Of a stretch of DNA of 44,038 bases, positions 1 through 44,038 are shown piece after piece. A program made the position numbers and the translations under genes. The stretch's first letter is position 1. Each line of letters begins with the position of its first letter. The DNA is taken from the IMG/VR virus record IMGVR_UViG_3300025131_008102, positions 1 through 44,038 of that record; one strand, 5' to 3'. The stretch comes from a virus. The notes under the pieces were generated by a model, which made no database searches, was not told the origin of the DNA, and saw only the letters and a program-made list of their open reading frames with translations.

Positions 1-123
1 AATAAGCTATTAGTAAAAGTAAAAAGGTGTGGACCCGCGGGCACACGATTTAAAGTTAAATCGTGGTACCCCCCAGAACCTAAAAAGATTAAAAAGAAAG
101 GAAAAAATAATGACAATTCATAG
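1..123 (+). other. Possible 3' end of an upstream gene, or structured leader
   Basis: Frame 1 is open from the left edge to a TAG at 121-123 and would give a lysine-rich tail overlapping the next gene by 14 bases, a packing style common in this window. The other two forward frames stop within the first 13 bases. The same stretch contains two inverted repeats (27-31 with 42-46, and 44-53 with 56-65), so it may instead be a structured untranslated leader. I cannot choose between the two from this edge fragment. Confidence 0.3.
44..65 (+). promoter_or_regulatory. Perfect 10-bp inverted repeat in the leader of the nucleotidyltransferase gene
   Basis: CACGATTTAA at 44-53 is exactly complementary to TTAAATCGTG at 56-65 with two bases between; in RNA this would be about a 9-bp stem with a 4-base loop. 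It partly overlaps a second possible stem (GTGTG 27-31 with CACAC 42-46, enclosing CCC-GC-GGG), so the two stems compete. There is no U-run after it, so a simple terminator is not supported. It could be an operator, an RNA switch, or a processing site. Confidence 0.45.
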
Positions 124-610
124 TGAGATGTTGGATAAATCTAAAAAGAAAACAAACCCAACTGTAATGGTTTCAGGCGGCTTTGATCCAGTGCATGCCG
201 GACACATTCGTTTGATCCGCGCCGCAGCAGAACATGGTGATGTAATAGTAATAGCCAACTCGGATGAATGGTTATTTCGGAAAAAGGGATTTGTTTTTAT
301 GTCTTTTGAGGCGCGCGCAGAAATCTTAAATGCGATTAAGGGTGTAATTATGGTGGATTCTGTGGACGACAGTGATGGAACCGTCTGTGACGCTATTTAT
401 CGTCATAAACCCACATACTTTGCCAATGGCGGCGACCGTGGCCAAAGCAACACGCCCGAACAATCAGTTTGTGAAGAGTTAGAAGTAGAATTATTATGGG
501 GCATCGGCGGAGACAAAAAGCTTGCTAGCTCCTCAGAACTCGTTAAAAATATGCGTGACTTTGAGGAAGGACCTCCACGACGATACACCAGTCCAGTTTC
601 AGAAAAATAA
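110..610 (+). CDS. Nucleotidyltransferase of the HxGH (cytidylyltransferase-like) superfamily
   Basis: This 166-aa protein has the nucleotide-binding signature of the cytidylyltransferase-like family near its start: GGFDPVHAGH, with the HAGH motif at residues 29-32. Such enzymes join NTP to a phosphorylated alcohol, sugar or coenzyme precursor. The substrate cannot be read from the sequence; glycerol-3-phosphate, heptose-phosphate and coenzyme types share the motif. I chose the ATG at 110 because a purine-rich AAAGAAAGG lies just upstream and the motif follows after a short N-terminus; an in-frame GTG at 29 would add 27 basic residues covering the inverted repeats. It is separated from the sugar cassette by about 4.4 kb. 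A second HxGH enzyme lies at 10503, so the two may have different substrates. Confidence 0.8.
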   Translation: MTIHSEMLDKSKKKTNPTVMVSGGFDPVHAGHIRLIRAAAEHGDVIVIANSDEWLFRKKGFVFMSFEARAEILNAIKGVIMVDSVDDSDGTVCDAIYRHKPTYFANGGDRGQSNTPEQSVCEELEVELLWGIGGDKKLASSSELVKNMRDFEEGPPRRYTSPVSEK

Positions 611-628
611 TTATTTATGAAGAAAAAC

Positions 629-657
629 TTGACAAATGCCAAATTTTAGATTATATT
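629..657 (+). promoter_or_regulatory. Sigma70-type promoter upstream of tRNA-Asn
   Basis: A perfect -35 box TTGACA (629-634) and a -10 box TATATT (652-657, 5 of 6 consensus) are separated by exactly 17 bases. It lies in the gap after the nucleotidyltransferase gene and would start transcription near 664, reading the tRNA and the small genes that follow. Recognition by the host housekeeping polymerase is inferred from the match. Confidence 0.75.
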
Positions 658-741
658 GTGAATTAGTGGTATTTTCCCTAACGGGATTTATAATATGTTA
701 TATAATTGATGGCTGGATTGCTTAAAAAAATATTTAAAAAT

Positions 742-817
742 TGGGGTGTAGTTCAATCGGCAGAACGTCTGACTGTTAATCAGAAAGTTGCAGGTTCGAG
801 TCCTGCTGCCCCAGCCA
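742..817 (+). tRNA. tRNA-Asn (anticodon GUU), 3' CCA encoded
   Basis: A full cloverleaf can be drawn. The acceptor strands are 742-748 and 807-813, with two G-U pairs at the base. The D stem is GTTC/GAAC, the anticodon stem is TCTGA/TCAGA around loop CTGTTAA (anticodon GTT), and the T arm is GCAGG-TTCGAGT-CCTGC. The discriminator is G814 and the terminal CCA (815-817) is encoded. It sits about 80 bases after a sigma70-type promoter and 20 bases before a small gene, so it is probably cut from a longer transcript. Phage tRNAs usually compensate for codon bias or host tRNA cleavage; the reason here is unknown. Confidence 0.93.
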
Positions 818-837
818 CACACCATAAAGGAGAAAAC

Positions 838-1002
838 ATGAGTACTAAAGAATCTAAAGAAATAAGAGCAGAGCTTTCGAGTTTGCGAATGCGCATCAGC
901 GGACTCGTCGACGAAGTATCTAATCTTAAAAGCGATGTAAAACGCTTTAAAGAAAATGTCGCGAACGATGTAAAATATCTTACCGAACGCGTCGACAACT
1001 AA
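838..1002 (+). CDS. Small coiled-coil protein of unknown function
   Basis: This 54-aa protein starts at an ATG preceded by a strong ribosome site (AAAGGAG at 826-832). It is rich in Lys, Glu, Ser and Leu with heptad-like spacing of Leu, Met and Val, as expected for a short coiled coil, and has no Cys, Trp or Pro. I do not recognise a family. Its stop codon is followed directly by the ATG of the next gene, so the two are probably translationally coupled. An in-frame upstream start would read through the tRNA and is not credible. Confidence 0.7.
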   Translation: MSTKESKEIRAELSSLRMRISGLVDEVSNLKSDVKRFKENVANDVKYLTERVDN

Positions 1003-1197
1003 ATGAAAAAATTTACCAAGTTTTCATTAATTTGGTATAGTCAGCAATTTGCCATTCCCTTCTGGATTGTAGGGCATGTACACTTGCATTTTCATGATTA
1101 TCATGATATAATAGAGTTATCAAGTTCGATTATAATGCACTGCATGGTCGCACTTGGATTTTGGCTTGACTGGAAAGAACACAACAAAGGAGTTTAA
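1003..1197 (+). CDS. Small His-rich membrane protein
   Basis: This 64-aa protein is mostly hydrophobic and aromatic, with one or two likely membrane segments (about residues 8-26 and 39-57). Between them is an unusual alternating histidine run, HVHLHFHDYHD, giving His at 25, 27, 29, 31 and 34, with another at 46. The start abuts the previous stop with no good ribosome site of its own, suggesting coupling. No family is recognised. Histidines spaced by one residue could bind a metal ion, but this is only suggested by the pattern. Confidence 0.65.
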   Translation: MKKFTKFSLIWYSQQFAIPFWIVGHVHLHFHDYHDIIELSSSIIMHCMVALGFWLDWKEHNKGV

Positions 1198-1671
1198 ATG
1201 TCATTTACTGAAAAATTGAGAAAACTAAATATCGATCCCGCCATCGTGGCTACATTAACATATATTGACGGAGTAGATGTTTTTGTTCACAACGAGGAGG
1301 AGGTAGAGACTGCCATGGCAGAAACCAACGTGGTAGAAGAATTTTGTGAACTGATCGCCACCCCCGGCTTAAATGTTACAACTATGCATGGGCGCCCGAT
1401 TTTAGAAGAATTACGCGCCTCATCGCTATTAGAAGAATATGAAAGAGGAACGCACACTTTTGTTGAATATTTAGCGGACGTCATAAATGACAATTTCTAT
1501 GAATTTGATTTTATTGATGCTAATATTCAGAAATTTGATCATAAGCGCGGCTTCTGTGAATTGCGCGCACAAGTACAAGTGCCCGTAGGAGAACTTTTAA
1601 GCTCTAGCGCTTCCTTGAGTACATGGACCGTTTCTGTGCCGACAGAAAACGGTGTTTTAACTTTCGATTAA
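1198..1671 (+). CDS. Hypothetical protein, 157 aa
   Basis: The start is set by AAAGGAG at 1186-1192, six bases before the ATG, and it directly follows the previous stop. The protein is acidic and soluble-looking, with a helical N-terminal two-thirds and a C-terminal part rich in Val, Ser and Thr that looks like beta-strand. There are no membrane segments, Cys pairs or nucleotide-binding motifs. I do not recognise a family. It closes the small cluster transcribed with the tRNA and is followed by the 149-base structured gap before phoH. Confidence 0.75.
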   Translation: MSFTEKLRKLNIDPAIVATLTYIDGVDVFVHNEEEVETAMAETNVVEEFCELIATPGLNVTTMHGRPILEELRASSLLEEYERGTHTFVEYLADVINDNFYEFDFIDANIQKFDHKRGFCELRAQVQVPVGELLSSSASLSTWTVSVPTENGVLTFD

Positions 1672-1820
1672 AGCGCGTCTGCTGTATCGTCGGGTAAACA
1701 ATAACGGTACGTGGCTGCCGAACGTCACGTAGGCAGGGGTTTCCCGGTTTTCCTGAGACGTCTAAAAACCGGACTCATTTAGATGTCTGCACTATTTAAC
1801 CTCGGTTACCAATAACTTTT
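1672..1820 (+). promoter_or_regulatory. Structured intergenic region / phoH leader lacking a Shine-Dalgarno sequence
   Basis: This is the longest gap after the tRNA region and is GC-richer than its surroundings. It holds several possible RNA stems: TACGTG 1708-1713 with CACGTA 1726-1731; CTGCC 1715-1719 with GGCAG 1732-1736, interleaved with the first, so either a pseudoknot or alternatives; CCGGTTTT 1744-1751 with AAAACCGG 1765-1772, an 8-bp stem with a 13-base loop; and TAACC 1797-1801 with GGTTA 1804-1808. There is no Shine-Dalgarno sequence before the phoH ATG at 1821 and no clear promoter. A cis-regulatory RNA or small RNA is plausible. I do not recognise a known riboswitch class. Confidence 0.5.
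1744..1772 (+). terminator. Hairpin that may terminate the tRNA/small-gene transcript
   Basis: An 8-bp stem (CCGGTTTT/AAAACCGG) encloses a 13-base loop that itself contains the palindrome AGACGTCT (1756-1763). No U-tract follows the stem (the next bases are ACTCATTT), so intrinsic termination would be weak. A structural role in the phoH leader is equally likely. Confidence 0.3.
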
Positions 1821-3170
1821 ATGGCTAAAAAAAATTATGTCTTAGACACTAGCGTTTATCTGACAGATGCGAATGCGATCTATGGTTTTGACAATCATGA
1901 TATTTTTATTCCTTTAAAAGTATTAGAAGAAATCGACAAACATAAGAAGCGCCAAGACGCCGTGGGAATTAACGCTCGTAAGATTATTCGCATTCTCGAT
2001 GAATTCCGCGAGAGAGGCGATCTTAACAAAGGTGTCCGTATTAATAAAGGAAAGGGAATTGTAACAGTTATGTCTTATGGATGCTTGAGAGAATCACTGC
2101 AGTTTCCCCCCGATTTAGATCTAAGAATACCCGATCACACGATTATTGCCACAGCCTTAGCGGTTAAAGTAGTATCACAGAAGCAGGCGTCCCCGCGCAA
2201 AACCATCATGGTTTCCCGAGATATTAACATGCGGGTTATCTGCGATTCTTTAGGTCTTCAATCGGAAGACTATATTATTGAAAGCGCAGTTACTTCATCG
2301 TCGGAGCTTTATCAAGGCTTCGTAGAGTATCTCGTGGATGACGCCGTTATTGATAGATTTTATAATGGCGACGATATTTTGATAGGAGCCGATGAAGTAA
2401 AAGAAATTTGGCACCCTAATCAGTATGTGATGATGGTCTCTAATGCTAGCCCTAAAAAAAGTGCTTTGGCGCGCTTCTATGGGCACCACATTCCTTTGAA
2501 AAAAGTTATTTATAGCGACGTGCCCGATTGGAAAATCAAATCCAGGAACAAGGAGCAAGCCTTTGCAATTGATTTATTAATGGATCCCAAGGTTAAGATT
2601 ATTAGTCTGGTTGGCCGCGCAGGATCCGGTAAAACCTTATTGGCTATAGCTGCGGGTCTGCAACAAACTATTGGTCTGCGCGCAGAACAGAATCATTATT
2701 CCCGCTTAATAGTGTCACGCCCTGTTCAGCCTCTTGGAAAAGATATTGGATTCTTGCCCGGAAGCATGGAAGAAAAAATGCTCCCCTGGCTGATGCCTAT
2801 TCAAGATAATCTTAAATTTCTTATGGGTGATAGGACCAATCTTGAAATGTACATGGAGAAGGGCAAAATTGAAATTGAAGCATTAACTTATATTCGCGGA
2901 CGGTCGATTGCAAATGCATTTATGATCATCGACGAAGCTCAAAACTTGACAATGCACGAAATTAAAACTATCATTACTAGAGTCGGTGACGGCACAAAAG
3001 TTGTCTTAACTGGAGATATTGAACAAATTGATAATATTTATGTCAATGAAACGTCTAATGGTCTTGCACACACAGTTGAGAAATTTAAACAGTTTCCCAT
3101 AGCGGGACACGTCACCTTTAAAAAAGGCGAAAGAAGCGAAGTCGCCACCCTCGCATCAAAAGTTTTATAA
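1821..3170 (+). CDS. phoH: PIN-PhoH fusion protein (PhoH family ATPase)
   Basis: The protein has 449 aa in two domains. The N-terminal PIN-like RNase domain (about 1-150) keeps acidic residues at expected sites: D9 in VLDTSVY, D105 in IPDHTII and D134 in SRDINMR. The C-terminal PhoH ATPase domain (about 235-449) has Walker A GRAGSGKT at 265-272 and Walker B MIIDEAQ with D371-E372. PIN-PhoH proteins couple ATP hydrolysis with RNA unwinding and cleavage. phoH is one of the commonest auxiliary genes of marine phages, although its use to the phage is unsettled. The ATG at 1821 has no Shine-Dalgarno sequence and follows the structured gap, so its translation may be controlled by RNA folding or by another initiation route. 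Confidence 0.93.
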   Translation: MAKKNYVLDTSVYLTDANAIYGFDNHDIFIPLKVLEEIDKHKKRQDAVGINARKIIRILDEFRERGDLNKGVRINKGKGIVTVMSYGCLRESLQFPPDLDLRIPDHTIIATALAVKVVSQKQASPRKTIMVSRDINMRVICDSLGLQSEDYIIESAVTSSSELYQGFVEYLVDDAVIDRFYNGDDILIGADEVKEIWHPNQYVMMVSNASPKKSALARFYGHHIPLKKVIYSDVPDWKIKSRNKEQAFAIDLLMDPKVKIISLVGRAGSGKTLLAIAAGLQQTIGLRAEQNHYSRLIVSRPVQPLGKDIGFLPGSMEEKMLPWLMPIQDNLKFLMGDRTNLEMYMEKGKIEIEALTYIRGRSIANAFMIIDEAQNLTMHEIKTIITRVGDGTKVVLTGDIEQIDNIYVNETSNGLAHTVEKFKQFPIAGHVTFKKGERSEVATLASKVL

Positions 3171-3176
3171 AAACAT

Positions 3177-3205
3177 TTGCACAATTGAAAACATTGTGTT
3201 ATAAC
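3177..3205 (+). promoter_or_regulatory. Sigma70-type promoter with an inverted repeat across the spacer
   Basis: A -35 box TTGCAC (3177-3182, 4 of 6 consensus) and a -10 box TATAAC (3200-3205, 5 of 6) are 17 bases apart in the gap after phoH. The repeat CACAAT (3180-3185) ... ATTGTG (3193-3198) spans the spacer and could be a repressor site. It would drive the gene at 3222, whose ribosome site TAGGAG is at 3211-3216. Confidence 0.6.
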
Positions 3206-3221
3206 TAAAATAGGAGTTATC

Positions 3222-3521
3222 ATGAGTGATACAGAAAAGGTAATTTCAGAAGAAGAATTACACACCAACCCTTTATTGGTGAGCACACCAAATAAAGATT
3301 CAGAATTAAAGCAATTTTTAATTAATTATACAGGAGCTAAACTGCAGCCTGAAAACGAAGAAATCACAGTGCACATGATCGCCGAAACAGTCGCAGCCGA
3401 CTTTCCGGAATTTATGTTTGCAGTTGCCGAAGAGAATTTTTTAAGAGGATACAAACTAGGATTAGACGATGCTACGACACTTGGAACAGAAGCAGAAGCA
3501 GTTACAAGAAATGAGGAGTGA
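3222..3521 (+). CDS. Conserved phage-type hypothetical protein, 99 aa
   Basis: The start is supported by TAGGAG six bases upstream, downstream of a promoter. The protein is acidic. Its central part (residues about 38-75: a YTGAKL segment, then TVHMIAETVAADFPEF, then AEENFLRGYKLG) resembles, from memory, a short hypothetical protein common in T4-like cyanophages and other marine myoviruses. No enzymatic motif is visible and its function is unknown. It overlaps the start of the following metalloprotease-like gene by 11 bases. Confidence 0.75.
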   Translation: MSDTEKVISEEELHTNPLLVSTPNKDSELKQFLINYTGAKLQPENEEITVHMIAETVAADFPEFMFAVAEENFLRGYKLGLDDATTLGTEAEAVTRNEE

Positions 3522-4167
3522 TTTTTACACTTCTCGGGGAACCCATGTATATTTCAAGGACGATTTAATTAATGAAGACTTAGATGTAGAATTGGTCGTT
3601 GCAAAGCTCGAAAGTATTTTGCCCGAACACTTGCTATCAGAATTAGAAATGATAGTAGTAGGATGGTTTGATGAATTCGAAGAGAGAAATATTAATGCTT
3701 TTTACAAAGATGGAATTTTGCATGTTTCCAATATACAAGATAATGAAAAAGACATGTTAGATGATTTCGTTCATGAAATCGCTCATTCTATTGAATCACC
3801 CTACGGGTATGAAATTTATGAAGATGATAAGTTAAAAATAGAGTTTTTGCAAAAGCGCAAACGACTACATGACAAATTGTGGGCTCTTGAATATAAAGCC
3901 CCTCTCAAGTGGTTCATGGAAACCGAGTATAATAAAGAATTTGATGAATTTTTACTAGAGACAGTTGGGTATGACAAACTACGAATGATATGTATGGGGC
4001 TGTTTATTAACGCTTATGCCCCCACATCCCTGAGAGAATATTTCGCTACGGGGTTCACAGATTTTTATTTATATCCTAATCATAATTTTCTCAAAAAAGT
4101 TAGTCCTATTTTGATGGATAAGCTGTTATTGCTCCAAGATGTAAAAAACCTTGACAACCGCACTTAA
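3511..4167 (+). CDS. Zinc metalloprotease-like protein (HEXXH)
   Basis: With the ATG at 3511 this is a 218-aa protein. It carries HEIAH at residues 88-92 within a helix (FVHEIAHSIE), the classic zinc-binding gluzincin/metzincin motif, and an acidic residue E176 in REYFATGF that could be the third ligand. No signal peptide is visible, so it would act inside the cell or be carried in the virion. Targets are unknown: similar phage proteins are usually left as putative metallopeptidases. An alternative ATG at 3469 has an AGGA seven bases upstream and would add 14 residues, at the cost of a 53-base overlap with the previous gene. The smaller overlap looks more natural, but the start is not certain. 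Confidence 0.7.
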   Translation: MRSDFYTSRGTHVYFKDDLINEDLDVELVVAKLESILPEHLLSELEMIVVGWFDEFEERNINAFYKDGILHVSNIQDNEKDMLDDFVHEIAHSIESPYGYEIYEDDKLKIEFLQKRKRLHDKLWALEYKAPLKWFMETEYNKEFDEFLLETVGYDKLRMICMGLFINAYAPTSLREYFATGFTDFYLYPNHNFLKKVSPILMDKLLLLQDVKNLDNRT

Positions 4168-4179
4168 AGAAGTTATAAT
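4151..4179 (+). promoter_or_regulatory. Perfect-consensus sigma70-type promoter
   Basis: TTGACA (4151-4156) and TATAAT (4174-4179) both match the consensus at all six positions with the optimal 17-base spacer. It overlaps the 3' end of the metalloprotease-like gene. It would start transcription near 4186, just before the nuclease gene's GGAG (4189-4192), and is the last strong promoter seen before the long glycan cassette. Confidence 0.8.
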
Positions 4180-4197
4180 ATAGAAAATGGAGTGGTA

Positions 4198-4971
4198 GTG
4201 CCACATATATCGTATTCGGAACTTAAAGATTGGGCCCATTGTGCCTTTTATCACAAACTAACACGAGTCGACAAAATCGATGGATTCAAGGGAAATGCTT
4301 TCACAGCGTTCGGAACTGCAATTCATGATGTTTGCGAAAAGAAACTATTAAAGGAAGATATTAATGACGACGATCATTTTCTCAAATCTTTCGAGAAACA
4401 CCTAGCCAAGCTACCTGAAGATGTTGAAGTCGATCCAAAGCTTGTGTCTGATATGCGAGAACAGGGAAAGAAGATTCTTCCTGAAATTCAAGCTGCTTTG
4501 GATGAATATTTTGAGGAGTATGAAGTCCTAGCTGTAGAGTTCCCTCTCATGCTTGATATTGAAGGTGAAGAAGATTACAAATTCAAAGGCTATATTGATG
4601 CCATTGTAGTCACACCTGATGGCAAGATTCATATCTTCGATTGGAAGACGTGTTCATGGGGCTGGGACGCACGCAAAAAGAATGACAAAATGGTCACTTA
4701 CCAACTTACCTTGTATAAGCACTTTTTTGCTTTGGGCGCGTGTCAAGATCCTAAAGATATTGAAACTCATTTTGCGCTGCTTAAGAGAACAGCTAAGAAC
4801 AACAGAGTAGAATTCTTTCGAGTCACCAGTGGTCCTAAGAAGACACAAAACGCTCTTAAGCTTTTGAATATGGCACTTTGGAATATTAAGAAAAAGCGCT
4901 ATATTAAAAACAGATTATCATGCACCGCAGGGTACGGATGCAAATTTTATAAAACTAAACATTGCCCTTAA
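4198..4971 (+). CDS. PD-(D/E)XK nuclease, RecB/Cas4-like, with probable Fe-S cysteines
   Basis: This 257-aa protein has the PD-(D/E)XK nuclease fold signatures in order: GTAIHDVCE (motif with His), GYIDAI with D134, and DWKT with D148-x-K150. One Cys near the N-terminus (C15) and three at the C-terminus (C242, C248, C256) resemble the four-cysteine iron-sulfur clasp of Cas4 and AddB-type nucleases, though the spacing differs. It probably acts as a single-strand DNA exonuclease in phage replication or recombination. I place the start at GTG 4198, five bases after GGAG 4189-4192; a GTG at 4192 overlaps that site. It lies directly downstream of a consensus promoter. The end is eight bases before the first glycosyltransferase gene. 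Confidence 0.85.
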   Translation: MPHISYSELKDWAHCAFYHKLTRVDKIDGFKGNAFTAFGTAIHDVCEKKLLKEDINDDDHFLKSFEKHLAKLPEDVEVDPKLVSDMREQGKKILPEIQAALDEYFEEYEVLAVEFPLMLDIEGEEDYKFKGYIDAIVVTPDGKIHIFDWKTCSWGWDARKKNDKMVTYQLTLYKHFFALGACQDPKDIETHFALLKRTAKNNRVEFFRVTSGPKKTQNALKLLNMALWNIKKKRYIKNRLSCTAGYGCKFYKTKHCP

Positions 4972-4979
4972 GGAAACAA

Positions 4980-6248
4980 ATGGAAAAAATTAAGATTCTA
5001 ACACTTTCGGATCACCCTCTCTCACCTAGCGGAGTGGGTACCCAAACTAAATATATGATTGAAGCATTGCTTAAAACAGGACGTTATAAGTTTATATGCT
5101 TTGGAGGCGCCATGAGGCATGAAAATTATGAGCCTGTTAAGGTAGATCCCTACGGAGAAGATTGGGTGGTATATCCTGTTGATGGGTATGGAAATCATGA
5201 AATGATTCGCTCTATTATCCAAAAAGAAAAACCGGATGTATTATGGTTTATGACTGATCCTCGTTTTTATGGATGGCTATGGGAGATCGAAAACGAGGTA
5301 AGACCTCATATGCCAATGGTATATTATCACGTATGGGATAACTTCCCGGCCCCCAAGTTTAATGCGCGCTTTTATGATTCTACCGATGAAGTCATCTGTA
5401 TTTCCAAAGTAACATATGCTATTTTGCAAGAAGTAGCTCCCGACACATCCAGTCGTTATTTGCCGCATGCGGTAAATTCTAATGTTTTTTATAAATTTAA
5501 GACCGATGAGAAAAAAAATCAAGTTAAAGAAGTGCGCGGGAATATTTTACGCGGCAAAGATAAAAAGAAAATTTTCTTTTGGAATAACCGCAACGCGCGC
5601 CGCAAACAAAGCGGAACTCTTATTTGGTGGTTTAAGGAATTTTTAGATGACGTGGGACACGATAAAGCCGTTCTCTTAATGCACACAGATGCGAGAGATC
5701 AGCATGGTCAAGATTTGCCCCACTTGATTGACACTTTAGGACTAGATCAAGGGCAAGTACTCCTATCAACACAAAAGGTTCCACCCGAAGAATTGGCTAT
5801 ACTTTATAATGTGGCCGACTTTACCATTAATATTTCAGATGCAGAAGGTTTTGGTCTAGCCACTTTAGAATCTCTTTCATGCGGAACTCCCATCATTGTT
5901 AATATGACAGGGGGACTGCAAGAGCAAGTAACAGATGGTGAAAATTGGTTTGGGTTTGGGATTGAGCCGGCTTCTAAAGCAGTGATCGGTTCTCTCCAGG
6001 TCCCTTATATTTATGAGGATAGAATGTCTCAGAAAGATTTTCATGCCACTCTCAAGAAAGCCTTAAACTTAAATGCCAAGACTTATAAGAAGATGTCGAT
6101 TTTGGGTCGAGAGCATGTAAAGAAGAATTATAATTTTGAAGATTACGAAAAAGGATGGGTTACAGTAATGGATGAAATAGTAGAAAAGCACGGATCGTGG
6201 GAAACACGCGAGGGATATCGTCGCTGGCACTTGTTGGAGGTGGCATAA
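4980..6248 (+). CDS. Family 4-type glycosyltransferase (GT-B fold)
   Basis: The 422-aa protein begins with an N-terminal GT-B half typical of GT4 enzymes (SPSGVGTQTKYM, a glycine-rich loop after the first strand). It has the donor-binding EX7E motif in its C-terminal half: E289 and E297 in AEGFGLATLES, followed by CGTPIIV. Such enzymes move a sugar from an NDP-sugar to a growing glycan with retention of configuration at the cytoplasmic side. The ATG at 4980 is preceded by AAGGAAAC. It is the first gene of the glycan cassette and overlaps the next by one base (TAATG). Donor and acceptor cannot be told from the sequence. Confidence 0.85.
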   Translation: MEKIKILTLSDHPLSPSGVGTQTKYMIEALLKTGRYKFICFGGAMRHENYEPVKVDPYGEDWVVYPVDGYGNHEMIRSIIQKEKPDVLWFMTDPRFYGWLWEIENEVRPHMPMVYYHVWDNFPAPKFNARFYDSTDEVICISKVTYAILQEVAPDTSSRYLPHAVNSNVFYKFKTDEKKNQVKEVRGNILRGKDKKKIFFWNNRNARRKQSGTLIWWFKEFLDDVGHDKAVLLMHTDARDQHGQDLPHLIDTLGLDQGQVLLSTQKVPPEELAILYNVADFTINISDAEGFGLATLESLSCGTPIIVNMTGGLQEQVTDGENWFGFGIEPASKAVIGSLQVPYIYEDRMSQKDFHATLKKALNLNAKTYKKMSILGREHVKKNYNFEDYEKGWVTVMDEIVEKHGSWETREGYRRWHLLEVA

Positions 6249-8221
6249 TGCGTAAAAAGATTTTATTAAAAGGGCCCTTGTTGACACGCTCTGGCTATGG
6301 AGAACAAGCACGCTTTGCCCTGCGTGCCCTTAGAAGCCGAGAAGATTTGTTTGATATTTATATCCAACCTCTTCAATGGGGCAAGACTTCATGGCTGCAC
6401 GAGCTTACACCGGAACGTCAATGGATTGACAAAACCATTGAAAAAACTATTCACCACTTACAGCAGCAAGGGACCTTTGATGTATCCTTGCAAGTGACCA
6501 TTCCTAATGAGTGGGAAAAGTTAGCTCCGATTAATATTGGTTACACCGCAGGCATCGAAACCACGGCCGTCGATCCTTCATGGATAATAAAAGCTAATGA
6601 AGTTATCGATAGAATTGTGGTAGTATCTACTCATTCTAAGAATACTTTTATTAATAGCGTTTATAATGCCGAACACCCTGATGGTACCGCGGCCCAACTA
6701 AAGCTTGAAAAGCCTATTGAAGCCGTTAACTATCCTGTTAAACATTATGAAGATCTACCCGAGTTAGAACTAGAACTAAAAACCGATTTCAATTTTGTGG
6801 TGGTGGCTCAATATGGACCACGTAAGAATATTCAAAATACAATTAAATGGTTTATGGAAGAATTTAAAGAAGAAGAGGTCGGATTGGTTCTTAAGACCAA
6901 TATGATGAAAAACTGCCATATGGATCGAGTTCAGCTTCAGAGCGAAATGAAAATGTTTATTGCTTCGTTTAGCAAAGATCACAAATGTAAGGTATATTTG
7001 TTACATGGAGATATGACCGATGAAGAGATTCACAGTCTCTATCTTCATCCTAAGATCTCCGCCTTTTTAACATTGGCTCATGGTGAAGGCTTTGGGCTTC
7101 CGATTTTTGAAGCCGCATATAGTGGCTTGCCTGTGGTGGCTACCGGGTGGTCGGGACAATTAGACTTTTTGATAGACAGCGACAAGAATGAAGAGTTTTA
7201 CAACGTAGCGTTTGATATTCAACCAATTCCAAAAGAAGTAGTATGGGAAGGCGTCATTCGCGAAGGCACGATGTGGGCATACCCACGCGAACAATCTGCG
7301 AAAGAAAAGATGCGTCAATGCTATGAAGAGAACAAAGAGGGAGTTCGCGAAGAATTTGCCGGACTAGCAGAACGCCTGGAGAGAGAGTTTGCGGCTGAAG
7401 CTTTGTACACTCAATTTGTTGAGGCAACTTTGGGCACTCAAGATACAACATTAGACATAGAAGCGTTGCCAAAGATTTCCCTTATTACCTCGGTATATGA
7501 TGCAGCGGAACATATTGAACAATTATTGCACGATGTCACTCGACAAACAATTTTTAAGGATCGATGTGAGTGGTTACTCTATGATGTGAACCCGTCCGAC
7601 AAAACCGCGGAACAAGAAATTATTATGAAATATGCAAAAAAATATCCGGACAACATCATTTATAAACGTTTGGAAGAAGACCCGGGAATTTATGGAGTCT
7701 GGAATCAGGCGATCAAAGACTCCACCGGCGAATTCGTGACTAACGTCAACTGTGACGACAGGCGCGCCCCATGGGCCTTCCAAGAACAGGCATCTTTGCT
7801 TGTTAGCCACCCCAAGATAGCACTTGCATATACTGATAGTTATGTGGTTCATGAGCCAAATGTGCTTTATGAAAATATCCCACCCTCAGCCCAACGTTAT
7901 AATTTCGAACAGTTTTCGCAAGAAGCCATGTTGCGCGGCAACCTTCCGCATAATAACCCAATGTGGCGCCGGTCTTTGCATGAGGACCACGGATATTTTG
8001 ATGAGAAATACCGTTCTGCCGGCGACTGGGAATTCTGGCTCCGCTGCACGTTTAATGGCGAGGAGTTTAAGAAGTGCGCCGATATCTTGGGAGTTTACTA
8101 CTTTAACCCCAAAGGCGTCTCTACAAATGAAGACAACAAGGGTTGGAAGCAAGAAGAAGAAAAAGAAGTTTTTAAGAAATATTTTAAAAAGATGCAACAA
8201 CCCCCGGAAAGTAATGTATGA
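6248..8221 (+). CDS. Two-domain glycosyltransferase: GT4-like plus GT2-like
   Basis: This 657-aa protein fuses two glycosyltransferases. Residues about 1-390 are a GT-B enzyme with the GT4 EX7E motif (E280 and E288 in GEGFGLPIFEA). Residues about 407-657 form a GT-A, family 2-like domain beginning PKISLITSVYD, with an acidic pair (D503-D504 in NCDDR) where the metal-binding DxD is expected. One polypeptide could therefore add two successive sugars. The start is the ATG overlapping the previous TAA (TAATG), with GGAGG at 6236-6240. It overlaps the next gene by ATGA. An in-frame start at 6197 is less likely because it runs deep into the upstream gene. Confidence 0.85.
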   Translation: MRKKILLKGPLLTRSGYGEQARFALRALRSREDLFDIYIQPLQWGKTSWLHELTPERQWIDKTIEKTIHHLQQQGTFDVSLQVTIPNEWEKLAPINIGYTAGIETTAVDPSWIIKANEVIDRIVVVSTHSKNTFINSVYNAEHPDGTAAQLKLEKPIEAVNYPVKHYEDLPELELELKTDFNFVVVAQYGPRKNIQNTIKWFMEEFKEEEVGLVLKTNMMKNCHMDRVQLQSEMKMFIASFSKDHKCKVYLLHGDMTDEEIHSLYLHPKISAFLTLAHGEGFGLPIFEAAYSGLPVVATGWSGQLDFLIDSDKNEEFYNVAFDIQPIPKEVVWEGVIREGTMWAYPREQSAKEKMRQCYEENKEGVREEFAGLAERLEREFAAEALYTQFVEATLGTQDTTLDIEALPKISLITSVYDAAEHIEQLLHDVTRQTIFKDRCEWLLYDVNPSDKTAEQEIIMKYAKKYPDNIIYKRLEEDPGIYGVWNQAIKDSTGEFVTNVNCDDRRAPWAFQEQASLLVSHPKIALAYTDSYVVHEPNVLYENIPPSAQRYNFEQFSQEAMLRGNLPHNNPMWRRSLHEDHGYFDEKYRSAGDWEFWLRCTFNGEEFKKCADILGVYYFNPKGVSTNEDNKGWKQEEEKEVFKKYFKKMQQPPESNV

Positions 8222-8889
8222 AGTTGATTACCTTCTCCCTCTGGGGAGACAATCCTAAATATACTGTTGGAGCTATTCGCAATGCTGAACTGGCACCCAA
8301 AATATATCCAGGCTGGACGTGTCGCTATTATATAGGACAGAGTACACCCGATCCTATCAAGTGGCAATTAGAAACGTTTGACCATGTAGAAGTTGTAGAA
8401 ATGCCAACACCGGGAGATTGGACGGGTATGTTTTGGAGATTTTATGCCGCCGGCGAAGAAGACGTGGAAATCATGATTTCACGCGATACCGACTGTCGCT
8501 TGAGCGAAAGAGAGAAGACGGCCGTCGACGCATGGATTGAAAGCGATAAAGGCTTCCATGTTATGAGAGATCATCCGTATCATAAATTTCCTGTTTTAGG
8601 AGGGATGTGGGGTGCCAAAAAGGGCACCATTCCCAATATGAAAGAATTGATCGAGAGTTGGAACCAACAAGATCGTTATGGAACGGACTATGAATTTTTC
8701 GCGCATGCTATATTGCCTTTGGTAGATAACAATACTCTTATCCACGATGAATTCTTTGGAGGTTTCCCCTTCCCAGCGAAGCGCAACAATTTAGAATTTG
8801 TGGGCGAAGTATTTGATGAAAACGATCATACCGTGGTAGAGCACAGCAATGCTTTAGCTTATCACTTTCAACAACAGGGGCTTTTATGA
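8218..8889 (+). CDS. Glycosyltransferase-like protein with DTD motif
   Basis: The 223-aa protein has a single GT-A-like domain. It opens with a beta-strand (KLITFSLWG), followed by a region ending in the acidic triad SRDTDCR (D90 and D92), a plausible metal- and nucleotide-sugar-binding DxD. Later conserved-looking parts include HVMRDHPYH and GGMWGAKKG, seen as I recall in some uncharacterised capsule-related transferases of bacteria and giant viruses. The start overlaps the previous stop as ATGA, and its own stop overlaps the next start the same way, so these are coupled. Family assignment is tentative. Confidence 0.7.
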   Translation: MKLITFSLWGDNPKYTVGAIRNAELAPKIYPGWTCRYYIGQSTPDPIKWQLETFDHVEVVEMPTPGDWTGMFWRFYAAGEEDVEIMISRDTDCRLSEREKTAVDAWIESDKGFHVMRDHPYHKFPVLGGMWGAKKGTIPNMKELIESWNQQDRYGTDYEFFAHAILPLVDNNTLIHDEFFGGFPFPAKRNNLEFVGEVFDENDHTVVEHSNALAYHFQQQGLL

Positions 8890-9779
8890 AGGCGTTAGTA
8901 ACTGGAGGCGCCGGATTTATCGGCAGCCACATTGTAGATGAATTAATAAGCATGGGACACGAGGTAGTTGTCATTGACAATGAATCCTCTGATGCTCATG
9001 ACCAATTTTATTGGAATTCCAATGCAGAAAAACATAAAATTGATATTTGTAATTTGGATTTGATTCGTCCATGGTTTGACAACGTTGATTGGGTATTTCA
9101 TTTGGCCGCTGAGTCTCGAATCCAGCCAGCCATCTTGAATCCCACCTATGCAACTGAAGTAAATGTAGTGGGGACATGTAACGTGCTGCAATGCGCCCGC
9201 GAGGCTGGCGTTAAGCGCCTTGTATATTCATCAACGTCTGCTGCCTATGGGTTGAAAAATACCCCCCCTCTAAACGAAGATATGCCCCGAGATTGTTTAA
9301 ACGCTTACTCTATCACCAAGTGCGCCGGCGAAGATTTAGTCAAAATGTACTACCAACTTTACGGATTAGAAACTGTATGCTTGAGATATTTTAATGTGTA
9401 TGGGGATCGCCAACCTCTTAAAGGTCAGTACGCCCCTGTCATTGGTCTCTTCATGCGCCAACAGGCAGCAAGCGAACCAATGACAATTGTGGGAGATGGC
9501 GAACAACGCCGCGATTTTACCCACGTTTCGGACGTAGTTGCCGCTAATATTGCTGCAGCAACATGCGCAAACCCTGCATGCTTAGGAGAGCTTTTTAATG
9601 TAGGTACTGGCCGAAATTATAGTATTTTAGAATTAGTGAAAATAATGGGTGGACCATATGCCTTTGTTGAAGAACGTGCAGCCGAAGCGCGCATATCTTT
9701 AGCTAACAACGCCAAAGCTCAAAGTATATTAAACTGGGCACCCCAAATGAAACTAGAGGAGTGGCTCGGCAATGCCTGA
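8886..9779 (+). CDS. NAD-dependent sugar epimerase/dehydratase (UDP-glucose 4-epimerase-like)
   Basis: This 297-aa extended short-chain dehydrogenase has the Rossmann motif TGGAGFIGSH at its N-terminus, the catalytic serine region YSSTSAAYG, and the active-site pair Y141 and K145 in AYSITK. The RYFNVYG segment and RRDFTHVSDV are typical of UDP-glucose/UDP-galactose 4-epimerases and close relatives. It probably changes the configuration of an NDP-sugar used by neighbouring transferases. A heptose epimerase (HldD) role is possible given the HldE-like genes downstream, but the motifs look more like GalE. It overlaps both neighbours. At about 300 aa it is slightly shorter than GalE (about 330-340), lacking part of the C-terminus. 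Confidence 0.88.
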   Translation: MKALVTGGAGFIGSHIVDELISMGHEVVVIDNESSDAHDQFYWNSNAEKHKIDICNLDLIRPWFDNVDWVFHLAAESRIQPAILNPTYATEVNVVGTCNVLQCAREAGVKRLVYSSTSAAYGLKNTPPLNEDMPRDCLNAYSITKCAGEDLVKMYYQLYGLETVCLRYFNVYGDRQPLKGQYAPVIGLFMRQQAASEPMTIVGDGEQRRDFTHVSDVVAANIAAATCANPACLGELFNVGTGRNYSILELVKIMGGPYAFVEERAAEARISLANNAKAQSILNWAPQMKLEEWLGNA

Positions 9780-10503
9780 AGCATATTTTCTTCCTCACCT
9801 TGGATTAGGCGATCATATTATTTGCAACGGGCTTTTGCGCGAGTTGCGAAAGAAGTTCGATATTATTTATATGCCCGTGAAGCAACACAATACCCACAGC
9901 GTGCGTGATCTATTTCGCGACGATCCGGGAATTGAAATTATACCTGTTAGAGGAGATAATGATGCCAAGAGCAAGCAGTCTCTTTTTGCTCGCCACGTTG
10001 ATGAAGTAATTGGAGTAGGAAACTTTGGTACCGGCTTTCTGGAAAACTGTAAGAGCTTCGATGAATCGTTTTATATTCAATGTGGGATCTCCTTTAAAGA
10101 ACGCTGGTCTTCTTTCTTTTATAAACGAGATTTAGAAAAAGAAGAAGAGCTTTATCACGAATTAGCCACTGATGAACCTTATATATTCGTCCATGATGAT
10201 TTACAAAGAGACTACATTATCGAGGAAAAACACTTTCTCGCCGGCGCACATATTATTAGACCCATTCATCGCTTTGGAGAAGAAAGCTTAAACAGCCTTT
10301 TTCATTATGGAAAGCTTGTAGAGGGTGCCCAAGAGATTCATTGCATTGATAGTTCGTTTGCATGCTATATTGAGCATTTAAATACGAAAAAAGTGAAAAA
10401 AATGGTGCTACATCGGTACATTAAGCAACAAAAAGAGCTTCAAACCCATGACAAAAACCACCCCTTCTTCCCCCAATATAAGAAAAAGTGGGAGATAATT
10501 TAA
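9772..10503 (+). CDS. Hypothetical protein in the glycan cassette, possibly ADP-heptose-transferase-like fold
   Basis: The 243-aa protein begins with a strand and glycine-rich turn (LPHLGLGDHIICNGLL) that recalls the N-terminus of family 9 glycosyltransferases and similar GT-B proteins. Its C-terminal part contains a segment IHCIDSSFACYIEH reminiscent of their second domain. It is shorter than a full GT9 enzyme (about 320-350 aa). Placement just before an HldE-like nucleotidyltransferase fits a heptose-transferring role, but this is inference. It overlaps the upstream gene by eight bases and the next by one. Confidence 0.5.
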   Translation: MPEAYFLPHLGLGDHIICNGLLRELRKKFDIIYMPVKQHNTHSVRDLFRDDPGIEIIPVRGDNDAKSKQSLFARHVDEVIGVGNFGTGFLENCKSFDESFYIQCGISFKERWSSFFYKRDLEKEEELYHELATDEPYIFVHDDLQRDYIIEEKHFLAGAHIIRPIHRFGEESLNSLFHYGKLVEGAQEIHCIDSSFACYIEHLNTKKVKKMVLHRYIKQQKELQTHDKNHPFFPQYKKKWEII

Positions 10504-10901
10504 TGTTAAAAGTGTTTACTAACGGTTGTTTTGACATTATTCACCCTGGACACTTGCAAATGTTGAAACATTGCGCCGCCATGGGCGAACATGTCATGGT
10601 AGGAATTGATTCCGACGCAAGAGTGAAAAAAACGAAGGGCACAACTCGCCCTATTTATTCCGAAGAGGATAGACGCACCATATTATTGAGCCTTAAGTGG
10701 GTAAATGATGTAGTAATCTTTAATAGCGATGAAGAGTTGATTGAATTGGTGCAAGAATATGAGCCTGACTACATGATTGTCGGCGCTGATTACCGCGATA
10801 AAAGAGTAATTGGCTCGGAGCATGCCAAGATATTAGGATTTTTTGAGAGAATAAATGAGTACTCAACCACAGACATTATCAAACGTATTGCTAATCGGTG
10901 A
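10503..10901 (+). CDS. HldE C-terminal-type nucleotidyltransferase (RfaE2-like)
   Basis: This 132-aa protein matches the nucleotidyltransferase half of HldE: TNGCFDIIHPGH (HxGH motif), a GTTRPIYSEEDRR segment, VGADY, VIGSE and a C-terminal STTDIIKRI. The family transfers a nucleotide to heptose 1-phosphate (ADP-heptose for LPS in Gram-negatives); related enzymes use CTP and glycerol phosphate. The STTDIIKRI ending and VIGSE favour the HldE type. The start ATG overlaps the previous TAA. It is followed, with a 47-base overlap, by the kinase half, an order opposite to that of the fused bacterial enzyme. Confidence 0.82.
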   Translation: MLKVFTNGCFDIIHPGHLQMLKHCAAMGEHVMVGIDSDARVKKTKGTTRPIYSEEDRRTILLSLKWVNDVVIFNSDEELIELVQEYEPDYMIVGADYRDKRVIGSEHAKILGFFERINEYSTTDIIKRIANR

Positions 10902-11637
10902 GAGTTGTTATGACATCTACCATTATGGCTCCTGTGACCGGCTTAGCCCCGAAGCACCGGTCCCAGTTTTTAAACAAATACAAAGTGAAACACGAATAGG
11001 AATGGCCGGAAACGTCTTTAATAACCTTGAAGCTTTTAAACTCAAGGTAGATTTCATCACAGCCGCTCAACAAATTGAAAAACATCGCTACATTGATCAG
11101 AGGTTTAACCAACATCTATTGAGAGTAGACAAAAACGAAACATATATGCTTGAAAATTATAAATTTAATCCTAAAGACTTGACAAACAAAGATATAATTG
11201 TTATAAGTGATTATAACAAAGGATTTTTATCACACGAAGAGTGTAATAGATTGGCGCTTTATTGTAAAGAGCAACAAATCCCTGTATTTGTAGATTCTAA
11301 AAAGGCAGACCTCTCTTGTTTTGAAGGATGTATACTTAAAATTAACGAAAAAGAAAACGAAACAGCTAAAAAATTACCCACCACGTATGAATTGATAATC
11401 ACACTCGGCGCACAAGGGTGTGAGTACCAAGGTGAAACATATCCCACTGAGCAGGTAGAGGTATTTGATGTGTGCGGCGCCGGCGATGTATTTTTAGCAG
11501 CGCTGACATCTTCTTATTTGGAAAGTCAAGATATGCATAAAGCTATTGACTTCGCCAATAGGTGCGCATCATATTCGGTTACTAAGTTTGGGACGTATGT
11601 TTTAACGGAGGAAGACGTTAGTGGTCTATGTGTTTGA
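10855..11637 (+). CDS. PfkB-family sugar kinase, HldE N-terminal-type (RfaE1-like)
   Basis: This 260-aa protein belongs to the ribokinase/PfkB family. It begins with GESCYDIYHYG and SPEAPVPVF, characteristic of the heptose-7-phosphate kinase half of HldE. It ends with the family signature DVCGAGDVFLAAL, whose Asp is the catalytic base. It would phosphorylate a heptose at C1, making the substrate of the nucleotidyltransferase encoded just upstream. It is shorter than the bacterial domain (about 315-330 aa), with a compressed middle. The start ATG lies within the previous gene (47-base overlap in another frame), and no later start keeps the conserved N-terminus. Substrate identity is inferred from the pair. 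Confidence 0.82.
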   Translation: MSTQPQTLSNVLLIGESCYDIYHYGSCDRLSPEAPVPVFKQIQSETRIGMAGNVFNNLEAFKLKVDFITAAQQIEKHRYIDQRFNQHLLRVDKNETYMLENYKFNPKDLTNKDIIVISDYNKGFLSHEECNRLALYCKEQQIPVFVDSKKADLSCFEGCILKINEKENETAKKLPTTYELIITLGAQGCEYQGETYPTEQVEVFDVCGAGDVFLAALTSSYLESQDMHKAIDFANRCASYSVTKFGTYVLTEEDVSGLCV

Positions 11638-11971
11638 TATCGATGGAACCATTTGTACGAAAGCTGTGGATTCTGATTATGGCGCCTGTGAACCTATGAG
11701 AGAGCGGATTGGGATGATTAACGATCTCTATGATCAAGGAAACATTATTATTTTCCACACTGCGCGCGGAATGGGCCGTTTTGAAAATAATGCATCCATG
11801 GCTGTTGATACATTTTATGAAATGACGATAGAGCAACTTGAAAGATGGAATGTCAAGTACCATAATTTATTTTTAGGAAAGCCTGCCGGCGATGTTTATA
11901 TTGATGATAAGGGTGTCGGAGATACAGAATTTTTTAACGCGTTGAGATTTCGGCGCGCCATTGGACAATGA
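11621..11971 (+). CDS. Small HAD-family phosphatase (capsule-biosynthesis type)
   Basis: This 116-aa protein carries the HAD nucleophile motif FDIDGT (D6 and D8), motif II as FHTARGMGR, and a C-terminal acidic motif YIDDKG. It is one of the minimal HAD proteins often annotated as capsular polysaccharide phosphatases. It might remove a phosphate from a heptose bisphosphate (GmhB-like step) or from another sugar intermediate, but it is much shorter than GmhB (about 190 aa). The GTG start at 11621 is supported by GGAGG at 11607-11611. It overlaps the kinase gene by 17 bases and the cupin gene by four. Confidence 0.8.
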   Translation: MVYVFDIDGTICTKAVDSDYGACEPMRERIGMINDLYDQGNIIIFHTARGMGRFENNASMAVDTFYEMTIEQLERWNVKYHNLFLGKPAGDVYIDDKGVGDTEFFNALRFRRAIGQ

Positions 11972-12336
11972 AGGAAAACAATCATATACTGCCTATGACC
12001 CACGTAGATAAAGGTTGGGGCTGGGAACGCTGGGTTGTCAATTGCGAAGAGTATTGTGGCAAACTTCTATTCTTTAATAAGGGTAAGCGCTGCTCCTGGC
12101 ACTTCCACAAATTAAAAGATGAAGTATTTTATTTACAGTCTGGCAAAATGATGATATACTATTCAGAAGAAGATGAGATCGACAAAGCCAAGCAGCTTAT
12201 ACTAGGCCCAGGTGAAAACTTTCATGTATATCGCGGACTAAGACACCAAATGGTGGCCTTACAAGACTCCGAACTCTTTGAATTTTCGACTCAACATTTT
12301 GATAGTGACAGTCATAGGATCTTAAAGGGTGATTAA
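11968..12336 (+). CDS. Cupin-domain protein (sugar isomerase/epimerase-like)
   Basis: The 122-aa protein is a single cupin beta-barrel. Motif 1 is visible as CSWHFHKLKDEVFYLQSG (HxH...E, metal ligands) and motif 2 as PGENFHVYRGLRHQM. Such one-domain cupins occur in sugar gene clusters and resemble the C-terminal domain of type II phosphomannose isomerase. It may isomerise a sugar phosphate or NDP-sugar in this pathway; its KGWGWERW start is common in related proteins of phage and marine bacterial clusters. It overlaps the HAD gene as ATGA and its stop is followed directly by the ATG of the sulfotransferase. Confidence 0.8.
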   Translation: MKENNHILPMTHVDKGWGWERWVVNCEEYCGKLLFFNKGKRCSWHFHKLKDEVFYLQSGKMMIYYSEEDEIDKAKQLILGPGENFHVYRGLRHQMVALQDSELFEFSTQHFDSDSHRILKGD

Positions 12337-13059
12337 ATGCAGAAATTGATGGTTATATCGCATGAAAGATCAGGAACGCATTTTTTAATTAATACCCTGG
12401 CAAGCCTCGTGGGCGCCACGACTAACCAAGAAGATCTTCATCTGACTGAATCAGAAGACAATTATGAATCAGGAGCATATAAAGAGGATGTTCAAGTGCA
12501 TTTGAAATCACTAGCTCAAAACGAAGGACCGATTATTAAATCTCATCACCATCATATCTTTTTTGAAGACTTTGATTTTAATGAACACAATATTGTTCCT
12601 TTCTATATTTATAGGGATCCTCGTGATGTCATGGTTTCATGCCATCATTATTTTAATTCTCACCCACACTTATTAACGTCTCGAACTTTTCCCTCATCGA
12701 GTGGTCCACTTGATTTAGCCTTTAGGGTACAACCTACTGAATATGCATTTGATAAAGCTTATTCGTATTATAAAAATACTTCAATGCTAGAAAGATGGTG
12801 TAGACACGTCAACCCTTATTTAAAAGATGAAAGATTTCACAAAATCAAATATGAAGATTTAAACTTAAACTTTGAAGAGACATGCGAAAAGCTTTCAATA
12901 TTTTTACAGAAAACCTCACAACCCCTACATCGACCGAGTTTGCAACATACATCGGTAAGCCCGCGGAAAGGAATTGTAGGAGACTGGAAAAACCACTTTT
13001 CGGAATTGATGAGTGATGAAATTTTAGATTATATCAAAAACCAAGGAATAAAGATATGA
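12337..13059 (+). CDS. PAPS-dependent sulfotransferase-like protein
   Basis: This 240-aa protein has both PAPS-binding signatures of the sulfotransferase superfamily: a 5'-phosphosulfate loop near the N-terminus (SHERSGTHFLIN) and a 3'-phosphate site (YRDPRDVMVSCHHY). Near the C-terminus, RKGIVGDWKNHF matches the third PAPS-binding block (KGxxGDWKxxF) of cytosolic-type sulfotransferases. It would transfer sulfate from PAPS to a hydroxyl, most simply on the glycan built by its neighbours. The window has no PAPS synthesis genes, so host PAPS would be needed. The start abuts the cupin stop; the end overlaps the next gene as ATGA. Confidence 0.85.
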   Translation: MQKLMVISHERSGTHFLINTLASLVGATTNQEDLHLTESEDNYESGAYKEDVQVHLKSLAQNEGPIIKSHHHHIFFEDFDFNEHNIVPFYIYRDPRDVMVSCHHYFNSHPHLLTSRTFPSSSGPLDLAFRVQPTEYAFDKAYSYYKNTSMLERWCRHVNPYLKDERFHKIKYEDLNLNFEETCEKLSIFLQKTSQPLHRPSLQHTSVSPRKGIVGDWKNHFSELMSDEILDYIKNQGIKI

Positions 13060-13763
13060 GTCTCCACAAGCTAGGCTTTGTACACATACCCAAAACCGGG
13101 GGTACAAGTATCTCTAGTATGTTATACGTGAGGTACCGATGGCCACCCCCGGGCGCCCATAAATTTAGTAATGAATTTGAGGGACGCATACCATTATTCA
13201 CCTTTGTTCGAGATCCAATTCACAGAGCCTATTCTTATATGCAGATGGCGAATCGGAATCGCGACAATCCCTTTCACAAATTCTATCGTTCTTGTGAACA
13301 CGAGAGGGCCATAGTTCAGACTTGCCATTGTGTCGATAGCTTTCTTGATGGGTGTTATGAGGTAAACAATGCAATGTGTCAGCAAATTGAGAGCCCAAAG
13401 ATTGCACACTCATGGAAAACCTCCACAGTACAATCTGCTTTGTATCGGGGTCGTCAAAAAGGAGGGTCCAAAGAGATAAGCAATTTAGTATACCAAAGAG
13501 CGATTGAAAAATTAAATAATTTCTTTTATGTTGGGATCTTCGAAGACTTTGATGCTCACGTAGCAACGTTTTTCGACAAGATAGATTTATATTTTGAACC
13601 TGAAATTAAATCAACCAAGATCCAACATGCGAACAAATCTGAGTATCCTCCCATAGAACCAGAACTCGCTGAAAAATTGCGGGAGAGAAATCAATACGAT
13701 ATTAAATTATATGAATATGTGAAAGAAAATCATCAAAGAATAAACATAAAGGAATGGAAATAG
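13056..13763 (+). CDS. Second sulfotransferase (carbohydrate, Sulfotransfer_2 type)
   Basis: The 235-aa protein belongs to a different branch of sulfotransferases from its neighbour. The N-terminal loop FVHIPKTGGTSI is the typical 5'-phosphosulfate-binding motif of carbohydrate (heparan/chondroitin-type) sulfotransferases, and FTFVRDPIHRAYSYM is the 3'-phosphate site. It lacks a signal anchor, so it would act in the cytoplasm. Having two unrelated PAPS enzymes in tandem suggests two different sulfated positions or acceptors; this is inference. It overlaps the upstream gene by four bases, and only one base separates it from the next. Confidence 0.85.
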   Translation: MSLHKLGFVHIPKTGGTSISSMLYVRYRWPPPGAHKFSNEFEGRIPLFTFVRDPIHRAYSYMQMANRNRDNPFHKFYRSCEHERAIVQTCHCVDSFLDGCYEVNNAMCQQIESPKIAHSWKTSTVQSALYRGRQKGGSKEISNLVYQRAIEKLNNFFYVGIFEDFDAHVATFFDKIDLYFEPEIKSTKIQHANKSEYPPIEPELAEKLRERNQYDIKLYEYVKENHQRINIKEWK

Positions 13764-13764
13764 A

Positions 13765-14412
13765 ATGTCAATAGAAAGCTTAGTAGGACAAATTACACGC
13801 GGCTCAGTAGCAGGAGATTTTATTTATAACCTTGCTCAAGATCTTGATAATAAAATATTTGTAGACATTGGGGTTTGGAACGGCAAGGGAACAACACAAT
13901 GTATTATGGATGCTTTAACCGAACGACTTGATGAGTGTGTGGTTTATGCGTTAGAGACGAATAAAGAATTTTATGACGGCGCCGTAAGATATTGGGACAA
14001 TCGTCTGTATAATTACAACAGTATTGTCCAATCTAAGTTAAAATTAATTCATGGCCGCGTTATTGAGCCGGAAGACACTCCCTCATTATCTGAAGTGATG
14101 AAAAGTCCCCATAGCCATGATCGTTGGACCCAATTCTATAGAGAATTTTTTGATGCGGTAGAAGCAGGATGCCCTAATGTGCTGTCTACGATTCCCGCAC
14201 AAATTGATGTTTTAATCTTGGATGGTGGCGAGTTCACCACATATGCAGAATATAAATTACTTAAAGATCGATCTAGAATTTTGGTGTGTGATGATTCAGC
14301 CAAATATAAGTGTGAGAAAATTCGTTTACAATTATTAGAAGATAAAGATTATAAAGTTTTAATTGACACACCTGATGAGAGAAACGGCTTCTGTGCTTTT
14401 GAGCGAAAATAA
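13765..14412 (+). CDS. SAM-dependent methyltransferase-like protein
   Basis: The 215-aa protein has a Rossmann-like motif I, FVDIGVWNGKGTT (residues about 31-43), an acidic residue after the second strand (YALETNK) and a later LILDGGEF strand end, the pattern of class I methyltransferases such as those acting on sugars. It may methylate a sugar hydroxyl in the glycan. The glycine-rich loop is less regular than usual (DIGVWNGKG), so a non-methyltransferase role is possible. The start follows GGAA shortly upstream, and the stop overlaps the next start by one base (TAATG). Confidence 0.6.
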   Translation: MSIESLVGQITRGSVAGDFIYNLAQDLDNKIFVDIGVWNGKGTTQCIMDALTERLDECVVYALETNKEFYDGAVRYWDNRLYNYNSIVQSKLKLIHGRVIEPEDTPSLSEVMKSPHSHDRWTQFYREFFDAVEAGCPNVLSTIPAQIDVLILDGGEFTTYAEYKLLKDRSRILVCDDSAKYKCEKIRLQLLEDKDYKVLIDTPDERNGFCAFERK

Positions 14413-15194
14413 TGAGTGATATAATTCAATTTAATAAATTTTGCGATTTACATGACGGCAAAAATATTATTTTTTGTAAAACTGATTTTTTAGCTGCAGA
14501 GTTTGAATATATTAAAACACTTGAAAATGAGGTGGTATTGATAAGTGGCAACAGTGATTATGTTATTACTGATGAGATAGCCGCACTGCTTCCTGAGAAT
14601 GTGGTAAAGTGGTATTGTCATAATAATTTATCGTCTCACCCTAAAACTGTTTCTATCCCCATGGGAATAGAGAATTCGGTAGAAGCTGCCCGCCCCGGAC
14701 ACGGCGTAGGGTGGGATCATGCCATAGAAAAAGAAAAAACGATCTCTTATTTGTTTGAAGACAATGATAGACCGCCCCCTACTAAATTTATTTATGCAAA
14801 CTTTAACATTAATACCAATCCGCATTGGCGCACTCCAACGAAAGAAATGTGCCAATACTCCGATTTGATCAATTGGGATCAAAGCAAATTAGATTATTTT
14901 TCATTTATTAGTAAGATTTTGGATCATGAAGCCGTTGTATGCCCAATTGGCAACGGCCCCGACACCCATAGACTTTATGAGACACTTTATTTAGGAAGGA
15001 TACCAATTGTTTTTTCATTCAACGAGCAGTCTATTCTCTACAAGAGTATATACTCTCACCTCCCGGTTGTATCGCTGGACAAGCTTGAAGACTTAAATGA
15101 CGAAGGCTTGTTGAGAGCTAAGCTTGACGAGGCTACATCAAAAAGCTTAGACATGTCCAAATATTCTTATTGGGAAAAAAGGGTTTTAGATTGA
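14412..15194 (+). CDS. Exostosin-like glycosyltransferase (GT47-type C-terminal domain)
   Basis: The 260-aa protein contains, at about residues 175-205, the run CPIGNGPDTHRLYETLYLGRIPIV, whose core features (GNG-x-DTHR-xE-x-L-x-G-x-IPI) recall the nucleotide-sugar-binding region of exostosin/GT47-like transferases found in bacterial and viral glycan clusters. The preceding half is alpha/beta with a YANFNINTNP segment. It probably transfers one sugar; donor and linkage are unknown. Coupled to both neighbours by one-base overlaps (TAATG upstream, TGATG downstream). Confidence 0.65.
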   Translation: MSDIIQFNKFCDLHDGKNIIFCKTDFLAAEFEYIKTLENEVVLISGNSDYVITDEIAALLPENVVKWYCHNNLSSHPKTVSIPMGIENSVEAARPGHGVGWDHAIEKEKTISYLFEDNDRPPPTKFIYANFNINTNPHWRTPTKEMCQYSDLINWDQSKLDYFSFISKILDHEAVVCPIGNGPDTHRLYETLYLGRIPIVFSFNEQSILYKSIYSHLPVVSLDKLEDLNDEGLLRAKLDEATSKSLDMSKYSYWEKRVLD

Positions 15195-16132
15195 TGAACG
15201 CGGAAAGAATTTTAGTAACAGGTGGCTCCGGAATGGTCGGACAGGCTCTCAAAGAGATTATCCCCGCCGCGATCTTTCTATCGTCTAGGGATTGTGACTT
15301 GCGTGCCACTGACGAAGTAGAACAATTGTTTGAGAAACACAAGCCGGAATATATTATTCATTTGGCTGCGAGAGTTGGTGGAGTTAAAGCTAATATGAGC
15401 TACCTAGGAGATTTTTATTATGACAATATTCTTATTAATACAAATGTGCTACAGGCTGCACACCAGCACCAAGTCAAGAAAGTAATATCTGTATTGAGTA
15501 CTTGTATTTATCCAGATAAGGTAAGCTATCCCTTGACAGAAGAACAAATCCACTTAGGACCTCCGCACTCGTCCAATTTTGCATATGCATACGCAAAAAG
15601 AATGCTGGACGTACAGTCACGCGCATATCGCATGCAGCACGGGTGCAATTTTATAACAGCGGTACCCAATAATTTATATGGACCACATGACAATTTCCAC
15701 CTAGAAGATAGTCATGTAATCCCGGCTTTAATAAGAAAGATTTGGGAAGCCAAGAAAGCGGGAACCACCCCGGAGTTGTGGGGGGATGGAACCCCTCTTA
15801 GAGAATTTACTTACTCCGGAGACATCGCAAAGATTTTGATTTTTTTGCTTGAGAACTATAATGATGAATATCCAATAAATATTGGAAACACTGAAGAGAT
15901 TACGATTAGCAAAGTAGCGGAGAAGATTTCTTATAATTTAGAGCATACTCACGGACTCCGATGGGACATTACGAAGCCATCGGGGCAATACAAAAAACCT
16001 AGCAACAACGACAGGTTACTTAACTTAGGATGGCAACGTTCGGATTATACCGACTTTTCAACCGGGCTAAAGACAATGTGTGACTGGTTCATAGAAAACT
16101 ATCCCAATGTAAGAGGAAGCAATGAGAAATAA
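15194..16132 (+). CDS. fcl: GDP-L-fucose synthase
   Basis: This 312-aa SDR enzyme begins with [12 protein letters not shown] (NADP-binding), and has the HLAARVGGV segment, the catalytic region VLSTCIYP, and Y-x3-K in AYAYAKRM, all characteristic of GDP-4-keto-6-deoxymannose epimerase/reductase (Fcl, also WcaG). It performs the last step in GDP-L-fucose synthesis. The substrate-providing dehydratase is encoded directly downstream. The ATG at 15194 overlaps the previous TGA; an upstream in-frame start at 15170 would only add a Lys-rich stretch. It overlaps gmd by 11 bases. Length fits the family (about 310-320 aa). Confidence 0.93.
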
Positions 16133-17105
16133 AACAGCCTTAATCACAGGCATCACAGGGCAAGACGGATCATATTTGGCCGACCTTCTGTTGGAAAAGG
16201 GATATCACGTCGTCGGCATGAAGCGCCGCACCTCAATTCTGGCTACCGACAGGATCGATCATATTTTCGAAAACGGAGATCATGTTCTTAATTTTGATTT
16301 AGAATATGGAAACATGAACGATTCTGGAGCCATGCATCGCCTCCTCCGCAAGTATATGCCAGACGAGATTTATAACCTTGCAGCCCAGTCTCATGTTCGA
16401 GTATCTTTCGACACCCCTGAAGAGACAGCCAATTATGTAGGAATGGGTACCCTGCGCCTACTGGAGGCAGTAAGGAATACATGTCCTGAAGCGCGCTTTT
16501 ATCAAGCGTCCTCCTCCGAAATGTTCGGAGACAATCCTGAATATCCCCAGCATGAAGACACCTGCCTCTCCCCAGCTTCACCCTATGCCTGTTCTAAAGT
16601 CTTCGCTCATCACTTAATTAACAATTATCGACAGAGTTATGGGCTTCATGCATCGAGCGGCATTTTATTTAATCATGAATCGCCCCGCCGAGGAGAAACC
16701 TTTGTCACACGCAAAATTACAATGGCCGCAGCCAAGATAAAACTCGGACTCCAAAAGGAACTGTCTTTGGGAAATTTAGATGCCAAGCGCGACTGGGGTT
16801 TTGCGGGAGACTATGTAGAGGCAATGTGGTTGATGTTGCAGCAAGAAATCCCGGACGATTATGTAATCGCCACCGGTGAGACCCACACTGTCAAAGAATT
16901 TTTAGAAGTGGTTTTTAATTACGCCGGCTTAGATATTGAAAAACATGTCACGATTGACGAGCGTCTATTTAGGCCACACGAAGTACCACTTTTACTGGGA
17001 GATCCAAACAAAGCCAAGAGAGTTTTAGGATGGACCCCCACAATTACATTTGAAGATCTTGCAAAAATGATGTATGATGCAGATCTAGCAGAATTAGAAA
17101 AATAA
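16122..17105 (+). CDS. gmd: GDP-mannose 4,6-dehydratase
   Basis: This 327-aa extended SDR has the signature N-terminus [15 protein letters not shown], the QSHVRVSF segment, the catalytic SSSEMFG and PYACSK (Y-x3-K), and the diagnostic [17 protein letters not shown]. It converts GDP-D-mannose to GDP-4-keto-6-deoxy-D-mannose, the substrate of the GDP-fucose synthase upstream; the same intermediate can lead to GDP-rhamnose or GDP-perosamine. No mannose-activating genes are seen here, so the host would supply GDP-mannose. It is the last gene of the sugar cassette. It is slightly shorter than many bacterial homologues (about 340-370 aa). Confidence 0.95.
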
Positions 17106-17126
17106 TATTTAAAGGAGATTAATCTA

Positions 17127-17339
17127 ATGGAAACCAAATTACAACTATCAAATCAAGCCCTAGGGGCAATCATGATAGCGCTTCAAGAATCGCTATTAAA
17201 TCAAACTGATATCGTCCCTATCTTGAAGGGATTCGAGTTAAAAGAGGGGGCAGAGGGGCTTGTCGTAATGAACCCTCCCACCGTAGCTGCAACACCTACC
17301 CCCGGCTCTAATAACGATTTAAAGCAGATAGTTAAATAA
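17127..17339 (+). CDS. Hypothetical protein, 70 aa
   Basis: The start is clear: AAAGGAG at 17112-17118 before the ATG. Residues 1-50 look like two short helices with a hydrophobic pattern (LSNQALGAIMIALQESLL, then ILKGFELKE), and the C-terminus is a flexible Pro/Thr-rich tail. This helix-rich start resembles short phage proteins found near late regulators, but no function is known. The 21-base gap before it is the first after a run of overlaps, and its stop overlaps the zinc-ribbon start by one base. Confidence 0.7.
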   Translation: METKLQLSNQALGAIMIALQESLLNQTDIVPILKGFELKEGAEGLVVMNPPTVAATPTPGSNNDLKQIVK

Positions 17340-17605
17340 TGCCACGTTATCGCTATCGATGCGAGGGTTGCAAGAAGGAACAACTCATTTTTCATCTTAT
17401 CAAAGAGGTGATGACTGAGTGTCCCTTATGTGATACCCAAAATCAAATGAAAAAAATACTCACTACTCCCAACATTATAACAGATAATGGCAGCGAACCC
17501 GAGGAAGAAGTGGGCGAGATTACTAAACAATATATTGAAGCTAATCGCGATATATTAAAACAACAAAAAGAGAAAGCTAAAAAGGAAAATTATGAGCCGT
17601 CTTGA
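17339..17605 (+). CDS. Zinc-ribbon protein (FmdB-like)
   Basis: This 88-aa protein starts with an FmdB-type zinc ribbon: YRYRCEGCKK with C8 and C11, and TECPLC with C28 and C31. The rest is a charged helical tail. Such ribbons bind zinc and often mediate contact with nucleic acids or proteins; in phages they are common beside transcription or terminase genes. Its position two genes before a late sigma factor would suit a transcription accessory role, but this is inference. Starts in TAATG overlap and overlaps the next gene by 14 bases. Confidence 0.75.
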   Translation: MPRYRYRCEGCKKEQLIFHLIKEVMTECPLCDTQNQMKKILTTPNIITDNGSEPEEEVGEITKQYIEANRDILKQQKEKAKKENYEPS

Positions 17606-17951
17606 AATTATATTATCGGCAATTTTAACATTATCGGTTTTGCTAAACGTCGGAATGTTAATGTATGCTAGGACCGCAATCGTCAGAATTGTATCCGTTT
17701 CAGAAGAATTGGGAGATTTACAACAAATGGTAAACTCCTTTGCTGTTCATCTTAAGACTGTTTACGAACTAGATTCGTTTTACGGTGATGAGACCCTGCG
17801 TGGTCTTCTGGAGCACGCCATATCGTTTAATGACCAAATGGACACTTTTGAATATATTATCTCTCTTACGGAAACGCTGCCATCACCAACGGAAAAAGAA
17901 GAACCAGATGACAACGACACCCCAGAAGAAGAAGAAGCGAACCAGACGTAA
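17592..17951 (+). CDS. Single-pass membrane protein with acidic C-terminal tail
   Basis: The 119-aa protein has one N-terminal hydrophobic segment (about residues 4-25, IILSAILTLSVLLNVGMLMY) that could be a signal anchor, a helical middle with coiled-coil character, and a strongly acidic tail of Glu, Asp and Pro. No family is recognised. The 3' end overlaps the start of the late sigma factor gene by 44 bases in another frame; the same GAAGAAGAAGAAG stretch is read as a poly-Glu tail here and as poly-Lys there. Confidence 0.75.
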   Translation: MSRLEIILSAILTLSVLLNVGMLMYARTAIVRIVSVSEELGDLQQMVNSFAVHLKTVYELDSFYGDETLRGLLEHAISFNDQMDTFEYIISLTETLPSPTEKEEPDDNDTPEEEEANQT

Positions 17952-18615
17952 AAATCATTATTTTACCTCGGATCACGAGGAAGCAATAATTCGATATGCA
18001 ATATCTACATGCCAACGTGAGCGCACAGAACTATATGTACAATATATTCAACCCGCCTTTAATGAAATGGTCGATAAAATTGTTTTTACTTATAAATTTA
18101 CAAATTTACCTAATTGTGATTCCCTAAGAGAAGAATGCAAGATTTGGTTAATGACCATCCTTGACAAATATGATCCAAGCAAAGGTTCTAAAGCCTTTTC
18201 CTACTTTTCTGTAATTACAAAAAACTGGTTCATTCACAAGGTTAAGCGCCAACAAAAACGCAACAAGCGCGAGATTGATTATGATAACATTTCTAAAGCC
18301 TACGAAGAAGAATTTTTATCCACCAACGAATCGTATGTAACCACCCGAGAAGAAGAAGAATTTTGGAGTTCCTTTTATAATGAACTAAAGTCATGGGATG
18401 CTTCCCAAATGAAAGAAAACGATCTTAAAGTGTATCGAGCCATTAATATCTTGTTTGAGTCAAAGGAAGAGATTGATATTTTTAATAAAAAGGCTATTTA
18501 TTTATATCTCCGAGAGATTACTGGGTTGAATACTAAACAGATTGTAAATTCTTTAAAGAAATTTCGTAAGAAATATTATACCTTTAAAGGTGACTGGGAA
18601 AATGGCACTTTATGA
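17908..18615 (+). CDS. Late-transcription sigma factor, T4 gp55-like
   Basis: With the ATG at 17908 this is a 235-aa protein. After a very basic N-terminus (KKKKRTRRK), it has the pattern seen in gp55-type phage sigma factors: NHYFTSDHEEAIIRYA, then a region-2-like block with KYDPSKGSKAFSYFSVITKNWF followed by a basic segment. Such factors replace the host sigma to read late promoters, with a sliding-clamp activator in T4. Its position just before the structural genes suits this. Earlier in-frame starts (17785) are possible but lie within the upstream gene. It overlaps the next gene by ATGA. I found no clear TATAAATA-type late promoter in this window. Confidence 0.82.
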   Translation: MTTTPQKKKKRTRRKNHYFTSDHEEAIIRYAISTCQRERTELYVQYIQPAFNEMVDKIVFTYKFTNLPNCDSLREECKIWLMTILDKYDPSKGSKAFSYFSVITKNWFIHKVKRQQKRNKREIDYDNISKAYEEEFLSTNESYVTTREEEEFWSSFYNELKSWDASQMKENDLKVYRAINILFESKEEIDIFNKKAIYLYLREITGLNTKQIVNSLKKFRKKYYTFKGDWENGTL

Positions 18616-18917
18616 GTAAAAAAAAATTAGATAACTTAATGGATGAAGCGCTAGATAATATTCGTATGGATAGACAGAGCGCTCGTGAGTTCTTAAATGA
18701 AATTGCCAATCAAATTGCCGGCGATCCCGAACAAAATAAATATCTGAGCCCCGTAGCAGCCAAACATGTAGAAACAATGCAGCGCTCCAACGAGCAGTTG
18801 GTTAAGCTTATTGGGTTGCTACAGAAAAAGCAAGCCACTGGTGTAGCTTTAAGCGAAACAGACAAAGAAAGCTTATTTGATCTGATCCAAGGGGGCGCAG
18901 ACGATGCCGTTCCTTAA
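18612..18917 (+). CDS. Hypothetical protein, 101 aa, helical
   Basis: This acidic, mostly helical protein (MDEALDNIRMDRQSAREFLNE start; a later EQLVKLIGLLQKKQ helix) shows no known motif. It starts in the ATGA overlap with the sigma factor gene and ends 14 bases into the spike-like gene. The location between late regulator and tail genes could suit a small assembly or packaging protein (a terminase small subunit would be a guess), but I cannot support a function. Confidence 0.7.
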   Translation: MSKKKLDNLMDEALDNIRMDRQSAREFLNEIANQIAGDPEQNKYLSPVAAKHVETMQRSNEQLVKLIGLLQKKQATGVALSETDKESLFDLIQGGADDAVP

Positions 18918-20358
18918 TGCCCTCAATCAAGCGGTCGAAGCGGTTAGGCATCGTAACAAGCAGGCTCAACGTACCGAAGGAAATTCAATTACGGTAACAG
19001 CGCGCGTTGTGAGTCCTCCTATTCCATTTAATACAGCCGATGCTGATCTATTATATGGAGACCCCAAAGCCAACCGCGAGAAAGAAGCAAGCCGCGTCCG
19101 GCGCGGGCTCGATCCTTCTAGTGCTAGTCGCATGGCAGCGTTTGTTTTTAGAGGGTATATTGTTGATAAAGATTGGCCCCAAAACCCTCATAAACTAATT
19201 CGTAATCCTTGTGCCATGGCAGAGGCAAAAGGCGCCCAAATTGCCGATATTGAAGATGCTATTAAGTTGTGCACGAAATTTGTATCCGCTGAGGGATATA
19301 GCGGACAAATGCCAAAAGTGGGTGACTGGGTGAAAGTGCGCCTAAATAAGATCCGCCAGCCTGGAAATAACGAAGGAAGTTGGAATACTGCACTCGGAGA
19401 CTTTATTAACATGGCAGAAACGGAAGAAATTCCAGCAGAGACCATGACGCCCTCCGATCCTCAATGCAGCAGCTTGGTGGGGCAATTTAGCAATGTTGCC
19501 AGTGTAGGCACCGCAGCCGATGGCGTGCAAGGCACCCCCGCAGGATCGGGGTCGGTAGACATTACCCCCGATATTCCTCCCATTGTTCAGGCGTGTATGG
19601 CAAAAGGCTATTCCATGTATACTGATGGAAAAGTTAATCTTATTGGTGTCCGCGCCCAAGAGATTGTCAGTTCTGATTTGTTTGTAGATACAATGTTTAT
19701 CTCATGGAAATCCGGCGAAAGTTGGGAAACTCGAAGTTATCCGATCACCACCAAGCCAGGAAGATATGTTCTTGAAAATCCGAAACACCCCGGCGGACAT
19801 GGCGCATCTGGCAATCGAACAGCTATTTTAAAACCGGGACAATATAGTTCGTGGCAGGTATGGGATCACCATGGACATGTCGCACTAGGACAACTGGCCG
19901 GGCCCGTTACTATCTATCTAGATAACACGGCGGATTCGACAGTACATGCAGAACAACATTCTTCACCGTCCCCCACTGAATCAGGCTGGTATGGGATTAA
20001 TATCCACCGTTCCCACTCTCCTCGCATGGGCAAAGCCCCTGATCTAACTTATAATAAGAGCGGCACACCTCCCCACGGAAGCTGGTCCGAAGGCTGCCAA
20101 GTTTTTTCGGATCCAGCGCAATTTACTGAATTTATGCAAATTATTATTAGTAAAATGTCGGAAATGCCCAAAACTACCGGGCTGTCCAATTTAACAAATG
20201 GCTATAGCCACCCTAAGTTAGCTGCCCATCAAGGCGGACAATTTGCCACATTTACTTATACTCTTATCAGTTACTTAGATTATGATGTAGCCTCTAGTAC
20301 CTATCCCGGCATGGAAACTGCCGAAAGCGCTGAGAATACAACGGAATCCACGAGTTAA
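18904..20358 (+). CDS. Tail spike/hub-like protein with L,D-peptidase-like motif
   Basis: The 484-aa protein has an N-terminal region about 120-175 resembling a beta-rich OB-like fold (KVGDWVKVRLNKI), and a C-terminal segment with NIHRSH (H368) followed by WSEGCQVF (S395, C398). The His plus S-x-G-C-Q pattern is similar to that of YkuD-type L,D-transpeptidase-like and other cysteine-dependent cell-wall enzymes, as well as to small tail-associated lysin domains of some phages. A role at the tail tip in local cell wall opening is likely in view of the following baseplate genes. The catalytic assignment is inferred from the motif only. RBS: GGGGG at 18891-18895. Confidence 0.65.
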   Translation: MPFLNALNQAVEAVRHRNKQAQRTEGNSITVTARVVSPPIPFNTADADLLYGDPKANREKEASRVRRGLDPSSASRMAAFVFRGYIVDKDWPQNPHKLIRNPCAMAEAKGAQIADIEDAIKLCTKFVSAEGYSGQMPKVGDWVKVRLNKIRQPGNNEGSWNTALGDFINMAETEEIPAETMTPSDPQCSSLVGQFSNVASVGTAADGVQGTPAGSGSVDITPDIPPIVQACMAKGYSMYTDGKVNLIGVRAQEIVSSDLFVDTMFISWKSGESWETRSYPITTKPGRYVLENPKHPGGHGASGNRTAILKPGQYSSWQVWDHHGHVALGQLAGPVTIYLDNTADSTVHAEQHSSPSPTESGWYGINIHRSHSPRMGKAPDLTYNKSGTPPHGSWSEGCQVFSDPAQFTEFMQIIISKMSEMPKTTGLSNLTNGYSHPKLAAHQGGQFATFTYTLISYLDYDVASSTYPGMETAESAENTTESTS

Positions 20359-20366
20359 ACGAGATT

Positions 20367-21356
20367 ATGTCAAACGACCGACCATTATGGACAGCAGAGA
20401 AATTTGAAGCTTTTAGAAAAAGCCTTCTACAGAGTGCTGCCGACCGAGCCAAGAACGCGCGAAATTATAATAGTGTTCCGGGCGCCAGCGGACTTCTGCA
20501 TACTTATGTTCAATCTCCTGTTATCAATTTCAATGCCGCGCCCAACCAACTCGCAATAAATACTGAAAATGCAGCCATTGTCATGGGCACAGATCGTCCT
20601 GCCGGGTTAAGTACTGGCTATGGCTCCCTAGGCGCCCAAGGTGCCAACACCATTGATCTTGTGGTAGGTCGTATGGCCGGTGCCAACAAAGGCGATGGAC
20701 CCACAGATGGCGCAATTGTAGAGCCAAGCTTTGGTGCCGATGCGGCTAGAATCTATATTAGCCAAATGACAGATGTCGATACGAATTTTGGATTAGCCGC
20801 TGGGCATATTGGAACTGTTGACGGACATTCGGCTATCGGGATTAAAGCTGATGGTGTACGAGTTATTGGGCGCGAAGGGGTTAAAATTGTTACTGGCAAA
20901 TCCTCTGCATTCCGCGGATTTGGCAATGAAGGCGAAGGCAATGCTGTAGGCGGGCGACTGCCGCCAGCCCCTCCTATTGAACTTATTGCCGGCAACAATA
21001 CGGACGATTCTACGATTCGACTTGTCGATGGAACTGAAGAGACAATCAAAGGATTACAACCAATTAGTCAAGGTATCAATACACGGGATGCCCTGGCTGA
21101 ATTGGGCGCACTCGTAGAAGAAATTATAGGTACTCTATTTAATATGGCTCTTCTGCAGACTACTTTTAATAGTGTGCTGGGAGTTACTCCTATTCCTTGG
21201 CACGCCGCGGCAGCAGGAACTTTGGCTCCACAATATTTATCTAAAGTTATAAATCCGTTGTGGCAAACCAGAATCAACAAAATTATGTGGAAAATTAATT
21301 ATTTAGAACCATATGGGTACAAATATATTTGCAGTAAGAATGTGTTTTCTACATAA
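20367..21356 (+). CDS. Probable tail/baseplate structural protein, 329 aa
   Basis: This protein is rich in Gly, Ala, Asn and Ile. It has a stretch with repeated beta-strand-turn periodicity (SAIGIKADGVRVIGREGVKIVTG-like, residues about 154-180) such as occurs in beta-helical spikes and collar proteins. It has no signal peptide or enzymatic motif. It lies between the spike-like protein and the 2218-aa protein, in a block of tail genes that ends in gp25- and gp6-like wedge genes, so a structural virion role is inferred. RBS weak (ACGAGATT before ATG). Confidence 0.7.
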   Translation: MSNDRPLWTAEKFEAFRKSLLQSAADRAKNARNYNSVPGASGLLHTYVQSPVINFNAAPNQLAINTENAAIVMGTDRPAGLSTGYGSLGAQGANTIDLVVGRMAGANKGDGPTDGAIVEPSFGADAARIYISQMTDVDTNFGLAAGHIGTVDGHSAIGIKADGVRVIGREGVKIVTGKSSAFRGFGNEGEGNAVGGRLPPAPPIELIAGNNTDDSTIRLVDGTEETIKGLQPISQGINTRDALAELGALVEEIIGTLFNMALLQTTFNSVLGVTPIPWHAAAAGTLAPQYLSKVINPLWQTRINKIMWKINYLEPYGYKYICSKNVFST

Positions 21357-21371
21357 TCACTAAAGATAGCA

Positions 21372-24300
21372 ATGGCAAAATCAAAATTTCTAGAATATCA
21401 AGATAAAAATAATGATGGTCTCATCGACGAATGTGGTGAGCAACCTGTTGTTCCGGAAACTAAAGAGTGTCCGGATTGCGTTCCCGATCCTGCAGCCATA
21501 GTTCCTGATTGGAAAACTCAAAGCAATGATGAGCCGTGGTATAATGGAAAAGAGTGCACTTACGAAGTTACGATTACTACTCCTGAAACTTCTATGATGC
21601 CATCACCCGGCGCAACAGATGAAGAATCTCGCGCCTATGTGCTCACCTTGTTTGGTGTCTATCAAGATACCGCTGTTGAGTCATTGCTGGTAAATCTAGA
21701 CAAAAAAGTTACTGATGAATCAGTTAACATTGTTAATGCTTATATTGAGCATAAAAAATATGATTTAGATATTCGACCCGGCGCACGTTTAAAATTATTA
21801 TATTCCATTCCTGAAAAATATTTTAGTTCTTTGGAAGCTGTAAGCAACGAAGACGAAGAAGAAGAGGACGATAGTGAATCCACCCCCGATGGTTCGGATG
21901 TCACGGTTGTGTTAAAAAATGTAAAAAACCTTAATCTTAAACTTATTCGAATCCGCAAAGCTCTGTATTTATATGGCCGTTATTATAAGGTATTCCGTGC
22001 GCTCGACGGTGCCAACTTAGTATTTGAAGAAAGTGGCAAGATATTTGATTTAGACGCATATGGCGATATGACAATGTTTGGCAATTCTACGTCATCTAAA
22101 ATTTTGCCGGCACTAGATTCCTTTTTAAATTCTAAACAATTAGACATTCCCAATAGCGGCAAAATTGGTTCGGGCTGGTCAAAAGATAAAATTATTAAAC
22201 TTACTCTCACTTTTGCGGCTGGATATAGCCGTCTAAAGAAGATTGAAGCCGAAATTGAGGGATGTGTCGATCCGGTGGTATTCAAGGGACGCCTCTTAAG
22301 ATCTTTGAATACCCGCGAAGCATTTAAAGATCCTACAGCACTAGCTTATTTTGCGCAAGTAGAGGAGATGTACCAAGCTTTAACTAAGCGTATTCCGATG
22401 GATTGGAAGGAATATGTTATACAATTTACATTTCCTACCATCGTAGAAAAGGTAAATTACCGAATCGATGAAGATGATGAGTCCGGCGCAGAATCAAATC
22501 TTACATGCATGGCAGATGCATTATTAGAAGAAGGAAAACAACTTGGGCAAGATATTTTAGATCCTGCATTTAGTTTGGGCGATGCGATCTCTTATCAGTT
22601 TCATCTAAACATCTGCAAAGACCCCGCTCAAGCCCAACAAGAAAAAGAAGAACTAGGAATAGAAGTTTCTCAAGCTGCCCGCGATCAAAGCTATGCCGAA
22701 CGCGCGCGCGCCTTTACAAACAGTGTCACCACTGTGACCGATCCAGATAACCCTCAAAACTCTCAAAGCATTTATGCGTTTGCTCAAGAGCAAGCTTATA
22801 AACAGATAACAAGAAACCAGAATAGTTTTGAAATGCTCTGTATGAATTTTATAACGAGTAAAACAGCAGGCAATTTATCGATTGATGATTTATTTGCTCA
22901 AAGTTTTGACAGAATTAAAATATGTGGACTGCAGGCTCTCTTATTAGATACCATTCAATGCTTAATGAAGGGAACAACTCTTGAAGCTTCTCTCGCAAGC
23001 ATTACAAAGTCGGCTCTTAGCGCAATGTCTATTGACACCTTCGGCCGTTTATTCATAGGTTTGCCGTCCGCCCAACAAGACGATCTTGATAATTTAGTTC
23101 GAGCAAAATTGTCTAGCGGAGACTTTTTTAAAGACAGTAGTCAAAATCAAAAACTGTCGGATCAAATGGCTAGCAATCGTCAAATTATTAGACCCTGGCA
23201 AGACACTTCCAGCCCCCACTATCCAGACCGAACAATCGCCCAGCAATTTGATCTTAATAGCGCAAAGGGTCAATTAGATCCAAAGGTTGTAATGGAAGCG
23301 TATATCCAAGCACTAATTGAAGTGTACGCCGACGATCTGCTAGCTTTGGTTGACCTACTGAATGAGTTCCCCGGCGCCCCGATCATCTCCAATATTATTG
23401 CGACGTTAGATTGCCCAGTGCCTCCTATTTTCAACCCTCCGGTAATGGATTTTATTAAAGATCTCGAACTACCTTTTTGTCGAGATATCGGAGATATAAC
23501 TCTTCCCGCTGTGCAGAATCCTTTTGGGTGGATACCTTCCAAGATGGATATTTCATCTGTGCTGTTCCAAACTGTTACCTTGGCATTGCAAAAAGCTTTG
23601 ATAGAAATCATGATGAAGATTATGGTGAAGATATGCGAGCTTTTTGGAAGTTTCATTTGCAATGCTCTGGAGACCACCGGAGATTTGGCTGCAGCGCTGG
23701 TAACCGGAAACTCCAATGAATTTGCAGATATCATCAAAGCCTCTATCTGTGGTCCCGACGCATCTGACGAAGATGTTAATAATGCGATTGAGGATATCCT
23801 TAATACTCTGGGTCCTGGTGGCGGCGCTTTCGCTGACCAATCAGACGCAATTCAGTTCACACAAGATGTATCCTCCGCTACCACTCGAAAAGAACTGACG
23901 GATGCCTTTCTGGGCGACTGCTCGAATGATTTTCTTAATATTGTAGACTCTTTGATTGAATATGAATATCCTCAATTAAGACAAGGTTTAAGCAATAAAG
24001 AAAAGATTTGCGCGTTTTTCTCTAATTCGGGCAATTTGTTTCCAGCAGACGTCAAAAATCAAATGCGTGACTTTTCCAATCAATTGCCGGAAAACGACAC
24101 ACTGCCGGCTAATCCGAGCCTTTGTGCCGATCCTACCCAACTCGAAAACTTCTGTCAGATGAGAATTCAATTATTGGAAGGTCGTGCTAGCGAAGAACAA
24201 GTACGAGAGATGTGCGAGAACCTTCAAGAAGAATTACAAGACAATTTAACTGATTTGGGCAACATCCTTCAAGATACTCCCAATTATATTTCGGATAACA

Positions 24301-27300
24301 TGCCTCCGATAGTATCTGAAGAGCCGGGCTGTGACGATGGGTTAATCCCCTTTGAGGCTGAAGAAGCTGCCAAGGTAGCAACAATAACCCTTACGGATGC
24401 TCTCGAAAAACTGAAGCTAGAATATGTGGAAGACATGATGGGAGACGGCGGAGTACCCTTTACCGATGCTGATTGGGGGCTTTTGAATATGCTTCTGTCG
24501 GATACTTACGGCAACCCCCTCACAGTTCACAACAAAAAGGCAGCCGCGGCAATTGGACCCGTAATGGATTTTATTACCAATGAAGATCTAAATCTCGCGG
24601 ACTATACACCATGGACCTTTTGGATGCTTTTTATTAAACCGATGCCGTCTCTTTTTCAAAAGGCCGCTTTGCCGACTAAGGTGGCAGAATGGATGCGAGA
24701 ATATTTGCAAGATCATGCTCCCGCTGTAGAGGTGAAGAATGACTGGCAAGATCCCGAAACCTTCTCCAGAACTTTTAAAGAATTAGGATTTAATGGCTTT
24801 TTTGGTGGCGACGTAGATCTAACTCAAATACCAGATCAAGGATTTAATATAAAATATAAAATAAACTTTGAAGATGATCGCGTAAATGTTATTCGTGCCG
24901 GACGCAAAGCGACTCCCGATACTTCGCTTGAATATCGAGATAATTGCAAAGGAAGAAAAAAAGGTCAAAATCCCACTTATGATCACGGCTTTAAAATTGA
25001 TATGTACTTGAGTGATCTTCATAAAAAAGATGGGGAAATTGCCAACATCCCTAGCAACAATGTTCGAGTAAACATTGATGATGTTCAAAACCTAACAGCC
25101 CCGGGAGATCTGCCTTCTATTTTTTCATTGTTCAATCCTTTGAGCTTTGGATCCAATACAGCCGATATGTTTGCAGCCTTGGTTAATCCAACTCTACCCG
25201 ACATCGCAGATGAAGAAAGAAAATATGAATTCTTTGCCATTGATAACACCTTCGACGGCATAGATATGACACAATATCCCGAACTTTTAAGAACTTTTGA
25301 GAAATATGAAAAGGACGCTCCCCCTCAACTGATTTTATTAAAAGAAATCATTAATCAACAAAATACCTCCACCGTAACCACTTCTCTTTTAAAAGCTTGG
25401 TATAATAGCGCTAATACCAATTTGGAAGCTTTGATAGGTTCTTATTTTGTAGACAGTGGAGATGCCCGGGAGGCTTATAGATATGGCGCTGCATATGATA
25501 ATCTAAGCTACACTGAATTTGACTATATGGCTCCTATGGAATATCAGACCGGCTTGTCCCCCGCAACCCACCGCGCCAGAGTTGGCGTATGGGCGACTGA
25601 CTATACCGTAAATCAAGCGACCGGACGCTACACAAACGGGGATACAGGGCTCCCCGGCTTATTGTATGCGGATTTGGAAATTTATGATCCTGACGCCATA
25701 GGCAATTACCGTAAAGTAAGAAATAGCGATATGATCCTGGGAATTAGCCGAAATCAATATAATGCTGAAGTAGCACACAGTGGAGATGAACGCAAAATTT
25801 TTGATGAAACGCGTGTTTTTTATCTTAATCCGGTTCAATACGGAGGTAGCTATAAGCGAGCCCCAATGGCCGTTAAGCCTCTTAAAAATAGAGGTTGGAT
25901 GGGCTTTGTCGATGCCATCTTTCCTCCTATAGCAGATTGCCCCGATACTGATGATGATTTAGTCGACTTTGGGAGCATTAAGAAACGTATAGATGATTCT
26001 TATTCTCGCATTCCAGAAGATCAACGATTGAAGACTCCACAAGAATGCGCGGTGGAACTTCCCTACAATAGAATCTTAGAGCGCGTATCTAAAGCCGGCT
26101 TAGAATCTATTATCTCCGCTGCAATTCAAATTTATGTAGGGACTCATTTTGTAAAATGTATGCCCATGTATACCTTTTTAAAGCCTTCGGTGTCGGATAA
26201 TTATAGCAATATGCTAATAAGCTATATTGTAGAAGTGATGGAAGAGTCTTTAAAAGATGCTCAGGGTCCTTTGCGAGAAATGTTCAATACTTTTAAAGAT
26301 AATGAATTCTGGTATGCCTTTTTAGAACAGAGTGTTCAACTATACGGGCGTCTCGTAGACGATGGACAAATAATAGAAGTACCGGTGCACATACAAGAGG
26401 CTATCACAAGGCTTAACGATATGCAGAGTGTATATGACTATCCCAACAGAGATGCACTCATCGAGGCTATTAAGCTCGGCGATGAGCCATGGTATCAGAT
26501 TTTTAATCTTCCTGGCTATAGATCTGAAAAGAATTTGGAAGCGGTACAGGCAACCGAAGAAGATGCTAAATTAATTTTAGGAGAACTAGTTGCACGCGAA
26601 TTCAATGCCTTATCCCAGAGAATAGAAGACAACCTAGAGAGTGCCGGCATGCCTTCTCAATATGATAAATTAGCTTATTGGTTTTTAGAACAGGCTGTAG
26701 AGGGAGGGCAAAATTTAAACTTAAAGGGACCTTTCACCGAGTCAGTAGCCGATTTTCCTCAAGGACCTGAGCCTTATTATACAACTGGTGGAGAATTATA
26801 CATAAGCGAGAAGCTCGATAATGATAGCCCTTATGAGTCAGGCGCCGATTATATAGGGTATTACCATGTCCATACTGATGAATCAGGCGCCACGATTTAT
26901 ATGGCCGGTCCCGAACATATTGAAGCTGACCATGATATTTTAGCTCCTTATGAAAATAAAATTAAAATGCTCGCTGCTGATGGCAATGGAATTGGAGGGA
27001 TAACGCCAGGGATTGCAAGGCACGCGGTCTCCTCAATATCGGGGTGCAGCGTTTTTTATTATGTATCCGTTGATGGTGTCCCCACTCTTCCTTCTACAGC
27101 ACAGACCAATATCAATAGTATATCTCCTATAGGACAAAGCCTTTCCGAGGTATATCCGGGCACCCTTAAGCACGTAACCGACGAAGAAGGCAGTGTGGTT
27201 GGATTAGAGGGGCATTTGGGGATTCAACATGTAGTGGAATTTTGGTACACCGGATATAAAATAACGAGCGTCGAAATAGATGCCTTGGATGTACTAACAG

Positions 27301-28028
27301 AGAACTTTGAGCCGGCAACAAACGATAGTAAATTAATGCTATGCTTGGTCGATCACTTAGTTAAAGATGAAAAATTTAAACTATTTACTGAATATATCTT
27401 TCCTCTTAATAAGTATACCGCCTTAATGGCAATTTATAATGATCTTGCATTGCTCCCATCAATTGGTGAAAGCATCTATGGGCCGGCGGATTTAGAAGAC
27501 AAAGTGGACGCACTCTTCCAATCATCACCGCCGGCCCAATATAGCCTCTTGGAGCCATGGCAACTCAAGCCCGGTGCCTATTTTGACACACAAGCATATG
27601 CTCAATATGTGGTCGACAACCCCACCGATTATAAGTTACCCGATCCCTTTAACTTGGATGGAGGTACCGACAGCGATGGGCTCCCCCACTATGGTGGAAA
27701 TGATGGCTGGGAAGAATATTCAGTCCGAAAGCCCGGAGCCCTCGCTAGTCTCTTTGGAGAAACTACTTGGGATCAGTGGGATCAGATTCTTTTGAGAAAT
27801 TCGAAGAGTCGAATAAAACAGATATTTAAGAGCTATTATTATGCACGCGATTTTAAGCCTGGAGATTCACTCTATGAAGAGCGTCCGTCGCAGGTTCGTA
27901 AGCAGCGTTTAAGAGATTTGATCAAGCCCCCGGCAGGAATTTCCATTGTACCATTCTGGCAACGCCGTCGTTTACGCCCCAATCCCTTCATTGCATGCGA
28001 AAAAACTGATGATAATTCAGATGAATAG
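21372..28028 (+). CDS. Very large structural protein, 2218 aa, baseplate-associated
   Basis: This acidic protein starts with a Ca-binding-type loop, DKNNDGLIDE (residues 11-20; D-x-N-x-D-G-x-I-D), as in EF-hand or dockerin loops, and a CPDC pair. The middle includes a long, hydrophobic and Met/Ile-rich stretch at about residues 732-775 (ALQKALIEIMMKIMVKICELF). The C-terminal part is beta-rich. I recognise no named family. It sits directly before the gp25-like gene, a position typical of baseplate or tail-tip proteins. It is larger than any T4 baseplate protein, so it could be a fusion of several wedge or hub parts. No internal stop or frame break is seen. Confidence 0.75.
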   Translation: MAKSKFLEYQDKNNDGLIDECGEQPVVPETKECPDCVPDPAAIVPDWKTQSNDEPWYNGKECTYEVTITTPETSMMPSPGATDEESRAYVLTLFGVYQDTAVESLLVNLDKKVTDESVNIVNAYIEHKKYDLDIRPGARLKLLYSIPEKYFSSLEAVSNEDEEEEDDSESTPDGSDVTVVLKNVKNLNLKLIRIRKALYLYGRYYKVFRALDGANLVFEESGKIFDLDAYGDMTMFGNSTSSKILPALDSFLNSKQLDIPNSGKIGSGWSKDKIIKLTLTFAAGYSRLKKIEAEIEGCVDPVVFKGRLLRSLNTREAFKDPTALAYFAQVEEMYQALTKRIPMDWKEYVIQFTFPTIVEKVNYRIDEDDESGAESNLTCMADALLEEGKQLGQDILDPAFSLGDAISYQFHLNICKDPAQAQQEKEELGIEVSQAARDQSYAERARAFTNSVTTVTDPDNPQNSQSIYAFAQEQAYKQITRNQNSFEMLCMNFITSKTAGNLSIDDLFAQSFDRIKICGLQALLLDTIQCLMKGTTLEASLASITKSALSAMSIDTFGRLFIGLPSAQQDDLDNLVRAKLSSGDFFKDSSQNQKLSDQMASNRQIIRPWQDTSSPHYPDRTIAQQFDLNSAKGQLDPKVVMEAYIQALIEVYADDLLALVDLLNEFPGAPIISNIIATLDCPVPPIFNPPVMDFIKDLELPFCRDIGDITLPAVQNPFGWIPSKMDISSVLFQTVTLALQKALIEIMMKIMVKICELFGSFICNALETTGDLAAALVTGNSNEFADIIKASICGPDASDEDVNNAIEDILNTLGPGGGAFADQSDAIQFTQDVSSATTRKELTDAFLGDCSNDFLNIVDSLIEYEYPQLRQGLSNKEKICAFFSNSGNLFPADVKNQMRDFSNQLPENDTLPANPSLCADPTQLENFCQMRIQLLEGRASEEQVREMCENLQEELQDNLTDLGNILQDTPNYISDNMPPIVSEEPGCDDGLIPFEAEEAAKVATITLTDALEKLKLEYVEDMMGDGGVPFTDADWGLLNMLLSDTYGNPLTVHNKKAAAAIGPVMDFITNEDLNLADYTPWTFWMLFIKPMPSLFQKAALPTKVAEWMREYLQDHAPAVEVKNDWQDPETFSRTFKELGFNGFFGGDVDLTQIPDQGFNIKYKINFEDDRVNVIRAGRKATPDTSLEYRDNCKGRKKGQNPTYDHGFKIDMYLSDLHKKDGEIANIPSNNVRVNIDDVQNLTAPGDLPSIFSLFNPLSFGSNTADMFAALVNPTLPDIADEERKYEFFAIDNTFDGIDMTQYPELLRTFEKYEKDAPPQLILLKEIINQQNTSTVTTSLLKAWYNSANTNLEALIGSYFVDSGDAREAYRYGAAYDNLSYTEFDYMAPMEYQTGLSPATHRARVGVWATDYTVNQATGRYTNGDTGLPGLLYADLEIYDPDAIGNYRKVRNSDMILGISRNQYNAEVAHSGDERKIFDETRVFYLNPVQYGGSYKRAPMAVKPLKNRGWMGFVDAIFPPIADCPDTDDDLVDFGSIKKRIDDSYSRIPEDQRLKTPQECAVELPYNRILERVSKAGLESIISAAIQIYVGTHFVKCMPMYTFLKPSVSDNYSNMLISYIVEVMEESLKDAQGPLREMFNTFKDNEFWYAFLEQSVQLYGRLVDDGQIIEVPVHIQEAITRLNDMQSVYDYPNRDALIEAIKLGDEPWYQIFNLPGYRSEKNLEAVQATEEDAKLILGELVAREFNALSQRIEDNLESAGMPSQYDKLAYWFLEQAVEGGQNLNLKGPFTESVADFPQGPEPYYTTGGELYISEKLDNDSPYESGADYIGYYHVHTDESGATIYMAGPEHIEADHDILAPYENKIKMLAADGNGIGGITPGIARHAVSSISGCSVFYYVSVDGVPTLPSTAQTNINSISPIGQSLSEVYPGTLKHVTDEEGSVVGLEGHLGIQHVVEFWYTGYKITSVEIDALDVLTENFEPATNDSKLMLCLVDHLVKDEKFKLFTEYIFPLNKYTALMAIYNDLALLPSIGESIYGPADLEDKVDALFQSSPPAQYSLLEPWQLKPGAYFDTQAYAQYVVDNPTDYKLPDPFNLDGGTDSDGLPHYGGNDGWEEYSVRKPGALASLFGETTWDQWDQILLRNSKSRIKQIFKSYYYARDFKPGDSLYEERPSQVRKQRLRDLIKPPAGISIVPFWQRRRLRPNPFIACEKTDDNSDE

Positions 28029-28054
28029 ATATTTAGGTATGAGAGCAATATAAC

Positions 28055-28423
28055 ATGTCTTCTTTAAGTATACATTTACCTATCACACAAAATTCTGCGG
28101 ATGGGTACACAATGATTAAGACCATCAAGAGAATGGTGGCTCAAAATCTAAAAATGATTATTCTCACGAATCCGGGAGAACGAGTCATGGAGCCTAATTT
28201 TGGGGTGGGAATACAACAATTTTTGTTCGCGGGTCGCGGCGAAGGAGTCGAGGGCCAAATTGCGCAAAAGATGCGAGACCAAGTTGGGACCTATTTACCT
28301 AATGTGGTCCTGAATGATATTCAGTTTGGATTTAGTGAACTGGATAGAAATATCATGGCTATTAGGGTTTTATATAGTATCCCAGCCCTAGGTCTTCAAG
28401 ATTTGCTTGACTTAACTATTTAA
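28055..28423 (+). CDS. Baseplate wedge protein, gp25-like
   Basis: This 122-aa protein matches the gp25/GPW family: IKRMVAQNLKMIILTNPGERVMEPNFGVGIQQFLF, with the typical NPGER and FGxGI core (at residues about 42-58). In T4 gp25 and its relatives this is a small wedge subunit that anchors the sheath to the baseplate; the lysozyme-like activity once ascribed to it is doubted. Its neighbour is the gp6-like wedge protein, as in other contractile phages. The start ATG lacks a strong RBS; a GAGAG lies at 28040-28044. Confidence 0.9.
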   Translation: MSSLSIHLPITQNSADGYTMIKTIKRMVAQNLKMIILTNPGERVMEPNFGVGIQQFLFAGRGEGVEGQIAQKMRDQVGTYLPNVVLNDIQFGFSELDRNIMAIRVLYSIPALGLQDLLDLTI

Positions 28424-28437
28424 TTTGAGGTTTTTTA

Positions 28438-30234
28438 ATGCCAGATGATCAAAAAAAGATTCTTCCCATAGATTATACTAAAAGAGACTTTAGTGGAATC
28501 CGGGATGAATTAACACAAATTGCCGAAAGGTTCTATCCCGACACGTTTCAAGATTTTAGCGAGGCATCATTTGGAAGCATGATGCTTGATGCTGTAGCAT
28601 ATGTAGGAGACCAGCTTTCTTTGTATCTGGATTATAATATTAATGAGTCCTTTTTAGACACAGCTTATCAATATTCTAATATCGTTCGCCACGGTCGCGC
28701 CCTTGGATACAAAAATCCAGGACGCCCTTCTACGTTTGGCCAAGTTGCCCTGTTCGCCATGGTGCCGGCTTCTACAACCGGTATGGGTCCTGATTCACGC
28801 TATCTACCAATTTTACAGCGCGGCTCACGGTTCACTTCCCAGACAGGGCTTAATTTTGTATTGTTGGAAAATGTAGATTTTGCGAAGCCAGACAACCCAA
28901 TTGTCGTCGCGCAAACCGACACCGACACCGGCTCCCCAACGCATTTTGCCATTAAGGCATATGGAAATGTGGTTTCCGGATACTTCTCACAGAAAGAAAT
29001 GTCAGTAGGGGGCTATCAACGGTTTTTGAGATTAAGGATTCCGGGAAGCAACATTTCTGAGATTATATCGGTAACGGATGCCGAAGGCAACGAATATTTT
29101 GAAGTAGATTATTTGTCCCAAGATATTGTTTTTAAAGAAATAGCTAATCAAAATTTTAGAAACGATAATGTTCCTTCCGTAATCAAGCCGACCTTAGTGT
29201 CGCGAAAGTTTATTGTAGAAAGAGACCGGTCAAACACCTATATCCAGTTTGGAAGTGGGAAATCCGGCGACTCGGAAATTGTAGCTAATCCTCAAGCAGT
29301 TGCCATGGAAATCTTCGGCAAAGACTACGTGACCGATACAACGTTTGACCCTTCGAGACTCTCTAAAAATGAAAATTTTGGAACGGTGCCAACCAATACC
29401 ACTCTTACAATTACATATCGTTTAACGAACCCCAACAATTCAAACGTGGCAGTGGGTGGTCTTAATACCGTGGGCCGAATTTCATTAGACTTTAGTGATC
29501 GAACTGGGCTTGTGGCTTCCAAGGTTAGGAGTATTGAAAACTCTATAGAAGTAATTAATGAAACCCCCATTGTGGGAGACGTCACCAACCCAACTAGTGG
29601 AGAAATTAAGCGTCGAGTTTATGATACTTTTCCCACCCAAAACCGCGCCGTCACGCAAGCCGATTATGAAAACCTAATCTATCGCATGCCCGGAAAATTT
29701 GGTTCTGTTAAACGCTGTTCTGCCCAGAAGGATCCTAACTCTTTAAAGAGAAACCTTAATTTATATGTAATTTCTGAAGATGTTTATGGAAAGCTAACTC
29801 GGACCAACCAGACTATTAAAAATAATATTAAAACCTGGATTAATCAATATCGCATGATTAATGACACTATCGACATTTTAGACCCTTACGTGGTGAATCT
29901 TGGCATCGATTTCGTAGTAAAAGCCCAAGCCGGCGCCGACAAATATGATGTTTTAAATCAGTGTATTAACACGTTGGGAGCCAAATACAATCAAGGCTTC
30001 TTTATCGGAGAGCCCTTCTATATCAGTGATATCTATGAGACCTTAAAAAAGGTGCACGGCGTCCTGGATGTGCTCAAGGTGAAAGTAGATAATAAGGTGG
30101 GAGGCAACTACGCCGATACAGTATTAGATATACGCAAAAACCTTTCACCTGATGGTAGCTATTTAATGGTACCAAAAAATGTGATTGTAGAACTTAAGTT
30201 CCCCACGACCGATATTCGAGGAAAGATTAAATAA
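28438..30234 (+). CDS. Baseplate wedge protein, gp6-like (baseplate J)
   Basis: The 598-aa protein starts with IDYTKRDFSGIRDEL and ASFGSMMLDAVAYVGDQLSLYLDYNINESFLDTA, the typical N-terminus of gp6/baseplate-J proteins in T4-like phages. It contains a later region (RRVYDTFPTQNRAVTQADYENLIYRMPG) also seen in the family. Gp6 forms the ring of the baseplate wedge and changes conformation on sheath contraction. Its RBS is GAGG at 28425-28428. It overlaps the next gene as TAATG, and follows the gp25-like gene as in known baseplate clusters. Confidence 0.9.
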   Translation: MPDDQKKILPIDYTKRDFSGIRDELTQIAERFYPDTFQDFSEASFGSMMLDAVAYVGDQLSLYLDYNINESFLDTAYQYSNIVRHGRALGYKNPGRPSTFGQVALFAMVPASTTGMGPDSRYLPILQRGSRFTSQTGLNFVLLENVDFAKPDNPIVVAQTDTDTGSPTHFAIKAYGNVVSGYFSQKEMSVGGYQRFLRLRIPGSNISEIISVTDAEGNEYFEVDYLSQDIVFKEIANQNFRNDNVPSVIKPTLVSRKFIVERDRSNTYIQFGSGKSGDSEIVANPQAVAMEIFGKDYVTDTTFDPSRLSKNENFGTVPTNTTLTITYRLTNPNNSNVAVGGLNTVGRISLDFSDRTGLVASKVRSIENSIEVINETPIVGDVTNPTSGEIKRRVYDTFPTQNRAVTQADYENLIYRMPGKFGSVKRCSAQKDPNSLKRNLNLYVISEDVYGKLTRTNQTIKNNIKTWINQYRMINDTIDILDPYVVNLGIDFVVKAQAGADKYDVLNQCINTLGAKYNQGFFIGEPFYISDIYETLKKVHGVLDVLKVKVDNKVGGNYADTVLDIRKNLSPDGSYLMVPKNVIVELKFPTTDIRGKIK

Positions 30235-31769
30235 TGGGAATCAAACGATATAAGGCCGATGCGGATACAACCATTGTCAACGCTTTCAAACCCAACTTAA
30301 GGTTCCGAGGTACCGGCTCCAATATGGGCGAAGCCGATATTATGGAGGTTTTCTCCATCTATGGCCGCGAAGCTACCGGTTCACAGGAACTTTCTCGTGC
30401 CCTCATTAAATTTCCGATGTCCAACATCACCACAGATCGCACCGCCGGAACCATCCCTGCTAGCGGCAGTGTGACTTTTTATCTCCGCATGTTCGGCGCC
30501 AAGACTACAAAGACGGTGCCTGTAGACTACACTTTGGTGGCTCAACCCGTTTCTGGCACATCCTGGCAAGAAGGTATTGGATTAGATCTAGAAGCCTACA
30601 AGGATGAAGTCAAGGGTAATACGGGAGCCAATTGGATTTCTTCCTCGAAAGGAAAGCCATGGGCTCTTGTAGGGGGAGATTATTATACTGGCAGTGCCGA
30701 CACCTATAAGCAAACTTTCACCACAGGACTTGAAGATCTAGAGATAGATATCACCAAACTTGTGGAAGAATGGGTTGCCGGCACATATTCCAACTATGGA
30801 GTTGGTGTTCACTTAACAGCGAGCCAGGAGGCTTATTTTTCTAAGTCCGCCACCCCGTGGGGTGTCATTGGCAATGCTAGCGGAAGCGTATTAGTACGCC
30901 CAGACGGAGCCACAGTGTCTTATTATACAAAGCGTTTCTTTGCACGCGGCTCCCAATTCTTTTTTAAGAGGCCCGTTTTGGAAGCGCGCTGGAACGATGT
31001 AACCAAAGATGAGCGAGGCGAGTTCTTCTACAGTAGTTCTCTCGCCCCCACCGGAATGAATTTAAATACAATTTATTTATACAACTATGTGCGAGGGCGC
31101 CTAAGAGATATTCCCGGCGTGGGAACAGGAGCCGTACACGTAAGCTTATATTCCGGTACTGTGGGACCTACAGGATCGAAGTTGTTATTACACGATTCGA
31201 AGTATAACGTAAGTGGTGGTCATGTCTCCACAGGGATTTATTCAGCCTCGGTTTGTTTGACAGCCGCCTCCACACCCTTGAAGTATCTTTTTGATGTGTG
31301 GCACAATGATAGCGCCACAGAATATTTTAGTGGCTCAATTGATCCGAAGCCTCTTAGCGGCTCCCAAAAGGCGCACAATAAGATTTACTATATGAATATT
31401 AAAAACTTACAGGGCAGATACCGCAAAGATCAGCGCGCCCGAATCAGACTATATGTGAGGGACAAATATTGGAGCCCGACTATTTACACCAAAGCGAACT
31501 CAACAATAGAGTCCACGACAATTTATAGCGCCTCTTACAAGGTTTATAGAATTTTAGATGGGCTGGATGTTGTGCCATATGGAACAGGTAGCGAACTTCA
31601 CACCCTGTTGTCCTATGATATTTCAGGCAATTATTTTGATTTTAATATGAGTTTATTAGAGACCGGTTACGGTTACGGATTTAAATTTGCTTTTTATGAT
31701 CCGGAACTTGATTCCTGGCTAGAGCAGCCCTATGTATTCAAATTTAGAGTAGAGGATTATGAGTATTAA
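30234..31769 (+). CDS. DNRLRE-like beta-rich structural protein, 511 aa
   Basis: The protein starts with KADADTTIVNAFKPNL and, after about 40 residues, has SRALIKFPM. A later motif, DITKLVEEWVAGTYSNYGVGV (residues about 172-192), is a pattern of DNRLRE-type beta-sandwich domains (strand, tryptophan, N-Y-G-V/I-x-L). These domains are found in secreted and surface proteins. Here it probably forms part of the wedge or a fibre base. The C-terminal half is beta-rich with Tyr and Ser. The start overlaps gp6-like stop (TAATG); its own stop overlaps the giant gene by 11 bases. Confidence 0.7.
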   Translation: MGIKRYKADADTTIVNAFKPNLRFRGTGSNMGEADIMEVFSIYGREATGSQELSRALIKFPMSNITTDRTAGTIPASGSVTFYLRMFGAKTTKTVPVDYTLVAQPVSGTSWQEGIGLDLEAYKDEVKGNTGANWISSSKGKPWALVGGDYYTGSADTYKQTFTTGLEDLEIDITKLVEEWVAGTYSNYGVGVHLTASQEAYFSKSATPWGVIGNASGSVLVRPDGATVSYYTKRFFARGSQFFFKRPVLEARWNDVTKDERGEFFYSSSLAPTGMNLNTIYLYNYVRGRLRDIPGVGTGAVHVSLYSGTVGPTGSKLLLHDSKYNVSGGHVSTGIYSASVCLTAASTPLKYLFDVWHNDSATEYFSGSIDPKPLSGSQKAHNKIYYMNIKNLQGRYRKDQRARIRLYVRDKYWSPTIYTKANSTIESTTIYSASYKVYRILDGLDVVPYGTGSELHTLLSYDISGNYFDFNMSLLETGYGYGFKFAFYDPELDSWLEQPYVFKFRVEDYEY

Positions 31770-34700
31770 GAAACTTTTTGGTTCTGTGGAAGATGGGCGC
31801 AATTACCTTTCCGACACGGACCAGAAGGACGCATTCAAAGACGTAGAGTCGGAACGAAATTTAGAACAGCTTAAAGCTAAGCAGTCAACTTTCGTTCCCC
31901 AGGTCGACTACACCCTACCCTCACAGTTTGCAAAATTTGGTTCTGCGTATCTGTATTATAAAGGCGCAATGACTCAGATTACGGACTATTATCCGTATGA
32001 TGGCTCTGATGCTGAAATCAATAAATTCTATAACAATCTTTTAGATATAGAAAAATACATTTTCAATCACATGTATCCTCGTAGAAACGGATATGTGAAG
32101 CTAGCGGAGTCGACAGGGACAGGGCACTCGGTAACAGGCACTACAGGAGCAGGTGTCGGTCCGGCCGGATATGCTATACCCACTACAAACGAATATATTA
32201 CTTTAAAGGGCGGACCGCATGCTGTTAATGCTACAGCTTCTTTGGTTCAATCTTCTAATGATCCTTATTCTCAAAAATTTCAATATTCGAATGTTTATGA
32301 TACTAGCATTTATACGACGGAGGGGCTGCCTTCGGATTATGGGCAAGGCACGCGCCAGTCCAATTTACAATCTAATTTTGATACGGGAGTTTCTATAGAA
32401 TTTTGGATGAAGAAGCCGTCATTCAATTCGTCTGAAGATGGAAATAGAGAAACCATTTTTGATTTATGGACGAGTGGTTCTCATACATCCTCTGCTGATT
32501 ATGGAAGAATTATATTAGAACTTACGGGCGGTGCTACAGCGACCAGTCCTTTCTTGTTAACAGTACACTCAGGCGCCACCTCCGCTTTTACCAGAGTAGA
32601 AATCGGCTCTGCGTCCCTCACTCCTAGTTCACTAGCCACCTGGACTCATATTGGATTGGTCATGTATAATACAGGATCCGATTTTATATCCAAACTTTAT
32701 GTGAATGGTGCGCTTAACAACACACAAACAGCCGCTGGCACTACTATAAATCAGCTTAAACAAAAAGATACCATGGCGCGCATCGGAGCCCTTTTAACGG
32801 CGCCTAATGATGCAGATTTCAGATTTGATCCTGGAGTGCTAGCCGGCGCAAACAAACTTAGTGCCTCTCTAGATGAATTCCGTTTCTGGAAAGTTAAGAG
32901 ATCGGCACAAGATATTGGACGCTACTGGTTTACGCAGGTACGCGGCGGCAGCAACACCGATATTTCTAACACGACCCTTGGTGTCTATTATAAATTTAAC
33001 GAGGGTATAACGGACAACAGCACCATTGACAGCAATGTTTTGGACTACTCGGGGCGTATCTCTAACGGTAATTGGATAGGATACGGCACAAACTCTAGAT
33101 CTACAGGATCGGCTATTGTAGAGGCGTCAGCCTCCGCCACCGAATATAAAGATCCTATTATCTATAGCCAGCATCCACGGGTCGCCGGTTTAAGAGAAGG
33201 GCTTCTTGAAAGCGGGTCTTATTATGATGACACCAATAACTCCCTATTCATGAATTATGCGCCCAACTGGGTTATTGAAGAGCACCGTGATAATGAAAAC
33301 AGCAACCTAGCTATTATTTCCCATATCATGGGAAGCTATTTTGATAAGCTGTATTTGCAATCTCGCGAATTATCCCGATTGAAAGGGACAAACTATACCA
33401 GCGCATCAGCGCAACCCCTCCCATTTGCGCAGCATCTACCGCAGTCTTTAGGATTATACACTCCGCAGATCTTTATTGATGCTACTGTAATGGAGCGCTT
33501 TTTAGATAGAAACAATGACTCTCGATTCTCTGGCAGTTTGGACGAGACTAAGAATCTTGTTTACTTAAATCTTTATAACAATCTCACGAACATTTTTAAG
33601 TCGAAGGGAACAGAAAAAGCATTAAGAAATGTATTGCGATGTTTTAATGTTGACGAGAAGCTCATCAAGATTAATACGTATGCTCAAAATACAACATTCC
33701 CTTTGAGCAACAATTATGAGCAAGTATTAGAAACCAAAAATTACGTTAACTTTAATAAAGTCGCCAACAGAAGCGCTGTTATATATCAGAGTGTTTCCGG
33801 ATCTGGGCTAGAATCTCAAAATCTTTATCCGCAGCCAACATTGCCGACTCATTGGCGGGAACCTAACGCCGATCTCTCTTCTTGGACCCAAGGCCGCGGG
33901 TTTATTAGCGCAAGTGTTAATCAATATGAAGTGAATTATGGCGCAACAATTGAAGCAGAAGCGTTGTTTCCCTATTGGGATAATAGAAATTATAGCGCCG
34001 ATCCACGCGATTATACAACGGTATCGCTTTTCGGAATGGTAACACCACTGACTTCTTCGGGCACCCCAGATGTCGGATCCCAAAAACCGAACGGGCCCGG
34101 GCTGAGTGGTTCAGATACCACAGTCAATCCGGATGATTATGCCAATTTTCGGGTACAAGCAATTAAGGAGTCGCCGACATCTAAAAATGTTTATTTTGTA
34201 TTAACTTCCTCAGCCGCGGCAAGCTCAGTACACCCCAGTGGTTCGAGCTTAGCCAAATCTTCTATTTTCCCACTTTTATCCAGTAGTGCGTTCTTTAATA
34301 TTTATGATAACACGATATGGAATTTTTCAGTTCGCGTTGAAGCGAAACACGATACCCCCACGATTTATATTACAGGATTAGGAGACAGTTCACCCTATAA
34401 ACCCGAGTATAATGTTATATTTGAAGGGCGTAATATTGATTCGGGCTTCGTGCGCAATAAGTTCTCCGTGACTGGAACTATCCCATATGTTTCCGGAAAC
34501 AATTTCTTAAAAACACCAAAAAGACTTTTTGCAGGCGCCGAGAGAACAAATTTAACGGGAACATTAATAAACAAGTCCGATGTTCTCATAGGCTCTATGA
34601 AATATTGGGCCAAGTCGCTACAGGATGGCACATTAGCCCAGCACGCTCATGACGTCGATAATTATGGTATTTCCGGCTCCTATCAAAACGTAAGTGCCAT

Positions 34701-37700
34701 TGATACCAAAAATGCCAGTTCTGATGTATTGAATTTGAATACTTTGCTACTGAATTGGACTTTCGGACAAGTTACAGGATCGAACGCCGGCGGAAACTTT
34801 AGTATTTTAGATTTGAGTTCTGGATCGATAGCGCGCCAATATGAATATGGAACAATGGGCGCCCTCACCGGGTATCAACAGCCCGGCTGGGGCTATGGGT
34901 TCCCCGCTACAAGCTCTGGCTCCATTAAGAAGAAGCAAATAAACACCTTTAAGTTTATTGAACCCGAAAGGGCAACTTCTGGGGATGCGATCCAAATTCT
35001 GTCCGAAGATGACAAGGTTTTCGGCGTAGTCGAAACGGTACCCAATTATGTCTATACAGTTGAAAAGAGCATGTATCGGGCAATCTCTGAAGAAATGCTC
35101 GACTTCTTTGCGGGAGTTGTAGACTTTAATAATCTTATTGGTGCCCCTGTTAACAGATATCGCATGCGCTATAAAGCGCTTGAGCAACTCCGCGGCATTT
35201 TCTTTGAACGTGTAACCCAGACTAGTCAAGTAGAAAAGTTTGTAGAATACTACAAATGGTTTGATGACGCGATGACCCAGATTATGGGACAGTTGGTACC
35301 AGCTTCTTCCGACTTTACCTCAGATGTTTACAATGTTATTGAAAGTCATGCGTTAGAGAGAAACAAGTACAAGACTCAATATCCTACTTTGGAAACCAAC
35401 CCGGGAGAACCCGGTGGCGCCATCCAAGGCATCGGGGAGATGGGCATTGATTATTCCGAAATGGCTTCAACCCTGGCGGCATCTCCGCGGCCAACTAACA
35501 AGCACATTCCTTTCTGGAAGAAACGAGCCAAAAGGTCATCCCCAGAAATTACTTCTGGCGATGCGACGATTGATACTCAACGCGAAACCTACCGACTTGT
35601 TATCAATTCTGCTCCACGATTTGCGACCAAACCTTTAGTAGCCGTAACCAGAGCCGGCACCAATTATGAACCAAATCTATATGCCAACAGAAATTTCCAG
35701 AAGCTTTATGAGCTAAAACACGGAAAAGTAAACGAATCGTTGATTCATGGCGGCGTGAACTTCGAAAGAGGCAAGAACATTCACTATGTCTATAACTCTT
35801 TGTATCCTTTTGGTCCCATCGACACGACGGGCGGACGTTTTGTCCCACTCAATGTGTTGTTAGGGCTTACCAAGGATATGACTCCTATCCAAAACTTCTT
35901 AGATAATCGAGAGCTAAGAAAGCGCGTTAAGAGAGCAGTTCTGGTATACTCAGGTCGAGATTTCCAGAAGGGCGTAGGTTACGAAAACATGAAGTCGACG
36001 CTAGCGTTCCCCTTCAACATTATGAGTTCGTCGGTCACTACCGGCTTTAATCAGGAGGTAGTGAACAACGTTGGCGCCGGACTAGAAATCACAAACCTTC
36101 ACAATGATGTTTATGGTCCAGATATGGAAGTACCCATGCAGGGACCATTCACCGAGAAGTATGTTGGCGGACACCAGTCACGGCATGTAGGGCTGAACAC
36201 TGGGAGCGTGCCTGATACCTATAAGACACGACCTGAAGCATGGAAGCTCTTAGTTGGCGAGTGTCCCGATCAAGGTACTGGTTCTGTGGGTATGGCCTCT
36301 CCGACCTATCCGTATCCGGATGTGGGCGCGCCCCCAAGCAGTTCAGTAGGCACTATTAAGATTACCAATACTCTTGGGATTGGAGATTACGTTACGATTG
36401 GCGACGGCGGAAGTTCGGTTAAATTTAAAATCCCTTTTGAAAATGACAAGGCTATGTTGTTCCAAGATCGCGCAGGCTCATTGGTGGCTTTATCGGGAGA
36501 TGCATCGGCAAGTTATGGGCTCCCTTCCGACCATCCTTTGGATTATTATCTTATTGAAAAAGGCACTATTAGCGCATGGCTTCGTGCTGACCGCACCACT
36601 GGCACTGGTTGGATTTTTGCCGCGGGACTGAGCCACGGAATTATGGCTTTTGGATATCGAAGCGATAATAAATTACAGCTTTATCAACAGTGGTATAACG
36701 CCGATGGAGGGGGAAACGTAAATGTAGACTTTCGCACCGATGCCGCGGCCATTACCGATGGTGTGTGGCACCATGTTGCCGTAACCTATGATGCTACTTT
36801 AACCGGAGCCATGGATCCTAAGTTCTTTGTCGACGGGGTTTTGCAAGCTTCTTCGGTTTCAACAGCTGTCCCCACGGCTGCGGGCTCTCAGCTTAGACTC
36901 AGGCAAAAAGTTGAAGGAACATTGTCCGGGTGTGGTGCATGTAGAGTAATAACCGCGATTGGTGGCTCTGGAAATGCTACCGTTACTGTGAGTGGTGCGC
37001 TCGATGAAGTCAACATCTGGCAGCTAAGCATGAGTGCTGATCAGATTACTGAGTTGTATGCCACCGGAAGCGTGTTGAATCTAAAACAACATTCAGCATA
37101 TTTGAATAATAGCGCGAGTTTATATTCCTGGTACCGAATGGGAGATGACGCCAGTGATGCTATCGATGGCACGGGAAATTATGACTTAGGGACCAATTCG
37201 ATAGTTGATCAAACTGGACGCGCAAACGGTAATCCTGGAGATGTGTCGAGTCCCGCGATGTCATTTACGACCAATGTAACTACTGCTTCCGCTGATCCAG
37301 ACACGTTTACTACATGGACAAATGGGGCAACAGTTAGTATCACGGCTCAGAATCTTACAGATGCAGTTAATGCATCTTCGTTGAACATTAGTGCATCAAA
37401 GGGAGCAGGCTCATGGCTAACGTTAGCCAACACTAAATATGGTGTGTCCGGCTCCTCAAAGAGAAGTGCACGCGGCTCTCTCGGAAACGTTACCATTGTT
37501 GCCTCGGCTTCTTCTGGCCAGATCTGGCCTTTCGGAATGTCTGGCGGTGTAGATCCTGTAATTCTCAACTTTAACGCACCACGCGCAACTTATTACCGAG
37601 ACTTTATCGCAAAGAGCCCTGTAAACATTCGTAACATTCAAATGAAGACGGGTTCCACCATTATCGGGAACTACCAGCACAACTATGAAGTTGTTAACTC

Positions 37701-40700
37701 TGTCGGAGCTTTCGGAAACCCACGCTCCTTCATCGAGAATCAGCCTACACTGCCGTCTGTTATCACCTCCAATACAAACCTTAACAAGGGAGGCTCCGCC
37801 AGTTTCGGTGGCACCCAGACCGGACAGACAGTACTTAATTACCTAACCCTCAACCGAGAATCTGCAAGTCATTTTGATTTCGGACTTGATTATGGAATTA
37901 CGGACAACTCCGGCGCTTACGCCAATAAGTCGATTATCGTATCGCGATTTGGTGCTCCTGGTGGCCGCGAAACCATGGCAAGAGGTTATCAAGATTTTAG
38001 ATCAGGTGAATATTCGGTATACAATGCGGTACCTTATAGAAACTTGACAGTGTTGGATGCCGGCGGCGCCGGTACTTATGTTCTTTCTAATATGGATCCC
38101 ACCGCGCTGATTGTGACAAGTTCGGGCTACCAGATTACTGCTAGCGGCTACAGAGTGAATGACATTCACAACCGACCGTTTGGTTTGCGTCAGCACTTGG
38201 CGCGCCACTCAGGACGTTTTGGGCGAGATTCCTATGCTATTACGGGCGCCACCTTTGCTCTTAACGGACCGGGAGCATCGTATAATCAGTTACCGGCCTA
38301 TAATAAGACCAATAGAAATCCGCAGAAAAAACTTATAATAGCATATGATGGAAATTATTTAACTTCGAGCCAAAGGGATAACTATTTTGTTTCACATCAA
38401 ATCCCGCGCTCTGACCGTCAATATCTCTGGATTACATCTTCATTAGTGAGCGAGAACGATAACTTTAGATACCTTCCTCGCGATTATATGGTGAGTACCT
38501 CTCTTGGATATGTGGAACCTTATTCGTTTGTGAGCGCCAGCGCCGTAGGTTCTGCTATCTATGTCGGATCTCGCCGCTGGGGATACCCTCCTGGGGAAGG
38601 CTCTGGTACCGGCTCCAGTGCCCAGCCCACCGATTTTGCCGGCATCAATTTTAACGTCTATGAACCCGTTAGCTCATCAACAAACATACTGGGATATCCC
38701 TCTTCCGTAGAACTCTTCGATGGCACCGCAGCATCCGGTCAATATATAAATCGTACAACTGTTCCGCTCTCCCGGTGGAGTGCTGGCTCTATATATTTCG
38801 CGCGTCTCCAAAGCTATGCATTTAATGCATTAATGCTTCATCGGAACGGACCTTATGGATGGCCAATTTTTAAGCAGATTGATTATAACAATCCCCTCAC
38901 TCGCTACGAAAAGCGCAATAACCTGCTTTCAGTGTATACTCCTGGTACCGGAGACAATGGCACAGATTTTAAACACTTCGATCTTTCTCCCGTTTCTATG
39001 CGAGGCAGACCTGCCAAGATTAACTTCGACACATCCGACACAGAAGATGTAACCTTGGTGGCATCTCATAACAACATGGAGATCTTCTTTAAGAGCAACG
39101 AGCTTAATGATATGGTAGGAGTGGATTACGATGAAATCTCCACACCGCTAGAACAAGTAATGGAGATCACTAGAGTTAATCCTTCCTATAGCCCTAACTG
39201 GATTATGTATAGTGAGAATATTTTCCCGTCTTCTCGCAATGAATTTGAGAGTTATGCAACTCAGCGAACCGGCTATAACAACAAATATTGGGCGAAAACA
39301 CAAGACCGCGCGCTCGGTGATGCTACAACGCAAGCTCCACGCGTGGCATTAGCACTAGAGCAAGAACTTTCTAATTCGTTTGGCATTACGATGAACAATG
39401 CGCCTTTACCTGACCCCAACGATGGAAGGACGATGACTGGTCAAAACTATTTACAACTTACTCAATCCGCATGGCCCCTGGATCCTCCTCAAGATTTCAT
39501 GACACGATGCTTGTGGGGAGATACAGATAACCACCCCACAGATCTTGGAAATCGCACGCCCGATGCGAGCGTTGGATGGTGGTATTATCCCATCTTCGCC
39601 GGCAATATCCATCCTAGTACTGCCAGCGCGTATGCCAGCAATATAGATGCCTTCGCGTCGTACCGACAAAACATTTTCCGCGGCGAGCCCTCCAGTGGTG
39701 TAGGAAACGGCGCCGGCGCCGGCGAACTTCAAAATTACTATGTGATGCCATCCATAAGATCGACCCAATATAACCGTACTGTTGCTGTGACGCAAATGTC
39801 CCCCGGCGCCCTCTATGCACGCAAGCAGACTCTCGGATCACCGAAATCGGTGGTAAGCCCTACAGGTATTGAGATATCAGCCACTGGCTCTTTGACAGGA
39901 GCATTTGATCTTTATGAGCAATTAATGATTGCATCGGGTGCTGACGGAGGATTGATACAAGGAAATGGAATTTGGGCGGGAGAAGCCGCGTGGGATGCAC
40001 CGAGCAATGCAAGTATTATTGTTCAATCTGGCTCTATCGAGCGTTCAATTTCCCGCCCGTCAGAACCATGGTTTACTACATATGATGACTTTAAGCAAGA
40101 TTTGAAATTAAAAGCCAAAGATTTTTCAATTGTTCCCGAGTTTCGTATTAGCGAACATGTAACCGACTTTAAGAGACACGGAATATCCAATCAAGACAAA
40201 TCTAACATTTTTGAAATTCCCGGTACTGGTATCAATAGTGAAACTACAAGCAGCTTTGGCTTGGATTATTCTAATTCTGAATTTCTTAAAGACTTTTTGA
40301 AAATCAAAGAAGACTCTCTTTTGGATGCTACCGAAATTAAACTAGAGTGCGAAGCAGCAATTCGATTCAATTCATATAAGGGCTTCTTTCCAGTTCAAAG
40401 ATCGACAGATCTGGTATCTCAATGGTCTAGTTCATATTTCGATGGTCTTATGGCAAATGTGAGACGAATGGGCGAGGATCTTCGCTACGTACAGGCAACG
40501 ACCGGAGCCGTGGGCCGTGATTTATTGCGGGTAAATGGTGGTGCCACTCGCCCTGTCATAGCTCCGCTATTCGCCCCAGGAATTCTCTATAACTCTATTA
40601 AATCGGGGATGGCAGTAGATTATCCGATAATTACCGATGGCACCAAGATGCTTCATTGGCCATTTTTGTCTTCATCGCGCGCCGGTACTGTGGGCTCTGC

Positions 40701-43700
40701 CTATGATTTAACTAGCAGCGGCTGGAATAGTGCCGACTGTACCGTTCGCTATACTTCGTCTGCCGCTGATCAGCTTGTAGCTTGGTGGCCTTTGACCGAG
40801 GATGTATCATCCGCTGGAAACTCCGGAGATTCTAGCAGTTATAGCCACGATGCCGATTGGTCCACGTTCGGCTCAAGGCCAGGTTATGACGGTACCGCTA
40901 CCCCTGCCATCTATGTGGGTCAGGGTTGTCAGCGCATAGATGATTCTGCTCGCGAGTGCGGCGATATCGGCGCCGCAACTATCTGGAATCCAATTATTGG
41001 CAACGACACCGGCGGAGGCTCGAATGAGATGGTAACCATCGCCGGATGGATTCAAATCGACGAATACGACGGAGTAGCCACTAACAACGTCATCATAGGC
41101 TTTGGAGATACGTCGCTACCCGAGACCGCCGGCGTTGGAGAGATAACTTTTGGATATATGCCCTCGCTGGCACGATTAACTTTGACGACACGATGGAATG
41201 GGGGTGATCAGACTCTTTGGCTAAGCAGCTATGTTTTTGAACAAGAGACTCCATATACGTTAGGTGAGGAGAGTGCTTGGTATCACGTAGCAGTAACATA
41301 TGACGCCACAGATCCCGCCAATTTACCCATTATGTATATTAATGGACTCAATGCTTACGCCTACGAGGCTGCATGGAAGGCTACTCCTACTGGTGTATGG
41401 GACGGCATTCAATCAGGCTCGTGTACTATTAGTGGTTATAACCAGCTATATACCTGGAACGGGAACATGCAAAACCTCTCTGTGTGGAAGACGATTTTGC
41501 CTGTGGACGAGATACGGGCTCTGGCTCAAGCAAAAACTTTCCAGAATAAAGTTGGTGGTTGGGCGTATGTTACTGGAACCAATGGTTTTAATTATGCCAT
41601 TACCCCCAATGCTAATAATTTAAAGAAATCGGCCGAAGACCCCGCGGGTTATACTGGAACTGGATCATTTTGGGACAAGCGAATTCCTTTTGAGGCAATT
41701 ATTCGACCCGAGCTTTATATGGCTCGGGATCCTCTCATAGACTTAGAATCCCATTCTTGGGCAAATCTCAAAAATGTAACAACTTCAATGGGCAATAGTC
41801 CAAATGATGATCTTTATAGTTTAATGGCTAGCAACTACTTCGCCGAAATTGGCAATTTCTTTCTGCAGGATTCTCAATATACTAAATTAGAATCTGATGT
41901 GGTAGGAGACAAGCTACTATTCGAATCAGGAAGTGTTTATGCGGCGCGCATTAAATTGCGTAGATCAACTACGGGTCCTCGTATCTATAGTTTTGAGCCC
42001 GATTCTAATGGAAATACTTACGCTGCTTCGACGTCTTCTATTCACGGACCTTCATTTTATCGGCCCCTCGGAGGCTCAACTACTTATAGTGGTGACCCGG
42101 ACACCCCAACCGTTCGAACTTTCTTCCCCACCGCTGCCTACTTCCCACTCCCACAGGATCCCCAATTCGCCGGTACAACCTTTTCCACCGCCGGCGGCGG
42201 TAGTGAAACAATCCGAACTCCAGGATTCCGAGAGACTTTTACTTTATATAGCCGCCCCACAGCGTTTGGTCCGCCCGTAGCTTCGGGCCGCATTTCGGGA
42301 ACCCTGGCATTTGATACGAATGCTTCGACGGTTAACATCGTAACTCCATTACGAAGTCGCCCGGGACGATACACCTATTCGCCTAATGGTCCCCCGGCCC
42401 TCCCTCAACAAATATCTGCTGCATATGTGCAAGAAAACGTGAATAGCCCGATGGATTCCTATAGCGGATACAATTGGGCGTTTACTCCTCCGTACTATAA
42501 TGGGGAATCTTGGGCTGACATTATTTTCTGGCCAACAGCCGGGAAAGAATATGGTGTGGAAGATATTTTATCAGAGGCCAAAATTCAGTATTGGAGATAT
42601 GATGGCGGCGGCCGCGGACGCGCTGGGGATTTGGCTGCCGCACGCCGGGAGGCAGATAGATCCGCCACAGTAAAAAATGATGCGTGGGGAACTTGTAAAT
42701 TAGGATTCACTGGATCCGGGAATATGTCCTCGATTGATGGCGTCATAGCCGACCGCGGCGCAATTTCCGGCGCCTTTGTGGGTTCCGTTCCTGGCATTTA
42801 TGATGCAGATTCTATTAATAGAAATGCTATGCAAATGTCCGCTAGCATTAACTTGTTAGGCATCGAAAAAGTACAGTTTACTGAAAGAGACAAATTTGAT
42901 AATATTACGTCTACTCGCGACACATCCACAGGCACCAAGTGGGTAATCCAGCCTAAATTTGAAACTCCTCATTTAAACTTTAACAACGCATATAGTCAAG
43001 CTAAAATGCCTCTTTATGGGTCCGCATCGGTACCTATTGGAATATGGCATCAATTTGGAGATATTCCGACAGATCCAAATGTGGGTATTTTCTTAGAAAT
43101 TGATGATATTCCACGGCAATGGCAGAAAAACCATTATGAAATGTGGATGTTTGATAGTATCTATAATAATAATAATGCATCCGGGTTTGGAAATCAAGAG
43201 CGCTTTAGATCTCTATCACGCGTATTTGGCTTTAAAAATGAAACTAAGTCAAAACGCCTGGGAGAGTTAAAAGACAGTCAAACCTTGCGTGAGGCAATTG
43301 TGGCTGTTCCCTATATCACAGATGTGTCTCCATCCGTCAATCCTGCTGTAGGTATGAGTAACGATTTGGTCCAAACAAACAAAAAGTTTATTAATATTCC
43401 CATCGAAAGATTTGAAGCAGCGCAAAAGGCCCGCGAAGGCAGTCTCGAAGGAGACTCTTTAGTGACCGCCGGCGAATCCATTCGTAAGTTAATTCAGAAA
43501 ATGAATCGGTACGTCCTGCCACCTCAGTTTGATTTCATGAATAATAGATCAGTTGATCCTATGGTCATGTATCTCTTTGAGTTTGAATACAAATTAGATC
43601 GAGACGACTTATCATATATTTGGCAGAACCTCGCACCTCGCGACTATAAGAAATTAACCTTCCAGAAATCATCTATTGCTCACGAACTAATGGATACCGA

Positions 43701-44038
43701 GTTGTTATCTCAAGCAAATATTATGGACAATCCTAATTTGCGTTGGATGATATTTAAAGTTAAGCAGAGATCTCAGGCAACTTATGAGGAGATAACCGTC
43801 GCACAAGCCGGCGATACCCCTCGAACCCCGTTCGTACAGGGCGCAGTAGACCCAAAAACCGGCTATAAGATTGCCTATAACTGGCCCTATGATTATGTTT
43901 CTTTCGTAGAAATGGTGAAGATTGATGCGCAAGTCTTGTATGGTGGAAGAGGCACTGCCCAAAACCGCTTGTCGCCCAATAGAACAACCCCATCACCGCT
44001 TCTAGAGTCCCCCTCGGACCTGCAGGCAGGACTGACAC
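31759..44038 (+). CDS. Giant multi-LamG structural protein (partial at 3' end), at least 4093 aa
   Basis: A single frame is open from the ATG at 31759 to the window edge, 4093 codons plus one base, without a stop; I read it line by line and saw no frame break. It starts MSIKKLFGSV. Three concanavalin/LamG-like domains are visible: about residues 205-400 (SIEFWMKK ... LDEFRFWKV), 1600-1775 (TISAWLRAD, WHHVAVTYDAT, LDEVNIWQL) and 3090-3255 (VTIAGWIQI, WYHVAVTYDAT, MQNLSVWKT). The second and third share the WxHVAVTYDAT strand. The rest is beta-rich and Ser/Gly/Thr-rich with several long, more conserved-looking parts. It follows baseplate genes and is probably a virion protein that contacts the host glycan; which part of the tail is unknown. 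Confidence 0.85.
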   Translation, partial: MSIKKLFGSVEDGRNYLSDTDQKDAFKDVESERNLEQLKAKQSTFVPQVDYTLPSQFAKFGSAYLYYKGAMTQITDYYPYDGSDAEINKFYNNLLDIEKYIFNHMYPRRNGYVKLAESTGTGHSVTGTTGAGVGPAGYAIPTTNEYITLKGGPHAVNATASLVQSSNDPYSQKFQYSNVYDTSIYTTEGLPSDYGQGTRQSNLQSNFDTGVSIEFWMKKPSFNSSEDGNRETIFDLWTSGSHTSSADYGRIILELTGGATATSPFLLTVHSGATSAFTRVEIGSASLTPSSLATWTHIGLVMYNTGSDFISKLYVNGALNNTQTAAGTTINQLKQKDTMARIGALLTAPNDADFRFDPGVLAGANKLSASLDEFRFWKVKRSAQDIGRYWFTQVRGGSNTDISNTTLGVYYKFNEGITDNSTIDSNVLDYSGRISNGNWIGYGTNSRSTGSAIVEASASATEYKDPIIYSQHPRVAGLREGLLESGSYYDDTNNSLFMNYAPNWVIEEHRDNENSNLAIISHIMGSYFDKLYLQSRELSRLKGTNYTSASAQPLPFAQHLPQSLGLYTPQIFIDATVMERFLDRNNDSRFSGSLDETKNLVYLNLYNNLTNIFKSKGTEKALRNVLRCFNVDEKLIKINTYAQNTTFPLSNNYEQVLETKNYVNFNKVANRSAVIYQSVSGSGLESQNLYPQPTLPTHWREPNADLSSWTQGRGFISASVNQYEVNYGATIEAEALFPYWDNRNYSADPRDYTTVSLFGMVTPLTSSGTPDVGSQKPNGPGLSGSDTTVNPDDYANFRVQAIKESPTSKNVYFVLTSSAAASSVHPSGSSLAKSSIFPLLSSSAFFNIYDNTIWNFSVRVEAKHDTPTIYITGLGDSSPYKPEYNVIFEGRNIDSGFVRNKFSVTGTIPYVSGNNFLKTPKRLFAGAERTNLTGTLINKSDVLIGSMKYWAKSLQDGTLAQHAHDVDNYGISGSYQNVSAIDTKNASSDVLNLNTLLLNWTFGQVTGSNAGGNFSILDLSSGSIARQYEYGTMGALTGYQQPGWGYGFPATSSGSIKKKQINTFKFIEPERATSGDAIQILSEDDKVFGVVETVPNYVYTVEKSMYRAISEEMLDFFAGVVDFNNLIGAPVNRYRMRYKALEQLRGIFFERVTQTSQVEKFVEYYKWFDDAMTQIMGQLVPASSDFTSDVYNVIESHALERNKYKTQYPTLETNPGEPGGAIQGIGEMGIDYSEMASTLAASPRPTNKHIPFWKKRAKRSSPEITSGDATIDTQRETYRLVINSAPRFATKPLVAVTRAGTNYEPNLYANRNFQKLYELKHGKVNESLIHGGVNFERGKNIHYVYNSLYPFGPIDTTGGRFVPLNVLLGLTKDMTPIQNFLDNRELRKRVKRAVLVYSGRDFQKGVGYENMKSTLAFPFNIMSSSVTTGFNQEVVNNVGAGLEITNLHNDVYGPDMEVPMQGPFTEKYVGGHQSRHVGLNTGSVPDTYKTRPEAWKLLVGECPDQGTGSVGMASPTYPYPDVGAPPSSSVGTIKITNTLGIGDYVTIGDGGSSVKFKIPFENDKAMLFQDRAGSLVALSGDASASYGLPSDHPLDYYLIEKGTISAWLRADRTTGTGWIFAAGLSHGIMAFGYRSDNKLQLYQQWYNADGGGNVNVDFRTDAAAITDGVWHHVAVTYDATLTGAMDPKFFVDGVLQASSVSTAVPTAAGSQLRLRQKVEGTLSGCGACRVITAIGGSGNATVTVSGALDEVNIWQLSMSADQITELYATGSVLNLKQHSAYLNNSASLYSWYRMGDDASDAIDGTGNYDLGTNSIVDQTGRANGNPGDVSSPAMSFTTNVTTASADPDTFTTWTNGATVSITAQNLTDAVNASSLNISASKGAGSWLTLANTKYGVSGSSKRSARGSLGNVTIVASASSGQIWPFGMSGGVDPVILNFNAPRATYYRDFIAKSPVNIRNIQMKTGSTIIGNYQHNYEVVNSVGAFGNPRSFIENQPTLPSVITSNTNLNKGGSASFGGTQTGQTVLNYLTLNRESASHFDFGLDYGITDNSGAYANKSIIVSRFGAPGGRETMARGYQDFRSGEYSVYNAVPYRNLTVLDAGGAGTYVLSNMDPTALIVTSSGYQITASGYRVNDIHNRPFGLRQHLARHSGRFGRDSYAITGATFALNGPGASYNQLPAYNKTNRNPQKKLIIAYDGNYLTSSQRDNYFVSHQIPRSDRQYLWITSSLVSENDNFRYLPRDYMVSTSLGYVEPYSFVSASAVGSAIYVGSRRWGYPPGEGSGTGSSAQPTDFAGINFNVYEPVSSSTNILGYPSSVELFDGTAASGQYINRTTVPLSRWSAGSIYFARLQSYAFNALMLHRNGPYGWPIFKQIDYNNPLTRYEKRNNLLSVYTPGTGDNGTDFKHFDLSPVSMRGRPAKINFDTSDTEDVTLVASHNNMEIFFKSNELNDMVGVDYDEISTPLEQVMEITRVNPSYSPNWIMYSENIFPSSRNEFESYATQRTGYNNKYWAKTQDRALGDATTQAPRVALALEQELSNSFGITMNNAPLPDPNDGRTMTGQNYLQLTQSAWPLDPPQDFMTRCLWGDTDNHPTDLGNRTPDASVGWWYYPIFAGNIHPSTASAYASNIDAFASYRQNIFRGEPSSGVGNGAGAGELQNYYVMPSIRSTQYNRTVAVTQMSPGALYARKQTLGSPKSVVSPTGIEISATGSLTGAFDLYEQLMIASGADGGLIQGNGIWAGEAAWDAPSNASIIVQSGSIERSISRPSEPWFTTYDDFKQDLKLKAKDFSIVPEFRISEHVTDFKRHGISNQDKSNIFEIPGTGINSETTSSFGLDYSNSEFLKDFLKIKEDSLLDATEIKLECEAAIRFNSYKGFFPVQRSTDLVSQWSSSYFDGLMANVRRMGEDLRYVQATTGAVGRDLLRVNGGATRPVIAPLFAPGILYNSIKSGMAVDYPIITDGTKMLHWPFLSSSRAGTVGSAYDLTSSGWNSADCTVRYTSSAADQLVAWWPLTEDVSSAGNSGDSSSYSHDADWSTFGSRPGYDGTATPAIYVGQGCQRIDDSARECGDIGAATIWNPIIGNDTGGGSNEMVTIAGWIQIDEYDGVATNNVIIGFGDTSLPETAGVGEITFGYMPSLARLTLTTRWNGGDQTLWLSSYVFEQETPYTLGEESAWYHVAVTYDATDPANLPIMYINGLNAYAYEAAWKATPTGVWDGIQSGSCTISGYNQLYTWNGNMQNLSVWKTILPVDEIRALAQAKTFQNKVGGWAYVTGTNGFNYAITPNANNLKKSAEDPAGYTGTGSFWDKRIPFEAIIRPELYMARDPLIDLESHSWANLKNVTTSMGNSPNDDLYSLMASNYFAEIGNFFLQDSQYTKLESDVVGDKLLFESGSVYAARIKLRRSTTGPRIYSFEPDSNGNTYAASTSSIHGPSFYRPLGGSTTYSGDPDTPTVRTFFPTAAYFPLPQDPQFAGTTFSTAGGGSETIRTPGFRETFTLYSRPTAFGPPVASGRISGTLAFDTNASTVNIVTPLRSRPGRYTYSPNGPPALPQQISAAYVQENVNSPMDSYSGYNWAFTPPYYNGESWADIIFWPTAGKEYGVEDILSEAKIQYWRYDGGGRGRAGDLAAARREADRSATVKNDAWGTCKLGFTGSGNMSSIDGVIADRGAISGAFVGSVPGIYDADSINRNAMQMSASINLLGIEKVQFTERDKFDNITSTRDTSTGTKWVIQPKFETPHLNFNNAYSQAKMPLYGSASVPIGIWHQFGDIPTDPNVGIFLEIDDIPRQWQKNHYEMWMFDSIYNNNNASGFGNQERFRSLSRVFGFKNETKSKRLGELKDSQTLREAIVAVPYITDVSPSVNPAVGMSNDLVQTNKKFINIPIERFEAAQKAREGSLEGDSLVTAGESIRKLIQKMNRYVLPPQFDFMNNRSVDPMVMYLFEFEYKLDRDDLSYIWQNLAPRDYKKLTFQKSSIAHELMDTELLSQANIMDNPNLRWMIFKVKQRSQATYEEITVAQAGDTPRTPFVQGAVDPKTGYKIAYNWPYDYVSFVEMVKIDAQVLYGGRGTAQNRLSPNRTTPSPLLESPSDLQAGLT

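What the first reader, a model, noticed from the sequence alone, without database searches (positions are those of the whole stretch)
31759..44038. Giant open frame (over 4093 codons) with three LamG-type domains
It is one of the longest open frames expected in a phage, occupying over a quarter of the window with no stop. LamG-like domains are spaced about 1400-1500 residues apart, and the second and third share a WxHVAVTYDAT strand, consistent with internal duplication. Other long blocks between them carry no recognised family. It could be a modular host-glycan-binding baseplate or fibre protein.
Basis: partly seen in the sequence, partly recalled or inferred. Interest (0 to 1): 0.8.

Follow-up and report, generated by a model that had tools for sequence, protein, structure and literature searches.

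The report
Giant phage baseplate protein with LamG inserts
A marine virus of bacteria makes a roughly 4,200-residue protein that looks like an enlarged version of a normal tail-baseplate part, into which sugar-binding-type modules have been inserted and swapped at several fixed places, probably so that the baseplate itself can grip different hosts.

Summary
The open frame is real: 31759-44037, 4,093 codons, no stop. It is cut by the contig end, because the window is the whole IMG/VR record. The nearest relative (L096, 58% identical) ends about 95 residues further on, so the protein is near-complete at about 4,190 aa. Sixty complete relatives and more than 500 hits in IMG/VR show a conserved core. 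It sits in a four-gene wedge operon, gp25 - gp6 - DNRLRE protein - giant, also present in Flavobacterium phage immuto and Microcystis phage Mel-JY01. Residues 466-1207 are homologous to their 1.3-kaa proteins (hhalign 6e-25) and hold a KSKGTE motif for which P2 gpI (Tail_P2_I) is the most frequently hit Pfam family, below cut-off. Best reading: a giant gp7/gpI-like (Tri2) wedge subunit. The three LamG domains are real and a fourth, cryptic jelly roll lies at 659-1065. LamG1 is in nearly all copies. The others come and go at discrete sites; LamG3 is absent from L096. LamG2 and LamG3 are not an internal duplication. Giant LamG-bearing wedge-locus proteins are known beside cyanophage gp6 (S-WAM1, 6,737 aa), so this is a new variant of a known kind. 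Glycan binding is inferred.

The parts
31759..44037 (+). Giant ORF, 4,093 codons, open at contig end; about 95 C-terminal residues missing judged by L096
28055..28423 (+). gp25-like baseplate wedge protein, first gene of the conserved operon
   Evidence: PF04965 E=2.5e-11, phrog_261 E=3.5e-16
28438..30234 (+). gp6-like baseplate wedge subunit
   Evidence: phrog_6 E=3.3e-15; 29% identical to the annotated baseplate wedge protein of Flavobacterium phage immuto over the whole length
30234..31769 (+). 511-aa DNRLRE-type protein between gp6 and the giant; overlaps the giant's start by 11 nt
   Evidence: NCBIfam DNRLRE E=8.6e-8, 32.4 bits vs cut-off 34; homologues in the giant-ORF loci and in the same slot of Mel-JY01 and immuto, hhalign 1.9e-14 and 3.2e-9
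31759..32310 (+). Conserved N-terminal core segment, aa 1-184
   Evidence: occupancy about 0.8-1.0 in complete relatives
32311..33153 (+). LamG1, aa 185-465; present at this place in nearly all relatives
33154..33738 (+). Tri2/gp7/P2-gpI-like segment, aa 466-660
   Evidence: hhalign 3.4e-21 to the immuto/Mel-JY01 family; Tail_P2_I is the most frequent Pfam match of this segment
33598..33612 (+). KSKGT motif, aa 614-618; K-x-K-G invariant in 54 sequences
33733..34953 (+). Cryptic LamG/pentraxin-type jelly roll, aa 659-1065, not seen by Pfam
   Evidence: AlphaFold2 model; VIA-align Z up to 16.2 to pentraxin/LG domains
35026..35379 (+). End of the wedge-like core (ESHxLERNKY block), aa 1090-1207, shared with Mel-JY01
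35461..36348 (+). Conserved core block, aa 1235-1530
36349..37488 (+). Insertion cassette at site A, aa 1531-1910, carrying LamG2 (36478-37305); occupied in L096 too, empty in most relatives
37489..40677 (+). Conserved core, aa 1911-2973; site B (aa about 2192-2200) carries a LamG in many relatives but not here
40678..41592 (+). Insertion cassette at site D, aa 2974-3278, carrying LamG3 (40978-41640); absent in L096
41593..43968 (+). Conserved C-terminal core, aa 3279-4070; no PDB fold found with the AlphaFold2 model

Best explanation
A virion baseplate-wedge protein of a large uncultured marine contractile-tailed phage, occupying the position of T4 gp7 / P2 gpI (the 'triplex 2' subunit that pairs with two gp6-like subunits). 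Shown: it is the fourth gene of a wedge operon (gp25, gp6, DNRLRE protein, giant); a roughly 700-residue core is homologous to the protein in the same slot of cultured phages immuto and Mel-JY01; it keeps the KxKGT element of the Tail_P2_I segment; LamG-type modules are inserted into a conserved scaffold at discrete sites, one in nearly all copies and others gained or lost between close relatives. Inferred: the gp7/gpI-like segment anchors six copies in the wedge ring; the LamG and jelly-roll domains project outward and bind host-surface glycans, adding avidity or host specificity; exchange of cassettes retunes host range without disturbing baseplate assembly. Confidence by step: baseplate component about 0.85; gp7/gpI equivalence about 0.65; glycan binding about 0.6.
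For: Operon position and identities. Core homology to immuto/Mel-JY01/LR756508 wedge-locus proteins: hhalign 6.2e-25 over 544 columns, 3.4e-21 for the KGT segment. Tail_P2_I matches 15 of 54 KGT segments, the runner-up 3 of 54, and turns up for three of the five separately tested wedge-locus proteins. The KGT motif aligns at the same spot to T4 gp7, Melnitz, S-WAM1 and P2 gpI. LamG census: 1-3 per complete protein, LamG1 in nearly all, others at about four sites; most LamG1 copies fall in one clade. LamG3 cleanly missing in the closest relative. Precedents: cyano- and pelagimyophages replace gp7 by VrlC (PMC7029224); a CBM-bearing wedge protein, Vp4 Gp119, binds host cells (PMC11406892).
Against: Direct profile matches to T4 gp7 and P2 gpI are not significant alone (hhalign P 0.0016-0.05), and Tail_P2_I stays below Pfam's cut-off (13.2 vs 20.6 bits). 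The 54 segments are related, so 15 of 54 are not independent votes. Structure searches did not return gp7, though the jelly roll filled the lists and the model is moderate (pLDDT 66.6). No virion proteomics. Ligands of the LamG domains unknown. Most of the C-terminal 2,900 residues have no counterpart in gp7 or gpI.
Confidence: 0.65

Rival explanations
1. A long tail fibre or receptor-binding protein that merely lies next to the wedge genes; LamG domains are spaced along an elongated fibre.
For: LamG and other lectin-like domains are common in phage receptor-binding proteins; the protein is very long; extra LamGs vary between relatives.
Against: The N-terminal third is homologous to wedge-locus proteins that sit apart from the annotated fibre/spike genes in immuto, and carries the KGT element. 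The scaffold is conserved to the C-terminus, unlike typical fibres. Comparing the conserved blocks with each other showed no repeats apart from overlaps of adjacent blocks.
Confidence: 0.18
2. A structural scaffold in which the LamG-type domains serve protein-protein contacts inside a large double-layered baseplate, not glycan binding. (This overlaps the best explanation on the baseplate role and differs on the LamG role, so the confidences do not add to 1.)
For: LamG1 is in nearly all relatives and fairly conserved; the cryptic jelly roll region also aligns in Mel-JY01. Jelly rolls often mediate protein contacts (general knowledge).
Against: LamG2 and LamG3 type modules come and go between close relatives, which argues against an essential internal contact for those.
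Confidence: 0.3
3. Internal duplication produced LamG2 and LamG3.
For: Shared WxHVAVTYDAT strand.
Against: 25% identity over 103 aa, E 4e-4, against 34%, E 1.6e-25 for LamG3 vs a LamG of another phage; separate branches in the tree, although the LamG3 branch is long and its place unsure.
Confidence: 0.05

Closest known systems
Proteins after the gp6 operon in Flavobacterium phage immuto (YP_010114574, 1,265 aa) and Microcystis phage Mel-JY01 (WWT39511, 1,336 aa), both annotated hypothetical
   Same: Same operon slot, homologous core including the KxKGT element
   Different: A third of the length; immuto lacks the jelly-roll region, Mel-JY01 has a comparable one; neither gives a Pfam LamG hit
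Giant protein after gp6 in cyanophage S-WAM1 (YP_009325074, 6,737 aa; phrog_701 / phrog_2885 matches) and VrlC of pelagimyophages
   Same: Same place directly after gp25-gp6, giant and modular, LamG plus YHYH domains, KGT motif; VrlC is said to replace gp7 (PMC7029224)
   Different: No detectable sequence homology beyond the KGT motif; no DNRLRE gene annotated between gp6 and the giant in S-WAM1
T4 gp7 and P2 gpI (Tail_P2_I, PF09684), the triplex 2 wedge subunit
   Same: Operon position after gp6/gpJ; KGT/KGI element; sub-threshold Tail_P2_I matches
   Different: 4 to 24 times longer; LamG inserts; direct profile match not significant
Uncharacterised proteins of uncultured marine viruses in UniProt/BFVD (A0A1B1IWQ4, A0A0F7L9Z0 and others)
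   Same: Close relatives over the modelled region, Foldseek E down to 4.5e-63, 31-38% identity
   Different: Unannotated; no function proposed there

Membership tests
Laminin_G_3 / LamG (PF13385) | Match above Pfam cut-off | tested here: met
   86.7 bits vs 27.6, three stretches
Tail_P2_I / triplex 2 (P2 gpI, T4 gp7) | Match above Pfam gathering score | tested here: not met
   13.2 vs 20.6 bits for the window segment; top-ranked family by member count, best E 0.0038
Tail_P2_I / triplex 2 (P2 gpI, T4 gp7) | Gene in the gp25 - gp6 wedge operon | tested here: met
   one DNRLRE gene intervenes, as in immuto and Mel-JY01
Tail_P2_I / triplex 2 (P2 gpI, T4 gp7) | Structural match to gp7 / gpI core fold | tested here: inconclusive
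   Foldseek and VIA lists filled by the jelly roll; helical part pLDDT mostly 45-79
Tail_P2_I / triplex 2 (P2 gpI, T4 gp7) | Forms a heterotrimer with two gp6-like subunits | not testable with these tools
   needs cryo-EM or complex prediction
immuto / Mel-JY01 wedge-locus protein family | Significant profile similarity plus same gene slot | tested here: met
   hhalign 6.2e-25; slot
Cyanophage giant virion protein (phrog_701 / phrog_2885) | Significant PHROG or profile match | tested here: not met
   no PHROG hit; hhalign P 0.84 vs S-WAM1 N-terminus, 0.37
Tail fibre / receptor-binding protein | Demonstrated host receptor binding | not testable with these tools
   needs binding assay

The most novel reading that the evidence does not exclude
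In a widespread uncultured marine phage lineage, the core wedge subunit itself has become the main, rapidly re-equipped receptor-binding platform: LamG cassettes move between phages and between about four fixed sites of one giant protein, replacing separate fibres as the determinant of host range.
Probability: 0.2. Interest if true: 0.65.

Novelty: new variant of a known kind. Interest (0 to 1): 0.42.

Why it matters
It gives a likely place and role to giant proteins left unannotated in hundreds of marine phage contigs, and names a cultured entry point (Flavobacterium phage immuto, Microcystis phage Mel-JY01) for testing them. It also offers a natural series in which lectin-type modules are present or absent at the same sites of a conserved baseplate scaffold, so their role in host recognition can be tested.

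Tried and rejected
tblastn of the first 2,914 aa against phage records: no match at 1e-5; N- and C-terminal parts at E up to 10: nothing useful. PDB sequence searches with core profiles: only chance-level hits. Direct hhalign to T4 gp7, S-WAM1, Melnitz and P2 gpI: motif-level only. C-terminal model (pLDDT 67) against PDB: no usable match; this does not show a new fold. Foldseek ranked toxin binding domains highly for the jelly-roll model; these are chance-level or common-fold matches (E above 0.001) and say nothing of toxicity. A flanking direct repeat at the LamG2 cassette was suggested by overlapping BLAST ends but there is none in protein or DNA. A scan of genomes gave only four MAG contigs, so no host was assigned. 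Literature searches found no paper on this protein family.

Full report
Observation. The frame 31759-44037 is open for 4,093 codons. The window is the entire 44,038-base IMG/VR record, so the frame is cut by the contig end. From base composition about 221 stops would be expected. The nearest relative, L096 on a 203-kb contig, is 58% identical over aa 1-2973 and 55% over 3279-4086 and ends about 95 residues beyond the window's last codon in an Arg/Gly-rich tail. The full protein should be near 4,190 aa.

Distribution. gp6 of this phage found 40 loci in IMG/VR, and 20 of 20 records searched hold a homologous giant frame. Sixty complete frames were catalogued; the unsplit ones run from 2,831 to 4,753 aa. 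In a few phages the protein is encoded as two genes (L069/L078 2,252+2,139 aa; L142, L154, L164), split around core position 2190-2500, so the two parts can exist as separate chains. Annotated phage records hold no close relative.

Gene context. The giant is fourth in gp25 (28055-28423), gp6 (28438-30234), a DNRLRE-type protein (30234-31769), giant. The same order occurs in Flavobacterium phage immuto and Microcystis phage Mel-JY01, with gp6 29% identical and the DNRLRE protein homologous; both have an extra gene before the large one.

Core identity. The aa 430-1235 profile aligns to the 1.3-kaa proteins of immuto, Mel-JY01 and LR756508 at 6.2e-25 over 544 columns, the KGT segment alone at 3.4e-21. 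The segment has an invariant K-x-K-G, T nearly invariant. Scanning 54 such segments against 24,736 Pfam families, Tail_P2_I (P2 gpI) was hit by 15 members and no other by more than 3; separately it was found for the window, Mel-JY01 and LR756508, but not for immuto or L069. The window, Mel-JY01 and LR756508 scores are below Pfam's cut-off, and direct comparisons with T4 gp7, pelagimyophage/cyanophage and P2 proteins align at this motif with P 0.0016-0.05. I therefore say it works like gp7/gpI with moderate confidence and do not file it as a Pfam member.

LamG modules. A LamG profile iterated on the relatives finds 1, 2 or 3 copies in 21, 23 and 8 full-length proteins. LamG1 (aa 185-465) is present in nearly all and most copies form one clade (SH-aLRT 100). 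Additional copies sit in tandem with LamG1, at site A (about 1530-1910), site B (about 2190-2205, the commonest), around 2390-2770, or at site D (2974-3278, only here). L096 has LamG1 and LamG2 but lacks LamG3. LamG3 is closest to LamGs at other sites in other phages (34%, E 1.6e-25), not to LamG2 (25%, E 4e-4). This reads as gain of mobile modules, not internal duplication; no flanking repeats mark the LamG2 insertion. An AlphaFold2 model of aa 430-1235 (pLDDT 66.6) shows a further jelly roll at aa 659-1065 with VIA-align Z up to 16.2 to pentraxin/LG domains, a common fold that does not prove function.

Known comparisons. Cyanophage S-WAM1 has a 6,737-aa virion structural protein directly after gp6 with LamG, YHYH and a KGT motif. 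Pelagimyophages and cyanophages are reported to lack gp7 and carry VrlC instead (PMC7029224). In Bacillus phage Vp4 a wedge protein with a CBM fold binds host cells (PMC11406892). The window's protein is thus a new variant of an existing theme, in a lineage where it had not been annotated as far as the collections searched here show.

Mechanism. Most likely six copies are built into the wedge ring through the gp7/gpI-like segment; the LamG-type modules are displayed and bind surface glycans. The first step is supported by homology and operon, the second is inference from domain type, turnover and precedent.

Noticed in passing
21372-28028: A 2,218-aa protein upstream of gp25; a long protein lies at that place in relatives too (e.g. 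2,102 aa in L074, similar N-terminus), without a recognised family.
   Followed up: no
4962-9779 and 16122-17105: Cluster of glycosyltransferases and two nucleotide-sugar epimerases, possibly for virion or host-surface glycosylation.
   Followed up: no
1821-3170: PhoH-like protein with PIN domain.
   Followed up: no
L069, L078, L142, L154, L164: The giant is encoded as two adjacent genes in these phages.
   Followed up: partly
L096:20880-21181: Arg/Gly-rich, probably disordered basic C-terminal tail of the nearest relative's giant protein.
   Followed up: no
L249-L252: Relatives on contigs of MAGs labelled Poseidoniales, WOR-3 (within a 2.8-Mb chromosome record) and Maricaulis; probably phage sequence binned or assembled with them.
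   Followed up: no
L120, L124, L127, L128, L134, L135, L140, L148: The LamG1 site carries two LamG copies in tandem or with a spacer.
   Followed up: partly
L086:20165-37191: The cyanophage S-WAM1 giant protein also gives a weak Phycobilisome match (2.5e-7, no stretch passing alone).
   Followed up: no
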